Source of the DNA: Chloroflexota bacterium
Lineage (GTDB): Bacteria > Chloroflexota > Anaerolineae > Anaerolineales > Villigracilaceae
Length of the DNA stretch: 64,000 bases
NCBI GenBank assembly: GCA_016234495.1
Contig: JACRBI010000004.1
Coordinates: forward strand, 124,001-188,000
Direction: 5' to 3'
How positions within the stretch are numbered: position 1 is the stretch's first letter; every line of letters begins with the position of its first letter. The notes beneath the pieces are model-generated. The model saw only the letters and a list, made by a program, of their open reading frames with translations, was not told the origin of the DNA and searched no databases. The translations under genes and the position numbers were made by a program. Positions 1 through 64,000 of the stretch are shown here, piece by piece.

Positions 1-63
1 CAGGCTGAGGGTCAGGTTGGCCGAAGCGTAAATCCCGATACAACCAGAAGGGCAAGAGGGTAG
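1..63 (+). CDS. possible C-terminal tail of an upstream gene (partial)
   Basis: The first frame is open from base 1 to a TAG at 61-63, giving 20 codons rich in Arg and Gly. The other two plus-strand frames stop early. The stop lies two bases before the ATG of the next gene, matching the tight spacing (2-40 bases) of the following cluster, and its AGAGGG could serve as the next gene's ribosome binding site. The tail is too short to assign to a family. It may be the end of another member of the sensor array, but that is inference from position only. Confidence 0.3.
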   Translation, partial: QAEGQVGRSVNPDTTRRARG

Positions 64-65
64 CC

Positions 66-1814
66 ATGTCCACGCCACTTTTGCCCGCCGAAAATCAAAA
101 CCGATCCATGCTGGGACGCCTCAGAGGATTCGGTCGAAGCGTGACCGCCGCGCACGGCAGCCTGCAAGATTTGGGACTTGCCCGCCGCGCCCAATTACTT
201 AATGTCATTACTTTGCTTTTGACCCTCGCCTTTGCATTCGGTCTGGCATCCCAGCCCCGATCTGTCGTCCTCGTTTATTCCCTGTTGAGCGTATCGATCG
301 TTTCATTTTTATTTGGAAAATCCAAATACCCCCGCGTTGGAATATTGCTTTTCTCGCTTGGCTTCATCTCTATTACATATCTTTCATTATTCCTCGGTCT
401 CGCATCCGGGTTTCTGACATCTGTGCTGGCGGTTGTTCCGATCTCGTTGATCGTTGCCAGCGCTATCACGGGACCGCGCACCTTTGCCGTGCTTGCAATC
501 TACGCCACCGCACTGACGGCGCTGGCTTCCTATTATTCAAAGGTTCCGATCCTTGAAAATAACATTGCCGAAGCAAGCGGCATTATCTTTTCAACTGGCG
601 CGGTTCTTTTCGGTGTGATTGTTTTCCGTGCAAGGCTCGAAAAATCACGCCTGGAAGAGACCCGCGCAATCAATCAGGAATTGCAGGAAATAAAAACGAA
701 TCTCGAAAAGCATGTGGATGATCGCACCCGCGAACTCGGCACAGCCAATCAACAGATTCAAGAACGCGCCATGCGGCTTCAAATCATCTCGGACATATCG
801 CAGGAAATATCAACCAACATCGAACAGCAGCCCGCCGAATTGCTGGCGCGCATTGTCCGCTCCATCAGTGAAAAACTCGGCTTTTACCATGTGGGTATCT
901 TTTTGCTGGACGAAAACCGTGAGTACGCAGTCTTGCGCGCCGCCAACAGTGAAGGCGGTCAGCGAATGCTTGAACGCCACCATCAATTAAAAGTTGGCGG
1001 TACAGGCATTGTGGGTTACGTCTCTCAGGCTGCCCACCCGCGTATCGCGCTCGACACCGGGTCAGATGCGGTGTTCTTTAATAATCCCAACCTGCCGAAG
1101 ACGCGTTCTGAAATCGCAATTCCCATTAAATACGGCAGCGCTGTCATCGGTGTATTGGACGCCCAAAGCACCCTGCCCTCAGCCTTCAAAGATGAAGATG
1201 TCAACATTCTTGAAACGCTTGCGAACCAGATCGCCATCGTTGTCAACATCGGAAATGCCGGCAACAATGCAAAAAATGCGAGCCTGAAAGCCGGCAGATT
1301 TACCCACAGCAAAGCCAAGCAGGATGGATTTCACTACCTGCCGGATGGAACGATCTCGACCAATCTCCCTTCAAACAGTCCGCTGCTGGAAAAAGCCCTC
1401 GCATCAGGCGAGACCGAGGTGACTGCCCAGCCTTCGACGGGCAATCCTGCCACTTTGGCAGTGCCGGTCAAATTCCGAGGTCAGGTGATCGGCGTTATCC
1501 ACATTCAGGCCGCGGAAGAAAAAAGGAAGTGGACGGAAGACGAAATCATCATGGTGCAGTCCATCTCTGACCGCGCGGCATTCGCCCTTGAGAATGCCCG
1601 CCTCTTTGAGGAAACCACCCGCCGCGCAGAACAGGAAGAAACCATTGCGCGGGTCACGACTCAAATTGGCGCTTCGACCAATTTCGACCACATCCTGCAG
1701 ACGACCATTCACGAACTTGGGCTGGCGCTTGGCGTTTCCCGCTCATTCATCCAGTTGGGCACCACGCCTGATGAAGAACCGTCCACGCAGACCAACCCTA
1801 ATGGACACAAGTAG
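66..1814 (+). CDS. six-TM membrane GAF/half-GAF sensor, no output domain
   Basis: Predicted membrane sensor of 582 aa. About six hydrophobic segments lie at residues 43-190. A charged coiled coil follows (about 190-235) and contains the signal-helix motif DDRTREL. A full GAF domain spans about 240-400 (YHVGIFLLD, then TGIVGYV, then a TRSEIAIPI-type strand). A shortened second GAF at about 455-530 has only the C-terminal half (VIGVIHIQA, WTEDEI, ALENARLFEE). The C-terminus ends shortly after a segment that looks like the first helix and strand of another GAF. There is no HisKA, HATPase, GGDEF or methyl-accepting region. It is the first of six related proteins in this cluster, and its input is probably sensed in or near the membrane. 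The ligand is unknown, and I see no conserved Cys that would suggest a bilin. Confidence 0.85.
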   Translation: MSTPLLPAENQNRSMLGRLRGFGRSVTAAHGSLQDLGLARRAQLLNVITLLLTLAFAFGLASQPRSVVLVYSLLSVSIVSFLFGKSKYPRVGILLFSLGFISITYLSLFLGLASGFLTSVLAVVPISLIVASAITGPRTFAVLAIYATALTALASYYSKVPILENNIAEASGIIFSTGAVLFGVIVFRARLEKSRLEETRAINQELQEIKTNLEKHVDDRTRELGTANQQIQERAMRLQIISDISQEISTNIEQQPAELLARIVRSISEKLGFYHVGIFLLDENREYAVLRAANSEGGQRMLERHHQLKVGGTGIVGYVSQAAHPRIALDTGSDAVFFNNPNLPKTRSEIAIPIKYGSAVIGVLDAQSTLPSAFKDEDVNILETLANQIAIVVNIGNAGNNAKNASLKAGRFTHSKAKQDGFHYLPDGTISTNLPSNSPLLEKALASGETEVTAQPSTGNPATLAVPVKFRGQVIGVIHIQAAEEKRKWTEDEIIMVQSISDRAAFALENARLFEETTRRAEQEETIARVTTQIGASTNFDHILQTTIHELGLALGVSRSFIQLGTTPDEEPSTQTNPNGHK

Positions 1815-1819
1815 ACGTT

Positions 1820-4138
1820 ATGAATCAGAGTAGTTCGGATCAAATTCGCACGGCTCCCAACATGGGGCTTAGACGCATCACATTGCAGACGCGCCTTGTG
1901 TTGATCATGCTGTTCATCTCCCTCGCACCGCTCATTTTCATTGCCGCGCGCAACATCCTTCAAACACAACAGGCGCTGGTCAGCAACGCCGAAGTCTCCC
2001 TGATCTCAAATGCCGAACAGACAGCCTCCAGCCTCGATACGTTCATCCAAACGACATTGAACTCCATCAGCATCGAGTCTGAGTTTTCAGATTTTGCCGC
2101 ATATTTATCCCTGTCCGCAGCTGACCGCACCGGCAGCGCAGAAGAGGCTCGCTCGAGAGAACTGCTCGGAAAGTTTGCCAGCAAGGATCTCGAAAATATT
2201 ATTTCATATGCGCTCGTGGACTCCGATGGAAACGTCCTTTTGGATACGGACAAAAAGAATATTCGAAAGAATGAATCGCGCGATTTCTACTTCCCCCAGA
2301 TGCGCTTCGGCAACAAGCCCATTGTTACACCTGTCATTTATCTGGACGAGAATACAACGATCATAAGTTTTGCCAACAAGGTACACAGCCCTAGCGGCGA
2401 ATATCTCGGAATCCTGCGCGTCAGATATAAAGCCAGGGTGCTGCAGTCAATCGTCAGCCGAAATTCCGGGTCATCATCCGACACGTTGGTTTTGCTGTTG
2501 GACGAACTCAACATCCGCCTCGCAGACAACCGGAATCCAAGCCTCATTCTAAAATCCATTGCCCCGCTCAGCCCGGTGGATTACCTGCTCGCGAAAGACA
2601 CCAATCGCTTCCTGGATTTACCACGCGAGGAACAAAGCACCGAATTCATTGAATTTGAAAACGCCCTTATCACGGCGGAAGAACAGCCATTCTTCAATGT
2701 TGATATCACCCCCGGCATTCCCGGCGACGATACCATTGCGGTCGCCTTCATGAACACCCAGCCATGGACAATCGCATACAGCCGCCCCACATCCATGTTC
2801 CTGGCGGATGTTCAAAAACAGATCAACACAAACATCCTGCTTGTGATTCTCACTTCGATTGTAGTTGCGATCATTGCCACTTTGATCGCCCGCACGTTTA
2901 CCCGCCCGATCATCGCTCTTGCCCAAGTGGCCAACACGATCTCGCAGGGAGATTTGAATGTTCGCGCCGAAGCGGGAGCATCAGACGAGATCGGGCTGCT
3001 CGCGTCGGCATTCAACTCGATGACCGACCAGCTCCAATCGACATTGACCGGGCTGGAAGAGCGCATCTTCAAACGGACTGCTGACCTGCAAAAGAACACC
3101 CTGCAGTTGGAAACCATTGCGGATGTTGCGCGCGAGATCGCGATCATCCGCGACATGGACACGCTTCTCAACGTTTCTGCGAATCTGATCCACGAACGGC
3201 TGGGATATTATCACGTGGGCATTTTCCTGGTGGACGAACTCGGTGAATACGCGGTTTTGCAGGCCGCCAGCAGCGTAGCCGCCGAAACAATGTTGTCAAG
3301 GAATTACAAGTTGAAGGTCGGGCAGACGGGTCTGGTTGGCAATGTGACCAAGACCGGCCAGGCGTACATCGCACTGGATGTCGGCACAGACGCTGTCCAT
3401 TTTGAAAACCCGCTCCTGCCTGATACCCGCTCAGAGATTGCGCTGCCCCTGCGCAGCCGAAACCTGACAATCGGCGCGCTGGACATTCAAGCAACGATCC
3501 AGAATGCTTTTGCCGAGCGCGATATCCAAACTCTGCAAATTCTCGCAGATCAACTCTCTGCGGCCATCGAAAACGCGCAACTCGCGCAGCAGGTGGAAGT
3601 CACAATGCAGGAACTCACCAATGCGAATCGCCTGCAAACTCAACGCGCATGGAAATCGCCTGTCAACGAAAAAGTATTCCCCGCTTATGAATATGATGGC
3701 TTGCAGGTAAACGCCGTCCCGCATAACCTTCCGAAAGAATTGCTAAAACAGCTTGAAAGCGGAAAACCAATTCATATGAAACAGGCCGCGAATCTACCAG
3801 GTAAAAACGGACGAAACTCACTCATGGTTCCGTTGATGCTGCTCAATCAGGTGATTGGCGTGATCGGGCTGGAACAGGACGACCCGGAGCATATCTGGAC
3901 AGACGAGGAGATCGCCATCGCTCAGGCGGCTGCAAACCGCGCCGCGTTGACTCTCGAAAACGCGCGCCTGCTCGAAGAATCACAAAAACGTGCGGCGCGC
4001 GAGCAGGCCATCGGCAACATCTCCGCCAGGATCGGCGCAGGGACCGAGATTGAGACCATTCTCAAAACTGCCATTCGCGAGCTGGGCGCTCAAATAAGCG
4101 GCGCCCAGATCACGGTCGAGATGGGAAGCGATGACTAA
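1820..4138 (+). CDS. dCache-HAMP-GAF sensor without kinase domain
   Basis: This 772-aa protein has one TM near residues 17-40, a large predicted extracytoplasmic double-Cache-like region (about 40-315) and a second TM near 318-343. A HAMP domain follows (TRPIIAL, then DEIGLLASAFNSMTDQL), then a coiled coil, a GAF at about 430-590 and a half-GAF near 655-720. The C-terminus ends in the cluster's shared GAF-start-like tail (IGAGTEIETILKTAIREL). Cache domains usually bind small molecules such as amino acids or carboxylates, so this paralogue probably senses an external ligand. It starts five bases after the previous gene's stop. A kinase, or a methylation region as in chemoreceptors, would be expected after HAMP; neither is present. 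Confidence 0.87.
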   Translation: MNQSSSDQIRTAPNMGLRRITLQTRLVLIMLFISLAPLIFIAARNILQTQQALVSNAEVSLISNAEQTASSLDTFIQTTLNSISIESEFSDFAAYLSLSAADRTGSAEEARSRELLGKFASKDLENIISYALVDSDGNVLLDTDKKNIRKNESRDFYFPQMRFGNKPIVTPVIYLDENTTIISFANKVHSPSGEYLGILRVRYKARVLQSIVSRNSGSSSDTLVLLLDELNIRLADNRNPSLILKSIAPLSPVDYLLAKDTNRFLDLPREEQSTEFIEFENALITAEEQPFFNVDITPGIPGDDTIAVAFMNTQPWTIAYSRPTSMFLADVQKQINTNILLVILTSIVVAIIATLIARTFTRPIIALAQVANTISQGDLNVRAEAGASDEIGLLASAFNSMTDQLQSTLTGLEERIFKRTADLQKNTLQLETIADVAREIAIIRDMDTLLNVSANLIHERLGYYHVGIFLVDELGEYAVLQAASSVAAETMLSRNYKLKVGQTGLVGNVTKTGQAYIALDVGTDAVHFENPLLPDTRSEIALPLRSRNLTIGALDIQATIQNAFAERDIQTLQILADQLSAAIENAQLAQQVEVTMQELTNANRLQTQRAWKSPVNEKVFPAYEYDGLQVNAVPHNLPKELLKQLESGKPIHMKQAANLPGKNGRNSLMVPLMLLNQVIGVIGLEQDDPEHIWTDEEIAIAQAAANRAALTLENARLLEESQKRAAREQAIGNISARIGAGTEIETILKTAIRELGAQISGAQITVEMGSDD

Positions 4139-4176
4139 TCATCTCCGAGTCAAGTCAATTTTCAGAGGCATTCATT

Positions 4177-5535
4177 TTGGATAAGAAACCAACTCACACA
4201 CGCGTCAGCGAAACACAACGCTACACCCTGATAGGTGCGGTTTTTGGATTCTTGTTTCCGCTGGTCGGAACCAGCTTGAGGATTTTGGTTTCAGGGCTGC
4301 CGCTGGATTTACCGACCATGCTCAACACACAATTAACAGATCCCATTTTATGGGTGGTGGATACTGCGCCATTGGTTCTCGCTTTGTTTGCAGGCTATGC
4401 CGGCAGAAAACAGGACATGCTCTCAAAAGCCAACGAGGAACTCAGCGACCGCGAACATGAATTAAAAATAAATCAATTAACCCTCGAGCAGCGCGTGACT
4501 GAACGCACCGCAGAATTGGAGAATGCCAATCAGCGCAATATGCGCCGCTCGGCACAGTTCGAATCAATCGCCCGCGTCGCCCGCACCATCCGCTCCTCGC
4601 AAACGCTCGAGACATTACTGCCCAGCATCGCAGATTCCATTTCAGAGCAATTCGGTTTTTATCACGTCGGCATTTTCCTGCTCGACAACAGCAAAGAATA
4701 CGCGATCCTGGTAGCCGCAAACAGCGAAGGCGGAAAAAGGATGCTTCTTCGGAATCACCGCCTGCTCGTCGGCGGGACTGGGATCGTGGGCTATGTGACG
4801 AAAAGCGGGCAGCCGCGCGTCGCTCTAGACGTTGGGCAGGATTCTGCCTACTTCAACAATCCCGACCTCCCAGACACGCACTCCGAGATCGCCCTGCCTC
4901 TGCGCGTCAGCACGGATGTGTTCGGCGCATTGGATGTTCAAAGCCTGGAAATCAACGCGTTTTCACAGGAAGACGTCAGCATCCTCTCCGCGCTGGCCGA
5001 TCAGGTCAGCATCGCCATTCAAAATGCGCGTTCCCTGCAGCAAGCCCGTGAGGCGCTGGCACAGGTCGAGTCATCTTCTGCTCAAACTGGCAAACAACAA
5101 TGGTATGAATTCATCGAACAGCAACCCGAGGGAAGTTACATCTTCGACGGGATTGACGCCAAAAAGATTTCACAAACCAAAAACGAATCGCCTGCTGGCG
5201 GGCTAGCGATCCCGCTCACGTTGCGCGGAGTACGCATCGGCACCCTGAAACTCAGCGCCGCGACAGACATCAACCGCGAGTGGACCAGCGATGAAATTGC
5301 CATCGCGCGCGCCACAGCCGAACGCACAGCGCTGGCGCTTGAAAACGCGCGCCTGCTGCAAGAAGCGCAAAAACGCGCAGCCAAAGAACGAGCCGTCGGG
5401 CAGATCTCCGCCAGGATCGGCAATCTGGTGAATTTGGAAAACCTGCTCAAAACCACGATCCAGGAATTGGGCAGTCAACTCCCGGATACCGAGATCGCCA
5501 TTCAACTCACATCAGAAAAATTGCAAGGGAAATAA
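4177..5535 (+). CDS. short two-TM GAF sensor, TTG start
   Basis: This is the smallest array member at 452 aa. Translation probably begins at TTG 4177: an AGAGG-like site lies about ten bases upstream, and no ATG precedes the first TM in this frame. Two hydrophobic segments (about 17-40 and 52-75) are followed by a coiled coil with the ERTAELENAN signature, a GAF at about 120-285 and a half-GAF near 325-395. It has no extracellular domain of useful size, so it may sense membrane state or a cytoplasmic ligand, or act only as a partner for the larger paralogues. Its GAF core is close to that of its neighbours (EGGKRMLLRNHRL, FNNPDLPDTHSEIALPL). Confidence 0.84.
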   Translation: MDKKPTHTRVSETQRYTLIGAVFGFLFPLVGTSLRILVSGLPLDLPTMLNTQLTDPILWVVDTAPLVLALFAGYAGRKQDMLSKANEELSDREHELKINQLTLEQRVTERTAELENANQRNMRRSAQFESIARVARTIRSSQTLETLLPSIADSISEQFGFYHVGIFLLDNSKEYAILVAANSEGGKRMLLRNHRLLVGGTGIVGYVTKSGQPRVALDVGQDSAYFNNPDLPDTHSEIALPLRVSTDVFGALDVQSLEINAFSQEDVSILSALADQVSIAIQNARSLQQAREALAQVESSSAQTGKQQWYEFIEQQPEGSYIFDGIDAKKISQTKNESPAGGLAIPLTLRGVRIGTLKLSAATDINREWTSDEIAIARATAERTALALENARLLQEAQKRAAKERAVGQISARIGNLVNLENLLKTTIQELGSQLPDTEIAIQLTSEKLQGK

Positions 5536-5540
5536 TCGCC

Positions 5541-7271
5541 ATGATTTCCAGGCTCTTTAATTATTTTAGAGATGATGAAGACAGCAACCCGTCATTCATA
5601 AAAATGACGAGGAATATTCTGATCTTTGTGGTGGCGATAAACATTTCCCTGCTGCCATTGGTGATCGGGCTATTTGGCGAAGAATCACGCAACATTCCAG
5701 CGTTGATCGCCCTCAGCATCACGCTCGCCTTGGAAATCATTTCTCTTTATTATGCCCTGCGTGCCAAAGTCGGCATGGCGAAATTGGTCGTGCCGCTGGC
5801 GCTCATCTCAGCCGTCGCAGTCATCGCCATCAACACCAACGGTCTGCGGGATATTTCCATCGTCGGGCTTCCGCTTGTGCTGGTGATCGCAGCGCTGCTG
5901 CTCGGCAAACGCGCAATATGGACCGTTACGCCGATCGCGGTCGCGACAGCCCTCTTCATCGCGCTGACAGATCTCAGATCGGACAGAACCATCACACAGG
6001 TCGGTATCGACGACGCGATCATTATCGTCGTCCTGCTGCTTGGATTCTCGGCTATCGTCCAGGCATTGATCAACCGCCTGACAGAAACCATCAACAAATT
6101 AAAGCAGAACGAAAAAATTCAAGCCGAGGAAAATCGTGAATTAAACGAACTGCGCCAGTCGCTTGAAGAGCGCGTGAACCTGCGCACAGCCGAGCTCGAA
6201 ACCGCCAACCGTTTCAGCCAGCAGCGCGCGCGTCAATTTGAAGCCATTTCGCAGGTGGTGAAAGCCATCTCGTCGGTGCAGGAACTGGACATCCTTCTCC
6301 CGCGCATCACACAAGTGATCAGCGAACAATTTAACACCTATCATGCTGGAATTTTTCTGCTCGACGATGAACGCGAATTCGCAGTGCTCCGCGCTTCAAA
6401 CAGTGAAGGCGGAAGAAAAATGCTGGAGCGCGGACACAAATTGCAGGTCGGTCAGACCGGGATCGTGGGATTCGTAACCGCCACCGGCCGCGCGCGCATC
6501 GCCCTGGACGTTGGGGCTGATGCGGCTTTCTTTGACAATCCCGACCTTCCAGATACCCGCTCCGAAATCGCTCTGCCATTAACTCAGGCAGGTCAGGTGA
6601 TCGGCGCGCTCGACGTGCAAAGCACAGAACCAAACGCTTTTGGGCTGGACGATGTCGATGTGCTGACCACTCTGGCTGACCAGGTGGCGGTGACCATCAA
6701 CAATACGCGTTCGTTTGAAGAAGCGCGCAAGTCGCTTGCCGAGTCGCAAAGCACGTTTAATGAACTGACACGCGAATCATGGAAAGTGATGCGCCCGAAA
6801 TCAGTGGGGCTGGGATTTCAGGCAACAGGTTCAAAAGTCCTCCCGCTCGAACAACCTTTGAAGGATGAGAACATTCAGGAAGTTGTTTCCAAAAACAGCC
6901 CTGTCATGTCGAGCGGCGATAAAGGTTCATCCAATCTCACGATTCCCATTCGCTTGCGCGATCAGGTCATCGGCGTGATGAACCTCCGCACGCGCAAAAA
7001 CAGAAAAATTTCAAGCGATGAATTTGACATCGCAGAAGCTGTGGCAGAGCGTCTTTCGCTCGCCATCGAAACAGCAGTGCTGCTCCAATCAACGCAGCAT
7101 CGCGCTGACATTGAACGCGTCACGACCGACATATCATCCAAGATCGGAGCTTCCACCCGCTTTGAAACGATCCTGCAGACAGCGGCTCAGGAACTCAGCC
7201 GCGCCCTCGGCGGTTCGGATGTGATCGTGCAGATCGAACCTGTGTCAATTGATCTGGGCACGACAGGATAG
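5541..7271 (+). CDS. six-TM membrane GAF/half-GAF sensor, no output domain
   Basis: This 576-aa protein has the same architecture as the first array gene: about six TM segments between residues 25 and 178, a coiled coil at 180-225 (RTAELETANRF), a GAF at about 230-395 and a half-GAF at about 460-525. The linker between the two GAF units includes the element ESWKVM, seen in related form (ESWSRL) in the 824-aa paralogue. The tail ISSKIGASTRFETILQTA again resembles the start of a further GAF. It begins five bases after the previous stop. A duplicate of the 582-aa gene that diverged in its membrane part is the simplest explanation. Confidence 0.85.
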   Translation: MISRLFNYFRDDEDSNPSFIKMTRNILIFVVAINISLLPLVIGLFGEESRNIPALIALSITLALEIISLYYALRAKVGMAKLVVPLALISAVAVIAINTNGLRDISIVGLPLVLVIAALLLGKRAIWTVTPIAVATALFIALTDLRSDRTITQVGIDDAIIIVVLLLGFSAIVQALINRLTETINKLKQNEKIQAEENRELNELRQSLEERVNLRTAELETANRFSQQRARQFEAISQVVKAISSVQELDILLPRITQVISEQFNTYHAGIFLLDDEREFAVLRASNSEGGRKMLERGHKLQVGQTGIVGFVTATGRARIALDVGADAAFFDNPDLPDTRSEIALPLTQAGQVIGALDVQSTEPNAFGLDDVDVLTTLADQVAVTINNTRSFEEARKSLAESQSTFNELTRESWKVMRPKSVGLGFQATGSKVLPLEQPLKDENIQEVVSKNSPVMSSGDKGSSNLTIPIRLRDQVIGVMNLRTRKNRKISSDEFDIAEAVAERLSLAIETAVLLQSTQHRADIERVTTDISSKIGASTRFETILQTAAQELSRALGGSDVIVQIEPVSIDLGTTG

Positions 7272-7273
7272 TA

Positions 7274-8248
7274 ATGGGATCCATGATATTTATGCGCCGC
7301 TATGCGAATCTTTTCCTGCTGATGGTCTTTTCTCTCTCTGCCTGTTCAACCCAGCAAGCAGAAGAACCTGCAAACCCGCCGCTGCGGATCGAGTTCGCAC
7401 AGTGGTGGGGCGACTATACGCTGCTCGTCGCAGAAGAAAAAGGCATGTTTGAAAAATATGACGTGGAAGTGGAGCCCGTCTATTACGAAATATTTTCGAA
7501 AACCTATCCAGACCTGGCGTCGGGTCAGTTGGACGGCGCGCTGATCGCGGTTGGCGACACGATCAACATCAACCGCACATCCCCCATGAAGGTCGTCGCT
7601 GTCTATGATAACGGTGGTAACGATGCTGTCATCGTTGGCCCGGAAATAAATTCCGTTCAAGACTTGAAAGGTAAAACCATCGGCTTGCAGATCGGTTCGC
7701 AATATGAATTGACTGTTGTCAAAATGTTGCAAAGTGCAGGCATGAGCCTTGGCGATGTTACCATTGTCGGCATCAATCCTGAAAACGCGCTGTCAGCCTT
7801 GAAAAGCGGTCAGGTGCAGGCGGCTTCCACATGGGAACCATACTCATCTGAAGCGCTTTCAAGCGGCTACAAGATCATTTATCCGCAGGAGCAATTTTAC
7901 CTGTTCCCAGACCTGATCGTCTTTGACGCTTCGGTCGTGGAAGAAAGACCCGCTGACGTGCGGGCATTCCTGCAAGCATGGTTTGAAGCAGTGGATTACC
8001 GTTTGAAAAATGAGGATGAAACACGGGCAATTGCAGCCAAATACCTGCACCTTGACATCGAAGATGTGCTGGCAGATGACACGCTAAAAATCCTGACACT
8101 TGGCGACAACAGGAGATTATTCGACTTGCAGGAAGCAAATTCCATTTATTCGATCACAAAGATCACGACTGATTATTTGATCTCAATTGGAGTGCTGGCA
8201 CAACTAACCGACCCACTGGTATTGCTCGACCCGTCCTATCTGCCGTAG
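7274..8248 (+). CDS. NMT1/SsuA-type substrate-binding lipoprotein
   Basis: This 324-aa predicted lipoprotein has a short signal peptide ending in the lipobox LSAC, with the acylated Cys at residue 24. The mature part resembles periplasmic binding proteins of the NMT1/THI5/TauA/SsuA group: an early QWWGDYTLLVAEEKGMFEKY segment, then VQDLKGKTIGL, then a C-terminal lobe with QAASTWEPY. Such proteins normally deliver sulfonates, nitrate, bicarbonate or pyrimidine precursors to an ABC permease. No permease or ATPase gene is next to it; it sits two bases after one GAF sensor and 24 before the next. It may therefore act as a ligand-presenting protein for the adjacent Cache sensors, which is inference. 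ATG 7274 is assumed; ATG 7283 or 7292 would also leave a signal peptide. Confidence 0.82.
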   Translation: MGSMIFMRRYANLFLLMVFSLSACSTQQAEEPANPPLRIEFAQWWGDYTLLVAEEKGMFEKYDVEVEPVYYEIFSKTYPDLASGQLDGALIAVGDTININRTSPMKVVAVYDNGGNDAVIVGPEINSVQDLKGKTIGLQIGSQYELTVVKMLQSAGMSLGDVTIVGINPENALSALKSGQVQAASTWEPYSSEALSSGYKIIYPQEQFYLFPDLIVFDASVVEERPADVRAFLQAWFEAVDYRLKNEDETRAIAAKYLHLDIEDVLADDTLKILTLGDNRRLFDLQEANSIYSITKITTDYLISIGVLAQLTDPLVLLDPSYLP

Positions 8249-8272
8249 GTTCGCAATTCCGATAAGATAACC

Positions 8273-11101
8273 ATGATGATGAATCCAACTGATCAACCCA
8301 CACAAGCGGAAGAACGCCGTCGCAAAAACGTTCTGACGATCAGCCTGACCACGGGAATTTTATTTGTTTTCGTGGCGGCGGTCTCTGGCTATGTCGGCTA
8401 CACCGACAACGGCGTCAGAGGTCTGGTCGGACTGGGAATCACCGGCGCGGTTGCTATCATGGCATTCATCAGCGCCTACCTCAGCCGCAGCGGCCGCCCC
8501 AACCTCGGAATTTCGATCTTGATCGGGATGATCTTTGCCATCTCATTCACCATCCCGTTCGTAGTGCATGGACAGGCGCTTGCCCTCGGGATCATGATCG
8601 CCATTGTTGTGGCTGGAATTTCATCCGCAACACTGCCGCCCGTCTGGGCTACCCGCGTAATCATCAGCGCCTTTACCGCTGCCGTCATCATTACGGTGAT
8701 GGATCTTTTCCTGCCGGACTTTGGGCTGCCCACGAACCCTGCCGCAACAAACCTGATTGCGGCAGTTACATCAACCATCTATGTCATCTTTATTTTACGG
8801 CGTTTTAACTCATACGCATTTCGGACCAAGATCATTATTGCTTTTACCCTTGTGACGATTATTCCACTCGTCGCGCTCGGCATTTTCAATTCCAGGTCCT
8901 CGTCGCAATCCCTGCAGAATCAAAATAAGACCCAATTGACAACGCTTGCGAAAGTTGTCGCTGACAACGTGGATGGTTTTATGACCACCCAACTGGACGC
9001 CATCCGCGCCGACTCGAAACAACTGCCATTATCCTCATTTTTAGACCTGCCACCACAATCCCGCGCCGGCAGCATCGAAGAAAATAACGCACAACTCGTT
9101 CTATTGTCCCTTTTGCGCAAAGACCCGATTTTCATTCATTCGATCGCCGTGCTAAATGAACACGGAATCAACATGCTTGACACGTTCGAAGAATATAACG
9201 GGCAGGACGAAAGCGCGCAGGCTTACTTCAAGCGCCCAACGCAGACCGGACTGCCGTATGCCTCAAATGTCGTTTTCCGTGATGCTGACGGGTTCATTTA
9301 TTTCAGTTCTCCCATTACAGGAAAAAACGGCGAAGTTGTTGGTGTCCTGCGGATCGAGTATTACGCCACCGTCATCCAATCCATTGTCCGCTCGATTGAG
9401 ACTGAAAGTTCAGGAACAATTATTTTGCTGGCAGACTCAAGGACATATTTGCGGGTCGGCTATACCGGTGACCGTGACGAATTGCTAAAGTCTTTCAACA
9501 ACTTCAACAACCTTGAATTCAGCGTTATGCAGTTGGAAGGTCGACTGCTATCCGGTCCAAGAGAAAGCGCCCTGCAAGGAATAAATGACGTGATCGTGGC
9601 GGGTATGGATAACCTCCAGCGCGAGCCATTTTTTGAAGCCTATTCAGACTCGCTTGGCTCGAACACCATCAACACCGGCGTGTTCCTTAATACACAGCCC
9701 TGGATCGCCATTATCCGCCAATCTACGAACGTCTACTTAAAACCTGTTTCGGAACAAAACAGAACCAACATTTTGATCTCAATGGGGCTGATCATTCTAA
9801 GTATCGGAGCAGGCTTCCTGGCCTCGCAGATCCTCACTTCGCCGATCATTTCACTGGCCAAAGTAGCTGAGCAAATCACCGCCGGAGACCTCACCGCCCG
9901 CGCAGGAACGACGACCGAAGACGAGATCGGCGCGCTCGCTGATTCCTTCAACCGCATGACGGAAGAATTAAATCAAACTGTGAACAGCCTGGAACTCCGC
10001 GTTTCGGAACGCACCACAGACCTCGAAATTTCCCGCGAGCAAAGCGAAGACCGCGCCAACAAACTTCAAGCCATCGGCGAAATTTCGCGCATCATCGCCA
10101 GCGAACAAAAGCTCGAAATCCTTTTTCCGCTGATCACCCGCCTCGTCAGTGAACGCTTCGGCTACTATCACTCAGGCATCTTTCTGATCAACGAAACAAA
10201 ACAATTCGCAGTGCTGCAAGCCGCAAACAGCAAGGGCGGAAAAAATATGCTCGCGCGCGGACACAGGCTTGAGGTCGGAGCGAGCGGAATCGTCGGCTTC
10301 GTCGCCCAACACGGCACTCCGCGCATCGCTCTGGACGTGGGGCTGGATGCTGTTTACTTCAACAATCCCGACCTCCCGACCACCCGCTCCGAAATGGCGC
10401 TGCCGCTTAAATTCCGCGACGAGGTTGTAGGCGTCCTCGACGTGCAAAGCGAACAGTCCGGCGCCTTCACCGAAAATGACGCGGACACGCTCAGCATTTT
10501 GGCTGACCAAATTGCAATTGCGCTTGAGAACGCGCGTCTGTTCGCTCAAACACAACAGGCGCTCGACGAAGCGCAGGCTCTTTATCAACAAAATGTCCAG
10601 GAAGGCTGGCTCACATTCAGCCGCGAAGAAGACACGATCGGATACCATCAAGGCATGGGCAGCGGAAGAAAATTGAAAGCGCCGATTGAAACGGAAGCGA
10701 TCAGGCAGGTAATGAATCGCGGGACAATGCTCGTCACAAACGCAGACGGCGAATCCGGCGAGCCGTCCATGATCGTCCCGATAAAATTACGTGGAAGAGT
10801 CATCGGAGCGATGAACATCAAAGCCCCGGCCAGCGACCGCCAATGGTCGGGCGATGAGATCAATCTCGTCGAGGCGATCTCGGCCCGCCTTTCGCTGGCG
10901 CTTGAAAATGCGCGCCTGATTCAAGAATCTCAGCGGCAGGCGATCAAGGAACAGACGATCGGTGAAGTCACTGGCAAGATCGGCGCTTCGATCAATATGA
11001 AGAATGTGCTGCAAACCGCGGTCGAAGAATTGGGCAAAGCCATGCCCGGGTCAGAAATTGTGATCAAGTTCCAGAACGGAAACTCACAAAGTGAAAAGTA
11101 A
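8273..11101 (+). CDS. multi-TM plus Cache-HAMP-GAF sensor, no output domain
   Basis: At 942 aa this is the largest array member. It looks like a composite of the two other architectures: a block of about six TM segments (residues 20-170), a further TM at about 178-200, a Cache-like extracytoplasmic region (about 205-485), a TM near 495-517 and a HAMP domain ending in DEIGALADSFNRMTEEL. It then has a signal helix (SERTTDLEISREQ), a GAF at about 595-760 and a half-GAF near 830-895. The tail IGASINMKNVLQTAVEEL ends the protein. It follows the binding lipoprotein by 24 bases and may be its partner. It has no kinase, cyclase or methylation domain. Confidence 0.86.
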   Translation: MMMNPTDQPTQAEERRRKNVLTISLTTGILFVFVAAVSGYVGYTDNGVRGLVGLGITGAVAIMAFISAYLSRSGRPNLGISILIGMIFAISFTIPFVVHGQALALGIMIAIVVAGISSATLPPVWATRVIISAFTAAVIITVMDLFLPDFGLPTNPAATNLIAAVTSTIYVIFILRRFNSYAFRTKIIIAFTLVTIIPLVALGIFNSRSSSQSLQNQNKTQLTTLAKVVADNVDGFMTTQLDAIRADSKQLPLSSFLDLPPQSRAGSIEENNAQLVLLSLLRKDPIFIHSIAVLNEHGINMLDTFEEYNGQDESAQAYFKRPTQTGLPYASNVVFRDADGFIYFSSPITGKNGEVVGVLRIEYYATVIQSIVRSIETESSGTIILLADSRTYLRVGYTGDRDELLKSFNNFNNLEFSVMQLEGRLLSGPRESALQGINDVIVAGMDNLQREPFFEAYSDSLGSNTINTGVFLNTQPWIAIIRQSTNVYLKPVSEQNRTNILISMGLIILSIGAGFLASQILTSPIISLAKVAEQITAGDLTARAGTTTEDEIGALADSFNRMTEELNQTVNSLELRVSERTTDLEISREQSEDRANKLQAIGEISRIIASEQKLEILFPLITRLVSERFGYYHSGIFLINETKQFAVLQAANSKGGKNMLARGHRLEVGASGIVGFVAQHGTPRIALDVGLDAVYFNNPDLPTTRSEMALPLKFRDEVVGVLDVQSEQSGAFTENDADTLSILADQIAIALENARLFAQTQQALDEAQALYQQNVQEGWLTFSREEDTIGYHQGMGSGRKLKAPIETEAIRQVMNRGTMLVTNADGESGEPSMIVPIKLRGRVIGAMNIKAPASDRQWSGDEINLVEAISARLSLALENARLIQESQRQAIKEQTIGEVTGKIGASINMKNVLQTAVEELGKAMPGSEIVIKFQNGNSQSEK

Positions 11102-11118
11102 AGGAAGCAATTAAATTA

Positions 11119-13593
11119 ATGAAAAAGTCCCGCTCTTCACTGTTGAACTTATTGAATAAAACGCCGTTCGGCAGGTTTAATCTTCGCACGAAAATCACGC
11201 TTGGAAATTTGTTAATCACCTTTGCGGCCATCATCGCCATGGGATATTATGTGTATTATCGCAACCAGGAATCAAATCTTTTCCTTTCGACTCAGCTGGC
11301 ATTAAGCATTCGCAGCAATGCGGAGAATAATCTCTCGACAACCAGCGAAGAGCAATCTGCGCTGCTCGATGCGTTTTTCACATCCATGCGCGACAATGTT
11401 TCAGCGCTCGGCTCGATTGAAAGCAAAATGCTGTCGAAAGAATCGCTCCTGAACAGCGGGGAGTATTGGGATGCGTCTTCGTCGCTCTTCCGTCTGGCGT
11501 CAGGCAGCTGGGATAATTCAAATTTAGAAACTTCCTCAATATTTATCCCTGCCAGTGTCGAACTGACTGAAGACCTTACGTCCAAGCTAAACGTGCTTAA
11601 ACAAACCGAATTGATCGCCCCGTCCACCCTTGAAAATAACCCGGACATCATCGCCATTTATTTTGGCGGCATTTCAGGCGAGACCGTTTACTTCCCAAAT
11701 ATTGACCTCGCGAATATTGTCCCGCCCGATTTTGATGTAACCGGACGGCCATGGTTTGTGGATGCTGCGCCGGAGCAGAACCCGCTCGGGAAAGTGGTTT
11801 GGTCCGCGCCTTATCAGGATGCCGCTTTGAACGGTTTGGTCATCACCACCAGCGTGCCGGTGTTCGACTCGAAAAAGGATTTTCAAGGCGTATCCGCCAT
11901 GGACATCCAGTTGAATCGAATCACAAACCTGGTATCCAGCATCCATGTTGGGAAGACCGGTTATGCTTTTCTCATCGACAGAGACAACCGCCTGATCGCA
12001 CTGCCCGAGGCAGGCTATTCAGATTTTGGCGTCACATCAGAAACTGTTCCGCTTGGCGAGGTGCTGGATCAAACAAAGTTAGGCGGCATGTCACCTGAAC
12101 TCTTTGGGATAATGAAGGAAATATCCCTCGGTAAAAATATAAAATCCGTAACCATTGGCGGAGTTGAAAGATATGTCGCTTATCAACAAATACCGGAAGT
12201 CAGGTACAGCCTCGCCATCATCGTGCCTTCGAGCGAACTGCTTGTCCAAGCCGCTTCTGTGAACGAACAGGTGGCGCAGGAATCAAGAAATACGATCAGG
12301 ATAAGCATCATATTAATTTCGATTGTTTTGGCGCTTGCGGCACTTGCCACACTTGCCATTGCCACCAGATTAACCACTCCGCTCAAAGACTTGACCGGCG
12401 TAGCCAATGAGATCATCACAGGAAATTTCGAAGCCAAGGCGGAAATCAAGGAACAGGATGAGATCGGGACGCTCGCATCAACCTTGAACGTAATGACTTC
12501 AACCATCCGTGACATGGTCCACACACTGGAAAACCGGGTCGACGAACGCACCGCAGAACTCAAGAACGAGTTGAAAAAAGGCGAATACCGTGCGCGGCAG
12601 TTCGAAGCCATTGCCAAAGTATCTCACGCCATCAATGCCGCACAAAATTTACAGGAGCTTCTGCCTCACATTTCCAACGTGGTCAGCGAGCAATTCGGGT
12701 TCTACCATGTGGGCATCTTCCTGAACGACGCCAGCAATCAATACGCCTCCCTAAGCGCGGCAAACAGCCCGGGCGGAAAGATAATGCTAAACCGCAGGCA
12801 TCAACTTAAGATCGGCGAACAGGGCATCGTCGGCTATGTGACAGGCACCGGCAAACCGCGCATCGCCCTCGATGTAGGCGAAGACCCCGTCTTCTTCAAC
12901 AATCCCGACCTCCCCGAGACGCATTCTGAAATGGCGCTGCCCTTGAAGATCGCAGACCAGATCATCGGTGCGCTTGATGTGCAAAGCACTGATCCAAACG
13001 CATTTTCAGATGAGGATGTGGAAGTGTTGTCCACACTGGCAGATCAGGTCAGCCTCGCGATTCACAACGCCCGTCTATTTGACCAGACCCAAAAATCATT
13101 GACCGAGGCTGAAGAAATTTACCGCCAGCAGTCGCGTGAATCATGGAGCCGTCTGCCGCGGGAAATTAAACTGACAGGCTACCGTTATACTGCCAGCGGC
13201 GCAGTGCCTTTGATCGACAGCGATTCGACAGAACAGGCAGATCAAAGCCGGCAGGAAATATCCGTCCCTGTCATTTTGCGCGGAGAAACAATCGGCAGCT
13301 TATCGGTACAGGTTCCAAAGACCGAGCGCGTCAGCAGGGATCAGATCGACCTGATAAAGGCTGTCGCTGAGCGTGTCGCGCTCTCTGCGGAAAATGCGCG
13401 CCTGTTTGAAGAAACGACCACGCGCGCCACACGCGAACGCATTGTTTCTGATATAACCAACAAAATTCGCAGCACGAACGATCCGCAGGAAATGATGCAG
13501 ACCGCAATGGCTGAGCTGCAACGCGTGCTCGGCGCCACGCGGATCGAAGTCATACCGCAAAAATATGAATCGCGGCAGGATCAAACAGGATAA
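11119..13593 (+). CDS. dCache-HAMP-GAF sensor, no output domain
   Basis: This 824-aa protein has a first TM at about 26-47. A dCache_1-like region follows (about 50-390) with typical pieces such as GRPWFVDAA and GKTGYAFLIDRDNRLIA. A second TM lies near 393-415, followed by HAMP (DEIGTLASTLNVM), a coiled coil, a GAF (about 490-650) and a half-GAF (about 715-775). Its Cache region resembles those of amino-acid or carboxylate chemoreceptors more than the 772-aa paralogue does. An AAGGAAG site about ten bases upstream supports ATG 11119. It is the last sensor before the ParA-like gene, whose ATG follows its stop by two bases, so the two are probably co-translated. Confidence 0.87.
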   Translation: MKKSRSSLLNLLNKTPFGRFNLRTKITLGNLLITFAAIIAMGYYVYYRNQESNLFLSTQLALSIRSNAENNLSTTSEEQSALLDAFFTSMRDNVSALGSIESKMLSKESLLNSGEYWDASSSLFRLASGSWDNSNLETSSIFIPASVELTEDLTSKLNVLKQTELIAPSTLENNPDIIAIYFGGISGETVYFPNIDLANIVPPDFDVTGRPWFVDAAPEQNPLGKVVWSAPYQDAALNGLVITTSVPVFDSKKDFQGVSAMDIQLNRITNLVSSIHVGKTGYAFLIDRDNRLIALPEAGYSDFGVTSETVPLGEVLDQTKLGGMSPELFGIMKEISLGKNIKSVTIGGVERYVAYQQIPEVRYSLAIIVPSSELLVQAASVNEQVAQESRNTIRISIILISIVLALAALATLAIATRLTTPLKDLTGVANEIITGNFEAKAEIKEQDEIGTLASTLNVMTSTIRDMVHTLENRVDERTAELKNELKKGEYRARQFEAIAKVSHAINAAQNLQELLPHISNVVSEQFGFYHVGIFLNDASNQYASLSAANSPGGKIMLNRRHQLKIGEQGIVGYVTGTGKPRIALDVGEDPVFFNNPDLPETHSEMALPLKIADQIIGALDVQSTDPNAFSDEDVEVLSTLADQVSLAIHNARLFDQTQKSLTEAEEIYRQQSRESWSRLPREIKLTGYRYTASGAVPLIDSDSTEQADQSRQEISVPVILRGETIGSLSVQVPKTERVSRDQIDLIKAVAERVALSAENARLFEETTTRATRERIVSDITNKIRSTNDPQEMMQTAMAELQRVLGATRIEVIPQKYESRQDQTG

Positions 13594-13595
13594 AT

Positions 13596-14381
13596 ATGCC
13601 ATCAATTATTGCAGTATCAAACGAAAAAGGCGGCGTGGCAAAAACCACCACCACCTTATCCCTTGGCGCAGCCCTGGTAGATTTGGGAATGAAAGTTTTG
13701 CTGGTCGATCTGGACGCGCAAGCCAACCTGACTTTGTCGCTTGGCTTCGAACCCGGCGAAGCAAGACATACCTCCAGCGACATCCTGCTCGACAACGCAT
13801 CGATGCAGAGCATCTGCCGAAAAACCGATGTCGAAAATCTTGATTTGATTCCCTCGAGTTCGCGCATCGAAACCTCGGAGCAATTCCTGCCGATGCGCAC
13901 CAATCACACCATTATTTTGCGGCAGGCAATTGCCAGCTCAAACCTTTCCTACGATTACATAATTCTGGATTGTCCGCCTGTGCTCGGCGCAATTACAAAG
14001 AACGCGCTTGCCGCGTCAGACCTGCTGCTCATCCCCACTCAGGCGGAATACTTCTCCGCCTATGCTCTGCGCAACATGATGACACTCATCCGCAGAATTC
14101 GCGAGGAAGACAACCCCAACCTCGCCTACCGCATCCTCGTCACAATGCTGGATAAAAGAAATCGCACACACCGAAACATCAGCGAGCAGCTCCGCGCCAC
14201 TTTCGGTCAGGGAGTGTTCAACACGATCATTGAAGTAGATACAAAGCTGCGCGAAAGCCCCATTGCTGGAATGCCAATTACACGCTACAAACCAGGCGCG
14301 CGCAGTTCCACTCAATACCGCGTCCTCGCCCAGGAGTTAATGGAATATGCCAAAGAAACCAAAAATAGACAAGCGGCTTGA
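13596..14381 (+). CDS. ParA/Soj-family ATPase
   Basis: This 261-aa protein starts with the deviant Walker A motif KGGVAKTTTTLSLG, continues with LLVDLDAQANLT, and has a Walker B-like segment YIILDCPPVLG. That is the signature of ParA/Soj/MinD-type ATPases that dimerise on ATP and position cargo such as chromosomes, plasmids, chemoreceptor clusters or carboxysomes. No ParB or parS-like repeat is visible nearby. It lies between membrane sensors and a histidine kinase, and its last 35 bases overlap the kinase gene. A role in positioning or partitioning the sensor array, analogous to ParC/PpfA of chemotaxis clusters, is a reasonable inference. A role in chromosome segregation is less likely in this context. 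Confidence 0.9.
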   Translation: MPSIIAVSNEKGGVAKTTTTLSLGAALVDLGMKVLLVDLDAQANLTLSLGFEPGEARHTSSDILLDNASMQSICRKTDVENLDLIPSSSRIETSEQFLPMRTNHTIILRQAIASSNLSYDYIILDCPPVLGAITKNALAASDLLLIPTQAEYFSAYALRNMMTLIRRIREEDNPNLAYRILVTMLDKRNRTHRNISEQLRATFGQGVFNTIIEVDTKLRESPIAGMPITRYKPGARSSTQYRVLAQELMEYAKETKNRQAA

Positions 14382-17259
14382 CAAGCTCTTCAGGGATATC
14401 CATCCCGAGGAGAATGTCTCCAAGTCAAAGCGCATTCCAAAGGTCGACAAGACCGCGCCGCTTCCTATCAAGCTGGAGCCTGTTCGGCAAATCCCCGAGC
14501 AGATTCCCACCCCTGAGCCAGCTCGCCCGGCGCCCATCGCCCCGAAGAAGCCTGAGCCGAGGATCGGTTCATCGTCTATCTCTGTCAATATTCAAACCGG
14601 GCAAGACGATTGGGCAACCTTGCGCGTCATGGATGAAACAAATAACCGCGAGTGGACTTCTGACGAAGAATTACTAATCAAACAAGTTTCCGATCAGCTT
14701 TCACTCGCGCTTGAAAATGCGAGGCTGTTCCAGGAATCGAAAGAACGCGCCACTGAGCTGGCGTTGATCAATCGCGTTGTCAATACGCTGACCGTCTCCA
14801 CCAACATGGAGGACGCGCTGCGCGTTGTCATCAATGAAATCGTGGAAGGCTTCCCTGTTGCGCGCGGCGCGATCGCATTACTTGATGATGACAAACAAAG
14901 CTTTACCGTGGTTGCCGACCATTCCAAGATGTCGAATACATCAAGCGCAATCGGGTTAAAGATTCCGCTGAAAGATAATCTCGCTACGCAGACCCTGGTG
15001 GCTACTCGCAAGCCTTTTATTTTGGAAGATTCGCCCAACAACCCCGCCAACCCGCCGGTGGTGCAGGAGGAATTCCGCCGCCTGGGAATTAATTACACTG
15101 CCCTTTTTCCCATCATCAATAACGAAGAAGTGATCGGGACTCTCGGCGTGGATATTGCGGAAAAGAACGCAAGCCTGGACCAGAACCAGATCGCCTTGCT
15201 GGAGGCGGCTCTCGCGCCGATCTCCACTGCCATCGGACGGCTTCGCGCGGAAGAATCTCTGACAAGGTTTAAACTTGGCATCGAAACATCCGGCGACGCG
15301 GTTTTTATGACGGACACGAGCGGCAATATTATTTTTGCCAACTCGGCCTTCGAAGCAGTTTACGGCTACAAACCGGACGAGGCTATCGGGCAAACTCCGC
15401 GCATTATCAAATCCGGGTTGATCCCAAAGGATCAGTATGAATATTTTTGGAACACACTCCTCTCTAAGCAGACGATCACCGGTGAGTTGATCAATAAAAC
15501 CAAGGATGGCAGGCTGATTCACATCGCCGGTACCAACAGCCCGATCCTTGATAACAACGGCAATATTCTGGGTTTCCTCGCGGTTCATCATGACATTACC
15601 GACCGAAAAAACGTGGAGGACGAACTGCAGAGGCGCAATACCTATCTATCCGCCTCTGCCGAGATCGGCCGCCTCGTCACTTCTACACTTGACTTGAACA
15701 CGATCTTCACGCGGACGGTGAATCTGGTCAACGAGAAATTTGGGTTTTATCATGCCGCCATTTTTATCGTCGAAGAGACAGGTTTCAATGCCGTCCTTCG
15801 GGAAGCAACCGGCGCTGCCGGTACAGAAATGAAGGAAAACAACCACACATTACAGGTCAATCAAAAATCAGTTGTGGGCAAGGTGGCGCTTGATGGGCAG
15901 GCTGTGGTTGTAAACGATGTCTCGCTTGCTTCATTGCACAAACACAACCCCCTGTTGCCGGAAACACGGGCTGAAGCGGCCATCCCATTGAGGATCGGCA
16001 GCAGGATCATCGGTGTGCTGGATGTGCAAGCCAAGACAGTAGACGCATTTACCGAGGACGAGATCGCGGTGCTTCAAATTCTTGCCGATCAGGTTGCGGT
16101 TGCCATTGACAATGCCCGTTCATTCGAACTCTCGCAGCAGGCGGTGATGGAAATGCGCGAGATCGACCGCTTGAAGAATCAATTCCTCGCAAACATGAGT
16201 CACGAATTGCGCACGCCGCTCAACTCGATCATCGGTTTCTCGCGCGTCATCATCAAGGGCATCGACGGTCCCGTCACCGAGTTACAGCAGCAAGACCTGA
16301 CAGCCATCTACAATTCCGGTCAACATCTGCTTGGCTTGATCAATGACATCCTCGACAGCGCAAAGATTGACGCAGGCAAGATGGAACTGGCATTCGACGA
16401 GGTGAATATTACGGACGTCGTCAACAGTGTGCTGTCCACCATGAGCGGTTTGGTGAAGGGCAGACCGATAGAATTGAAACGAATGATTCAGCCGAACCTG
16501 CCAACTGTCCGCGCCGATGCGATTCGAATCCGCCAGGTAATGATCAACCTGCTGTCCAACGCGTCCAAATTCACAGAGGAAGGCGATATCATCGTCGAAG
16601 TTGCATTGAAACCAGCGCCGACCGGCCGAAACGAAGTCAGAGTGAGCGTAACCGATACAGGGCCGGGCATCTCCAAGCAGGATCAGGAAAAGCTGTTCCA
16701 GGCATTCTCGCAAGTTGACGATTCTCCCACTCGAAAAACCGGTGGAACGGGACTTGGGCTTTCCATCTGCCGCCAATTGATCAATATGCATGGCGGAAGG
16801 ATCTGGGTTGACAGCGAAATTGGCAAGGGAAGCACGTTCTCGTTTACATTGCCGCTCTTCCGAAATGAAAGCGACGGCAGCCAAAGGCCGAACAGCAGCA
16901 AGGTCATCCTCGCGATAGATGACGACTCGCATGTGATCGAACTGTACGAGCGCTATTTGCAGCCGCGCGGCTTCAAGGTGATTCCGTTAACCGATCCGTC
17001 TCAAGCGCTTGAACGCGCCAGGCAGTTAAAGCCTTTTGCCGTCACATTGGACATCATGATGCCCGGCGTTGACGGCTGGAAGGTGTTGAGTATTTTAAAA
17101 GGCGATCAGACCACGCGCGATATTCCCGTGATTATTTGCAGTATCATCGAAGATCTTGAAAAAGGACAAAGCCTCGGCGCGAACGACTATCTTGTAAAAC
17201 CGATCCTCGAAGACGACCTTGTCAACGCGCTCGAGCGGATTGATGTGAAAATTCAATAG
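14347..17259 (+). CDS. hybrid sensor histidine kinase (half-GAF, GAF, PAS, GAF, HisKA, HATPase, REC)
   Basis: This 970-aa soluble protein has a basic, Pro-rich N-terminus, then only the C-terminal half of a GAF (about 80-130: DDWATLRVMD, REWTSDEELL, ALENARLFQE). A full GAF follows (about 135-290), a PAS (about 305-420), and a GAF of the array type (about 430-595). HisKA has FLANMSHELRTPLN with His619, HATPase has NLLSNASKF, DTGPGI and GTGLGLSI, and a C-terminal REC has Asp902 in LDIMMPGVDG and a late KP. It has no TM, so it probably receives input from the upstream membrane proteins, which carry related GAF modules but no kinase. The start at 14347 lies inside parA; AGGAG ten bases upstream supports it. 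The usual fate of the phosphoryl group is the C-terminal REC or the downstream enzyme-fused REC. Confidence 0.93.
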   Translation: MPKKPKIDKRLDKLFRDIHPEENVSKSKRIPKVDKTAPLPIKLEPVRQIPEQIPTPEPARPAPIAPKKPEPRIGSSSISVNIQTGQDDWATLRVMDETNNREWTSDEELLIKQVSDQLSLALENARLFQESKERATELALINRVVNTLTVSTNMEDALRVVINEIVEGFPVARGAIALLDDDKQSFTVVADHSKMSNTSSAIGLKIPLKDNLATQTLVATRKPFILEDSPNNPANPPVVQEEFRRLGINYTALFPIINNEEVIGTLGVDIAEKNASLDQNQIALLEAALAPISTAIGRLRAEESLTRFKLGIETSGDAVFMTDTSGNIIFANSAFEAVYGYKPDEAIGQTPRIIKSGLIPKDQYEYFWNTLLSKQTITGELINKTKDGRLIHIAGTNSPILDNNGNILGFLAVHHDITDRKNVEDELQRRNTYLSASAEIGRLVTSTLDLNTIFTRTVNLVNEKFGFYHAAIFIVEETGFNAVLREATGAAGTEMKENNHTLQVNQKSVVGKVALDGQAVVVNDVSLASLHKHNPLLPETRAEAAIPLRIGSRIIGVLDVQAKTVDAFTEDEIAVLQILADQVAVAIDNARSFELSQQAVMEMREIDRLKNQFLANMSHELRTPLNSIIGFSRVIIKGIDGPVTELQQQDLTAIYNSGQHLLGLINDILDSAKIDAGKMELAFDEVNITDVVNSVLSTMSGLVKGRPIELKRMIQPNLPTVRADAIRIRQVMINLLSNASKFTEEGDIIVEVALKPAPTGRNEVRVSVTDTGPGISKQDQEKLFQAFSQVDDSPTRKTGGTGLGLSICRQLINMHGGRIWVDSEIGKGSTFSFTLPLFRNESDGSQRPNSSKVILAIDDDSHVIELYERYLQPRGFKVIPLTDPSQALERARQLKPFAVTLDIMMPGVDGWKVLSILKGDQTTRDIPVIICSIIEDLEKGQSLGANDYLVKPILEDDLVNALERIDVKIQ

Positions 17260-17271
17260 GAGCTTGTTATC

Positions 17272-18927
17272 GTGTCATTTATCATCAAATGCCTGGATTG
17301 CGGGCATTACGCGCCATATCATCCTACATCCACAACATGCCCGAAGTGTCAAAGTCAATGGCGTGAAGCGGAATATGATTATGAATTGATCGGCAAAACA
17401 TTGCCGTCTAAACTGGCAAAGCGGTCTTCCGGTTTGTGGCGATATCGGGAATTACTTCCGGTGCGGGAGCCCAACACAAGCCTGTCGCTTGGCGAAGGCG
17501 GGACTCCCCTTATCCGAGCAGTAAATTTAGGCATGATGCTGGGCTGTCCCAACATTTACATCAAGGATGAACGTCAGGGACCGACCTCCTCCTTTAAGGA
17601 CCGGCAGGCTGCGGTCACGATCGCGGCGCTGAAAGAAGCGGGCATTACCGAAATGGTGGCGGCCTCCACGGGAAACGTGGCAATTTCATATTCTGCGTAT
17701 GCATCCCGCGCCGGCATGAAGTTGTGGGCCTTTGTCACCAGCCTGGTGCCGGCAGTAAAAATGCGCGAGATCGCCCTGTATGGGAGTCAGGTGATTAAGA
17801 TCACCGGCTCATATGACCAGTGCAAGCAGGTCGCGTCTGAATTTGCCCGCCAGCGGCGGCTATATCAGGATATGGGCGCGCGCACCATCACTTCCATCGA
17901 AGCGATGAAGACCATCGCGTTCGAAATCGCAGAACAACTTACATCCATCCAAGGCTCGCCAGCCGATCACACCCACTGGAAAACACCCGATTGGTATGTT
18001 CAGGCAATCAGCGGTGGGATGGGGCCGCTCGGCGTTTATAAGGGCTTCCGCGAGATGAAGCAGATGGGATGGACAAACCGCATCCCGGCATTTGCCCCCA
18101 TTCAAGCGGAGGGTTGCGCACCCATGGTGAATAGCTGGAAAAAAGGGTTGGAAAAGGCAGAGCCGGTCACTTCGCCAAAGACTCGCATCGAAACACTCGC
18201 AACGGGCGACCCTGGCCGAACCTATGAATTTCTGCGAGAGTACGTGAACAGCACGAACGGCGCTTTCGAGAGCGTGACCGATGAAGAAGCGTTCCGCGCC
18301 ATGCATGTTCTGGCAAAAATGGAAGGCATTTCAGCAGAACCCGCCGCCGGCGTAGCCTTTGCCGGTTTATTCAAACTGATCCGCGCGGGCATCATCAAAC
18401 CCAACGAAACCGTCGTTGTCAATTGCACCGGTCACACCATGTCGGCTGACCCGAGCATTCTGGGCGAGAACTGGTCGCGCGATGTCAAATTCCCCTCGGC
18501 TGACGAGACACCGCAGGAGGGTCTGCTTTCGGCGCTGACGCAGGTTGCGCCCGAGCGCTTCCCGAAGATCGTCATCGTGGAAGATACCGACGAAGCCCGC
18601 CGACTCATCCGCCGCATCCTGCAATCGCAGGGAAACTTCACCATCCTTGAAGCAACCAACGGCAGGGAAGGTCTCGAATTAATCCAACGCGAAAGACCGG
18701 ACCTGGTTGTGCTTGATCTGATGATGCCTGAAATGGACGGCTTTACGGTCATTGAATTGCTGCGCGCCAAACAGGAAACAGCGACCATACCCGTCATCGT
18801 GGCAACAGCAAAAGAACTCACAGCCGATGAAAAGAACAGGCTTGGCGGGCAGATACAATCCCTCATGCAAAAAGGCGACTTTCTAAATGATGAATTCCTT
18901 GAAGAGGTAAAAGCTTTAATAAAGTGA
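17272..18927 (+). CDS. threonine synthase-like PLP enzyme fused to a receiver domain
   Basis: This 551-aa protein begins at GTG 17272 after an AGGAG site. An N-terminal zinc-ribbon-like segment has four Cys (CLDCG, CPKC). A fold-type II PLP domain of about 360 residues follows; its Schiff-base Lys109 lies in SSFKDRQ, with the STGN phosphate-binding loop and a C-terminal VNCTGH motif. This matches threonine synthase, which converts O-phosphohomoserine to threonine. Residues about 432-551 then form a complete receiver domain with acidic VEDTDE, Asp482 in LDLMMPEMDG and a T/K-type end (ATAKELT). The two parts are in one frame without a stop. The gene begins 12 bases after the hybrid kinase, so phospho-control of the enzyme is a plausible inference. 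A purely metabolic enzyme with a degenerate REC is the alternative. Confidence 0.9.
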   Translation: MSFIIKCLDCGHYAPYHPTSTTCPKCQSQWREAEYDYELIGKTLPSKLAKRSSGLWRYRELLPVREPNTSLSLGEGGTPLIRAVNLGMMLGCPNIYIKDERQGPTSSFKDRQAAVTIAALKEAGITEMVAASTGNVAISYSAYASRAGMKLWAFVTSLVPAVKMREIALYGSQVIKITGSYDQCKQVASEFARQRRLYQDMGARTITSIEAMKTIAFEIAEQLTSIQGSPADHTHWKTPDWYVQAISGGMGPLGVYKGFREMKQMGWTNRIPAFAPIQAEGCAPMVNSWKKGLEKAEPVTSPKTRIETLATGDPGRTYEFLREYVNSTNGAFESVTDEEAFRAMHVLAKMEGISAEPAAGVAFAGLFKLIRAGIIKPNETVVVNCTGHTMSADPSILGENWSRDVKFPSADETPQEGLLSALTQVAPERFPKIVIVEDTDEARRLIRRILQSQGNFTILEATNGREGLELIQRERPDLVVLDLMMPEMDGFTVIELLRAKQETATIPVIVATAKELTADEKNRLGGQIQSLMQKGDFLNDEFLEEVKALIK

Positions 18928-18964
18928 CACGATCCTTGCAGGACAACCCTACAGGCTGGTATCT

Positions 18965-19912
18965 TTGCAAAGTAAACAAGCTGCTGGAATTACAGCTGCG
19001 TTCAGCGCAGCATTATTTCTTGGGTTCGCACCCGTCTTCGGAAAACTCGCAATCACGCAGGGTTTTTCTCCGTTTGCGGTCGTGGCACTGCGCACCAGTT
19101 TTGCAGCTTTCATTTTGTTTTTGGTCATCGCCGTCTTCTATCGCCAGTATCTGTACATCTTCCCCGTTGGACTGATCGGCTGCATTCTGGCCGGCGCGAT
19201 CAACGGATTCGGCTCGCTGCTTTACTACCTCGCCCTTGCCAGACTCCATGCCAGCGTTGGGCAATTACTCTATTCGCTCTATCCGTTTTTTGTAGCGCTC
19301 TGGCTGATCCTCGATCACCAACCCCCCACCCGCCTGACATTCTTCCGAATTTTTCTCGCCACGATCGCCGTGCTGCTGCTCACCAGCATCCCCGATGATT
19401 CAACCGACCCAACCGGCGTGCTTCTGATGATTGGCGCGGCTCTTTTATACGCCCTGCACCTGCCGATCAATCAGCGCGTGCTTTATGAAGTCCCTGCGCC
19501 AACAGTCGCGCTCTACACTTTACTGGCTATGAGCGCCGTGGTCGTGCCAGCCTATTTGACGTTCGACCGCGCCTGGCCTGTCGACAACACACCCTGGATG
19601 CCGGTCTTAGGCTTGACCTTTGTAACCGTCTTCTCGCGGATCGCATTATTCTTGGGGATTAAGAAGATCGGCGGGATGCAGACTGCAATTTTGGGACTCG
19701 CCGAGCTTTTGATTGCGATCGTCTTTAGCCACATTTGGCTTGGCGAGGACCTGTCCCTGCTTCAATGGCTGGGCGCAGTCGGACTCAGCCTCAGCCTGCT
19801 CCTCGTCATGTTTGAAAATTCTCCGCCGCCGACACATAGCGGAACCACCGGCTGGCTTTCATGGATCCGCGCGCCTGACCTGCCCAAAGATATTTTCGGA
19901 CCCTACGAATAA
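18965..19912 (+). CDS. EamA/DMT-family transporter
   Basis: This 315-aa hydrophobic protein has about ten TM segments in two repeated halves, as in the EamA (DMT, RhaT-like) exporters of amino acids and metabolites. An early FSAALFLGFAPVFGKLAI and a second-half KKIGGMQTAILGLAELLIAIVFS fit the family. The likely start is TTG 18965, since no ATG precedes TM1 in frame. It starts 37 bases after the threonine synthase-REC gene and could be co-transcribed, so a role in exporting threonine or a related amino acid is possible but unproven. A terminator lies just after its stop. Confidence 0.85.
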   Translation: MQSKQAAGITAAFSAALFLGFAPVFGKLAITQGFSPFAVVALRTSFAAFILFLVIAVFYRQYLYIFPVGLIGCILAGAINGFGSLLYYLALARLHASVGQLLYSLYPFFVALWLILDHQPPTRLTFFRIFLATIAVLLLTSIPDDSTDPTGVLLMIGAALLYALHLPINQRVLYEVPAPTVALYTLLAMSAVVVPAYLTFDRAWPVDNTPWMPVLGLTFVTVFSRIALFLGIKKIGGMQTAILGLAELLIAIVFSHIWLGEDLSLLQWLGAVGLSLSLLLVMFENSPPPTHSGTTGWLSWIRAPDLPKDIFGPYE

Positions 19913-19925
19913 CTTCACTGCAAAG

Positions 19926-19957
19926 AAAAAACGCGCCTGGCAAAAGCGCGTTTTTTT
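19926..19957. terminator. bidirectional Rho-independent terminator
   Basis: ACGCGC and GCGCGT arms flank a nine-base loop. There is an A-run on the left and a T-run on the right, so the hairpin can end transcription in both directions. It lies between two convergent genes, the EamA transporter and the minus-strand response regulator. Confidence 0.85.
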
Positions 19958-19962
19958 GTTCG

Positions 19963-20691
19963 TTATTTTCCTTCATACAGATAACCAGTTCCCCGCACGC
20001 TGACCACCTGCTCAGACAGCAAGGGGAATTGTTCGAGCTTATGCCGCAAACGGCTCACCAGCGGACGTAAAATCTCAGGCGCCTCACGCTGGGATGTATC
20101 GTATCCTTGAACCAGCAGCACCAATTCACGATGCGAGAAGACCCTGCCCTCGTTCTTGATCAAAATTCGCAGCAATCTTCCTTCAGCCGGGGTGAGATGC
20201 TCCACCTTGGTTTTATGTTTGATCTGACGCCGTGAAAGGTCGATCTCTGTGCCGTCTTTGAGGGTGACAATTTCCATCGCCTCATCCACAACCTCAGACT
20301 CGACATTTCGCAGCTGATTTTTTGCAGCGCGATGAGTCAGCGCTTTCTTCACGCTGGAAATCACCTGCGCCGGCGACGATGGCTTTAATAAATAATCATG
20401 GATGCGCAACCGCAACGCTTGAATGGCGGTTTCGGTGGAGCCAAACGCCGTCAGCAAGATCACCTCGGTGTCAGGCGAGAGCTGATTCAACACCTGCACC
20501 ACCTCCAACCCGTCCATGCCCGGCATTCGCAGGTCAACGATCATCACGTCCACGGGGTGCGTGCGGACATATTCAACCGCCGCCTGGCCGTTAGCCGCAG
20601 AAGTCACTGCAAATCCTTCCAATTTTAAAATGTCGGAAAGGGATTGACGGGCGACGGGCTCGTCATCCACTACAAGAATATTGGGTTTCAT
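19963..20691 (-). CDS. response regulator, REC plus winged-helix DNA-binding domain
   Basis: This 242-aa protein has an N-terminal receiver domain with VVDDEP, the phospho-acceptor Asp53 in VDLRMPGMDG, a conserved Thr in LLTAFGS and the late Lys in LLKPSSP. After a linker, residues about 150-238 resemble an OmpR/PhoB winged helix (LTPAEGRLLRILIKN, VSRLRHKLE, VSVRGTGYLYE). It is the last gene of a three-gene operon with two histidine kinases, starting three bases after the hybrid kinase stop. It is the only DNA-binding output of that operon; the target genes cannot be read from the sequence. Confidence 0.92.
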   Translation of the reverse strand: MKPNILVVDDEPVARQSLSDILKLEGFAVTSAANGQAAVEYVRTHPVDVMIVDLRMPGMDGLEVVQVLNQLSPDTEVILLTAFGSTETAIQALRLRIHDYLLKPSSPAQVISSVKKALTHRAAKNQLRNVESEVVDEAMEIVTLKDGTEIDLSRRQIKHKTKVEHLTPAEGRLLRILIKNEGRVFSHRELVLLVQGYDTSQREAPEILRPLVSRLRHKLEQFPLLSEQVVSVRGTGYLYEGK

Positions 20692-20694
20692 ATT

Positions 20695-22272
20695 TTATTT
20701 TCCTCTTTGAGGCAGGAATATTCGAAAACACGCGCCGGGGCCATATTTGAGTAGCAATTCCAAAGTGCCGCCATGAGCCGTAATTATATTGTAACTCACG
20801 GTGAGTCCCAGCCCGGTGCCGCCGTCCTTGGTACTGAAGAAGGGTTCGAAAATATTTGCTTGTTGCTCTTTCGGAATTCCCCTGCCTTGATCTTGAAATA
20901 ATAATTCCACACCGTCTTCGAATGGACGCACGCGAACCTCAAGTTTCCCGCCATTGGGCATTGAGTCAGCTGCGTTCAAGATCAGGTTGATGAAGACCTG
21001 CTGAATTTGACTGCCAACGGCAACGATGGCTGGAACTTCTCCGTCACTATCGAGGGTAACGTTGATATTGGATTCTGAAAGCTGCTTCGACATTAAGTTC
21101 AAAATATATTGCAGCATTTCAACGAGGTCAACTTTTTCAGGTTCGGCTGCGCCGGGGCGGTAAAAATCCAACATGCGGCGGACAGTGACAATTAATCGCT
21201 CAAGCTCAGCGCGGGCAAGGCCAAAATATTCCTGACGTTTATCTGCCGGCAGGTCTTCCCGTCCTGCAAGGTGCAGGCAATTTTGGACAGCCTGCAATGG
21301 GTTATTGACTTCATGGGCAATGGACGCGCTCAAGCGGCCGGCGGCCGCCATCTTCTCTGACTGAAGCAGGGCTTTTTGAGAATCTTCAACCTTGCGGATG
21401 TAATCCATCTGCTCGGCGTAGAGGCGTGAGTTTTCGAGGGCAACCGCTGCCTGTCTGGCAAGGATCTGAAATAACTCCAGGTCGGATTCGTGAAACGGAG
21501 AGAGATTTCTGTCGCGAGCCGCGAACAAAACCATGCGCAGGTCTGGCAGTAGAATCGGCACCAGAATCGCCGCACCCAGCCCGAGGTTTGAAAGATGCGC
21601 CTTCAGTTTCGAGTCGCCGGGCCCGCTGGCGTTGATCAGTAACGGCGCAGCTGATTCGCCGGCGTATGTGATGAGTTCCTGCATCCCCGCCGGCAATATG
21701 CTCCCGCGGGAGATCAAGAGCGAATATTTTTTTGTTTCGATATTTTGCTGATAACAGGCGGAATTCATGCAGTGCAAATGTTCGCAGATCGCGCCGGCGA
21801 TCAGGTCAAGCAGCGGCTCGCGGCGTGTTTCTGACAGCAAAGATTCGGTGACGGAAAAAAGAGGGCGCAATGCTTGAACGCGGGCGGCATCATGTTTTTG
21901 ACGGCTGTCGGCAAGCGCCAGTTGGATGGCGTCGATCAATTCGCTGCCCTGACCAAAAGGCTTGAGCAGCAGGCCATCAACCCCCTGCCTGAGCGCGCGG
22001 ATGGCGGTTTCAACTGTGCCGTGGCCGGTCATGATCAGAATGGCCGCATCTGGCTGTAATCTCTGAGTATGTTGAATGACTTCAAAACCATCCACGCCGG
22101 GCATGCGGATATCTACCAGAAGCAAATCAATTTTATTTTCCTTGAGGTAATCAATGGCATTGCGCGGATCGGTCTGAGTTCCAACCTTGAAGCCGGCGCG
22201 CGTCAATAAGCGCTCGCAAAGCAAAGCGATACCGGGCTCATCGTCAACAACGAAAATAAAAGGTGATTCCAT
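20695..22272 (-). CDS. REC-GAF-HisKA-HATPase hybrid histidine kinase
   Basis: This 525-aa soluble protein opens with a receiver domain (VVDDEPG, Asp54 in VDIRMPGVDG, LLKPFG). A GAF-like region follows (about 145-300). The kinase core has IAHEVNNPLQAV with His320, an N-box around FINLILNAADSMPNGG, then DQGRGIPKEQ and GGTGLGLTVSYNII. The kinase is of the NtrB/HPK4-like type, with H-E-x-N-N-P. It lies between a GAF kinase and the response regulator, four and three bases from them. The N-terminal REC suggests a phosphorelay in which this protein receives a phosphoryl group or a regulatory signal before acting on the downstream regulator. Confidence 0.92.
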   Translation of the reverse strand: MESPFIFVVDDEPGIALLCERLLTRAGFKVGTQTDPRNAIDYLKENKIDLLLVDIRMPGVDGFEVIQHTQRLQPDAAILIMTGHGTVETAIRALRQGVDGLLLKPFGQGSELIDAIQLALADSRQKHDAARVQALRPLFSVTESLLSETRREPLLDLIAGAICEHLHCMNSACYQQNIETKKYSLLISRGSILPAGMQELITYAGESAAPLLINASGPGDSKLKAHLSNLGLGAAILVPILLPDLRMVLFAARDRNLSPFHESDLELFQILARQAAVALENSRLYAEQMDYIRKVEDSQKALLQSEKMAAAGRLSASIAHEVNNPLQAVQNCLHLAGREDLPADKRQEYFGLARAELERLIVTVRRMLDFYRPGAAEPEKVDLVEMLQYILNLMSKQLSESNINVTLDSDGEVPAIVAVGSQIQQVFINLILNAADSMPNGGKLEVRVRPFEDGVELLFQDQGRGIPKEQQANIFEPFFSTKDGGTGLGLTVSYNIITAHGGTLELLLKYGPGACFRIFLPQRGK

Positions 22273-22276
22273 AAAA

Positions 22277-24877
22277 TTACATCGGCAGCCAGACGGCGAA
22301 TGTTGAGCCTTTGTCCGGCTCGCTGGAAATTTCGATCATGCCGCCATGGTCGGTGACTATGCCAAACGTGACGGAGAGTCCCAGTCCAGTTCCGCCGCGA
22401 TCTCCTTTGGTGGTGAAAAACGGTTCAAAGATTCGGTTTTGATCTGTAGTAGAAATTCCCATGCCGCTATCCTTGACTGACATGACTGCCCACTTGCGCT
22501 CATCGCGCGGAATCATTTTGGTGCAAATATGCAGGTCGCCGCCGTTTGGCATGGCTTGCAAGGCGTTATGAATTAAATTCAAAAGGACCTGCTTCATTTG
22601 GTTACGGTCAATAAAAATCCACGGAAGCGATTCTTCCAGCTCGAGGGCGAGCGTCACCCCGTTGGTTTGGATCAGATGGTTGGTCAGCGCGAGCACGTCG
22701 TTGACCACTTCGTTCAGGTCAGCCTGTGCGCGGACGCGTTCTCCCTGCCGTGAAAAATCCAGCAGTCGGCGGACTACATCACCAGCGCGGCGCGCCTCGC
22801 GCAAGACCATTTCCAGTTCCTTGCGATGGGTGGCATCCTGCGGCAGTTCATCCAAAATAAGTTCAGAGAATCCCGTGACCGTTGTCAGGGGGTTGTTCAA
22901 TTCGTGCGCAATACCGGCGGCCATCTCACCGACTGCGGCGAGTTTGGCGGCTTGCAGGAGGCGGTTTTCGGCGGAGCGCTGTGCCTCCATCCGCGCATTC
23001 AACTCCACCTCGATCAGGCGCAATTGACGGATGGTCTCCTGCAATTTTTGATATTGATTTGCGCTGGTGATCACCGAAGCAAGAATTCCCGCGAGCGATT
23101 CCATTGCGATCAGGTCGTTATGAGTAAAGGCATTTTGTTCGCGGCTTTCCACATCAATGATGCCTAAAATTACATCGCCATCTTTGACCGCAACACAAAT
23201 CTCAGAGCGCGCCTCCCAGCCCTTGAGCGGTTTGTAAAGGGAGTCCTGAGTTGTGTCGTTGATAATGATGCTCGCCCCGGTTTTCGATACGTGGCTGGTA
23301 ATGCCTCCATCCACGACGAATTCCCCTCCGCCCAGCGCGCGCTTGACCGTTTCGGCGTGAGAACCGCCGATTCCTTGAATGGAAAATCTGCGCTCTTCGT
23401 CAAAAAGAAAAATCGCAGCCAGCTCATACTTGAAGTATTGCGCCACAAGTTCAGCGGTGATGGACGCTACTTCTTTTTTATCGTTCAGACCGATCACCTG
23501 CTGCACCACTTCATGGATCAGGCTCAGACTGCGCGCCCGCCCTTCAGCTTCTTCACGCAGGCGGGTATATTCGATCAACCCTGCCAGGTGACTGGTAATC
23601 ACCACCATCAGGTGCTCATCATATTGCGTGAAAGCTTCCGCGCGGGCGTTTTCGATGATCAACACGCCAATGGCCTGACCGCGATACTTAAGCGGAACGA
23701 TTAGCATGGAACGCGCATCCTTGTGGATTGGCACAACTCCCTCCGTAACCGTATCCACAATCAGCCGCGCACGCCCGTCTTTTGTTAGAAAGGGCTGGAC
23801 AGAATGCCCGGCAAGAGAAACGCTGATCACATTCATCTTGCTATCCGTCAGGCGGTAATCACGCAGGATGCGCCCGTCACTTGAGCGCAGAAAAAGCGCG
23901 ATCAACTCGGTGCTGAACGCGCGCGCAAGCAGCCCAAACATGCGGCGGGCAATCTGATCGAGGTTCTGTGCTGATGAAACCGTGAGGACAAAGTCATTCA
24001 GCAGGCCTAGCCGCCGCAGGTGCGCCGCCATTTCTGAGAACGTGACCACAACTTCCACAGAAGGTGGAACGCGCAAAGCCAGATCGCGCAACTGGCTCAA
24101 CTCTGTCGGGCTGAATTCCTTTTGCCGCCAAACAGTCACGACCCCGATCAAGCGCTGACCAATCACCAACGGCAAACACGCCCACACATGCGCCCCCGAT
24201 TTGAGCGCCCCAAACGGAAGATTGTCCCAATTGGGCTGTCCGCGTGTGATGAGGACTTCGGACAAGGAACGGCTCACACGACGGAGGAGCGGATTCGAAT
24301 CTATGAGCAGTGACACCCCTTTGGCTTTTGACACATTCCACTCAGACTGGACATCGAGCGACTCTCCCCTGCGAATGGCCAGCCACGCTCCCTGACAATT
24401 GACAGCCTGCACGAACGCGCCCAAAACTTTCTCCAGCGCGAGAGGCAGGTCGAAGGCCAGACCAGACTGCAGGTCGGGAAGAAACGGTTGATTGGAAGAA
24501 GTGGATCGCCCGGATAACAGCGAAGCGGTCAACTTCCAAATGCGCTGCGCGGCCGGGGTCTGATCATCTGCCCCGACCAAAATGATCTGTGATGTAACAG
24601 GAATCGGAAAAGCAAAAAAACGTTCCGCGTTGAGAACGTTCTCTTCAGGGATGGCGCTTGAGCGGCTGTGACCTCCGCTGAGCGCGCCGCACAGCCACGT
24701 GTCAATGGACGGCCTGCCCATCAAAGTGATCAATTCATTTTGGGCGGATTTGTTGAGATGATAGATCGAGCGAAGCTGCCAGTCGCCGCCAACACGTTCG
24801 GCAAGGACAGCCCAAACGGCCTCGGAGAGCTGCACTGCATCTTTGAGTTGGGATTCAAGTGACGTGTCGGTTGGCAT
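22277..24877 (-). CDS. multi-GAF sensor histidine kinase
   Basis: This 866-aa protein lacks clear TM segments. Residues from about 130 to 620 hold several GAF-like units; the clearest contain RSMLIVPLKYRGQAIGVLIIEN and SEICVAVKDGDVILGIIDVES. A coiled coil leads to the kinase core with IAHELNNPLTTV (His658), QVLLNLIHNALQAMPNGG, DSGMGIS and GGTGLGLSVTFGI. It is the first gene of the minus-strand two-component operon. A TATAAT lies 13 bases before its ATG, so its transcript may have a very short leader. GAF ligands are unknown. The domain set resembles many Anaerolineae soluble kinases and is not closely similar to the array proteins at the left of the window. Confidence 0.9.
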   Translation of the reverse strand: MPTDTSLESQLKDAVQLSEAVWAVLAERVGGDWQLRSIYHLNKSAQNELITLMGRPSIDTWLCGALSGGHSRSSAIPEENVLNAERFFAFPIPVTSQIILVGADDQTPAAQRIWKLTASLLSGRSTSSNQPFLPDLQSGLAFDLPLALEKVLGAFVQAVNCQGAWLAIRRGESLDVQSEWNVSKAKGVSLLIDSNPLLRRVSRSLSEVLITRGQPNWDNLPFGALKSGAHVWACLPLVIGQRLIGVVTVWRQKEFSPTELSQLRDLALRVPPSVEVVVTFSEMAAHLRRLGLLNDFVLTVSSAQNLDQIARRMFGLLARAFSTELIALFLRSSDGRILRDYRLTDSKMNVISVSLAGHSVQPFLTKDGRARLIVDTVTEGVVPIHKDARSMLIVPLKYRGQAIGVLIIENARAEAFTQYDEHLMVVITSHLAGLIEYTRLREEAEGRARSLSLIHEVVQQVIGLNDKKEVASITAELVAQYFKYELAAIFLFDEERRFSIQGIGGSHAETVKRALGGGEFVVDGGITSHVSKTGASIIINDTTQDSLYKPLKGWEARSEICVAVKDGDVILGIIDVESREQNAFTHNDLIAMESLAGILASVITSANQYQKLQETIRQLRLIEVELNARMEAQRSAENRLLQAAKLAAVGEMAAGIAHELNNPLTTVTGFSELILDELPQDATHRKELEMVLREARRAGDVVRRLLDFSRQGERVRAQADLNEVVNDVLALTNHLIQTNGVTLALELEESLPWIFIDRNQMKQVLLNLIHNALQAMPNGGDLHICTKMIPRDERKWAVMSVKDSGMGISTTDQNRIFEPFFTTKGDRGGTGLGLSVTFGIVTDHGGMIEISSEPDKGSTFAVWLPM

Positions 24878-24890
24878 AGTGTGTGAGCGA

Positions 24891-24896
24891 ATTATA
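24891..24896 (-). promoter_or_regulatory. candidate -10 box of the sensor kinase operon
   Basis: Read on the minus strand this is TATAAT, 13 bases before ATG 24877. With a usual 6-7 base distance to the start of transcription, the leader would be about 7 bases. No purine-rich ribosome binding site is visible. A TTGGCG further upstream is spaced too widely (20 bases) to be a convincing -35. Confidence 0.4.
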
Positions 24897-24906
24897 CACT
24901 TTGAAT

Positions 24907-24938
24907 AAAAAAACTCGCCAAGTTTATCCTCAGCGAGT
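24907..24938 (-). terminator. Rho-independent terminator after the PspC gene
   Basis: On the minus strand AACTCGC pairs with GCGAGTT across a 13-base loop, followed by seven T. It lies 22 bases after the pspC-like stop. It would end the long shape/division/gltX transcription unit just before the promoter of the sensor kinase operon. Confidence 0.8.
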
Positions 24939-24960
24939 TAAGTTCCCCAATCCGTTTGGG

Positions 24961-25155
24961 TTATTCGTTCGGAACGATCATGACCATCAGCAAATAGACG
25001 AGAATGCCGGGCACACCGCCGGGAATAAGCGCAAACAGAAAAGCCAGCCGAAACCAGAATGTGCTGATGCCGAAAAAATCTGCCAGACCGCCGCACACAC
25101 CGGCGACCACACGATTGTCACGCGAACGTCTTAATGCTTTTTGTTGAGTTATCAT
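24961..25155 (-). CDS. PspC-domain small membrane protein
   Basis: This 64-aa protein consists of a PspC domain: a short basic start (ALRRSRDNRVVAGVCGGLA), an amphipathic stretch, and a hydrophobic C-terminal half that ends with VMIVPNE. PspC proteins sit in the membrane and act in phage-shock or envelope stress responses. The start was set at ATG 25155 because TTGGAGG lies seven bases upstream; a longer reading frame to 25200 has no such site. It follows gltX by 68 bases and is followed by a terminator. Confidence 0.9.
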   Translation of the reverse strand: MITQQKALRRSRDNRVVAGVCGGLADFFGISTFWFRLAFLFALIPGGVPGILVYLLMVMIVPNE

Positions 25156-25223
25156 TTGAGCCTCCAATTTCGTTTGATGTCTGCAAAATATACGCGTCAT
25201 TTTGAAATTGGGTGCGCAATAAT

Positions 25224-26705
25224 CTACATCTTTTCCAAAATCTCAATCGCCTGTTTGATGCGCGCGAGGCACTTTTCCCTGCCGATGATTTCCATCGACT
25301 CAAACAACGGCGGGCTGACTTTCTGTCCCGTAGTGGCGACGCGCAGGATGCCAAAGACCTGATTTGCATTCAGTCCGCTTTCTTCGACGTAGGCACGCAG
25401 AGGCGGCTCGCATCTTTCGTGACTGATATCTGACTGCGCCAACAGAATTTCATACGCCCTTTGAGCGATTCCCGCCGACTGCTTCGCATCCAGTCCCTTC
25501 GCGATTAAATCTTCGGGATTGGGCGATACATCGTCCTTGAAGAAGAAACTTCCAAACCCAAGACAATCATCCAATGTGACGAGTCTCTCGCGCAATAACG
25601 GCACAATCTTTAGCAGTACATCATCGTTGACGTTGAGTCCTTCACGGGTGAAATAAGGCTTGATGCGCCCGGCCAGGTCTTCGGTCGAAAAGAGGCGGAT
25701 ATGAGTCGCGTTGAAATGATCCAGCTTTTGAAAGTTGATCGCAGCCGGTGATGGGGTCAGGCTGTCGATGGTAAAGCGTTCCACCATTTGATTCAGGGTC
25801 ATCACATCATCATCCGCCACACCCCAACCCATCAGGACGATCCAATTCAAAACGCCTTCGGGAGTGTACCCAAGGTCTTTCATATCGTTCAAGAAAATGG
25901 AATGGCCATCCTTGATCGCTTCGGCGGCTTCGCGCTTGCTCATTTTGCCTTTGCCGCTCGGCTTGAGAAAAACGGAAAGGTGCATGAAGACCGGCTCGTC
26001 CCAACCAAAGGCGCGGATGACGTGCGCGTGCAGAGGCAGAGACGGAAGCCACTCCGAGCCGCGGATCACGTGCGTGATTTGCATCAGTTGATCGTCCACC
26101 ATTGCAGCCAGATGATATGTGGGTAGTCCATCAGATTTCATCAGGACAGAGTCGTCAAGTGCGGCGTTTTCCGTGACGATGGAACCGCGCAGGTGATCTG
26201 TCACGGTGATCGAGCCTTCCTTTGGCATCTTGAAACGAATGACATATTTTTCTCCATTCGCGACACGCTGACGCGCCTCGTCAATGGAGAGCGAACGACA
26301 ATATCCGTCATAACGCGGATTCTGTTTGTTCTTCATTTGCTCCTGACGTACTTTATCCAGCCGTTCAGAGGTGCAGAAACACGGGAAAGCATGTCCCGAG
26401 TCGACCAACTTCCAGGCATGTTCATGATAGATCTCGCGGCGCTCGGTTTGCCGATACGGGCCGTATGGACCGCCAATACCCGGGCCTTCATCAAATTGGA
26501 TGCCAAGCCAATGTAAACCATCAATTAATTCCTGTTCAGCGCCAGGAACAAAACGCTTCTGGTCGGTATCCTCGATACGCAGAATAAAAGTCCCGCCGAG
26601 GCGGCGCGCCAGCAGGAAGGGATATAGCGCTGAACGGGCGTTACCGATGTGCATACGCCCAGTGGGAGAAGGGGCAAAACGAGTTCGAATGGGTTTGATG
26701 GACAA
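25224..26705 (-). CDS. gltX: glutamyl-tRNA synthetase
   Basis: Class I synthetase of about 493 aa that attaches glutamate to tRNA-Glu (and to tRNA-Gln if non-discriminating). The HIGH-type motif reads HIGN (residues 19-22, after APSPTGR) and the KMSKS-type motif reads GKMSKRE. The Rossmann fold, acceptor-binding insertion and C-terminal anticodon-binding helices are all present at normal length. The frame is open to 26783, but ATAGGAG eight bases before TTG 26705 and the family's usual N-terminus set the start there; the extra upstream codons come from a repeat. It is near the end of the shape/division run, with rodA 84 bases upstream. Confidence 0.94.
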   Translation of the reverse strand: MSIKPIRTRFAPSPTGRMHIGNARSALYPFLLARRLGGTFILRIEDTDQKRFVPGAEQELIDGLHWLGIQFDEGPGIGGPYGPYRQTERREIYHEHAWKLVDSGHAFPCFCTSERLDKVRQEQMKNKQNPRYDGYCRSLSIDEARQRVANGEKYVIRFKMPKEGSITVTDHLRGSIVTENAALDDSVLMKSDGLPTYHLAAMVDDQLMQITHVIRGSEWLPSLPLHAHVIRAFGWDEPVFMHLSVFLKPSGKGKMSKREAAEAIKDGHSIFLNDMKDLGYTPEGVLNWIVLMGWGVADDDVMTLNQMVERFTIDSLTPSPAAINFQKLDHFNATHIRLFSTEDLAGRIKPYFTREGLNVNDDVLLKIVPLLRERLVTLDDCLGFGSFFFKDDVSPNPEDLIAKGLDAKQSAGIAQRAYEILLAQSDISHERCEPPLRAYVEESGLNANQVFGILRVATTGQKVSPPLFESMEIIGREKCLARIKQAIEILEKM

Positions 26706-26724
26706 GATGGAGACTCCTATTTTT

Positions 26725-26782
26725 TGACCGTGGACTATAGACCAAAGACGTTTCTTTTCCGTCCACGATCTACCGTCCACCA
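26725..26782. repeat. imperfect palindromic repeat upstream of gltX
   Basis: The left part (CCGTGGACTATAGACC) and right part (CGTCCACGATCTACCGTCC) are built from the same short words on opposite strands and can form an imperfect hairpin. It fills almost the whole rodA-gltX gap. It resembles dispersed low-complexity palindromes that I know from related genomes, but copy number cannot be checked here. Confidence 0.55.
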
Positions 26783-26789
26783 TCTAATT

Positions 26790-27890
26790 TTAAAATTCAG
26801 TTTGAGATTGACGCATGACAACGCTTTCGACGAGTCCAATTCCCAGCATGAGCGCGGTCAGACCGCTGCCGCCATAACTGATGAACGGGAGCGGCAGACC
26901 TGAAACGGGCACGACATTTAAGTTCACTCCAATGTTCACCGCGCCTTGAAAGAAGATCAAAATCGCCACGCCGAAAGCAAGCATTGAGCCCGCTACGTCA
27001 CGTGCTTTCTGTGCAGCGCGGATGCAGCGCCAGACGATGAAAGCCAATGTCAGGATAATCACGATTCCGCCGATCATGCCGAACTCTTCCGAAACAGCCG
27101 AAAAGATAAAGTCGGTGTGTCGCACCTTGAGAAAACGCAGTTGCGTTTGGGTACCGTGACCAAACCCTTTGCCGAAAAATCCGCCGGAGCCAATGGCGAT
27201 TAATGCCTGCTGCACGTTGTAGGTCGCGCCGTATGTCGCATTCGGATCTGGGAAGATGAAAGTCAAAACGCGCGCCTGTTGATACGGTTCAAGAAAAGGA
27301 AAAGCCAGAGCGACGAGAACGATCCCGGCCAGCCCAAGGTAAAGCACCTGTTTCAGTTCCAACCCGTTGATCCACAGCATGGCAACGAGGATCACGGTCA
27401 GCACCACGACATTGCTCAGATTGGGTTGGAGCAGGATCCAAAAGATCAAACCAAAAGCCCAAAGAAATGCCCCAAACGCCCAGCGCAAGTCCTTGGGTTG
27501 GTTTTGAACTTTTTCAAAATAACGCGCCAGCACAATGATGGCAACGATCTTCGCAAACTCTGTCGGCTGCAGGAAAAGGACGCCCACTTGAAACCAGCGT
27601 TGCGCACCAAATGCGCTCTGTCCCAGGCTTGAGAGCGAAACCAAAAAGATCATGATGCCAAAATAGATTGGGCGATATAAAGCCAGCCAGTAGCGGTAAT
27701 CAATGGATGCCACAATAAAGATAAGCACTCCGCCCAATAAAGCAAAATATATCTGACGGGTGATCAATGGCTGTAATATTTCATTCCCCGCGATGGCAGA
27801 ACGAATCATGGCAGTGCCCAGTGATGATGCCAGCACCACTGCGCCTAATAATAGAAAGTCAAAATGACGCCAGGAAAGTCCACGAGTCAT
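26790..27890 (-). CDS. rodA: RodA/FtsW-type SEDS peptidoglycan polymerase
   Basis: This 366-aa protein has about ten TM segments. It belongs to the SEDS family, which polymerises lipid II into glycan strands in partnership with a class B penicillin-binding protein. Family pieces include an LQPTEFAKI motif, LQPNLSNVVVL, the GSGGFFGKGFG loop, and a C-terminal SGLPLPFISYGGSG. Its linkage with mreBCD and mrdA favours RodA (elongation) over FtsW (division). It lies last in the mre-mrd-min series, after two hairpin-forming repeats. Confidence 0.92.
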   Translation of the reverse strand: MTRGLSWRHFDFLLLGAVVLASSLGTAMIRSAIAGNEILQPLITRQIYFALLGGVLIFIVASIDYRYWLALYRPIYFGIMIFLVSLSSLGQSAFGAQRWFQVGVLFLQPTEFAKIVAIIVLARYFEKVQNQPKDLRWAFGAFLWAFGLIFWILLQPNLSNVVVLTVILVAMLWINGLELKQVLYLGLAGIVLVALAFPFLEPYQQARVLTFIFPDPNATYGATYNVQQALIAIGSGGFFGKGFGHGTQTQLRFLKVRHTDFIFSAVSEEFGMIGGIVIILTLAFIVWRCIRAAQKARDVAGSMLAFGVAILIFFQGAVNIGVNLNVVPVSGLPLPFISYGGSGLTALMLGIGLVESVVMRQSQTEF

Positions 27891-27905
27891 AAAATATAAT
27901 ACTCA

Positions 27906-27956
27906 CGGTCACAAATTGGGCTTTCCGCCTTCTAAAAAAAGCGCAATTTGTGACCG
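27906..27956. repeat. inverted repeat between minE and rodA
   Basis: CGGTCACAAATTG at 27906-27918 is matched perfectly by CAATTTGTGACCG at 27944-27956, giving a 13-bp stem with a 25-base loop that contains a run of seven A. There is no standard T-run after the stem on either strand, so it does not look like a simple terminator. Confidence 0.75.
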
Positions 27957-27970
27957 AGTGCGGTATAAAA

Positions 27971-28011
27971 ACACGGATGCAACCGTCAAAATGCTGAAGG
28001 TTGATCCGTGT
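27971..28011. repeat. second inverted repeat between minE and rodA
   Basis: ACACGGATGCAACC at 27971-27984 pairs with GGTTGATCCGTGT at 27999-28011, with one bulged G, across a 14-base loop. It ends 17 bases beyond the minE stop. Together with the neighbouring repeat it makes this 138-base gap almost entirely palindromic. Confidence 0.72.
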
Positions 28012-28028
28012 CTCCAAATGAAAAAAGA

Positions 28029-28283
28029 TCAACCAGCGCGATGGCGTGATACGCCGCGCAGAGGAATATCCGCTACAAGCCGTTGAGAACGGCCGTCGCG
28101 TTCTAGCCCGATCTGAACTGCTTCAGGGTCAATGTCAATATAATTTGAGATCGCTTTGAGCAGGTCATTCTTCAAGGACTCTAATTGCGCGGGAGTCAAG
28201 TCGGTGCGGTCATGCACCAAAACGAGCTGCAGGCGGTCCTTGGCACTTTCAGCGCTGCGTTTTTTACCAAACAAATTAAACAT
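28029..28283 (-). CDS. minE: cell division topological specificity factor MinE
   Basis: This 84-aa protein begins MFNLFGKKRS, followed by the MinD-activating helix region (AKDRLQLVLVHDR) and the C-terminal topological domain (LKNDLLKAISNYIDID). MinE stimulates the MinD ATPase and drives pole-to-pole or local clearing of MinCD. ATG 28283 overlaps the minD stop by one base (TAATG) and has GGAGGA seven bases upstream. A longer reading frame to 28319 was not used. The presence of MinE rather than DivIVA-only control suggests a dynamic Min system. Confidence 0.92.
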   Translation of the reverse strand: MFNLFGKKRSAESAKDRLQLVLVHDRTDLTPAQLESLKNDLLKAISNYIDIDPEAVQIGLERDGRSQRLVADIPLRGVSRHRAG

Positions 28284-29080
28284 TACTTCCTCCCCGTCAG
28301 GCGTTGAATTGCAGACCACAAAACGTTTTGCTGCTCAAGGTCCATGAAGGGCACTTCCTGTCCCTGAAGCCGTTTTGCAATGTTGCGGAACGCCTGCCCC
28401 GCGCGGCTTCTTGAATCGGTTACAACGGGCGCACCGCGGTTCGAGCCGATGATGACCGCCTCGTCTTCGGGAACAATACCGATCAATTGGATTCCAAGCA
28501 AGTCCAAAACATCCTCCGCCGAGAGCATGTCATTATTTCTGACCAATGCGGGATTCAACCGATTAAGGATCAGTGACGGGCTCCCCTTCTCTTCTGCTTC
28601 CAGGATTCCGACCACGCGATCTGCATCGCGCACCGCACTGACCTCGGGGTTGGTCACCACCAAAACGCGGTCTGCGGCGGCGATGGAGTTGCGGAAGCCG
28701 CGCTCAATGCCTGCGGGAGAATCAATGATGACGAAGTCAGTATCAGGCCGAAGGTCCTTGCAGATGCGTATCATGTCTGATGGTGAAACTGCATTCTTGT
28801 CGCGAGTCTGCGCGGCGGGAATCAGGTGCAGGTCAGGATAATGTTTGTCGCGGATCATCGCCTGCTTTAATTTACAGCGACCTTCGATCACATCCACAAT
28901 ATCGTACACGATGCGATTCTCAAGCCCGAGAATGACATCCAGATTGCGCAAGCCGATATCGCCGTCAATGCAGACAACTTTTTTGCCGTCTGCGGCAAGG
29001 GCGGTGGCGAGGTTGGCTACGGCAGTGGTCTTGCCCACACCGCCCTTGCCGGAAGTAACTGTGATCACTTGTGCTGTCAT
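28283..29080 (-). CDS. minD: septum site-determining ATPase MinD
   Basis: This 265-aa ATPase has the deviant Walker A GKGGVGKTTAVANL, a DGDIGLRNLD switch and a VIIDSPAGIE Walker B region. The C-terminus carries a short amphipathic-type end (NVLWSAIQRLTGRK) expected to be the membrane-targeting sequence. With MinC it blocks FtsZ assembly away from midcell. It lies between minC (20 bases upstream) and minE (one-base overlap). Confidence 0.95.
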   Translation of the reverse strand: MTAQVITVTSGKGGVGKTTAVANLATALAADGKKVVCIDGDIGLRNLDVILGLENRIVYDIVDVIEGRCKLKQAMIRDKHYPDLHLIPAAQTRDKNAVSPSDMIRICKDLRPDTDFVIIDSPAGIERGFRNSIAAADRVLVVTNPEVSAVRDADRVVGILEAEEKGSPSLILNRLNPALVRNNDMLSAEDVLDLLGIQLIGIVPEDEAVIIGSNRGAPVVTDSRSRAGQAFRNIAKRLQGQEVPFMDLEQQNVLWSAIQRLTGRK

Positions 29081-29100
29081 ATTTGATTCCTGTAAATGGA

Positions 29101-29781
29101 TTAACCCGCATGCCAGAGTTCGGCCTGCAATCTTCCTTCGCTGTTAATGCTGGCGACTTCGGGTCTGGGGTCTTTTTGCGGCTTGAGCGTTGCTGAAATT
29201 TCATCGGCAATTCGCAGTTGGTTTGCTGAAAGATCGAGGGCGCAGATAAATGCAGAGCGGTTGCCTTTTGCCCCGGCGTGGATCATGCCGCGCACGCGCC
29301 CCCAAACGATGACGTTACCTTCAGCGACGATTTCCGCGCCTGGATTCACATCCCCGATCACCACAACATGACCAGGATATTCAATCCGCGTGCCGGAACG
29401 AATCGTTTTGCTGATCAATAAAGCGGTATCGTCTGTGACCGTGTTGGCAAATTGCCTTTGCTCTTCGGGGCGCGGCTTCGAAATGCGGGTCGCCAGACCA
29501 AGCAGTTGTGATGTCTGTTCGGTTGTGGAAGATTCGCTGATGACCGCCCACATGACCACATTGCGCTCTGAAAGCTGATCACGCAAGTCCACCAGGTCAT
29601 TCACTTTCAATACTTGCGTCCCGACATCCATTGCAAGACGCGCGCCTTGAAAGAAGGCTGGCCTCTCGTCAATTTGGGCAAGCAGGGCTACACGCTGATC
29701 TTCCCAGGGCGCATCCGAAAATGTCGCCAGAAGCCCATCGCGAATTCCTTTGATCTGAACGAGTGAAGTGACTTGCTCCAT
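29101..29781 (-). CDS. minC: septum site-determining protein MinC
   Basis: This 226-aa protein has an N-terminal domain (residues 1-105) and a C-terminal beta-helix domain with the characteristic IRSGTRIEYPGHVVVIGDVN and VAEGNVIVWGRVRGM stretches. MinC inhibits FtsZ polymerisation when recruited by MinD. Its TATAAT candidate lies 24 bases before the ATG, in the 77-base gap after mrdA, so min transcription may start here as well as reading through from mreB. Confidence 0.92.
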   Translation of the reverse strand: MEQVTSLVQIKGIRDGLLATFSDAPWEDQRVALLAQIDERPAFFQGARLAMDVGTQVLKVNDLVDLRDQLSERNVVMWAVISESSTTEQTSQLLGLATRISKPRPEEQRQFANTVTDDTALLISKTIRSGTRIEYPGHVVVIGDVNPGAEIVAEGNVIVWGRVRGMIHAGAKGNRSAFICALDLSANQLRIADEISATLKPQKDPRPEVASINSEGRLQAELWHAG

Positions 29782-29805
29782 AAGATATTTTTAGTGATAC
29801 ACCGA

Positions 29806-29811
29806 ATTATA
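29806..29811 (-). promoter_or_regulatory. candidate -10 box of minCDE
   Basis: TATAAT on the minus strand in the mrdA-minC gap, 24 bases before the minC ATG. I see no clear -35 at 17 bases, and this part of the gap is otherwise AT-rich. Confidence 0.35.
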
Positions 29812-29858
29812 CCTGACGCTGTGTGCGTTTCGGAGTAATTAGCAGCTTCAGCCTTTTG

Positions 29859-32051
29859 TCATTGCCCAAATGTGGGCAGCCCCTTTTCAATGTCCTGTGC
29901 CTTTAACTCAAAATAGGCCTTTAGCACGCGCTCGGCAATCGGACCTGCCACGCTTGCTCCTTCGCCTCCGTTATATGCAAAAGCCACCACGATGATCTCG
30001 GGGTCTTCATACGGGGCATAAGCCAGCGTCCACGAGTGGGTTGGCCAGGAACCAAAGTTACAGCGCTGAGCCTTGAAAGCCACATCATCACAATATTCAG
30101 CGGTACCGGTCTTGCCGCCTACGGCAATGGGAAACCCTTTAAACAAATCTTGCAGTGTGCCGCGTGGGTCTGTGATGGCAAGGCGTGTACCACCGCGCAC
30201 GGCGGCTACAGTTTCAGGCTCGACGGCCTTTTTCTCATTCTCGTTCAAGCTGCAATAACCACCATCGCAGGAGTAACTTTGGATCATGGCGGTTGTGGTG
30301 ATATCCCATTTCATGTTTGGCGTAAATGGGGAAATCTGGTAACTGCCTTCGGTCTGCTCTGGAGAAACTGTAAAATCCTGCGGGTTGAACCACATCTCCA
30401 CCACATTCCCTTCGCCGTCAGTTACTTCGCGGACAATGGTTGGCTGCATCAATTTTCCGTTATTGGCGATGGTCGCGCCTGACATTAACACCTGCAACGG
30501 CGTGGCAAGCACATATCCCTGCCCCACGCTGGCAATATATGTGTCGCCGGTTGACCAGTTTTCGCCGGTGTTGATGCGCTTCCACTGCGGCGATGGTATC
30601 AGCCCCTCTGCTTCACCTTCCAATTGAATGCCAGATCGTTGATCGTAGCCAAGAGCGCGGGCATATTGCCCCAGTCGCTCAATTCCAAGGCCTTGTTCAA
30701 TCTCATCCTGATATCCGCCGCCTAGTTTGTAAAAGCAGACATTGCTGGAATAAGCGATACAGTGCTGAAAATCAATTTGTCCAAAACCTTCGGGATTCTT
30801 TTCGAAGATCCAGTCTACAAAGGGGCGAGTATTGCTATCGGTGCAGAGATCATTCGGATTGAACTTTTCGCAAAGAAGTAATTGTCCCGGGGCTTGAATA
30901 ACTGTACTGAGGTCAACCACGCCTTCATTGAACGCTCCAGTCGCAGTTGACAACTTGAAGACCGACCCGGGCGGAAATTGTGCGGAGATGGCATTGTTCA
31001 ACAATGGATGGCGCGGGTCCTCGCTTAACTGCTGGTAATAATAAGAGGGAATTAAGCGGGCAAAGCGGTTATTCTCATAAGATGGATAGGATACCATAGC
31101 AAGGATTTCACCTGTTTTCGGGTTCATGGCAATTACCACACCGCTCGAAATGCGGATCTTCCCGAACCACGTTTCCCAATAATCCATCTCTTGAATCAAA
31201 GATGCTTCTGCGGCGGCTTGCAAGCGCGTGTCTATGGTGAGGGTGACGTTATGCCCCGGCACAGCAGGGCGGGGCGGCTCAAGGTTTCGAAGTTCCTGTC
31301 CAGCAACATCAATCTGCACCACGCGCGCGCCATTTCGGCCTGCGAGAATATCCTGCAAGGATGACTCAACACCGGCGTATCCGACTTTATCTCGGTTGGG
31401 GACAAATCCTTTGTCAACATACTGCTTCTCCAGCAAGGCAGGGATCGGCCCCAAATAGCCAACCACGTTTGAAGTCAGCGAACCTGTTGGAAATTCACGG
31501 ATCGGCTCGATCTCTATTGCCACGCCGCGCCAATCCACTGTCTTTTCCTGAACGATCCGCGCGATGTCTTCTGTGACGTTGCATTTAATTTTTACCGGGC
31601 TGTACGGCGCGAGAGTATCCTGCAACGCTACAAGCTGCCCGATGCCAGGGCCGGGCACACAGGCGGCAAATAGTTTGGCTTCTTCGAGCGAAGCATCCGT
31701 TACCGGGCCGCCAACAGGGACTTCAATCAGGCCGGAAAGTTCGCGGTAGATGCGTTGTATGTCAGAAGCATCATCGGGCAGGCTGGCAGGTGTGATCACC
31801 ACATTGTAGGATGCGACGTTTCGCGCGAGGATATATCCGTTTCGGTCATAGATAATGCCGCGCGGAGCAGGGATGCTAACTTCATCCTTGTAATTATCAA
31901 TTGCACGGGCTGTCCAATTAGCACCCTCAACAACCTGCAAATTCACCAGCCTGAAAAGGAGGGCGGTAAAGACCAGCAAAACTCCTATGTAAATTACAGC
32001 AAGTCTCCATCCCTCAAAACGCGCTGAGCGCGGCATGGAATCAGTACTCAT
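29859..32051 (-). CDS. mrdA: penicillin-binding protein 2 (class B transpeptidase)
   Basis: This 730-aa class B PBP has one N-terminal TM (about 15-37), a dimerisation/pedestal region with RGIIYDRNG, and a transpeptidase domain. The catalytic motifs are SVFK (Ser363), SSN near the middle and KTGTAEYC near the C-terminus. It cross-links peptidoglycan during elongation and works with RodA and MreCD, which are encoded in the same run. Its ATG overlaps the mreD stop by four bases. The region between SSN and KTG is somewhat long, containing the Asp/Cys-bearing loop SYSCDGGYC that may form a disulfide outside the membrane. Confidence 0.95.
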   Translation of the reverse strand: MSTDSMPRSARFEGWRLAVIYIGVLLVFTALLFRLVNLQVVEGANWTARAIDNYKDEVSIPAPRGIIYDRNGYILARNVASYNVVITPASLPDDASDIQRIYRELSGLIEVPVGGPVTDASLEEAKLFAACVPGPGIGQLVALQDTLAPYSPVKIKCNVTEDIARIVQEKTVDWRGVAIEIEPIREFPTGSLTSNVVGYLGPIPALLEKQYVDKGFVPNRDKVGYAGVESSLQDILAGRNGARVVQIDVAGQELRNLEPPRPAVPGHNVTLTIDTRLQAAAEASLIQEMDYWETWFGKIRISSGVVIAMNPKTGEILAMVSYPSYENNRFARLIPSYYYQQLSEDPRHPLLNNAISAQFPPGSVFKLSTATGAFNEGVVDLSTVIQAPGQLLLCEKFNPNDLCTDSNTRPFVDWIFEKNPEGFGQIDFQHCIAYSSNVCFYKLGGGYQDEIEQGLGIERLGQYARALGYDQRSGIQLEGEAEGLIPSPQWKRINTGENWSTGDTYIASVGQGYVLATPLQVLMSGATIANNGKLMQPTIVREVTDGEGNVVEMWFNPQDFTVSPEQTEGSYQISPFTPNMKWDITTTAMIQSYSCDGGYCSLNENEKKAVEPETVAAVRGGTRLAITDPRGTLQDLFKGFPIAVGGKTGTAEYCDDVAFKAQRCNFGSWPTHSWTLAYAPYEDPEIIVVAFAYNGGEGASVAGPIAERVLKAYFELKAQDIEKGLPTFGQ

Positions 32052-32548
32052 TCAAACTCCTCGATCGGGTAGACCCACCGCGCCAGGTCGCGCATGATGG
32101 CATATATCGGTATGGAAAACAGCAAATTAAGCAGCAGGCTTGGCAGGGTAATCGAGCCAATCACGTCACCAAAGGAAAATGGAGTGCCTAAAACAGTTAG
32201 ACCCGCGAAAGACAGCAGGTGGATAAAGAGCGTCCCAATGAATGTGACGCTGAACATGGCAAGCAGCGGCGCCTGCCACACACGCTTTTGCAATGCCTGC
32301 GCTACAAAGATAACCGCAAGGTACCCAATGATTAGAACTGGCCAGGGCATACTCGATACGAAAGCCAGCATGGCGCAGCCAAGGATAGCCCAATGCCACG
32401 CGGATTTGACGCGTTCCTGCAAGGCCCACGAGGCAAGCAGGATCAACGGCAAGTCTGCATAGCCGGAGAGTAATTTGATCTGGCTGAACACGGCGGATTG
32501 CAAAATGACCGCCAGCCCAAGCAATGGGAATGCAACAAGGTTTCGCAT
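32048..32548 (-). CDS. mreD: rod shape-determining protein MreD
   Basis: This 166-aa protein has about five TM segments. MreD proteins diverge quickly; the call relies on size, hydrophobicity, the LPLILLASWALQERV stretch and its position between mreC (nine bases upstream) and mrdA (four-base overlap). It would link MreBC to the elongation polymerase complex in the membrane. Confidence 0.85.
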   Translation of the reverse strand: MRNLVAFPLLGLAVILQSAVFSQIKLLSGYADLPLILLASWALQERVKSAWHWAILGCAMLAFVSSMPWPVLIIGYLAVIFVAQALQKRVWQAPLLAMFSVTFIGTLFIHLLSFAGLTVLGTPFSFGDVIGSITLPSLLLNLLFSIPIYAIMRDLARWVYPIEEFE

Positions 32549-32557
32549 GTGAATGAA

Positions 32558-33394
32558 TTAAGGGATTGCCAACGGTTCGAGCGGCGAGATGTCCACTGAG
32601 CGGAAGTTGGTGATGACAAGAACGATGGACAGGCGGGAAAAATCCACTGCGGGCTGGATGGTTGCCTGCTGGAACAGTTCAAATTCAAGGCTGCGGACCG
32701 TAACCACCTGCCCGATCATAATGTCTGACGGGTAACCGCCACCCAGCCCGGAGGTCAGAACGAGATCGCCCGATTCAACAGTCACATCTTGCGAGATGAG
32801 ATCCAAAGATATGTCGCCGGTGACAGAGCCTAAAGCGGTAGCGCTCGTATCGGCATTTTGAAGCACAGCATTAACCGCCGAGGCGGGGTCGGTGATGAGC
32901 TGCACGCGCGCGGCGTCTGCGATGACCGCATCCACGCGTCCAACCAGACCTTGATTGGTGACAACGGGCATACCGCGCCGAATGTTGGCATTTGAGCCGC
33001 GGTTGATGATGATGTAATGTAGGAATGGACTCGGATCGCGCCCGATAACTGAAGCCGCCTTGTATGTGTTTTCAGCCTTTGAGCTGGCAAAATCAACGAG
33101 AGCGGCGAGCCTTTCTGTCTCACTTGTGAGTTGCTGTAACTCGATCACTTGTGCCTGCAATTGCGACACCTGCGTTTCAAGCTGGGCGTTGCGGGTGCGC
33201 AAAGAGACAATATCGCGCGGCGCGGTGACAAAATCTTGAATGCCAAGAAAACGGGAGGAAATCCAGGTTTGAACTTCGATCAAGACCGAACTAAATTGCC
33301 GCGACGCAGAGCCAAAAAATCCGCCAAGCGCAAGGGCGAGAATCCCCCCCACCACAAGGAATATGATCGTAGTTTGTAAAGAACGGGAATTCAT
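32558..33394 (-). CDS. mreC: rod shape-determining protein MreC
   Basis: This 278-aa protein has one N-terminal TM (about 9-28), then a coiled coil (TRNAQLETQVSQLQAQVIEL), then the extracytoplasmic beta-rich MreC domain. Typical elements include VIGRDPSPFLHYIIINRGS, RGMPVVTNQGLVGRV and LVLTSGLGGGYP. It scaffolds PBP2-RodA from the outer face of the membrane. It is separated from mreB by a 48-base gap that contains a perfect palindrome. Confidence 0.93.
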   Translation of the reverse strand: MNSRSLQTTIIFLVVGGILALALGGFFGSASRQFSSVLIEVQTWISSRFLGIQDFVTAPRDIVSLRTRNAQLETQVSQLQAQVIELQQLTSETERLAALVDFASSKAENTYKAASVIGRDPSPFLHYIIINRGSNANIRRGMPVVTNQGLVGRVDAVIADAARVQLITDPASAVNAVLQNADTSATALGSVTGDISLDLISQDVTVESGDLVLTSGLGGGYPSDIMIGQVVTVRSLEFELFQQATIQPAVDFSRLSIVLVITNFRSVDISPLEPLAIP

Positions 33395-33402
33395 AATGAG
33401 TT

Positions 33403-33435
33403 AAGCCTGACAGGTCTTAAAGACCTGTCAGGCTT
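33403..33435. repeat. perfect palindrome between mreB and mreC
   Basis: Two 16-base arms, AAGCCTGACAGGTCTT and its exact reverse complement, flank a single A. There is no T-run, and genes on both sides run in the same direction, so it is probably a mobile-type palindromic repeat or an RNA processing/attenuation hairpin inside the mre operon rather than a terminator. Confidence 0.85.
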
Positions 33436-33442
33436 GATATTA

Positions 33443-34516
33443 TTATCCAACCAGATGACGTGTGCTGCCGCGTTCGAGGCCAACCAGATATCGTGAAAGG
33501 GAATCAAGATCATCAAAGATCATGGCCGCGCCGCGAGCCACACAGGTCAACGGGTCTTCTGCAACCCATACGCGCAATTTCAATTCGTCGGTGAGGCGCT
33601 CAGCCAGCCCTTGAAGCAACGCTCCGCCGCCAGCCAGGCAAATGCCTATGTCCATCAGATCGGAGACGATCTCGGGGGGGATTTCATCGAGCGCATCGCG
33701 GACAGTGTCAATGATGACCTGCACCGAGCCAGATAACGCTTCTCGAATTTCAATGGATGAGACTTCGACTGTTTCGGGCAGGCCGGTCACGAGGTTGCGT
33801 CCGCGGACTTCCATTGTCTTTTCGGGCTGAAGCGGATAGGCGGAACCGATCTGCCATTTGACCTGCTCGGCGTTCCCTTCACCGATCAGCAGGTTGTATT
33901 TGTTACGAAGGTACTGCACAATATCCTGATCCATTTCGTCGCCGGCAACCCGCAGAGAGCGCGAAGCGACCACCCCGCTCATCGAAAGGACAGCGACTTC
34001 GGTCGTGCCGCCGCCGATATCGACCACCATCGAGCCGCGAATCTCTCCGACTGGCAGACCAGCTCCCAGCGCGGCCGCGATCGGTTCTTCGATCAACATG
34101 GCCTGACGGGCGCCGGAGGCCATCACAGCGTCGTAGACTGCGCGTTTTTCAACTTCGGTGACGCCGGTGGGCAAGCCCACGATCACACGCGGACGGGGCA
34201 GAGGGACAATGCTCTGCTCATGGACTTTGCCGATGAAATATTCGAGCATGACCTGGGTAACGTCGAATTCTGCGATAACGCCGTCGCGAATAGGGCGCAC
34301 CACCATCACATTCCCCGGCGTGCGGCCAACCATTTCCTTGGCTTCCAGACCAATCGCCACAGGCTGCCTGAGTTTCTTGTCAACAGTGACCCAGGAAGGC
34401 TCGTTGATCACAATTCCCTTGCCGCGCACGTGAACAAGTGTGTTCGCGGTGCCAAGGTCAATGGCGATGTCTAGAGAAAAAAGGCCTAACAGCCAGTTAA
34501 TAGGGTTGAAGGCCAA
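33443..34516 (-). CDS. mreB: rod shape-determining actin homologue MreB
   Basis: This 357-aa actin-fold ATPase has IDLGTANTLVHV near the N-terminus, VVDIGGGTTEVAVLS in the middle and GIGICLAGGG-like LMDIGICLAGGGALL near the C-terminus. MreB filaments guide lateral wall synthesis. It heads the shape/division run. The start is TTG 34516 with AGGAG five bases upstream; no ATG fits the conserved N-terminus. A TATAAT lies about 50 bases before the start, in the divergent gap shared with the Crp/Fnr gene. Confidence 0.95.
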   Translation of the reverse strand: MAFNPINWLLGLFSLDIAIDLGTANTLVHVRGKGIVINEPSWVTVDKKLRQPVAIGLEAKEMVGRTPGNVMVVRPIRDGVIAEFDVTQVMLEYFIGKVHEQSIVPLPRPRVIVGLPTGVTEVEKRAVYDAVMASGARQAMLIEEPIAAALGAGLPVGEIRGSMVVDIGGGTTEVAVLSMSGVVASRSLRVAGDEMDQDIVQYLRNKYNLLIGEGNAEQVKWQIGSAYPLQPEKTMEVRGRNLVTGLPETVEVSSIEIREALSGSVQVIIDTVRDALDEIPPEIVSDLMDIGICLAGGGALLQGLAERLTDELKLRVWVAEDPLTCVARGAAMIFDDLDSLSRYLVGLERGSTRHLVG

Positions 34517-34565
34517 AATAGGCTCCTAAGTGATATTCCATAATGAAAGATGACTTGCGACCAAA

Positions 34566-34571
34566 ATTATA
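34566..34571 (-). promoter_or_regulatory. candidate -10 box of the mreB operon
   Basis: TATAAT on the minus strand, 49 bases before TTG 34516 and in the divergent gap. A TTGACA on the same strand at 34596-34601 is 24 bases away, too far for a standard pair. Treat as a weak promoter call. Confidence 0.35.
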
Positions 34572-34619
34572 CCATGAGCCTTAAGAATGGATTTTTGTCA
34601 ATTCGCGGCATGATAAAAT

Positions 34620-35312
34620 TTGAATCAGAGAATCCCAATGATTGACTCTGCACAATTCGACCTCATTGCCCAATCCATTCCCATCCTGCAACAAGCGGAC
34701 TCTGCCTTCGTGCGCGAATTCAAGCAGGCGGCGTTTTTTGCGCGCATTCCTTCAGGTCACGATGTTTTTCTTGAAGGTGACCGTGTCGAGGCAATTGCAT
34801 TGATCATTTCTGGCGTGGTGCGGGTTTACAAGGTCGGCGAGACAGGACGCGAGATTACGCTCTATCGTTTCGGAAATGGCTCATCCTGCATCTTGTCGGC
34901 CAATGCCATTTTGAGCCAGAAAACATTTCCCGCCATTGCGACAGTTGAGCAGGATGCGGAAGCGGTGATGATTCCTGCGGTCACCTTCCGTGACTGGGTG
35001 CGGCGTTACGACTTGTGGCGCGAGTTCGTCTTTGACTTGTTATCTCAGAGGCTTTCAACGGTGATGGAGGTGATTGACGAGGTCGCCTTTCACCGCATGG
35101 ATCGGCGCGTCGCTTCATTGATATTGAAACAGGCCAATGTTCAGAATCCGTTGAAGATCACACATCAGGAAATTGCCGCTGAACTCGGAAGCTCACGCGA
35201 GGTCATCAGCCGTCTGCTGGAAGACTTTGTCAGCGATGGCAGTATCCGCTCCGGGCGCGGTCTGATCGAAGTGCTCGATTTTGAGTTGTTGAAATCCCGT
35301 TCGCTTGGGTGA
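34620..35312 (+). CDS. Crp/Fnr-family transcriptional regulator
   Basis: This protein of about 230 aa has an N-terminal cyclic-nucleotide-binding-type beta barrel (residues about 20-130; GHDVFLEGDRVEAIALI, GREITLYRFGNGSSCILS) and a C-terminal helix-turn-helix (ITHQEIAAELGSSREVISRLLEDF). The R-E of the cNMP phosphate-binding cassette is not obvious, so the ligand is uncertain. One Cys (in SSCILS) does not make an Fnr iron-sulfur motif. TTG 34620 and ATG 34638 are both possible starts. The downstream genes, a DUF2892 protein and a thioredoxin, suggest a redox or sulfur-linked regulon. Confidence 0.9.
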   Translation: MNQRIPMIDSAQFDLIAQSIPILQQADSAFVREFKQAAFFARIPSGHDVFLEGDRVEAIALIISGVVRVYKVGETGREITLYRFGNGSSCILSANAILSQKTFPAIATVEQDAEAVMIPAVTFRDWVRRYDLWREFVFDLLSQRLSTVMEVIDEVAFHRMDRRVASLILKQANVQNPLKITHQEIAAELGSSREVISRLLEDFVSDGSIRSGRGLIEVLDFELLKSRSLG

Positions 35313-35380
35313 CATTGTCACATACAAAAACCCGCACATCTCCTATACTGGGGGCATCAAACCAATAAAGGAGAATTCTC

Positions 35381-35578
35381 ATGAAACAAAATATGTCCAA
35401 CACCGATCGTATCGTCCGCGTAGTCGTTGCCGCACTTTTCGCCTATTTATACTTTGGCGGCATTGTGACAGGCACACTCGGCATCGTGCTCGTCCTGCTC
35501 GGCGCAGTCTTCCTGCTCACTTCGATCCTCGGCTTCTGCCCGCTGTATCTGCCGTTCAACTTCAGCACCAAGAAATAA
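35381..35578 (+). CDS. DUF2892 small membrane protein
   Basis: This 65-aa protein has two TM segments (about 14-30 and 31-50) and the end motif GFCPLYLPF, typical of DUF2892 (YgaP C-terminal-like) proteins. It has a very good ribosome binding site (AAAGGAG seven bases before the ATG). DUF2892 units often accompany rhodanese or thioredoxin genes and are linked to sulfur handling, though their role is unknown. The next gene carries a second copy of this domain. Confidence 0.85.
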   Translation: MKQNMSNTDRIVRVVVAALFAYLYFGGIVTGTLGIVLVLLGAVFLLTSILGFCPLYLPFNFSTKK

Positions 35579-35599
35579 GAAAAAAAACAAGTTCCCTGG

Positions 35600-35661
35600 G
35601 ACGCTGAAAACGCTGATATACGCAGATAAGAATTCGCGTTTTCAGCGTTCATCAGCGTCTA
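35600..35661. repeat. imperfect palindromic repeat (ACGCTGA words)
   Basis: The left part has ACGCTGAAAACGCTGA and the right part CGCGTTTTCAGCGTTCATC, which are reverse-complement versions of the same words, and the two can fold into a long imperfect hairpin. It occupies most of the gap between the DUF2892 gene and the thioredoxin gene. It is followed by a T-run (35663-35669), so it may also act as a terminator. Confidence 0.6.
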
Positions 35662-35693
35662 TTTTTTTATTTGCAGGGCATAAATTATCAACC

Positions 35694-36194
35694 ATGAATA
35701 ACTCAGAGTTTCAACAAAAACTATCAGAGTCGGGCAAGCCGGTCATCGTGGATTTTTGGGCGGGCTGGTGTGCGCCATGCATGGTTTCCAAGCCGATATT
35801 GGAGAAGCTGGCAAAAGAGTATGCCGAACAGGTCGTTTTCTTGCCGGTCAACGCAGACGAGTCACGTGAAGTGCTGGAACAATTCCGCATTTTTGGCATC
35901 CCCACCGTGATCACATTTCGGAACGGAAAGGAAGCTGGCCGCATCACAGGCTCGCAGCCTGAGGCTGGTTATCGCGCCATGTTTGAATCATTGGCCGAAG
36001 GGAAGGAAGTAAAAATTCCGCTTTCATCATTTGACCGCATGTTGCGGCTCGGCGCAGGCGCAGCCTTCATGATGATCGGCATCTCAACCGGCAATTGGAT
36101 CATCGCCGGCGTCGGCGGCATCCTTGCATTTATGGGCATCTATGATCGCTGTCCGCTCTGGGCGGCGCTGACTGGCATAATTCAGAAAAAATAG
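35694..36194 (+). CDS. thioredoxin fused to a DUF2892 membrane domain
   Basis: This 166-aa protein is a thioredoxin fold (residues 1-105) with the active site WCAPC (Cys26, Cys29) and the cis-Pro region FGIPTVITF. From about residue 108 a two-TM DUF2892-like domain follows (RMLRLGAGAAFMMIGIS, then MGIYDRCPLWAALTG). There is no signal peptide, so the thioredoxin part should face the cytoplasm, anchored by the C-terminal hairpin. The Cys of RCPLW in the tail matches the CPLY Cys of the preceding small DUF2892 protein and could be a redox partner. The function is inferred from context only. Confidence 0.88.
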   Translation: MNNSEFQQKLSESGKPVIVDFWAGWCAPCMVSKPILEKLAKEYAEQVVFLPVNADESREVLEQFRIFGIPTVITFRNGKEAGRITGSQPEAGYRAMFESLAEGKEVKIPLSSFDRMLRLGAGAAFMMIGISTGNWIIAGVGGILAFMGIYDRCPLWAALTGIIQKK

Positions 36195-36216
36195 CCGCGT
36201 TGAATTTCAGCCAGCA

Positions 36217-36247
36217 AAGGCTCCGAATCCGTTCGGGGCTTTTTTAT
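36217..36247 (+). terminator. Rho-independent terminator after the thioredoxin gene
   Basis: GCTCCGAA (36220-36227) pairs with TTCGGGGC (36232-36239), with one G-T pair, over a four-base loop, followed by seven T. It lies 22 bases after the thioredoxin stop. Confidence 0.85.
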
Positions 36248-36258
36248 TATTCATGGGC

Positions 36259-36264
36259 TATAAT
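36259..36264 (+). promoter_or_regulatory. candidate -10 box of udk, possibly leaderless
   Basis: TATAAT ends seven bases before ATG 36272. The expected start of transcription would be at or within one base of the ATG, and no ribosome binding site is present. It lies immediately after a terminator, which supports a new transcription start here. Confidence 0.5.
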
Positions 36265-36271
36265 CGAAAAC

Positions 36272-36895
36272 ATGAGTCACAACACTCCCCTTGTCATCGG
36301 TATCGCAGGCGGCTCAGGTTCGGGCAAATCGACCGTGGTTCAGGCAATCCTTAATCGTGTTGGCGCCGACCGCATCGCATACCTCCAACACGATTCGTAT
36401 TACAAGGATCTTGGCGGATTGCCGCCCACCATGCACTCCGAGATCAACTTCGATCATCCCAACGCCCTCGAAACAGAATTGCTGATCAACCACATCGAAT
36501 CATTGCGTGACCTTCAGCCTGTTGAAGTCCCGATCTACGATTTCGCCACCGACAGACGCACCAGCCAAACGTTCACAGTCTCGCCGCGGCCGGTGATTCT
36601 GGTCGAAGGAATTTTGATTTTCACCGAGCCGGACTTGCGAAAATTATTCGACGTGAAAATTTACGTGGATACAGACGCAGACCTGCGCTTCATCCGCCGC
36701 CTGCACCGCGACATCACCGAGCGCGGCCGCACAACAGAATCAGTCATCAAACAATATCAAGCCACAGTCAGGCCGATGCACCTTGAATTCGTCGAACCGT
36801 CCAAACGTTACGCGGATATCATCATCCCCGAAGGTGGATTCAACACCGTCGCATTGGACATGGTCGTGGCAAGGATCGAATTGTTGTTGAAATAA
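36272..36895 (+). CDS. udk: uridine kinase
   Basis: This 207-aa kinase phosphorylates uridine or cytidine with ATP or GTP in pyrimidine salvage. The P-loop is GIAGGSGSGKSTVV, followed by LQHDSYYKD, FDHPNALE, PIYDFATDRR and RRLHRDITERGR, all typical of the family. ATG 36272 gives the normal N-terminus; the frame is open further upstream through a terminator, which was excluded. Confidence 0.94.
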   Translation: MSHNTPLVIGIAGGSGSGKSTVVQAILNRVGADRIAYLQHDSYYKDLGGLPPTMHSEINFDHPNALETELLINHIESLRDLQPVEVPIYDFATDRRTSQTFTVSPRPVILVEGILIFTEPDLRKLFDVKIYVDTDADLRFIRRLHRDITERGRTTESVIKQYQATVRPMHLEFVEPSKRYADIIIPEGGFNTVALDMVVARIELLLK

Positions 36896-36906
36896 TTTAG
36901 CACCAT

Positions 36907-37031
36907 GTCGTTGCGAGGGTGCTCTCCCTGGCACCGCCCGCCAGGGCAGGTGTGTTCTTCTCCCGAAGCAATCTCATGTTAGAGGGAGGTTGCCGCGCCA
37001 CCAAGGAGCAAGAGCGGCGGCTCGCAACGAC
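36907..37031. repeat. palindromic repeat with GTCGTTGCGAG ends
   Basis: GTCGTTGCGAG at 36907-36917 and its exact reverse complement CTCGCAACGAC at 37021-37031 enclose about 100 bases. The interior contains a smaller stem (CCCTGGC with GCCAGGG, 36926-36955) and GAAGCAATCTC. This arrangement matches the widespread GTCATTGCGAGG-type palindromes of many bacterial genomes. It fills the udk-cyclophilin gap. Confidence 0.8.
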
Positions 37032-37058
37032 ATCAAATAATTTAAAGGAGATTTTAGA

Positions 37059-37568
37059 ATGGCAAAACAATGGAGCACGCCCCCCGAAATGCAGATCGAC
37101 CCGAAGAAAAAATACAAAGCCCGCATGGAAACCGACAAAGGCACGATGGTCATTGAGTTGTTCGCAGACAAAACTCCAATGACCGTAAATAACTTTGTTT
37201 TCCTTTCCCGTGAAGGATTTTACGATGGCGTCATCTTCCACCGCGTCATCGGAAATTTCATGGCGCAAGGCGGCGACCCGACCGGCACCGGACGCGGCGG
37301 CCCCGGCTACAAATTCAAGGATGAGTTCGATGCCAGCTTGAAGCACGATAAACAGGGCATTCTTTCCATGGCAAACGCAGGACCCGGCACCAACGGCTCG
37401 CAGTTCTTCATCACTCACGGTCCCACTCCGCATTTGAACGGCAAGCACACCGTCTTTGGTCAAGTTGTAGTGGGGCTGGATGTTCTCATGTCCATTCCTG
37501 AACGCGACCCGGGCAACGTCAACGCCCCGGCGGTAAAGATCATCCGTGTCACCATCGAAGAAGGCTAA
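37059..37568 (+). CDS. cyclophilin-type peptidyl-prolyl cis-trans isomerase
   Basis: This 169-aa cytoplasmic cyclophilin catalyses cis-trans isomerisation of X-Pro bonds during folding. Family motifs are present: [15 protein letters not shown] (catalytic Arg), a GPGYKFKDE loop, [18 protein letters not shown] and [12 protein letters not shown]. No signal peptide. AAAGGAG nine bases upstream supports the ATG. Its 3' end overlaps the most upstream possible start of the DedA-like gene. Confidence 0.95.
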
Positions 37569-38196
37569 TCAGGCAAAAGTTGAAAAGTTGAAAAGTTTGA
37601 AGGTTGAGAAAAGTTTAGAAAAAGAACAACCTGCCTACTTTCAAACTTTCAAATCTTCAACCTTAAGTACCGCAATCCTCCGTGCCTTATCAATCATCGC
37701 TGTAGTTGGAATAACAATCTACATTTACAGCATCCGCGAACAGGCGCAGGACTTTGCCCGGTACGGATACTCCGGCATCTTCCTCATTGCCCTGATGGCA
37801 AATGCCACAGTTTTTCTGCCGGCGCCCGGCATTGCAGTTGTCTTTGCGATGGGAAGTGTCTTCCACCCCATCGGAGTAGCGCTCGCCGCAGGGACAGGCG
37901 GGGCGCTCGGCGAACTCTCCGGTTACCTTGCAGGTTTCAGTGGGCAGGCAGTTGTCGAACAGACAAAAGTTTATGAAAAAATAAATCCATGGATAAACAA
38001 GTATGGCGGCTGGGCAATTCTGGTTCTCTCCGCCATCCCCAATCCATTTTTTGATATAGCAGGAATTGCCGCCGGTATTGCAAAAATGCCGCTCTGGAAG
38101 TTCCTGCTTTATTGTTGGATCGGCCAATCGATTAAAATGGCGATCTTCGCCTACGCCGGCGCATATTCGATCAACTGGCTGGAGAGGTTTTTTTAA
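37546..38196 (+). CDS. DedA/VTT-domain membrane protein with repeat-encoded N-terminus
   Basis: This protein of about 200-216 aa has an N-terminal TM (about 43-62) and further TM segments within a VTT/SNARE-associated domain ([16 protein letters not shown], the [12 protein letters not shown] re-entrant region, [17 protein letters not shown]). Such proteins act as lipid scramblases or in membrane homeostasis. Start codons before TM1 are GTG 37546 (overlapping the cyclophilin stop by 23 bases) and TTG 37588 or 37597, the last two inside a palindromic repeat. No start codon exists between the repeat and TM1, so at least part of the repeat must be translated as a Lys/Glu-rich leader. Confidence 0.85.
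37578..37664. repeat. palindromic repeat inside the DedA N-terminal coding region
   Basis: The left part is made of GTTGAAAAGTTGAAAAG and TTTGAAGGTTGA words, and the right part (37637-37664) of TTTCAAACTTTCAAATC and TTCAACCTT. They are reverse complements of the same words and can fold into a long imperfect hairpin. The reading frame through it has no stop. Confidence 0.7.
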
Positions 38197-38205
38197 GTTG
38201 TTTTA

Positions 38206-38265
38206 TTAACGCAAAGTTCGCAAAACATTATTTTTTCTTTGCGGCCTTAGCAAACTTGGCGGTAA
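38206..38265. repeat. imperfect palindromic repeat (GCAAAGTTCGC words)
   Basis: TTAACGCAAAGTTCGCAAAA on the left and TTTGCGGCCTTAGCAAAC plus TTGGCGGTAA on the right are inverted versions of one motif. It fills the gap between the DedA-like and M20 peptidase genes. An eight-base TA/T-rich centre makes a loop. Confidence 0.55.
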
Positions 38266-38311
38266 AAATATTATGTTCAATGAGGAAACTTGGAATAAAA
38301 AGGAGAACATC

Positions 38312-39670
38312 ATGAGCGATTACAAAAAAATAGATGCGTACCTCGAAAATAATCTCAACCAAAGCCTTGAAGAACTTGCCGTGTATGTAGCCCAGCCAAG
38401 CATCAGCGCGCAGAACTTGGGATTGAAGGAATGCGCGCAGATCGTTAAATCCATGCTGGAAAAGCGCGGCTTCACAGCGCAGGTCATGGATACCGATGGT
38501 GCGCCGGTCGTCTTCGGTGAACGCAAAGGCAAAAGCGACAAGACCCTGCTCATCTACAATCATTATGATGTCCAACCGCCCGAGCCATTGGAATTATGGG
38601 AATCGCCGCCCTTCGAGCCGGTTATCCGCGACGGGAAGATGTTCGGCCGCGGCGTCAGCGATGACAAGAGTCATTTAACCTCGCGCCTCTTTGCGCTGGA
38701 TGCAATCATGGATTCGGAAGGCGACCTCCCCTGCAACGTGAAGTTCATCGTCGAAGGTGAAGAGGAAACCAGCAGTGTCCATTTGCATGATTTCATCAAA
38801 CACAACCTTGACATATTAAAAGCCGATGCCTGCGTCTGGGAATTTGGCGGCGTGGATCACCGCGAAGTGCCCATGCAATATCTCGGTTTGCGCGGAATCT
38901 GCTATGTCGAATTAAGTGTCGAATCACTCGGGACTGACGTCCACTCGGGGTTGGGTGGCAGCATCCTGCCCAATGCGGCGTGGCGACTCATTTGGGCACT
39001 GAACAGCCTCAAGGGGCCGGATGAACGGATTCGCATCCCCGGCTTTTACGACAACATCGTCCCGCCATCTGCCCGTGACCGCGAGCTGATGGATGCACTT
39101 CCAGATGTAGCTGACGAATACAAAAAGCGTTATGGCGCGAAGGGATTTATCAAAGGATTGACCGGCGGCACCGACCTCAAGATGGAAGAAGTTTTCGTGC
39201 CGACCTGCACGGTCTGCGGATTGACAAGCGGATATCAAGGCCCCGGCTCGAAGACAGTCCAGCCCGCGTTTGCCTCAGCCAAAGTGGATTTCCGCCTCGT
39301 GGTCGGTCAGAAGCCTGAAGACATTGTTGCAAAACTTCGACTGCACCTCGACCGCGAAGGCTTTGGAGATGTGAAAATTGATTTTCTCGGCGGCGAGCCT
39401 GCCGCGCGCACAGACCCAGACGATGCTTTCATCAAGGTGGTTGTGGATACGGCTGAAGAGGTTTTTGAATCAAAGATGGAAATTGTCCCCATGATCGGTG
39501 GATCGGGACCCAACTACCCGTTCGTACATGACCTGGGCCTGCCCGTTGCGACGATGGGACTCGGCTACCCTGATACAAAAGCCCACGCCCCCAACGAGAA
39601 CATCCGCCTTGACTTGTACCTCAAACACGCGCGTCACATGGCGCGGGTGGTGAAAGAGTTTGCGAAGTAA
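38312..39670 (+). CDS. M20-family metallopeptidase (dipeptidase/carnosinase-like)
   Basis: This 452-aa protein should cleave dipeptides or N-acylated amino acids with two zinc ions. Metal and catalytic motifs are YNHYDVQPP (His, Asp), GRGVSDDKSH (bridging Asp) and EGEEETSS (Glu pair). A lid/dimerisation domain sits in the middle, including LSVESLGTDVHSGLGGS, and a late His lies in TKAHAPNE. AAAAGGAG eight bases upstream selects ATG 38312 over an in-frame upstream ATG at 38273. No signal peptide, so it acts in the cytoplasm, probably in peptide turnover. Confidence 0.92.
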   Translation: MSDYKKIDAYLENNLNQSLEELAVYVAQPSISAQNLGLKECAQIVKSMLEKRGFTAQVMDTDGAPVVFGERKGKSDKTLLIYNHYDVQPPEPLELWESPPFEPVIRDGKMFGRGVSDDKSHLTSRLFALDAIMDSEGDLPCNVKFIVEGEEETSSVHLHDFIKHNLDILKADACVWEFGGVDHREVPMQYLGLRGICYVELSVESLGTDVHSGLGGSILPNAAWRLIWALNSLKGPDERIRIPGFYDNIVPPSARDRELMDALPDVADEYKKRYGAKGFIKGLTGGTDLKMEEVFVPTCTVCGLTSGYQGPGSKTVQPAFASAKVDFRLVVGQKPEDIVAKLRLHLDREGFGDVKIDFLGGEPAARTDPDDAFIKVVVDTAEEVFESKMEIVPMIGGSGPNYPFVHDLGLPVATMGLGYPDTKAHAPNENIRLDLYLKHARHMARVVKEFAK

Positions 39671-39790
39671 AAGTGACCTTTTTCACTCCAAATTAGTGAC
39701 GTTCTGTTTGACAATCCTGTTTATAATCTGCTTGTAACAAATTTCACGAATAGGATACTAATCCGTTCGTTTTACCACAGGAGGTAAAAA

Positions 39791-40432
39791 ATGTTTGTCG
39801 GTGAAAGAATGTCCCACCCCGTTATTTCGGTAACGCCAGAAATGCCAATCCACGATGCTCTGGCGATGTTCAAGAAAGAACATATCCGCCGCGCGCCGGT
39901 CATGAAAGACGGCAAGCTGGTCGGAATTGTCTCACAGCGCGACCTGTTGAACGCGTCGCCCTCGCCTGTTACCAGCCTTAGTGTATGGGAAATGAATTAT
40001 TTGATCAGCAAAGTGACCGTAAAACAGGTCATGAGCAAAAAGGTCAAGACGATTGATTTCGACACTCCCATCGAAGAAGCCGCCCGCATCATGGCCGATT
40101 CGAAAATTGGCGGGATGCCAGTGGTGCGCTCCGGCCAGGTGGTCGGCATGATCACCGAAACCGATCTGTTCAAAATTTTCCTCGAGTTGATGGGTGCGCG
40201 CACGAAGGGCATCCGTGTGACGGCGGAAATTGACGATACGCCAGGAACTTTGGCGAAGGTCACAAGGGCTATCGCCGATGCCGGCGGTGACTTTATATCC
40301 TTCGGCCAGTTTGCCGGGAAGGATCCGAGCACAAAAGTATTGACCTTTAAGGTGACTGGCCTCAAGAAAGACGCAGCACAAAAAGCCTTAACCAAGCACG
40401 TGAAGAAATTCTGGGATATTCGCCAGAGTTAG
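39791..40432 (+). CDS. tandem CBS domains plus ACT domain, AcuB-like
   Basis: This 213-aa protein has two CBS motifs (about 1-60 with ERMSHPVISV and LVGIVSQRDLL; about 75-132 with VMSKKVKTID and VVGMITETDLF) and a C-terminal ACT domain (about 142-212, RVTAEIDDTPGTLAKVTRAIADAGGD). CBS pairs bind adenine nucleotides and ACT domains bind amino acids, so this is likely a small-molecule-responsive regulator. AGGAGG seven bases before the ATG is a strong ribosome binding site. It stands alone with its own terminator. Confidence 0.9.
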   Translation: MFVGERMSHPVISVTPEMPIHDALAMFKKEHIRRAPVMKDGKLVGIVSQRDLLNASPSPVTSLSVWEMNYLISKVTVKQVMSKKVKTIDFDTPIEEAARIMADSKIGGMPVVRSGQVVGMITETDLFKIFLELMGARTKGIRVTAEIDDTPGTLAKVTRAIADAGGDFISFGQFAGKDPSTKVLTFKVTGLKKDAAQKALTKHVKKFWDIRQS

Positions 40433-40452
40433 ATCGTAAGGGTTTGGCAATC

Positions 40453-40488
40453 AAAAAAACGCTGACCGTGAAAGGTCGGCGTTTTTTT
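40453..40488. terminator. Rho-independent terminator, usable in both directions
   Basis: CGCTGACC pairs with GGTCGGCG (one T-G pair) over the loop GTGAAA. Six A precede and seven T follow, so it serves the CBS-ACT gene on the plus strand and may also serve the convergent pseudouridine synthase gene. Confidence 0.85.
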
Positions 40489-40529
40489 GACCACACCGCG
40501 ACAGACTCTGTAATATCGCATTTCTGAAG

Positions 40530-40551
40530 GCCGCAACATAAATGTTGCGGC
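40530..40551. repeat. short palindrome after the pseudouridine synthase gene
   Basis: GCCGCAACAT and ATGTTGCGGC are perfect inverted arms around AA. No T-run follows. It has the same plan as the palindrome next to hypD at 58894-58911 (GCAACAT/ATGTTGC compared with GCGACAT/ATGTCGC). Confidence 0.7.
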
Positions 40552-40563
40552 ACATCTTTGGAG

Positions 40564-41403
40564 TTAATACATCGTTGATTTTTTAGACGGCCTGCCCGGC
40601 TTCTTCGGCAGCGGTTCCTTTGGCTTATCCTTCGACCACGGCCTTTTTTGAGCGGGTTTCCTGCTAAATTTCGCAACCGCTCCCTGCGATTTCTCTTCGC
40701 CTTTTAGATCGGCGATTTCATCAGCGGTTAAATATCTCCATGCGCGCGGCTTGAGGTTGCCAAGTTTCAACGTACCGATTCTCATGCGGATAATTTTCAC
40801 AACAGGCAGGCCAAGCAATTTTCCCACCTCGCGGATCTGACGTTTCTTGCCTTCCCCCATCACCACGCGGATCCACGCGCCTTTGCCAGAGGATGAAATA
40901 AAAACCACATCGGCAGGCATGGTCTTGTCGCCGTCTTCAAGCACCACGCCTCGACGCCATGCTTCCAATTGTTTTTCATCCGGGCGGCGCGCAACCAACA
41001 CGCGATATTCTTTTTCGTGACCAAAACGCGGGTGAGTTAATTTATTGGTCAACTCACCGTCGTTGGTCATCAAAATCAAGCCTTCAGAATCAAAGTCCAA
41101 CCTGCCGACAGGATACAGATGTCCTTCGACCGGAACCAGGTCACGGACAGTTTCGCGGTCATCCTGTCCCTCTGCCGCAGAAAGCACGTTACGCGGTTTG
41201 TAAAGCGCGATGTATGTCAAAGACTCAGCCTTGGGCAAAGCCTTTCCGTCCATCGTGACCCGGTCAACTGACAGGTCAGCTTTTTGACCGAGTGTGGCAG
41301 TCTGCCCGTTGACGCGCACCCGCCCGGCAATGATAAATTCCTCGCAGGCGCGGCGGGATCCGTACCCGGCTTGAGCCAGTAATTTTTGTAATCTCTCTTG
41401 CAT
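40564..41403 (-). CDS. RluB/RsuA-family rRNA pseudouridine synthase
   Basis: This 279-aa protein has an N-terminal S4 RNA-binding domain (residues about 3-60, LQKLLAQAGYGSRRACEEFI) and a pseudouridine synthase domain with the catalytic Asp motif GRLDFDSEGLILMTNDG. The C-terminus is a basic Lys/Pro-rich tail. It isomerises a uridine in large (RluB) or small (RsuA) subunit rRNA; its link to scpB favours RluB. It starts six bases after the scpB stop. Confidence 0.9.
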   Translation of the reverse strand: MQERLQKLLAQAGYGSRRACEEFIIAGRVRVNGQTATLGQKADLSVDRVTMDGKALPKAESLTYIALYKPRNVLSAAEGQDDRETVRDLVPVEGHLYPVGRLDFDSEGLILMTNDGELTNKLTHPRFGHEKEYRVLVARRPDEKQLEAWRRGVVLEDGDKTMPADVVFISSSGKGAWIRVVMGEGKKRQIREVGKLLGLPVVKIIRMRIGTLKLGNLKPRAWRYLTADEIADLKGEEKSQGAVAKFSRKPAQKRPWSKDKPKEPLPKKPGRPSKKSTMY

Positions 41404-41409
41404 GAAAAG

Positions 41410-41985
41410 CTATCCTTTTAATAAGACATTATGCTCGCCATCGACATCTGCTTCGGCAGGCGCAGCAAGCGGAGGCAGCTCGATAATTGAGTTCAAGCCA
41501 AAGTGCTGCAAAAACTCCGGCGTGGTGGAATATAAAATTGGGCGGCCGGGGCCATCGGTGCGACCAGATTCCTGGACGAGTCCCTTGCTGAGCAGGCTCT
41601 TCATCATGCCATCGCTGTTCACCCCGCGGATCGAATCCACTTGCGGGCGTGTGCATGGCTGTTGATAAGCAATGATCGCCAGAGTTTCCAGCGCGGCACG
41701 GCTGAGGTGAGTTGTCGCCTCGAGGCCGAGGAAAAGCTCAATCAGCGGAGCCAGTTCGGGCGCAGTCGTCAATTGCACGCGGCCTGCATTTCGCTGCAGG
41801 CGCAGGCCACGGGTCAGGAGTGATTCGTCCAGTTCATTAAGTCCGCGCTCCACCACCGAGGCAGTTATGTCCAACGCCGCCGCAAGCTGAGCTACAGGCA
41901 CAGGCTCGGCTGAAACAAATAACATCGCTTCGATTTTTGCCGCGAGTGTCAGTTCTGTGTTTGAAGTTGTTTGAGAGTCGCTCAT
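41410..41985 (-). CDS. scpB: segregation and condensation protein B
   Basis: This 191-aa protein contains two winged-helix units (AKIEAMLFVSAEPVPVAQLAA; LSRAALETLAIIAYQQPCTRPQ with the RGVNSD motif), the hallmark of ScpB. ScpB binds ScpA and Smc to form the condensin complex. scpA is usually directly upstream, but here the neighbour upstream is a divergent lipoprotein gene, so scpA lies elsewhere. The gene is followed by the rluB-like gene, a common pair. Confidence 0.92.
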   Translation of the reverse strand: MSDSQTTSNTELTLAAKIEAMLFVSAEPVPVAQLAAALDITASVVERGLNELDESLLTRGLRLQRNAGRVQLTTAPELAPLIELFLGLEATTHLSRAALETLAIIAYQQPCTRPQVDSIRGVNSDGMMKSLLSKGLVQESGRTDGPGRPILYSTTPEFLQHFGLNSIIELPPLAAPAEADVDGEHNVLLKG

Positions 41986-41987
41986 GC

Positions 41988-41993
41988 TATAAT
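41988..41993 (+). promoter_or_regulatory. candidate -10 box of the lipoprotein gene
   Basis: TATAAT three bases from the scpB start codon on the other strand and 38 bases before ATG 42032. The leader would be about 32 bases. No convincing -35 is visible. Confidence 0.35.
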
Positions 41994-42031
41994 TGCTCCG
42001 CTTAATAAATTTACTTCCAAAAGATCAAAAT

Positions 42032-42604
42032 ATGAAAACAAAATTTTCTTCCCTGACTTTATTCATCGCAATGCTTGTCCTCGCGTCGCTGGCTTGCAGC
42101 ATCTTTGTCGGCGGACCTGATTATCCCGAACAAACCGTGGCAGTTTCAGAAAACGAAGTGCTGAACATGCGCACTCTCATCGAACAGGCATTCATCGCCG
42201 GCGCAGAGAGCGGCGTGGTTACTTTGCAATTTACCGAAGGTCAGCTCACATCCTACATCGCGCTCAAGATGCAGGAGCAAGCCAATCCGCCTTTTACCGA
42301 GCCGCAAATTCTACTGCGCGACGGCCAGATGAAGTTGTACGCCAAAAAGTCGAGCGGGTTCATTGCCGCGAATATTTTAATCACCATGAACGTCGGCATC
42401 GACGAAACCAGCGGTCTGCCAAAGATCGAAATTGCCGAAGCCGACTTCGGCCCCATCCCGGCGCCAGAAGGTATTAATAACGCCATCAGCGCGATCATTG
42501 ATGAAGCATTCACCGGCTCGCTTGGGCCAGTCGCCACCGGCTTCCGACTCGAATCGATCACAATCGCAGACGGTTTGATGACAATGACAGGTCGGATTAA
42601 ATAG
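42032..42604 (+). CDS. hypothetical secreted lipoprotein
   Basis: This 190-aa protein has a signal peptide ending in the lipobox LASLAC. The mature part is mixed alpha/beta with no motif I recognise. A repeated use of short amphipathic strands (LQFTEGQLTSYIALKM, ANILITMNVGI) suggests a BPI/LolA-like or lipid-binding beta fold, but this is weak. ATG 42032 begins the signal peptide; upstream in-frame codons would put charged residues before it. The next gene also encodes a lipoprotein 19 bases downstream. Confidence 0.75.
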   Translation: MKTKFSSLTLFIAMLVLASLACSIFVGGPDYPEQTVAVSENEVLNMRTLIEQAFIAGAESGVVTLQFTEGQLTSYIALKMQEQANPPFTEPQILLRDGQMKLYAKKSSGFIAANILITMNVGIDETSGLPKIEIAEADFGPIPAPEGINNAISAIIDEAFTGSLGPVATGFRLESITIADGLMTMTGRIK

Positions 42605-42623
42605 CGGCTGGATTATACCCGAC

Positions 42624-44210
42624 ATGTTCCACATCACACCCCGCCCCGGTCTGTTACTTATTCTAATGGCATTCACCTGGCTGACTGTTTCCTGCCGCTC
42701 TCCACAGGTTGGCGATGAAATCACAGTCACGATCGCAGTGGACGGAACATCGCGCGAAGTAAACATCACTGCCGGCAGCACGGTCACGCAAGCATTGCAA
42801 GCCGCTGGCATTGCAGCCGGAAAACTAGACCGCGCCGATCCGCCATTTTATACCGTACTCAGCGAGGGCGATCAAATCATTCTCACGCGGGTGGAGGAGA
42901 TTTTTGACACCGAGCAAGTCGTCATCGCCTACGAACGTCAGATCGTGCGCAACGAAACTCTCCCCGAAGGCCAAACGAGACTGGTGCAAGCCGGCGTGAA
43001 CGGGCTGGAGGAAATAACCTACAGGCGCATCCTCGAGGACAAGGCTGAAATCAGCAAGTCTGCGGTTAAGACAGTGATATTGAAAGAAGCGCTGCCGGAG
43101 ATCGTGATGGTCGGAGCGCAATCCTCGTTTACACCGCTGAACATTCCCGGCATGATCGCCTACCTCGCCGGGGGCAATGCATGGATCATGGAAGGCTCGA
43201 CAGCCAATCGTCGAATCCTCGTCAGCAGCAGCGATCTCGATGGGCGCATCTTTTCACTCTCGCCGGACGGCGAATATTTGATCTTCACCAGAAAATCCAA
43301 AAAACCTGCCAGCGAAGAGATTAACTCGCTCTGGTCAATTCGGACGACAATCCTTGATTCCAAGCCGGTAAACTTACAAGCCAAAAACGTAGTCCATTTC
43401 GCGGCATGGATTCCCGGAACAAGTTCGGTTGCATATTCAACTGTTGAGCCGCGCAGTACGTCGCCCGGCTGGCAGGCAAACAACGACTTGTACCGCGTCA
43501 GCATAGCGGGCGGCGCCCCACGTAAAATTCTGGAGGCGAACAGCGGCGGAGTTTATGGCTGGTGGGGCATGTCGTTTGCTTATTCCGAAAGCGGCCAACT
43601 CGCCTACGCGCGTCCCGATGAAATTGGATTGGTGGATCAGGATGGCGGTTATCTCAAGCCATTGCTGGAGATCACTCCGCTCAACACACACAGCGACTGG
43701 GCGTGGATTCCTCCGCTCACGTGGGGCGCAGACGGAAAGACTCTTTATTTCGTCAGCCATGCGCCGGCACCGGCGCCAATTACCAGCGAGGAGTCTCCAT
43801 TTTTTGACCTCTCAGCCACCTCGTTAAGCAGCGAAGCGACCGTGTCCATTGCCGAATCAACAGGGATGTTTTCCTACACAGCATCTTCACCTGCACAGAT
43901 CATCGGCAAAGAGCGGCCATATCAGGTGGCGTACCTGCAATCCATTTTTGTGGAACAAAGCGAGACGAGCCGCTATCGCTTGATGGTGATGGATCGGGAC
44001 GGCTCGAACCGAATGGCTCTGTTCCCCCCGCCAGACGCAAGCGGAATTGAACCGCAATCTCCGGTTTGGGCGCCTGGCCAACTTGAAGGGCAGGCAGGCG
44101 ATTTTATTGCGGTGATGTATCAGGGCAACCTTTGGCTTGTGGATAGCAGCAGCGGCGGAGCTTATCAAGTAACCGGCGATGGATTAATTAATGCTATTGA
44201 CTGGAAATAA
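42624..44210 (+). CDS. G5-domain lipoprotein with beta-propeller-like C-terminus
   Basis: This 528-aa protein has a lipobox-type signal (LTVSC) and a DUF348-like ubiquitin-fold segment (residues about 30-90, [15 protein letters not shown]). A G5 domain follows (about 95-165, [28 protein letters not shown]). The rest (about 175-528) has TolB/WD40-like blade motifs such as [14 protein letters not shown] and [16 protein letters not shown]5 domains occur in cell-wall-binding and resuscitation-promoting proteins and may bind glycans. It is probably attached to the outer face of the membrane and interacts with the wall. Confidence 0.85.
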
Positions 44211-44230
44211 TTTTTGAAAGAGGATAAACA

Positions 44231-45187
44231 ATGAGGATTTTGATCACAGGCGCGGCCGGGTTTCTCGGCTCACACCTCAGCGACCGTTTGCTTAATGACG
44301 GGCATGAAGTCATCGGGATGGATAATTTCATAACCGGAAGCCCGGATAATATCGCGCATCTTGCAAGCAATGAAAAATTTTCTTTCTTCAAGCGCGATGT
44401 GTCGAATTATATTTTCGTGCCCGGCAAGGTGGATGCAATCCTGCACTTCGCGTCACCTGCCAGCCCAAATCCGCTCTCGAAATCGGGTTACTTTAATCTG
44501 CCGATTCAGACCATGAAGGCCGGCGCGCTCGGAACGCACAACTGTCTCGGGCTTGCGCGGGCACAAAACGCGCGTTTCCTGCTTGCCTCAACCAGTGAAA
44601 TTTATGGGGATCCGCTGGTGCATCCGCAAACGGAGGATTATGCCGGCAACGTGGACCCGGTCGGCACCCGCGCTGTTTATGATGAAGCAAAAAGATTTGC
44701 CGAATCGTTGACGATGGCTTATCACCGCTTTCACAATGTGAACACCAGCATCGTCCGCATCTTCAACACATTCGGTCCGCGCATGGATCTGGAAGACGGC
44801 CGCGCGCTGCCGAATATGCTTAAGCAGGCATTGCTCGGTCAGCCGCTCACGGTCTACGGTGACGGCGCGCAGACCCGCTCATTCTGCTATGTGGATGATC
44901 TTGTGGACGGCATCATAAAACTGTTGTACTCCGACGAGCATTTTCCTGTCAATATTGGGAATCCAATTGAAATGACCATCCTTCAATTTGCAGAGGCGAT
45001 CAACAAGATCACAGGCAACACAGCCGGCATCACGTTTGTGGATGCGCGCAGTGCGCGCGATCCGCAGCGCCGCCAACCGGACATCACCCGCGCGCGCGAT
45101 CTTTTAAAATGGGAGCCAAAGGTAGACCTTGAAGAAGGCATCCGGCGCACGATCCCATTCTTCAAACAAAAGTTGGGAACTGCATGA
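44231..45187 (+). CDS. UDP-glucuronate decarboxylase-like SDR epimerase
   Basis: This 318-aa extended SDR has a nucleotide-binding [10 protein letters not shown], an STSEIYGDP catalytic loop and YDEAK (Tyr150, Lys154). The phrase [22 protein letters not shown] and NTFGPRM strongly resemble UDP-xylose synthase, which converts UDP-glucuronate to UDP-xylose. It starts a run of envelope-sugar genes; its stop overlaps the GtrA gene by four bases. A GAGG site precedes the ATG. Confidence 0.9.
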
Positions 45188-45657
45188 TCCTGACCAATTC
45201 GAAGGAACGCAACCGCTTTTACAAATTCGCCCTTGTCGGCGCGCTTGGCGCTGCAATCGATTTTGGGGTCATGAACCTGCTTTCACACCTGACGAATATG
45301 TCCCTCGTTTACGCAGGAACAATTTCCTTTACCTGTGCTGTTTTCAGCAACTTCACCTGGAATCGATTCTGGACATACCCAGAATCACGTTCAAGACCGC
45401 TGATTTATCAACTGGGAATGTTCTTTCTTGTAAACACAGCCGGAGTGGCGATCCGCATTCCCACGCTTCATTATGTCGAACCGCCCGTGCTTCATTTTTT
45501 CGAAGGGGTATTTCACGCATCCGCTAAAACAGCCGAGTTCTACGCAAACAACATCACACTCGCGGCGGCAGTTGGAATTGTAATGATTTGGAATTTCTTC
45601 GTAAACAGGTATTGGACTTATAATGACATTGACAATCATGAACAGGTAAGTCAATGA
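45184..45657 (+). CDS. GtrA-like membrane protein
   Basis: This 157-aa protein has four TM segments and begins with the GtrA signature [37 protein letters not shown] and FVNRYWTY are also typical. GtrA proteins are thought to flip or support transfer of polyprenyl-linked sugars for surface glycans. It is tied by overlaps to UXS upstream and to a small hypothetical gene downstream. Confidence 0.9.
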
Positions 45658-46034
45658 GCAGCAACCAGACCACGATCATCCCCATTTACACGACCAAAGG
45701 CGATGCGGAAGCGTTTTTAGCCTATCCCTACCTATTCAACCGCAGCGGTGACTGGATCGGATTTATCACACCCAAGCGCGAAGTTTACTCGGTGCTGGGG
45801 GACTTCGTTGGAACTCTGACCAACGACCCGCGCATCATCCGCAAACGAGCAACATCCTCGCTCAAGCCGCGCCTCAAGCCGCCTCCACGTCCCCGGAGAA
45901 TTTACCCACCCGCAACGATTCCGCTCCCGCCCATGATGCCTGAGTTAAGCCACTCCGTCATTGACGTCCTGCTCGAAGCCCCCGAGCGTCTGCACACAGT
46001 TGACACGGGCGAAAGCCGCCTGGATTTGGATTAA
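45654..46034 (+). CDS. small hypothetical protein with Pro-rich tail
   Basis: This 126-aa protein has no signal peptide. Residues about 8-65 form a beta-rich unit with paired motifs (LFNRSGDWIGFITP, REVYSVLGDFVGTL), reminiscent of small four-stranded beta-flower-type domains. A Pro/Arg-rich linker follows (PRLKPPPRPRRIYPP), then a short acidic end. The function is unknown. The four-base overlap with the gtrA gene indicates translational coupling. Confidence 0.7.
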   Translation: MSSNQTTIIPIYTTKGDAEAFLAYPYLFNRSGDWIGFITPKREVYSVLGDFVGTLTNDPRIIRKRATSSLKPRLKPPPRPRRIYPPATIPLPPMMPELSHSVIDVLLEAPERLHTVDTGESRLDLD

Positions 46035-46048
46035 ACAAACCTATCAAA

Positions 46049-46522
46049 ATGACCAATACACCCGCATCCAAAACCATCCGCGCCTCGCGCATCAGCATTG
46101 CCCAGTTGATGCAGCCAGAACACGCCAACAATCTCGGCAACGTCCATGGCGGCTGGATCATGAAACTGGTCGATGAAGCAGGCGCGCTCGCCTGTATGCG
46201 CCATGCCCAGAAACGCGTTGTCACCGTAGCCGTTGACTCGCTGGTCTTTCGCGAGCCTATCAAAATCGGCGACCTCATCATCCTCAACGCGGAAGTGACC
46301 TACGCCGGGCGCACATCCATGGAATCTGAGGTACAGGTGATAGCCGAAAATCCCATCACTGGCGAGCGCACACATACAAACACAGCCTATCTGGTGTACG
46401 TCGCGCTCGACGATGCCGGGCGACCATCCTCTGTCCCTGAACTGATCATTGAAACCGACGAGGAAAAAGCACGGGCGGAGCAGGCAAAAAAACGGCAGGC
46501 ATATCGCATTTCAAAAAAATAA
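46049..46522 (+). CDS. hotdog-fold acyl-CoA thioesterase
   Basis: This 157-aa protein matches the YciA/BFIT-type acyl-CoA hydrolases: QLMQPEHANNLGNVHGGWIMKLVDEAGALAC holds the hotdog helix with the conserved N-x-x-G-x-V-H-G-G motif, and VTVAVDSLVFREPIKIGDLI is the following strand region. It hydrolyses acyl-CoA to free acid and CoA. It follows the hypothetical gene by 14 bases; no clear functional link with the glycan genes. Confidence 0.92.
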   Translation: MTNTPASKTIRASRISIAQLMQPEHANNLGNVHGGWIMKLVDEAGALACMRHAQKRVVTVAVDSLVFREPIKIGDLIILNAEVTYAGRTSMESEVQVIAENPITGERTHTNTAYLVYVALDDAGRPSSVPELIIETDEEKARAEQAKKRQAYRISKK

Positions 46523-46573
46523 ATCTGGAAGCAGGCGGCCAGTCCCCGCTTTCCAAATGCAACTTTTTCCACT

Positions 46574-48115
46574 TTGAAAAAAATCCGCGAACACCCAATT
46601 ATCCTGTTGCTGATCATCAACATCTTGGTCGGTTTATGGACGTTTCAAAATTATGGGCTATCCTGGGATGAGCCGCTCTTTTATGATTACGCCAACGCGC
46701 TCGGCTACGCATACTCACCTGCCGAATGGTTCAGCGGGGACTTCAACCTCGAAAACGCATTTGGCTCCAGTGGAACAGACCATGCCAACCGCGGACCCGC
46801 ATACATTTTGCTCGCGCGCCCAGCCGTGTCCCTGATTGAATCTTTCGGTGTAGACAATGCCCCCGCATGGCATCTCGTCAACTTCCTTACATTTCAACTC
46901 GGCGTATATCTGCTCTATCGTCTCGCAAAAAAATGGATGAGCAAGCCCGCCGCAGTTGTATCTGCCGCGCTGTTTGCATGGCAGCCGCTCTTGTGGGGAC
47001 ATTCCTTCATCAACCCGAAGGATCCGCCCTTCCTTGTTTTTTTTCTCGGAGCAGTCTGCTTTGGCTTTGAATTGGTGGAATCAATTGCAGAAAACAAAAA
47101 TAATAAAATATCAAAAACCATCCTGTCTGCCTTCTTTCTTGGGATCGCCACTTCCATCCGCGTGCTGGGACCTTTGGCCGGCGTGTTGGTTGGCTTTTAC
47201 GCGCTCAGTCAAATTAGAAAAGGCACGCTGGTTACTTTCATAAAGCACCTGTTTGCATACGCTCTTCTCACCATCCTGATCGCATTTATTTGCTGGCCAT
47301 ACCTGTGGACAAATCCGATTCAAAAATTTATTGAAGTCTTCGGATTCATGTCTGATAACCCAACGCAATTAAAAGTCCTTTTTCTGGGGAATATCTATCT
47401 TGCCGATGAATTGCCCCGCCGATACCTGCCCGTCTTGCTCGGCTACACATTAACTGAGCCTGTCTGGTTTTTATCCGTCACGGGTTTGTGTCTTGGGTTT
47501 TGGAAATCAAACATCAAACAGCGCTTTGCCCTGGCGCTTGCACTACTTTGGTTTGTGATCCCCGCCATCTACGTTGTCCTCCGCAGCCCGCCGATGTACG
47601 ACGGATTCCGCCACTTTCTCTTTATGCTTCCGCCAATTTTCATTTTTACAGGCGTTGTTTTTGAAAAATTATTTGAGATTCTAAAATCCTGCTGGGTCAC
47701 GATTTCACTTGCAGCCCTCCTTCTCGCGCCCGGCATCCTTGGCGCATTGCAGCTTCACCCCTACGAATACGCCTACTATAATTCATTTACCGGCGGAACA
47801 AGCGGAGCATTCCGCACATACGAGACAGAATTCTGGCTCACCTGCTACCGTGAAGCAGTATTGGAATTCAATCAAAAAGCGCCGCGCGACACCCAGCTTT
47901 TCGTCAGGCGCGAACCATACATTGCTCAATACTACGCGGGCGCAAACATCACGATCCGCGATTACCGAACCGAGTTTGGGAAAATTTCATCCGGCGACTT
48001 CGTCCTCGTCAACACGCGCACAAATGAAGACCTCAAAACATTCCACGACGCGCCTGTATTTTTAACCGTCAAGCGCGGGACTGCGGTCTTCTGTGAGATC
48101 AAGCAAATACCATAG
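46574..48115 (+). CDS. GT39/PMT-like membrane glycosyltransferase
   Basis: This 513-aa protein has about ten to eleven TM segments. An acidic loop after TM1 (SWDEPLFYDYAN) matches the D-E-containing first loop of ArnT/PMT-type GT-C enzymes that use polyprenyl-phosphate sugars. A long C-terminal soluble part follows (from about 415). TTG 46574 is the start; no ATG precedes TM1. Its stop overlaps the next gene's GTG by one base. Acceptors could be surface glycans or proteins. Confidence 0.82.
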   Translation: MKKIREHPIILLLIINILVGLWTFQNYGLSWDEPLFYDYANALGYAYSPAEWFSGDFNLENAFGSSGTDHANRGPAYILLARPAVSLIESFGVDNAPAWHLVNFLTFQLGVYLLYRLAKKWMSKPAAVVSAALFAWQPLLWGHSFINPKDPPFLVFFLGAVCFGFELVESIAENKNNKISKTILSAFFLGIATSIRVLGPLAGVLVGFYALSQIRKGTLVTFIKHLFAYALLTILIAFICWPYLWTNPIQKFIEVFGFMSDNPTQLKVLFLGNIYLADELPRRYLPVLLGYTLTEPVWFLSVTGLCLGFWKSNIKQRFALALALLWFVIPAIYVVLRSPPMYDGFRHFLFMLPPIFIFTGVVFEKLFEILKSCWVTISLAALLLAPGILGALQLHPYEYAYYNSFTGGTSGAFRTYETEFWLTCYREAVLEFNQKAPRDTQLFVRREPYIAQYYAGANITIRDYRTEFGKISSGDFVLVNTRTNEDLKTFHDAPVFLTVKRGTAVFCEIKQIP

Positions 48116-50124
48116 TGAAAAACCTTCGCGCCAAATTCGCCCACCCTGTCTTCCCAATTTTATTCGTCACAATCCTTGGCTACGGATTGCTTCTTCCGTT
48201 TACAGGCTTTTATTGGGATGACTGGCCATTCGCCTGGATCGCAAAATTCCTCGGGCCTGCGGAATTTATCCCTGCCTTTATGCCGTTCCGCCCATTTCTC
48301 GGACCGATTTTCTACGCGACTACGAGCCTGATTCCGCCGATTCCACTGTACTGGCAGATTTTCGCATTAATCATCCGCTTCCTGATCGGACTTTCAGTCT
48401 GGTGGACTTTCAAACAGCTTTGGGCTACCCGTCCGCGCTTCGCGCTAACTCTTGCCCTGCTCCTCACAGTTTTTCCCGGATACAGTCAGCACTGGGTCGC
48501 GTTGACTCACATCAATCAGGAATTAATTCCTTTTCTATTTTATATTTTATCTTTTGGGTTCACCTTCAAAGCATTACGTGCTGAACGCCCCCTGACCTAC
48601 ATAATCATCGCGCTTCTCCTGCAACTATGCGGGGTCTTCCCAACCGAATATTTTTTCGGGCTGGAAGGGCTGCGCTTGCTCCTTCTTTTCTTCAACAGCG
48701 ACGGAGTATTTATCGCACGCATCCGAGGGACAATAAAAATATGGATGCCATATTTCATCATCTGGGCATTGAACGCGCTCTGGCTCGCATATTATTATCG
48801 CTTTGGGCCATACAATTCTTACGAGGTCAACGCTGCAAGAGGATTTTCATTCATCAACATTCTTGTAGAAATTGGCGACACTCTCTGGAAAGTCTGCTTC
48901 TATATTTGGGGGCAAGTGCTTTTCCTTTTATCTGCAAATAGTTTTGCGCCATCATCCATTCTGACAATATGTCTCATCGCTTTAACCTTTGCTCTGCTCG
49001 CCTTTTATATCCCGCTCCTGAAAGGCGAGAACGAATCACGTACTTTTGCCATGTCCCTCATTGCCACCGGGCTGATCGGCATCTTGCTCGGGCGGCTGCC
49101 CTCTCTCGCGGCCGGACTACCTCTCAGGCTCCAAAGCAGCTACGATAGATTCATGATTTCAATGGTATTTGGCGGGAGTCTCTTTATCATTGGATTCGTA
49201 GAACTACTGCTTCGCAGCCCGCGCCACAAAGCGGTTGTATATTCCGTTCTCATCGCTCTGGGCGTGGGGCAGCAATTCTTCAATGCGAACATCTTTCGGC
49301 GAGACTGGGAACAGCAGCAGAATATCTACTGGCAATTATCCTGGCGCATCCCTGCCCTGAAACCAAACACCGTCCTGCTCACACACCAATTGCCAATCGA
49401 CTACGAGACTGATCTTTCGTTCACCGCGCCAATTAATTGGTTGTACGCTGCAGAAATTAATCCCCCAAGCCTGCCCTACGCATTGCTCTACACCGAAAAA
49501 CGGATCAGCGGCGTTACCCTGCCCTCGCTCGCACCCAACACGGACATATCCATTACTTATCGAACAACGAAATTCCAAGGCTCAACATCGCAAGCGGTTG
49601 TGATCTACATGCCTGCAAATGGATGCCTGCGTGTGCTCGACCCTTCACGCGGCGATGCGGAAATTTATGCAAACCTGCCAGCCGTGCTGACGGACGCAAT
49701 CCCCCTTTCTAATCCATCACTCATCATAACCAGCCCTGATGTCGCTGCCTCACCTGCTTTTCATTCAAGCGAGCCGCAGCATACCTGGTGTTACTACTAT
49801 ACAAAAGCGGAACTCGCGCATCAAATCGGCGACATGGAAAAAGTGATGGCACTCGAATCAGAGGCGGTCAACCAGGGTTACGCCCCCAAAGACTTTAATG
49901 AATGGCTGATCTTCATCGAGGCGCGCGCGCTGACAGGCGACATGCAAACCGCGCAAAAATTATCACAACAAATATTGAAGGATGATCCGAAAATGCGCCG
50001 GGGCGTTTGCTCAGTCTGGAAGCGGATGCAGGCAAAGGGCGCTGCCCTGAACGTGTCGAATGGACAGGCAGGAAGCGCGGATAAAATCACCGAAATCTTA
50101 TCCGCGTTGAATTGCCCGCAGTGA
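48115..50124 (+). CDS. large multi-TM protein, probable GT-C-like envelope protein
   Basis: This 669-aa protein has about eleven TM segments in the first 400 residues, with a first extracytoplasmic loop FYWDDWPFAWIAK holding a D-D pair like those of GT-C transferases. A soluble C-terminal part follows (about 420-669) containing TPR-like helices (YYYTKAELAHQIGDMEKVM; ALTGDMQTAQKLSQQIL). No closer family recognised. GTG start overlaps the previous stop by one base, so it is expressed with the GT39-like gene and may act with it. Confidence 0.75.
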   Translation: MKNLRAKFAHPVFPILFVTILGYGLLLPFTGFYWDDWPFAWIAKFLGPAEFIPAFMPFRPFLGPIFYATTSLIPPIPLYWQIFALIIRFLIGLSVWWTFKQLWATRPRFALTLALLLTVFPGYSQHWVALTHINQELIPFLFYILSFGFTFKALRAERPLTYIIIALLLQLCGVFPTEYFFGLEGLRLLLLFFNSDGVFIARIRGTIKIWMPYFIIWALNALWLAYYYRFGPYNSYEVNAARGFSFINILVEIGDTLWKVCFYIWGQVLFLLSANSFAPSSILTICLIALTFALLAFYIPLLKGENESRTFAMSLIATGLIGILLGRLPSLAAGLPLRLQSSYDRFMISMVFGGSLFIIGFVELLLRSPRHKAVVYSVLIALGVGQQFFNANIFRRDWEQQQNIYWQLSWRIPALKPNTVLLTHQLPIDYETDLSFTAPINWLYAAEINPPSLPYALLYTEKRISGVTLPSLAPNTDISITYRTTKFQGSTSQAVVIYMPANGCLRVLDPSRGDAEIYANLPAVLTDAIPLSNPSLIITSPDVAASPAFHSSEPQHTWCYYYTKAELAHQIGDMEKVMALESEAVNQGYAPKDFNEWLIFIEARALTGDMQTAQKLSQQILKDDPKMRRGVCSVWKRMQAKGAALNVSNGQAGSADKITEILSALNCPQ

Positions 50125-50155
50125 TCCGCGTCATAATTTGATTAATTCCCCATGC

Positions 50156-50161
50156 TATAAT
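50156..50161 (+). promoter_or_regulatory. candidate -10 box, possibly leaderless
   Basis: TATAAT ends nine bases before ATG 50171 of the deacetylase gene. The expected leader is about 2-4 bases and no ribosome binding site is seen. Confidence 0.45.
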
Positions 50162-50170
50162 CTGCCGACT

Positions 50171-51007
50171 ATGACCCCGTCTCCACGCTTGCTGCTTACA
50201 ATAGATTATGAATCATGGTTCGCTCCTTCGCGCAGGTATGACAACCTCTCCTCTGCCGAACGGTTTGATCTGGATGAAAATTTTTCAAATAACGCGCTCG
50301 ACCCCATGCTCGAACGGCTCAATGATGCAAAGACAAGTATCTATCTGGTCGGTGAAATGGTTGGGTGGTATCCGGCCTTGCCGCAAAAAATAGCGGAGGC
50401 AGGCCACGAAGTCGGGTTTCATTGTCAGGTGCATCGGCCGCTCACAACCATTGCAGATATCGAACACGACCTGCACACTTCATCAGAGTGGCGGACAAAG
50501 TATAAGGTGCGCGGATTCCGCGCGCCGATGATCAACACCATCGAAGCTGTTTACCCAATTTTGGAGCGCAATCAATTCACGTACAGCTCTTCACTTTATG
50601 CGCCCACTGGTACAGTCCTTCGCAAAGGCAATGTATGGGAATTGCCTGTCAGCACTTTTCCGCTGCTCGGTCATCCCAAAACAATTCAGGCGCCGCGTCG
50701 AATGAATCTGCCGCTCGTGATCGGCGGTGAATTCCCGTACGGCTCAAGCATGATGAGCGGACTTTTTCCGCGCATAGTATTCAAAATCATCGAAAAGGAA
50801 TTTAAAGCGGGCTTGAGCCCGGTCATTTTTCTGCATCCGTACGAGATCGTTCCGCCTGACCGCTGGCCTGCGCGTTTTGCGCGCGATCTTTTGGCGAATC
50901 CGCTCTTATACCCTTTTACATTCAGCAAGCTGAATTTTTTAAAAGAACTCCTGCGCTCGTTCCCAACTTCAACACTGGCTGACTTCATCAAAGAGAATTC
51001 ACAATGA
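50171..51007 (+). CDS. polysaccharide deacetylase (NodB-like)
   Basis: This 278-aa protein has the first NodB motif as TIDYES (catalytic/metal Asp) and the metal-binding HxxxH as GFHCQVHRP. Later motifs include RAPM and the C-terminal FLHPYEI. It has no signal peptide and would remove acetyl groups from a glycan. The motif pattern and size resemble the deacetylases found next to FemAB proteins in exopolysaccharide/exosortase loci. The start at ATG 50171 was preferred over a longer frame that runs through the TATAAT. Its stop overlaps the FemAB-like gene by four bases. Confidence 0.87.
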   Translation: MTPSPRLLLTIDYESWFAPSRRYDNLSSAERFDLDENFSNNALDPMLERLNDAKTSIYLVGEMVGWYPALPQKIAEAGHEVGFHCQVHRPLTTIADIEHDLHTSSEWRTKYKVRGFRAPMINTIEAVYPILERNQFTYSSSLYAPTGTVLRKGNVWELPVSTFPLLGHPKTIQAPRRMNLPLVIGGEFPYGSSMMSGLFPRIVFKIIEKEFKAGLSPVIFLHPYEIVPPDRWPARFARDLLANPLLYPFTFSKLNFLKELLRSFPTSTLADFIKENSQ

Positions 51008-52026
51008 ATGTTCAACGTGTCGACACATTAATGATTCCATCCCTTGAGCGCAAATTAAGTTTCTCCGGCCTTGATGGTTGGACAAACCTTGCCCACGCGA
51101 TGTATGGCTATGAAATTTATCGTTATGCAGCGGCCGATGATTCTCTGCCCATCGGCGCCATCTCGCTCGTCGAAGTAAAACATCCAGTGTTCGGACATTA
51201 TCTCGTAACCGCACCCTTCGGCAGTTACGGCGGATTCGCGTTCGAGTCACAAGCCGCCCGCGATCTCCTGCTCGATGAAGTGAGTCGGCTGGCGGAAAAG
51301 CTCGAGGTTGAATATGTCGCAGTTCGATTTGATGAAGGCGAATCAGAGCCACCCGACAACTGGATTCAACAACCCTCATACTTCACCTACCTTATAGATT
51401 TGACCCCCGGCCCCGAAGCCATCCTGAAATCTTTCTCATCGGATCACCGCAACCATGTTCGCAAATCTACAAAAAAAGGATTCACCATCCGCTTTGGGAA
51501 TCTTGAATTGCTCGACGAAATTTACGAAGCGCTGGCGCGAAGTATGCACGAACTTGGCTCTCCTTATCACACAAAAACCTATCTGCAAAAAATGGCGGAG
51601 CTGCTTGGCAGCACGCTCGAATTCGCAGTGATTTACGACGCGCGCGGAAAAATTGCCGGCGGAGGCGTGTTTATTTTTCAGGGCGGCACAATGTTCAACC
51701 TGCACGCGAACATCCTGCGGGATTTTCGCTCGAATTACGCCGGCGAATTCCTGTATTGGTCTGTGATCGAACATGGCATCCAAAAGGGAATGAAGACCTT
51801 TGACCTAGGGCGCAGCCTCGCTGGCTCGGGTAATGAGGTTTTCAAAATGAAATGGCAGCCGCGCAAAAAACTTCTGGCTTACTGGCACTGGCTTGCCGCA
51901 GGCCATGACCTGCCCGCGCTCAACCAGAAGAATCCAAAATTCCAATTGGCCATCGCAGTCTGGAAACGCCTGCCTGCGTTTGTCGTCCGCCTGCTGGGGC
52001 CGCATCTCGTGCGTGGGCTGGCATAA
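51004..52026 (+). CDS. FemAB-like GNAT-fold transferase
   Basis: This 340-aa protein is of the FemAB/BioF2-like acyltransferase type: LKSFSSDHRNHVRKSTKKGF (the conserved R-x-x-R-x-x-x-K basic motif), FAVIYDARGKIAGGGVFIF and FDLGRSLAGSGNEVFKMKW. Such enzymes transfer an aminoacyl or acyl group to peptidoglycan or exopolysaccharide units. It is coupled to the deacetylase by an ATGA overlap. No exosortase or PEP-CTERM protein is encoded in this window. Confidence 0.87.
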   Translation: MNVQRVDTLMIPSLERKLSFSGLDGWTNLAHAMYGYEIYRYAAADDSLPIGAISLVEVKHPVFGHYLVTAPFGSYGGFAFESQAARDLLLDEVSRLAEKLEVEYVAVRFDEGESEPPDNWIQQPSYFTYLIDLTPGPEAILKSFSSDHRNHVRKSTKKGFTIRFGNLELLDEIYEALARSMHELGSPYHTKTYLQKMAELLGSTLEFAVIYDARGKIAGGGVFIFQGGTMFNLHANILRDFRSNYAGEFLYWSVIEHGIQKGMKTFDLGRSLAGSGNEVFKMKWQPRKKLLAYWHWLAAGHDLPALNQKNPKFQLAIAVWKRLPAFVVRLLGPHLVRGLA

Positions 52027-52031
52027 ATTTC

Positions 52032-52093
52032 GTAGGGACGACCCGCCCAGCAAGTTCCAATTTTTACGATAAACCTTGAAGGGTCGCCCCTAC
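52032..52093. repeat. palindromic repeat (GTAGGGRCGACCC arms)
   Basis: GTAGGGACGACCC at 52032-52044 and GGGTCGCCCCTAC at 52081-52093 pair with one mismatch over a 36-base loop. It lies between the FemAB-like and GNAT genes. Similar GTAGGGGCGACCC palindromes are common in many bacterial genomes. Confidence 0.75.
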
Positions 52094-52108
52094 TGTAAAT
52101 GAGCATCA

Positions 52109-52711
52109 ATGATTTATTCACTTCACAACCTTGCTGAACTCAAACCTTTTCTCCTGCCCAGACTCGCGGAAATCCACATGGGTGACCGCGGACTGCTCGC
52201 AAAACTGGGATTCCCTTTTGTGTTGCGTTATTTTGAAGTCGCCTACAAAGACCCGCGTGTGATTGGCGTCTATGCACAGGATGACGACAGCGGAGAGTTG
52301 ATCGGTTACGGCATTGCCTCCCCAGCGCCAGAGTCACTGACCTCGCAACTGACGAATGATAAAAGCTGGTTCGTCAGGCAGATCATAAAATTATTTTTCA
52401 CACGACCGCATGTCTTTATTCAACTTATCATTTCCAGCATCACCATCAAGGGCCAGATGAACAACGAGAACGACGCCGTCGAATGTGTTTACTTTTCCGT
52501 TGACCCAAAATATCGCGGACAAAAAATAGGGCGCACACTTCAAAAAGCATTAATGGACAGGGCGCGCGCAGCCGGATATAAAAAAATATTTGCCAGCATC
52601 GAAACATGGAATAAAGCCAGTCTCGCCGCAACCTTGGCCAACGGATTTACAATTGTAAAAACATTCCGCGAAGGGATGTATCACCGACATCGTTTGGAAA
52701 GCAAACTATAA
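52109..52711 (+). CDS. GNAT-family N-acetyltransferase
   Basis: This 200-aa protein has the acetyl-CoA-binding region VYFSVDPKYRGQKIGRTLQKAL (motif A, with R/Q-x-x-G-x-G/R) and the later strand FASIETWNKASLAATLANGF. The N-terminal part has a longer insertion than minimal GNATs. The substrate is unknown. It is two bases upstream of the UROD-family gene. Confidence 0.87.
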   Translation: MIYSLHNLAELKPFLLPRLAEIHMGDRGLLAKLGFPFVLRYFEVAYKDPRVIGVYAQDDDSGELIGYGIASPAPESLTSQLTNDKSWFVRQIIKLFFTRPHVFIQLIISSITIKGQMNNENDAVECVYFSVDPKYRGQKIGRTLQKALMDRARAAGYKKIFASIETWNKASLAATLANGFTIVKTFREGMYHRHRLESKL

Positions 52712-52713
52712 CC

Positions 52714-53688
52714 ATGACTACGCATCGCGAACGAATTCAAACCTGCCTCAACGGCGAACAACCTGACCGCACGCCCATTGCCCTTTGGCGGCACTTCCCA
52801 GTGGACGATCAAAACCCCGAAACCCTTGCGGCCTCCACTTTGTATTTTCAAAAAACCTATGACTTCGACATTGTCAAAGTCACGCCCGCGTCCTCTTTTG
52901 CGGTCAAGGGCTGGGGCGTGGAAGATCAATGGATGGGCGACTCGGAAGGATCGCGCCGCTACACAAAACGCGTGATCAACGAGCCGTCCGACTGGGAAAA
53001 GCTGACCGTGCTCGACCCGGCCTCCCCGCATCTTGCTGGACATTTAGCCTGTCTCCGTTTAATTCGGCAGGGTCTCAGCCCGGAGACTCCCCTCATCCAG
53101 ACCATATTCAACCCGCTTTCACAGGCAAAGAATTTGGCGGGCAACGACTTGCTGCTTGCCCATCTCCGCGAACATCCCGAAGCCGTGATGAAAGGCCTGG
53201 AGACCATCGCGAAGACCACCGCGAAATTCATCGAAGCAGTCCGCGATGTTGGCGTGGACGGAATCTTCTATGCCGTGCAGCACGCGCAGGGAAGTTTGCT
53301 TTCGCTCGAAGAATACAAAACTCTCGGACTGCCTCACGACCAGAAAGTGTTGGATGCGACCAAAGATCTGTGGTGCAACATGCTCCACCTGCATGGCAAA
53401 GATGTTTATTTTTCTCTCCTGCGTTTCTACGATTTTCAGATCGTCAACTGGCATGACCGCGAAACATTCCCGTCATTGGCTGAGGCGCAGAGTCTCTTCA
53501 AGGGTACGTTGTGCGGCGGCTTGAGACAGGACACTCTCGTTCTCGAGGAGCAGGACAAAGTGGAGGGAGAAGCGGCAGACGCCATCCAGCAGACGAAAGG
53601 CCAGCGCTTCATCCTCGGCACTGGATGTGTCGTTCCGATCACTGCATCTCATGGAAATTTGGTCGCGGCAAGAAGGAGCGTGGAATGA
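52714..53688 (+). CDS. uroporphyrinogen decarboxylase-family protein
   Basis: This 324-aa protein starts THRERIQTCLNGEQPDRTPIALWRHFP, the usual opening of UROD-superfamily TIM barrels, and continues with ITASHGNLVAARRS-type C-terminal residues. It lacks the classic HemE N-terminal PVWMMRQAGRY motif, so it is unlikely to be the haem-pathway enzyme. It may be a corrinoid-dependent methyltransferase-like member. The ATG of rsmD overlaps its stop by four bases. Confidence 0.83.
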   Translation: MTTHRERIQTCLNGEQPDRTPIALWRHFPVDDQNPETLAASTLYFQKTYDFDIVKVTPASSFAVKGWGVEDQWMGDSEGSRRYTKRVINEPSDWEKLTVLDPASPHLAGHLACLRLIRQGLSPETPLIQTIFNPLSQAKNLAGNDLLLAHLREHPEAVMKGLETIAKTTAKFIEAVRDVGVDGIFYAVQHAQGSLLSLEEYKTLGLPHDQKVLDATKDLWCNMLHLHGKDVYFSLLRFYDFQIVNWHDRETFPSLAEAQSLFKGTLCGGLRQDTLVLEEQDKVEGEAADAIQQTKGQRFILGTGCVVPITASHGNLVAARRSVE

Positions 53689-54242
53689 CAGTACGCGTCA
53701 TTGCTGGAACTGCGAGAGGAAGAAAATTAAAGTCCGTGCCCGGCGACACAACCCGCCCGGTCATGGATCGTGTGAAGGAAGCCCTGTTCAACATCCTGGC
53801 TGGCGACGTGGTTGATTCAAAATGGTGGGACTTGTTCGGCGGTACCGGCGCGATTGGGATTGAAGCGTTGAGCCGCGGCGCATCCTTCGTGAGATTTTCA
53901 GATCTGAACCGCGCTCCGGTTGAAACAATAAAAGAAAATGTCGAGTACTGCGGCTTCACCAAACAATCTGAGATTCGCAAAGGCGACGCATTCAGCATGT
54001 TGGCTGCACAGGCTGATGGAAAATATGAATTCATCTACATCGCGCCGCCACAATATCAGGAAATGTGGTTGAAGGCATTAAAACTGGTGGATGAAAACAT
54101 TAATTGGCTGACCAATGACGGAACGGTGATTGTCCAGATTGACCCGATCGAATACGAGCAGATTGAATTAAACAATCTCGAAGAGACTGAACAAAGAAAA
54201 TATGGAAGCACTTTGATCATTTTTTATGATCGTCTGAATTAA
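53685..54242 (+). CDS. rsmD: 16S rRNA (guanine966-N2)-methyltransferase RsmD
   Basis: This 185-aa SAM-dependent methyltransferase begins TVRVIAGTARGRKLKSVPG and has RPVMDRVKEALFNIL and the SAM site DLFGGTGAIGIEALSRGA, all typical of RsmD. The catalytic (D/N)PPY motif reads APPQY here, a form I recall from some cyanobacterial and Chloroflexi homologues. ATG 53685 with AGAAGGAG upstream was chosen; a longer frame is open to 53511 but overlaps the UROD gene entirely. It methylates G966 of 16S rRNA in the assembled small subunit. Confidence 0.92.
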   Translation: MTVRVIAGTARGRKLKSVPGDTTRPVMDRVKEALFNILAGDVVDSKWWDLFGGTGAIGIEALSRGASFVRFSDLNRAPVETIKENVEYCGFTKQSEIRKGDAFSMLAAQADGKYEFIYIAPPQYQEMWLKALKLVDENINWLTNDGTVIVQIDPIEYEQIELNNLEETEQRKYGSTLIIFYDRLN

Positions 54243-54250
54243 TTTCAACA

Positions 54251-54292
54251 AACAAAAACTCCCCAAAGCTAAATCTTTGGGGAGTTTTTGTT
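54251..54292. terminator. bidirectional Rho-independent terminator
   Basis: Perfect 18-base arms AACAAAAACTCCCCAAAG and reverse complement around the loop CTAAAT. The stem core is G/C-rich and both outer ends are A- or T-rich, so it ends rsmD and the convergent DUF5666 gene. Confidence 0.92.
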
Positions 54293-54308
54293 CTACCAAT
54301 AAAGGGTG

Positions 54309-55118
54309 TTATCTGGTTTCGATCTTGCTGGCAAGCATGGTTGTCGGATTGTACTTTGCTTCGACCCTGTCACCAACCATCAGGTCAGCCAATGTGATAT
54401 GAGTGCGGCCGCGTTCATAGCGCGTGCTTGAGTCAACCATGAGCGTCACATCCGCGCCGCCCTTGCTGGGCGTAATGGTCACAGTTGCGCTGCCAATGGC
54501 CGAGATCACACCGCGGACTTCACCTTTTTTAGTGCTGTCTTTTCCGCCGGAGGTCGCGGACTTGGCTTCGACCTTGCTCGCAAGCATGGTTGTCTTGTTA
54601 TATTTGGCCTCAACCTTATCGCCAACCTGCAAGTCAGTGAGGAGAGCGGTTTTGCCGCCGCGTTTGATGCGGGTTGATGCGTCAACTGTGATCGTTACAT
54701 CCGCGCCGCCTTTTTTAGGAGTGATGGTCAGGCTGCCTGCGCCGACCGCAGAAATCGTTCCTTTCAATTCGCCATTGCTGTTACTGCCGCCGGATCTGGT
54801 TTTAGCTTCGACCTTGCTGGCAAGCATGGATGTTTTGTCATACTTGGCCTCAACCTTTTCGCCCACTTGAAAATCGGACAAAAGAGCCGTTTTGCCATTA
54901 CGCTTGATGCGGGTGGATGCGTCAACAGTGACCGTAACATCCGCGCCGCCCTTTTTAGGGGTGATGGTCAGGCTGCTTGCGCCAACTGCCGAAATCGTCC
55001 CGCTCACTTCGCCTTTGCTGCTGCTCCCGCCGCTATCGGCCAGAGCCGTGGAGGTCGCAGACAACATTCCGAAGATAACAAATATGGTGGTGAGGAAGTT
55101 AAAGTGTTTTTTGGACAT
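54309..55118 (-). CDS. secreted protein with three DUF5666-like repeats
   Basis: This 269-aa protein has an N-terminal signal peptide (cleavage near STALA-DS), then three tandem repeats of about 68-75 residues. Each has the pattern G-E/L-x-G-x-I-S-A-(I/V)-G, LTITPKKGGADVTV, VDASTRI, VGDKVEAKYNKTTMLASKVE. Repeats 1 and 2 are very similar; repeat 3 is more diverged. The beta-rich repeats look like stacked barrels, and the protein may be wall- or membrane-associated. The ribosome binding site AAAGGAG is strong. The role is unknown. Confidence 0.88.
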   Translation of the reverse strand: MSKKHFNFLTTIFVIFGMLSATSTALADSGGSSSKGEVSGTISAVGASSLTITPKKGGADVTVTVDASTRIKRNGKTALLSDFQVGEKVEAKYDKTSMLASKVEAKTRSGGSNSNGELKGTISAVGAGSLTITPKKGGADVTITVDASTRIKRGGKTALLTDLQVGDKVEAKYNKTTMLASKVEAKSATSGGKDSTKKGEVRGVISAIGSATVTITPSKGGADVTLMVDSSTRYERGRTHITLADLMVGDRVEAKYNPTTMLASKIETR

Positions 55119-55293
55119 AATTTGTCTCCTTTATTATCCAGTCGCATCACTTTTTGGAAAGTTACCCCTCGACCCGGAATTCTTATCTGTTTCTCATAAT
55201 TTGAAACTGCGGCTGGGTGCTTGTCCGTATGCCCAATGATAAAATCAGCCTTGTATTCAGCACATGGTTTTCGTCATTACAAAGGAGCAGGAT

Positions 55294-56706
55294 ATGAACC
55301 CCTCTGATTGGATCGAATCAAACAGCTCGATATTCACGCACCTCAGCAATGAAGTTTGGGGATACGCCGAATTGGGGTACAAGGAATTTGAATCAGCAAA
55401 GACGTTGGAAGATGCGCTCGAAGAAGCAGGCTTCAAACTCGAGCGCGGCGTGGCGGATATTCCGACTGCCTTCGTGGCCAGTTATGGCAATGCGGATGGT
55501 CCCGTGATCGGGATTCTCGGCGAATTTGACGCTCTACCGGGCCTGAGTCAGGATTGCGTTCCATATAGAAAACCGCTGGCTGATGGAGCGCCCGGCCACG
55601 GCTGTGGTCACAACCTGCTCGGCGTAGCCGGGCTGGCAGCTTGCATGGCCGTCAAGCAAGCCATGGACGCGGGCGAGGTCAAAGGCACGATCAAATATTT
55701 TGGCTGTCCCGCAGAAGAGGGCGGCGCGGGAAAGGCATTCATGGCAAACGCCGGCGTTTTCAACAGTGTAGACATTTGCCTGACCTGGCATCCTGACACT
55801 TTCAATGGAACGCTTTACGCCAACTTCCTCGCCAACTACCGGGTCTCCTTTAAATTTCACGGCAAGACCGCCCATGCTGCGGCAGACCCATTCAACGGTC
55901 GCAGCGCGCTGGATGCGGTGGAATTGATGAATGTCGGCGTCAACTATTTGCGCGAACACATGATCCCCGACGCGCGCGTGCATTATGTCATCACCAAAGG
56001 CGGAATAGCGCCGAATGTTGTCCCCGACGAAGCCGAGTCACTTTACAGCGTGCGCGCACCGCGCACCGATCAACTGGATGCGTTGTTCGCGCGTGTCAAA
56101 AATATTGCCAAAGGCGCGGCCTTGATGACCGGCACCGAGGTTGATATTGTCGTTCACTCAGGCATGTCAAACATGCTCCCGAACGAAACCATCAACGAGG
56201 TGATGCAATCCAAACTCATTGAAGTCGGCGCGCCAAAGTTTAATGATGAAGAACACGCATTCGCGCGCGAACTTTCCAAATCGATTCCCGCCGACAGCCT
56301 TGAAACCAGCGCCCATGTTTACGGATTGGATTCTAAAGCAGTTGCGGCGCTTAAGGATATTGTCCTGTTCGAAGACATTTTGCCACCCTTCAAATCCGAG
56401 ATCGTTCTGCCCGGTTCGACAGATGTTGGCGACGTCTCCTGGGTTGTGCCTACGGGACAGATTTTCACGGCTTGCTGGGCCTTGGGTTCCCCTGGGCATT
56501 CTTGGCAGATCGTTGCGCAGGGAAAGATGGGGATTGGTCAGCGCGGCATGATGTACGCCGGCAAGGTCATGGCATTAAGCGCGCTGGAATTCATGCAAAA
56601 CGACAAGATCCGCGAACAGGCAAAGGGTGAGTTCAAACAGAAGCGGTCAGCCGCAAACTACATCTCCCCCATCCCGCCCGGCACAAAACCGCCGCTTAAT
56701 ATTTAA
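55294..56706 (+). CDS. M20D-family amidohydrolase (AbgB/p-aminobenzoyl-glutamate hydrolase-like)
   Basis: This 470-aa protein has metal-binding GEFDALPGLSQ, GHGCGHNLLG and PAEEGGAGKAFM, typical of the M20D amidohydrolases (AbgB, IAA-amino acid and N-acyl amino acid hydrolases). A lid domain follows with KFHGKTAHAAADPFNGRSAL. Length (470) and the GAPGHGCGHN motif fit AbgB better than the shorter N-acetyl-diaminopimelate deacetylases. AAAGGAG six to eight bases upstream selects ATG 55294. No signal peptide. Confidence 0.9.
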   Translation: MNPSDWIESNSSIFTHLSNEVWGYAELGYKEFESAKTLEDALEEAGFKLERGVADIPTAFVASYGNADGPVIGILGEFDALPGLSQDCVPYRKPLADGAPGHGCGHNLLGVAGLAACMAVKQAMDAGEVKGTIKYFGCPAEEGGAGKAFMANAGVFNSVDICLTWHPDTFNGTLYANFLANYRVSFKFHGKTAHAAADPFNGRSALDAVELMNVGVNYLREHMIPDARVHYVITKGGIAPNVVPDEAESLYSVRAPRTDQLDALFARVKNIAKGAALMTGTEVDIVVHSGMSNMLPNETINEVMQSKLIEVGAPKFNDEEHAFARELSKSIPADSLETSAHVYGLDSKAVAALKDIVLFEDILPPFKSEIVLPGSTDVGDVSWVVPTGQIFTACWALGSPGHSWQIVAQGKMGIGQRGMMYAGKVMALSALEFMQNDKIREQAKGEFKQKRSAANYISPIPPGTKPPLNI

Positions 56707-56722
56707 TCCATAGGCATTTGAA

Positions 56723-57667
56723 ATGAGTTTGAGTTCTTTTTTAAAATTAACCCCGGAGTATCGTGATTATGTCTGGGGCGGCGACCAATTACGCCCGGGG
56801 CATACTCCCACCGCCGAAGCCTGGGTGGTTTGGGAAGGCGATCGGATCGAAACAGGGGTTCTGGCAGGGAAAACACTTCGCGCAGCGGCGGCTGAATTCG
56901 GCGTTGACCTGCTTGGCAGTAAAGTCTTTGCCCGCACACAATTCCGCTTTCCGATCCTCGTGAAACTGCTCGATTGTGCGCAGTGGTTGTCGTTGCAGGT
57001 GCATCCCAACGATGAACAGGCAAAAAAACTGGAAGGCGATGGGCATTTCGGAAAGACTGAGGCATGGCATGTGCTGGGTGCCCAGCCCGGGGCGAAACTA
57101 ATTGCCGGCTTGAAACCCGGGGTTACATCTGCTCAACTGGCGGAAGGAATTCGCAATGGGGCGGTCGAAGAAATCTCGCAGTATGTCTCAGTGGCGCAGG
57201 GCGATACGATCTTCATGCCGGCAGGGACCCTGCACTCGCTCGGCCCGGGCCTGCTCATTTACGAAGTCCAGCAGACATCTGACCTGACCTACCGCGTGTT
57301 CGATTGGGGGCGCCCGCAAACGGAAATGCGCCGTTTGCATATTGAAAAGTCAATTGAAGTGACGCGGCCTGACCTGACAGCGCAAGTGATTCCCGTGCCA
57401 CTTTGCGGTGATGGCGCAAGAAATTCTCTAATCCAATGTGAGTATTTTTCATTGGAATTGCTCTCAGCTGTTTCCAATCCCATTGAGCTTGATACACAGA
57501 ACGAAACCTTCCACGCAATCACCCTGATTGAAGGAAAGGCTCGCTTGCAATCCAGCGGTGAAAGTATTGAGTTGGAGAAATTCCAAACGGTTTTAATTCC
57601 CGCTGGTTTGGGCAAGTATCAATTTCAGCCGCTGGGAGTTTGTCGTGCGCTGAAGGCAAGCGGGTAA
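56723..57667 (+). CDS. manA: class I mannose-6-phosphate isomerase
   Basis: This 314-aa zinc enzyme interconverts mannose-6-phosphate and fructose-6-phosphate, supplying mannose for glycans. Family motifs: YVWGGDQL near the start, LSLQVHPNDEQA (zinc ligands Gln, His), KTEAWHVLGAQPGA (Glu), and the cupin strand DTIFMPAGTLHSLGPGLLIYE. It lies 16 bases after the amidohydrolase and converges with hypE six bases downstream. Confidence 0.93.
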   Translation: MSLSSFLKLTPEYRDYVWGGDQLRPGHTPTAEAWVVWEGDRIETGVLAGKTLRAAAAEFGVDLLGSKVFARTQFRFPILVKLLDCAQWLSLQVHPNDEQAKKLEGDGHFGKTEAWHVLGAQPGAKLIAGLKPGVTSAQLAEGIRNGAVEEISQYVSVAQGDTIFMPAGTLHSLGPGLLIYEVQQTSDLTYRVFDWGRPQTEMRRLHIEKSIEVTRPDLTAQVIPVPLCGDGARNSLIQCEYFSLELLSAVSNPIELDTQNETFHAITLIEGKARLQSSGESIELEKFQTVLIPAGLGKYQFQPLGVCRALKASG

Positions 57668-57673
57668 CTATTT

Positions 57674-58729
57674 TCAACAAATCCTTGGCAGCATTTCCCC
57701 GGGCAGCATGTCTATCAACCGAGTCCCGCCAATGGCAGTCCGCAGCCTGACGTGCGGACTGTTTGTTTTAATCACCTTGCCTATTATGACGGCATCTTCC
57801 CCGTATCTGGTATTTCGCATGGTCGCGAGGATTTTTTCCGCATCAGCCGCTTTCACAAATGCGACCAGCTTGCCTTCGTTTGCTACATACAGCGGATCGA
57901 AGCCGAGCATTTCACAGGCAGCACGGACTTGCGCTTTCACCGGCAATGAGCTCTCCTGCAATTCGATAGTGAGATTGGATTGAATTGCGATTTCATTCAA
58001 CGTGGTGGCCAGTCCGCCGCGGGTGGGGTCGCGCAGAACATGAATCTCACCCGCGTTTATCATCGCCGCCGTCAAATGGTTGAGCGGTGCGACATCCGAT
58101 TGCAGGTCTGTTTCAAAGTTCAAGCCTTCGCGGGCTGACATGACCGCAATGCCGTGATCGCCGAGTGTGCCGGATATGATGACAACATCATCCACCTGCG
58201 CGTTCGCACCAGAGATATTGACAGTCGCTTCAACGAAGCCAACTCCCGCAGTGTTGATGAAGAGCTTATCCGCGCCGCCTTTTTGCACAACCTTTGTATC
58301 CCCTGCCGCGATGAACACTCCCGCCTCTGCTGCCGAGTTGCGCATGGATTGAACCACGCGTTGCAGAATCTCAAACGACAATCCTTCTTCGATCACAAAT
58401 CCGCAGGTGAGGGCAATCGGTTTCGCGCCGACCATCGCCAGGTCATTGACCGTGCCGCAGATGGCGAGTCTGCCGATGTCACCGCCGGGGAAGAACAGCG
58501 GCGAAACGACGTGCGAATCAGTTGTCAGCGCAAGGCGTTGACCGTTGATCGTTACTATCGCTGAGTCATCCAGCGCGCGCGGCGCAGCTTTTCCCAGTTC
58601 CGGGAGGAAGAGTCTGTTAATCAGATCGTGACTCAGCTTTCCGCCAGAGCCGTGACCGAGCACGATCGTATCCGCAGGTTTGATGGGGACAGGACAGGTA
58701 TAGCCTTCGAAGTCGAATTCGTTGTTCAT
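57674..58729 (-). CDS. hypE: hydrogenase maturation protein HypE
   Basis: This 351-aa PurM-like protein dehydrates the HypF-delivered thiocarbamoyl group to make the cyanide ligands of the NiFe active site. Motifs: GHGSGGKLSHDLINRLFLPELG, ALTTDSHVVSPLFFPGGDIG, IAAGDTKVV, and a C-terminal PRIC whose last Cys carries the thiocarboxamide. It is the last gene of the hyp operon, separated from hypD by 182 bases that hold two palindromic elements. Confidence 0.95.
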   Translation of the reverse strand: MNNEFDFEGYTCPVPIKPADTIVLGHGSGGKLSHDLINRLFLPELGKAAPRALDDSAIVTINGQRLALTTDSHVVSPLFFPGGDIGRLAICGTVNDLAMVGAKPIALTCGFVIEEGLSFEILQRVVQSMRNSAAEAGVFIAAGDTKVVQKGGADKLFINTAGVGFVEATVNISGANAQVDDVVIISGTLGDHGIAVMSAREGLNFETDLQSDVAPLNHLTAAMINAGEIHVLRDPTRGGLATTLNEIAIQSNLTIELQESSLPVKAQVRAACEMLGFDPLYVANEGKLVAFVKAADAEKILATMRNTRYGEDAVIIGKVIKTNSPHVRLRTAIGGTRLIDMLPGEMLPRIC

Positions 58730-58781
58730 GGTTGTCCTTTGTGGCGCGGGGAGTGTCTAAAAGAATGGTCTAAAAACCCTT

Positions 58782-58855
58782 TTACCACGGAGCGCACAGA
58801 GTCCACAGAGGTTTTTAAAGGATTTCTCCGTGACCTTTGTGGTCTCCGTGGTTAA
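58782..58855. repeat. palindromic repeat (ACCACGGAG/CTCCGTGGT) between hypD and hypE
   Basis: ACCACGGAGCGCACAGAG at the left matches TTTGTGGTCTCCGTGGT at the right as an imperfect inverted repeat. A second copy lies at 60021-60081 in the same operon. Elements of this ACCACAGAGGCACAGAG type are known from many genomes. Confidence 0.75.
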
Positions 58856-58893
58856 ATCTTTTATGAAGTCCATGCAATTGGACACTCCTGTGG

Positions 58894-58911
58894 CGCGACA
58901 TTAATGTCGCG
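58894..58911. repeat. perfect 18-base palindrome at the hypD stop
   Basis: CGCGACATTAATGTCGCG is its own reverse complement and abuts the hypD stop codon (58912-58914). There is no T-run for termination, and hypE continues downstream. Confidence 0.75.
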
Positions 58912-60000
58912 TTACGTTAGGCGATGATACCGATAATACGCTGAACACGCTCCTTCAGCAGAAACCATCGGCGCGCCGAGTGGAGATGACGGCGTACATT
59001 CCTTCCCAAACGCGGAACATTGCGGCGGCTTCTTCATGCCTTGCAGAATTTCGCCGGCGATGCACAGCGGAGATTCCTGCGTGACGATTTCGCCGACAGA
59101 AAAACGAGTCTCCGCATCGAACTCTGCAAACTCGGGGCGCAAGCCCCAGCCGCTTTGTGGGATCATGCCAATGCCGCGCCATTTTCGGTCAACGGGTTGA
59201 AAAACAGTGTTGACCACTTTTTGCGCGGGTAGGTTTCCGTCAAAGGTCACTGCGCGCTCGTAGGCGTTTTCAACTTCGGCCTTGCCCGCTTCCAATTGCC
59301 TGACCGCCGCCAGCACACCGCGCATCAAATCGACCGGCTCAAAACCGGTTACCACGATCGGCACTTTATATTTCTCAACGATTGGCGGATATTCGTGATA
59401 ACCCATCACCGCGCAGACATGCCCCGCCGCGAGAAAAGCCTGCACGCGGTTGTGCTTGGAACTGAGAATCGCTTCCATGGCCGGCGGCACGCAGACATGC
59501 GAGACCACCACGGAAAAGTTTGTGATGTTTTGTTTTTGAGCCTGCAAGACAGCCATTGCATTCGGCGGCGCGGTGGTTTCGAACCCGATCGCAAAAAAGA
59601 CAACTTGTTTATCGGGGTTGGCTTGCGCGATCTTCAAAGATTCAAGCGGAGAATAAACCACGCGCACATCCCCGCCTTTTGCGCGCACGTTGAACAAATC
59701 CACTGTGGAGCCGGGCACACGCAGCATGTCGCCATAGGAGGTAAAGATCACATCCGGGCGTTTTGCGATTGCCAATGCTTTGTCAATCTGCTCTAGCGGG
59801 GTCACACAGACGGGACAGCCCGGCCCATGCACCAACTCAATTCCGCCGGGCAGCATGTCGTCGAGTCCGTGATGCAGGAAGGCGTGCGTCTGCCCGCCGC
59901 AGATTTCCATCAACGTCCACGGGCGCGTGACTGTTTTGTCGATCTCTTCGAGCAACGCCTTTACTTGCGCAGGGTCGCGGTATTCGTCAATATATTTCAT
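58912..60000 (-). CDS. hypD: hydrogenase maturation protein HypD
   Basis: This 362-aa iron-sulfur protein forms with HypC the scaffold on which the Fe(CN)2CO unit is built. Motifs include [34 protein letters not shown] and a late [13 protein letters not shown] 60000 gives the usual N-terminus ([10 protein letters not shown]); an upstream frame to 60087 is encoded by a repeat and was excluded. GGAGTCTCC precedes the start. The C-terminus stops directly at the neighbouring palindrome. Confidence 0.94.
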
Positions 60001-60020
60001 GGAGACTCCGTGAAAAACTT

Positions 60021-60081
60021 TTACCACGGAGGCCACTGAGTTTTTAAAGAATCTCTGTGCGCTCTGTGCCCTCTGTGGTGA
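60021..60081. repeat. palindromic repeat between hypC and hypD
   Basis: ACCACGGAGGCCACTGAG on the left and CTCTGTGCCCTCTGTGGT on the right pair imperfectly around a T/A-rich centre. It shares words with the element at 58782-58855 in the same operon. Confidence 0.75.
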
Positions 60082-60086
60082 AGTCA

Positions 60087-60335
60087 TTAAGTGTTGCCTA
60101 GCTCTTCTTCAAAATTCTCGATCTCGCGGATCGTATCCAGCCGCGCCATGGCTTCATCTTCATCCAGCACGCTGATCGCAAAGCCGACGTGGATCAGCAC
60201 ATACTGTCCCGGCTGCGCTTCGGGCACGTAGTCGAGGCAGACTTCCTTGAGCACGCCGCCGAAATCCACCTTACCCATGATGAGCGAACCGTCGTTGTAA
60301 ATTTCCTGAATCTTGCCGGGAATGCTGAGACACAT
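60087..60335 (-). CDS. hypC: hydrogenase maturation chaperone HypC
   Basis: This 82-aa protein begins [12 protein letters not shown]. The N-terminal Cys2 binds the iron centre during cofactor assembly. The phrase [23 protein letters not shown] is the conserved OB-fold core. It works with HypD, whose gene lies downstream after an 86-base gap occupied by a repeat. A GGAGG-like site precedes the ATG (ATCGGAGGTGTC). Confidence 0.95.
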
Positions 60336-60350
60336 GAGACACCTCCGATA

Positions 60351-62699
60351 TTATTGATGATTGGCAACCACCGCCTGCCCAAGCGCAAGTCCGCCATCAT
60401 TGGCAGGGGTTTGTTGATGAGTATAAACGACAAAGTTTTCGCGCATTAATTTTTCGCGCGTGAGTTCAAGCAGGATTTGATTCTGCCACACTCCGCCAGA
60501 GAGAGCCACTTCAGTTATTTTCGTTTTTTCGCGCAGGGTCTTGCTGGCTTCGACTGCCATGCCAGAAACAGTATGATGAAAGCGCGCGCCGATCAATCCA
60601 GCCATTTGATTCGACTTCACATCTCGAATGATGTGCCTGAACATTTCGCCAACTCGAATAATTCCATCTTCAATTTCAAATGGATATGGATTCGCTTCGC
60701 CGATGAATTTCTTTGACAGGACTTCCATCTCGATTGCGGCCTGCGCTTCATACGTGACCTGATTCCTGATCCCGATTAATGAGCTGATCGCATCAAAGAG
60801 ACGCCCCATGCTGGAAGTCAGCGGCGCGTTCAATTTCTTTTGCACCTGCTGGCGGACAAGGTCAACTGCCTGAGGTTCAACGGATTCCAGGAAGGGCAAA
60901 TTGACGATGTCCAGCCCAAGCGACTCGACGTACCCGGCCGCGATTCGCCACGGGCTGCGGGTGGCAGAGTCACCGCCGGGGAGTGGCAAATATTCAAGGT
61001 GGGCAAACCGCTCAAAGTCCGCGTAAGATGCGAGCAATACTTCCCCGCCCCAGATCACGCCATCCGTTCCATAGCCAGTTCCGTCAAATGACAAGCCGAT
61101 CAATTTTCTATCTTCAAGTTTATTATCAGCCATGCAGGAGGCGATGTGCGCGTGGTGATGTTGAACGGGGATGCGTTGGGCGTTTGGCGTCGCGCGCTCA
61201 GCATAAGATGTTGTGAAATAACCGGGATGCATGTCATGCGCAATGATCTCAGGTTGAACTCGAAAAAGCCGCGAAAGGTGTTCAACGTTTTGCGTAAATG
61301 AGTCGTACACCTCCACATTTTCCATGTCGCCGATGTGCTGACTCAAAAAGGCGTAGCGGTCGCGCGTGAGACAAAAAGTATTTTTCAACTCGCCGCCAAC
61401 AGCGAGCGTTGGTTTTAAATCAAATGGAAGGGAAACGGGGTATGGTGCGTAGGCGCGCGAGCGGCGAAGAAACATGATCGAAGGTTGAGGGTTAAAAGTC
61501 TCTTGACCTTCGACTTTTAACCTTTGACCTGTCACCCTCACCACCGAATCATCGCAGCGAATATGAATATCACGGTTATGCAAAAGGAAGGCATCTGCCA
61601 GCGGGGCGAGTCTTTCGAGCGCGTCTTCATTTTCGATCGCGATCGGTTCCTCGCTGAAATTTCCGCTGGTCATTACCAACACAGATGGCGCGGGCTGCGA
61701 GGCAAGCATTGGGTCTTTGCGATTAAACAGCAAATGGTGCAAAGGCGTGTAAGGCAGCATCACGCCGAGCGTGTCCATTTGCGGCGCAACGGATGGGGCG
61801 ATTCTATTCCCGTCAAGCACATTCAAAAGCACGATTGGTTTTTCATGCCCCGTCAGCAAGGCGGCTTCGTCTTCGTTCACATTGCAGAATTTGCGAACCG
61901 ATCCAAGGTCGGCGAACATCAACGCAAACGGCTTGCCAGCCCTGCCCTTTCTGCGCCGTAATTCCGCGACTGCTTTTTCATTGGACGCGTCACACGCAAG
62001 GTGGAATCCGCCCAGGCCTTTGACCGCAATAATTTTCCCCTCACGCAAAAGCTGGCGTGTTTTGAGGATGGCAGACAACCTCAGGTCAATACTGGAAACA
62101 GATGGCGATGCGCCGGATGAATATCTCAGTTGAACAAAAGGTCCGCAATCGGGGCAGGCTGTCGGTTGGGCATGGAAGCGGCGATCCAGCGGATTTTCGT
62201 ATTCGGCGCGGCAGGTATCGCACATGGGAAAATCCGCCATGGTTGTGGCAGGGCGGTCGTAGGGCAAATCTTTGATGATGGTGAAACGCGGTCCGCAGTT
62301 GGTGCAATTGATGAACGGGTATAAATAGCGGCGGTCGTTCGGGTCGAACAACTCGCGTTCGCAATCCGCGCACAGGGCGACATCGGGAGAGATGGGCTGG
62401 AATTCGCCCGCGATGTACGTTGAAGGTTGAATGTTGAAGGTCAGGTATTCGATATCAAATATTTTATCTTGTACATTGACCGAATCGATTCTTGCCAATG
62501 GAGGCGCTTCAGCGGTCAGGCTGTGAATAAAATTTTCGACTTTTGACTTTTGACCCTGGACTTCGATTTCCACCCCTGCGGAAGTGTTGCTTACCCAGCC
62601 GCGCAGGTCAAGGCGGGCGGCCAGCCCATAAACAAATGGACGGAAACCAACGCCTTGCACAACTCCGGTGACATGAATGCGCGCGCCTTTTATTGACAT
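60351..62699 (-). CDS. hypF: carbamoyltransferase HypF, with repeat-encoded insert
   Basis: This 782-aa protein converts carbamoyl phosphate to a carbamoyl group for HypE. Domains in order: acylphosphatase (about 1-95, VQGVGFRPFVYG), two zinc fingers (about 105-190, CADC, CTNCGP, CDTC, CPDCGP), YrdC-like (about 200-390) and Kae1-like (about 415-782, QHHHAHIASCMADN). Compared with the usual DDSVVR(x5)LRRSRGY linker, this protein has about 17 extra residues at about 391-406 (GQRLKVEGQETFNPQPS), encoded by a palindromic repeat. All catalytic motifs appear intact, so the protein is probably functional. Confidence 0.95.
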   Translation of the reverse strand: MSIKGARIHVTGVVQGVGFRPFVYGLAARLDLRGWVSNTSAGVEIEVQGQKSKVENFIHSLTAEAPPLARIDSVNVQDKIFDIEYLTFNIQPSTYIAGEFQPISPDVALCADCERELFDPNDRRYLYPFINCTNCGPRFTIIKDLPYDRPATTMADFPMCDTCRAEYENPLDRRFHAQPTACPDCGPFVQLRYSSGASPSVSSIDLRLSAILKTRQLLREGKIIAVKGLGGFHLACDASNEKAVAELRRRKGRAGKPFALMFADLGSVRKFCNVNEDEAALLTGHEKPIVLLNVLDGNRIAPSVAPQMDTLGVMLPYTPLHHLLFNRKDPMLASQPAPSVLVMTSGNFSEEPIAIENEDALERLAPLADAFLLHNRDIHIRCDDSVVRVTGQRLKVEGQETFNPQPSIMFLRRSRAYAPYPVSLPFDLKPTLAVGGELKNTFCLTRDRYAFLSQHIGDMENVEVYDSFTQNVEHLSRLFRVQPEIIAHDMHPGYFTTSYAERATPNAQRIPVQHHHAHIASCMADNKLEDRKLIGLSFDGTGYGTDGVIWGGEVLLASYADFERFAHLEYLPLPGGDSATRSPWRIAAGYVESLGLDIVNLPFLESVEPQAVDLVRQQVQKKLNAPLTSSMGRLFDAISSLIGIRNQVTYEAQAAIEMEVLSKKFIGEANPYPFEIEDGIIRVGEMFRHIIRDVKSNQMAGLIGARFHHTVSGMAVEASKTLREKTKITEVALSGGVWQNQILLELTREKLMRENFVVYTHQQTPANDGGLALGQAVVANHQ
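61483..61529. repeat. palindromic repeat inserted in the hypF coding region
   Basis: GGTTGAGGGTTAAAAGTC at 61483-61500 and GACTTTTAACCTTTGACC at 61512-61529 pair at 15 of 18 positions over an 11-base loop. It is in frame and lacks stops on the hypF strand. Its words (TTGAAGGTTGA, TTTGACC type) are close to those of the intergenic repeat at 37578-37664. Confidence 0.8.
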
Positions 62700-62705
62700 G
62701 GTGAA

Positions 62706-63368
62706 TTACGAATTACCATTTACATTTTTAATGAGCCAATCGATCCATGCATCTATGCCTTCACCTGTTTTAGCTGAAAGCGGAAAAGTCACAACACCGG
62801 GGTTTAGCACTTCCACGCCGCGTTCAAAGTAATCCATTTTGAACGGGACATACGGCAGCAGGTCAATCTTGTTGACGACCAGCGCATCCACGCCGCGATA
62901 CATGCCCGGGTACTTATAGGGTTTGTCGTCGCCTTCGGGGATGGAGGCGATCAACACGGATTTGTGCGTGCCAAGTTTGAAACTGGCAGGGCAAACGAGG
63001 TTGCCCACATTTTCAACAATGAGCAGGTCAAATTCAGCGAGGTCAAGTTGTTCCAAAGCGCCGCGCAGCATGACAGCGTCAAGGTGACAGTCACCGCCGG
63101 TGTTGACCTGAATTGCAGCTTGCGCGCCAGCCTGTGCAGCGCGGTCTGCGTCAATGGATGTGGCGATATCACCGTCCACGACGGCCACGCGCAACTTGTT
63201 TTTGAGCCGCGGAAGAGTCTGCTCGATGAGCGAGGTCTTACCTGCGCCGGGCGATGCCATAATGTTTATGGAAAAAACACCCGCAGATTCAAGACGGGCA
63301 CGGTTTTCCTCTGCCAGACGGTCATTGGCATTCAGGATGTTTTCAACGATGGGTACGCGGATGGTCAT
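62706..63368 (-). CDS. hypB: hydrogenase nickel incorporation GTPase HypB
   Basis: This 220-aa SIMIBI GTPase delivers nickel with HypA. Motifs: MASPGAGKTSLIEQTL (P-loop), VVDGDIATSIDADR, VENVGNLVCPA (with metal-site Cys) and VVNKIDLLPYV (base recognition). It lacks the His-rich nickel storage stretch and the CxxCGC start of some HypB proteins. ATG 63368 with TTGGAG upstream was chosen over TTG 63380. hypF follows by six bases. Confidence 0.95.
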   Translation of the reverse strand: MTIRVPIVENILNANDRLAEENRARLESAGVFSINIMASPGAGKTSLIEQTLPRLKNKLRVAVVDGDIATSIDADRAAQAGAQAAIQVNTGGDCHLDAVMLRGALEQLDLAEFDLLIVENVGNLVCPASFKLGTHKSVLIASIPEGDDKPYKYPGMYRGVDALVVNKIDLLPYVPFKMDYFERGVEVLNPGVVTFPLSAKTGEGIDAWIDWLIKNVNGNS

Positions 63369-63380
63369 GTGGAACTCCAA

Positions 63381-63722
63381 TTATTCAACATCAATACTGT
63401 CCACTCGAAACTCGTCACCTTTGGTGATCTGCACAAACTCGCTTTTGCAGTTCGGGCACGAGAAATCTGCGCTGGCTGGGTGGAAGGAAAACTTGCAGCT
63501 GGTACATGTCATTTCACCGGGGATCCGCTCAAAGTTAAGTTGGGATCCGTGCGCGATCGTACCCACAGTGAAAAGTTCCCAATAAAATCTGACAGAGTCA
63601 TCCACGATGGATGCGAATTCCCCGATCACCAGATTGATGGCTGTGATCTGCTTTGCTCCCGCCTCTTTTGCGTGACGCAGGGAGATATCCAGTATGCTTT
63701 GGGTTACAGCGAGTTCATGCAT
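63381..63722 (-). CDS. hypA: hydrogenase nickel metallochaperone HypA
   Basis: This 113-aa protein starts MHELAVTQSIL; His2 is the nickel ligand, so ATG 63722 is preferred to an in-frame start three codons earlier. The zinc site has CTSC and CPNC in the C-terminal half (SCPNCKSEFVQI). It hands nickel to HypB for insertion in the hydrogenase large subunit. Twelve bases separate it from hypB. Confidence 0.95.
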   Translation of the reverse strand: MHELAVTQSILDISLRHAKEAGAKQITAINLVIGEFASIVDDSVRFYWELFTVGTIAHGSQLNFERIPGEMTCTSCKFSFHPASADFSCPNCKSEFVQITKGDEFRVDSIDVE

Positions 63723-63766
63723 AGTGTTCAAGCATAATTAAACTGTGTTTTGTCACATAAAGAAGT

Positions 63767-63801
63767 GAGGAAAGTCATCGTATTTACGGACAACTTTCCT
63801 C
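63767..63801. repeat. hairpin between hypA and the maturation protease gene
   Basis: GAGGAAAGT at 63767-63775 and ACTTTCCTC at 63793-63801 are perfect arms with a 17-base loop, in the 103-base gap between hypA and the protease gene. There is no long T-run directly after it on the minus strand, so a role as a terminator is uncertain. Confidence 0.6.
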
Positions 63802-63825
63802 ATAATTAGAAGTTTTTTGATTAGC

Positions 63826-64000
63826 TCAAGGGGTGACGGCGTGTCCCCAGGCTTTCAGTTGCTCGGCAAGTTTATTTACCAAAATTTCCACTTTTGATTC
63901 AACCAGCGGAGATAAATCCAGCCCGATCTCCATTAACTCCGGCTGGATTCCCCAAAGAACCAGACGCTTCGGGTAAAGGTCTTTGAACCTTGCAGCGGCG
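63826..64000 (-). CDS. hydrogenase maturation protease, C-terminal part (cut by window edge)
   Basis: A minus-strand frame enters from the right edge and ends at TGA 63826-63828. The 58 visible codons include YPKRLVLWGIQPELMEIGLDL, followed by SPLVESKVEILVNKLAEQL. This matches the C-terminal region of HyaD/HupD/HycI-type endopeptidases (the V-x-G-I/V-Q-P, then L-S-P motif), which trim the large subunit after nickel insertion. The gene lies directly upstream of hypA in the transcription direction. The N-terminal metal-binding Asp/Glu residues are outside the window. Confidence 0.8.
   Translation of the reverse strand, partial: AAARFKDLYPKRLVLWGIQPELMEIGLDLSPLVESKVEILVNKLAEQLKAWGHAVTP

Follow-up and report, generated by a model that had tools for sequence, protein, structure and literature searches.

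A gene that joins an enzyme resembling threonine synthase (TS) to the receiver (REC) domain of a response regulator raises two questions: whether a sensor kinase could act directly on such an enzyme, and which reaction the enzyme would carry out. The gene lies in a 64,000-nucleotide stretch of a Chloroflexota genome (the window, by which we mean the whole stretch analyzed), where positions 17272-18927 of the forward strand form a single uninterrupted frame with a GTG start that encodes 551 amino acids. An earlier note on this DNA had read the product as a TS-like enzyme fused to a receiver, and the frame and its two motifs, SSFKDRQ with Lys109 and LDLMMPEMDG with Asp482, were found as it had described them. 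From the N terminus, the protein consists of a zinc ribbon (Cys 7/10/23/26), a fold-type II PLP enzyme of the TS type, a linker, and REC (Table 1). Pfam assigned residues 72-387 to PALP (220 bits, E 4e-65) and residues 433-524 to Response_reg (74.5 bits, E 9e-21), and detected no DNA-binding domain in the protein. The neighbors named in the note were also confirmed, with a hybrid kinase gene stopping 12 b before the fusion start, where GGAG precedes the GTG, and an EamA open reading frame (ORF) starting 37 b after the fusion stop. A scan of positions 13500-20800 for promoters and terminators gave no excess over shuffled sequences.

Table 1. Coordinates of the fusion domains and neighboring genes in the window
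Feature	Position	Strand	Basis
Six GAF-containing sensor genes without a kinase domain (starts 66, 1820, 4177, 5541, 8273, 11119)	66..13593	+	Pfam
NMT1-type binding protein, within the sensor row	7274-8248	+	Pfam
ParA/MinD-like ATPase, between sensors and kinase; the called ORF shares 35 b with that of the kinase	13596..14381	+	Pfam AAA_31/CbiA
Hybrid histidine kinase (PAS, GAFs, HisKA, HATPase, C-terminal REC), probable phosphodonor	14347..17259	+	Pfam, hydropathy, synteny
Fusion: zinc ribbon and TS-like fold-type II PLP enzyme domain, residues 1-389; Lys109 PLP lysine	17272..18438	+	Pfam PALP; AlphaFold2 model; Cys4/Lys109 in 135/135
Fusion: linker, residues 390-429, conserved GLLxAL (417-422) just before the receiver	18439..18558	+	pLDDT <50 for most of 389-426; conservation
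Fusion: receiver (REC); acidic E437/D438, phospho-acceptor D482, T512, K534	18559..18924	+	Pfam Response_reg; conservation in 135
EamA-family transporter, probable exporter of a small metabolite	18965..19912	+	Pfam EamA; TIGR00950 56.7 bits, below the cut-off of 230

Conservation was assessed on 135 distinct fusion proteins, defined as BLAST matches running from query residue 10 or earlier to residue 535 or later, scoring more than 400 bits, and drawn from the loci collected. This set leaves out truncated or broken copies, such as the one in G016 (L143, G016:C2:1255776-1257427), which is spread over two frames by either a sequencing error or gene decay. The four cysteines, K109, the S132-T133-G134-N135 loop, D438, D482, and K534 are present in all 135 proteins; position 437 is D or E throughout, and position 512 is T in 99 and S in 36. 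The linker motif is nearly as constant (G417 in 131, L418 in 127, and L422 in 130 of the 135). An earlier count over 80 sequences, comprising 59 of the window type and 21 of a second paralogue, agrees with these figures. Over a sample of fusion pairs, identity averaged 0.62 in the enzyme, 0.55 in REC, and 0.45 in the linker. Because 135 distinct proteins share this architecture, which recurs in the relatives of the window's genome, the fusion is neither a chance event nor a mis-assembly, and a degenerate receiver is ruled out by the Asp and Lys kept in every case. Absence from relatives and systematic loss of those two residues were the findings that the earlier note had said would speak against its reading; what we found was a fusion carried by relatives with both residues in place.

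An AlphaFold2 model built on 87 aligned sequences (mean pLDDT 84.7, pTM 0.71) gave a TS-like enzyme part, a poorly determined linker, and a REC whose last 16 residues fall below pLDDT 50. The GLLxAL motif forms a short, low-confidence helix. No contact between enzyme and REC is visible in this model, in which the linker is of low confidence and the domain arrangement is not readable. In Foldseek and VIA-align comparisons, the enzyme part matched TSs with VIA-align Z scores of 39-47, the plant TS 2c2b being best (Z 46.6); CapA2 (9k3c) reached Z 43.5, and tryptophan synthase and the serine/threonine dehydratases scored lower, at about 34-35. The fold match, together with the PALP score and the invariant Lys109 and S132-N135, identifies a fold-type II PLP enzyme.

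The fusion is widespread within its class. Among 61 genomes searched (the window's own and 60 relatives), a full-length fusion at 84-100% identity was found in 34 of the 37 of the same genus; an intact copy is missing from the other three, two of which (G001 and G019) have neither the fusion gene nor its paralogue. The second paralogue, 47-50% identical and spanning both domains, occurs in 28 of these 37 genomes and is absent from that of the window. One of its loci (L130:8930-12190) is a row of fusion, stand-alone REC, and a TS resembling the PRK08197-type synthase of the window's genome (L004). Among 199 genomes sampled from the class, 60 gave a match across both domains, and a phylum sample of 301 placed the fusion in two families outside the class, with one genome and six genomes, respectively. 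A scan of GTDB contigs yielded at least 13 loci matching over both domains among the 80 loci listed, and among these listed matches the titles were Anaerolineales, Anaerolineae, Anaerolineaceae, Anaerolinea, Thermoflexales, or Chloroflexi. Of 24 genomes reached through other loci, three had fusions, each with Chloroflexi or Chloroflexota in its title. Samples from four other phyla (194 genomes from the phylum of a Stenomitos locus, 349 from that of a Bradyrhizobium locus, 299 from that of a Cohnella locus, and 199 from that of an Acidobacteria MAG) showed no fusion among the top few candidates scored per genome, an empty answer that shows little; the same query at 1e-75 on the phylum sample of 301 served as positive control. 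Plasmid records gave 22 matches, none with a coverage of 80%.

Free-standing relatives of the enzyme part that lack a REC were found in 4 of the 194 genomes sampled from the cyanobacterial phylum of the Stenomitos locus. Their identity is 44-49% by two measures. Their neighborhoods gave no lead to a function, as ten neighboring proteins from four loci have nothing obvious in common. Longer variants also occur: in several families of the class, proteins of about 700 residues or more (L196-L201, L203, and L204) have the look of an enzyme-REC-REC arrangement. Long open frames in G154 and G096 were considered as kinase-enzyme gene fusions and rejected, as the extra N-terminal part reads as a spurious frame; by eye, these two and six other long proteins resemble enzyme-REC-REC.

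A kinase gene accompanies the fusion at most loci. Kinase neighbors were counted as BLAST matches (E <= 1e-8) to the window's kinase core at the 132 loci with at least 700 b of upstream sequence, and at 115 of these a kinase gene on the same strand ends 0-237 b before the fusion. At 6 of the other 17 it directly follows the fusion (-4 to 57 b), and 11 of the 132 have a kinase in neither place, three of them having only 1.2-1.5 kb of upstream sequence. The pairing extends to distant relatives, with an upstream kinase at 65 of the 81 loci that share less than 70% identity with the window protein. Since the window's own genome of 4.1 Mb has only 41 HisKA matches, a kinase gene should seldom come to lie beside the fusion by chance. 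An H-box of the form SHE[LI]R[TN]P was present in 105 of the 115 upstream kinases. Distances between kinase cores correlated with those between receivers (rho 0.80, 114 loci), and the nearest kinase core came from the same module type in 94 of 97 cases; both patterns could stem from shared ancestry alone and are no proof of interaction. The upstream kinases at L109-L148 differ widely in length, the shortest having about 600 aa and the longest 2738 (contig ends truncate some of them), beside an enzyme of near-constant length, so that the sensor part seems to change quickly and the output to be kept. Hydropathy revealed no transmembrane stretch in the window's kinase.

How phosphate would reach the fusion is complicated by further receivers. 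At least 110 residues follow the kinase core in 65 of 69 kinases that precede EamA-followed loci and in none of 29 that precede loci followed by a REC or synthase gene. From these C-terminal extensions and from the separate REC genes, most modules seem to carry a second receiver, either on the kinase or as a gene of its own. In EamA-type modules, the phosphate of a kinase with such an extension may reach the kinase's own REC instead. The genome yielded only four HPt matches, all of them on contigs other than the window's; since the kinase also has a REC of its own, phosphate may go straight from kinase to fusion, with that REC as a second acceptor.

The surrounding genes differ between closer and more distant relatives. 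With five reference proteins used for labeling, the first labeled same-strand gene within 3 kb downstream was determined at 123 fusion loci: EamA at 67, a match to the fused REC at 28, a kinase at 18, another REC match at 2, an L004-like TS at 1, and none at 7. EamA came first at all 50 loci at least 70% identical to the window protein, at 16 of 38 with 50-70% identity, and at 1 of 35 below 50%; at 29 of the last 35 a REC gene came first, and at 27 a small separate receiver gene follows the fusion. An L004-like synthase was among the labeled genes behind nine loci; in one case it is a fragment of 150 aa with 27% identity. Behind EamA, on the opposite strand (19963-24877, -), lie an OmpR-type regulator, a REC-GAF-kinase, and a GAF-kinase that recur in many closer relatives.

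Upstream, the sensor genes and the binding-protein gene are separated by 2-38 b and lie in line with the kinase gene; from this spacing, we infer that row and kinase form one transcript. Three of the six GAF sensors have HAMP and a dCache match, the latter above the Pfam cut-off only in the gene starting at 11119. All six resemble one another, and toward the C terminus they match segments of the hybrid kinase's N-terminal part, between residues 40 and 185; the row gives the impression of a single long sensor broken up into modules. The ParA/MinD-like ATPase is upstream at 22 of 28 EamA-type loci versus 3 of 19 loci followed by a REC or synthase gene, among loci with at least 5.5 kb of upstream sequence.

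Is the enzyme a TS? The window's genome has ten PALP matches, and three of these pass the thrC model (TIGR00260): L001 (294 versus 167 bits), L002 (184.5 versus 167.1 bits), and L004, which also passes PRK08197 (575 versus 303 bits). The gene thrB adjoins L001 on contig C38. The idea that the fusion is the sole TS of its genome, a point that the earlier note had left to be checked, is therefore rejected. Its own scores lie below the cut-offs for PRK08197 (260.1 versus 303 bits), for cysteate synthase (TIGR03844, 122.6 versus 324.9 bits), and for thrC (164.9 versus 167.1 bits), the last a near miss by 2.2 bits that decides little alone. The Arg of the RxEGQKT motif is present in five aligned solved TSs (R160 in Thermus thermophilus, chain numbering) and in none of the 135 fusions, which have S (63), A (52), or other residues (20) at the aligned position 208. 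We take R160 of the T. thermophilus enzyme to contact the substrate phosphate together with T88, S155, and N188; the fusions have V/A/K at the position of T88, G at those of S155 and N188, and S/A/G/T/C/P/V at that of R160. The Arg loss is weak evidence on the substrate, because L002 likewise lacks it (Thr instead) and yet passes thrC; L004, over the PRK08197 cut-off, differs at T88, S155, and N188. Positively charged residues occur near the lost Arg, at position 204 in 114 and at position 209 in 60 of the 135 fusions. In a quick tree of 110 sequences, for which the tool warned of long branches, a long branch (SH-aLRT 100) separated the fusions, together with the four free-standing cyanobacterial relatives, from the 14 plain synthases included. 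Judged on these comparisons, the fusion is doubtful as a TS and may well not be an ordinary one.

Since one protein holds both a phosphorylation site and a PLP site, each intact, and most loci have a kinase gene next to them, an enzyme output of a two-component system is the best reading of this gene. That a PLP enzyme would serve as the output of such a system is well supported, and an amino-acid-type enzyme is probably switched directly by the sensor. More specifically, we think it fairly likely that the fusion is a response regulator with a PLP-enzyme output derived from the TS family, phosphorylated directly or indirectly by the adjacent kinase, with EamA moving its product or substrate. 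This builds on observed features: the domain make-up, both active sites kept in 135 proteins, kinase adjacency, and a clade apart from the plain synthases compared. Sensors of the same gene row would feed the hybrid kinase just upstream of the fusion, and this kinase, directly or through a further receiver, would phosphorylate Asp482. The change in the receiver would then be passed on through the linker and make the enzyme more or less active, the conserved motif G417-L418-x3-L422 before REC being the candidate coupling element in a region where the model is unsure. The substrate of the enzyme would be of the amino-acid type and is probably something other than O-phosphohomoserine held in the usual manner; the transporter would carry that substrate or the product. 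The earlier note had proposed direct phospho-control of an amino-acid biosynthetic enzyme; the intact REC and the kinase gene beside most relatives uphold an enzyme output of a two-component system, and the identity as TS is put in doubt by the missed cut-offs, the lost Arg, and the thrB/thrC pair elsewhere.

One alternative is that the fusion is a true TS after all, a second isoenzyme switched by the environment that converts O-phosphohomoserine to threonine and holds the phosphate with other residues, for example K/R at 204 or 209. TSs are its closest solved relatives, positive residues are available at one or the other position, and a gene most similar to the PRK08197-type synthase of the same genome stands behind nine loci, counting the fragment. 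The narrow miss of the thrC cut-off and the passing of L002 without the Arg count for this alternative and against the preferred reading. We still consider it unlikely, given an Arg absent from all 135 proteins, changes at the presumed phosphate-contact Thr, Ser, and Asn positions, the long separate branch, and the thrB/thrC pair elsewhere in the genome.

The wiring could also run in reverse, with the PLP domain sensing a metabolite and altering how REC gains or loses phosphate, so that the protein adjusts the kinase or serves as a sink for phosphate and turnover is not its output. A further receiver in many modules (on the window's kinase, by length at most EamA-type loci, and as a small separate gene at 27 of the 35 most distant loci) would suit this arrangement, as would the missing DNA-binding domain, but the examined catalytic residues are all kept in the 135 fusions and the REC-free cyanobacterial relatives speak for an enzyme, which makes it improbable. 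An accidental tether, in which REC merely brings the enzyme to a signaling complex or is an evolutionary leftover, would agree with a linker that makes no confident contacts in the model; with the phosphorylation site kept in every fusion and a kinase beside most of them, we give it hardly any credence. Extending the preferred reading, in which the kinase switches the enzyme, one can picture a closed circuit: the PLP enzyme produces a signal derived from an amino acid, this is exported by EamA, and the upstream dCache/GAF sensors and binding protein detect it and feed the same kinase, which would thus directly set the output of the signal-making enzyme. We regard this circuit as a long shot.

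The targets of most known response regulators are DNA, cyclic-di-GMP, or proteins. The conserved, kinase-adjacent module described here points at an amino-acid-type PLP enzyme instead, through which a sensor kinase would control small-molecule metabolism quickly and directly. The general concept of a receiver on a metabolic enzyme is known; what appears new here is a PLP-enzyme output with unusual breadth and kinase pairing. The fusions mark a separate clade of TS-like enzymes, for which the REC-free cyanobacterial relatives offer simple test objects, and they caution against annotating such genes as thrC.

Compared with TSs (thrC TIGR00260 and PRK08197; structures 2d1f, 1uim/1v7c, 6nmx, and 2c2b), the fusion shares the fold, the PLP lysine, and the STGN loop, and it has the zinc-ribbon cysteines in common with L004. 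It differs in carrying a REC, in having the RxEGQKT Arg and the GNAGN loop replaced, and in scoring under both cut-offs (thrC narrowly). Cysteate synthase/CapA2 is derived from threonine synthase. It has the same PLP fold as the fusion, as the Z score of 9k3c reflects, and the fusion lies far below the cut-off of its model. Plant TS is switched allosterically by S-adenosylmethionine; as the best structural match, it suggests that this fold can be switched, although there the switch is a small molecule and in the fusion it would be a receiver domain. Microcystis ThrC (PMC12172450), like the fusion a TS relative of a separate lineage, has a second activity, a threonine deaminase side activity; the passages on it mention no receiver.

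The earlier note had called this type of output rare and had not known it as described. In a literature search on such fusions and on enzyme-output regulators, no title or abstract opening among the papers listed named a TS-receiver or PLP-enzyme-receiver fusion, and a text search of PMC4558063 found no occurrence of "pyridoxal"; to that extent the PLP output appears new. The general idea is already published: passages of an archaeal two-component census (PMC5847659) report that REC on standard metabolic enzymes has repeatedly been observed in bacteria and describe archaeal fusions of REC with metabolic enzymes as narrowly distributed. With the enzymatic-output response regulators in those passages the present fusion shares a REC joined to an enzyme; it differs from them in that its output is a PLP enzyme of the amino-acid type, and in that many families of one class have kept it next to a kinase gene.
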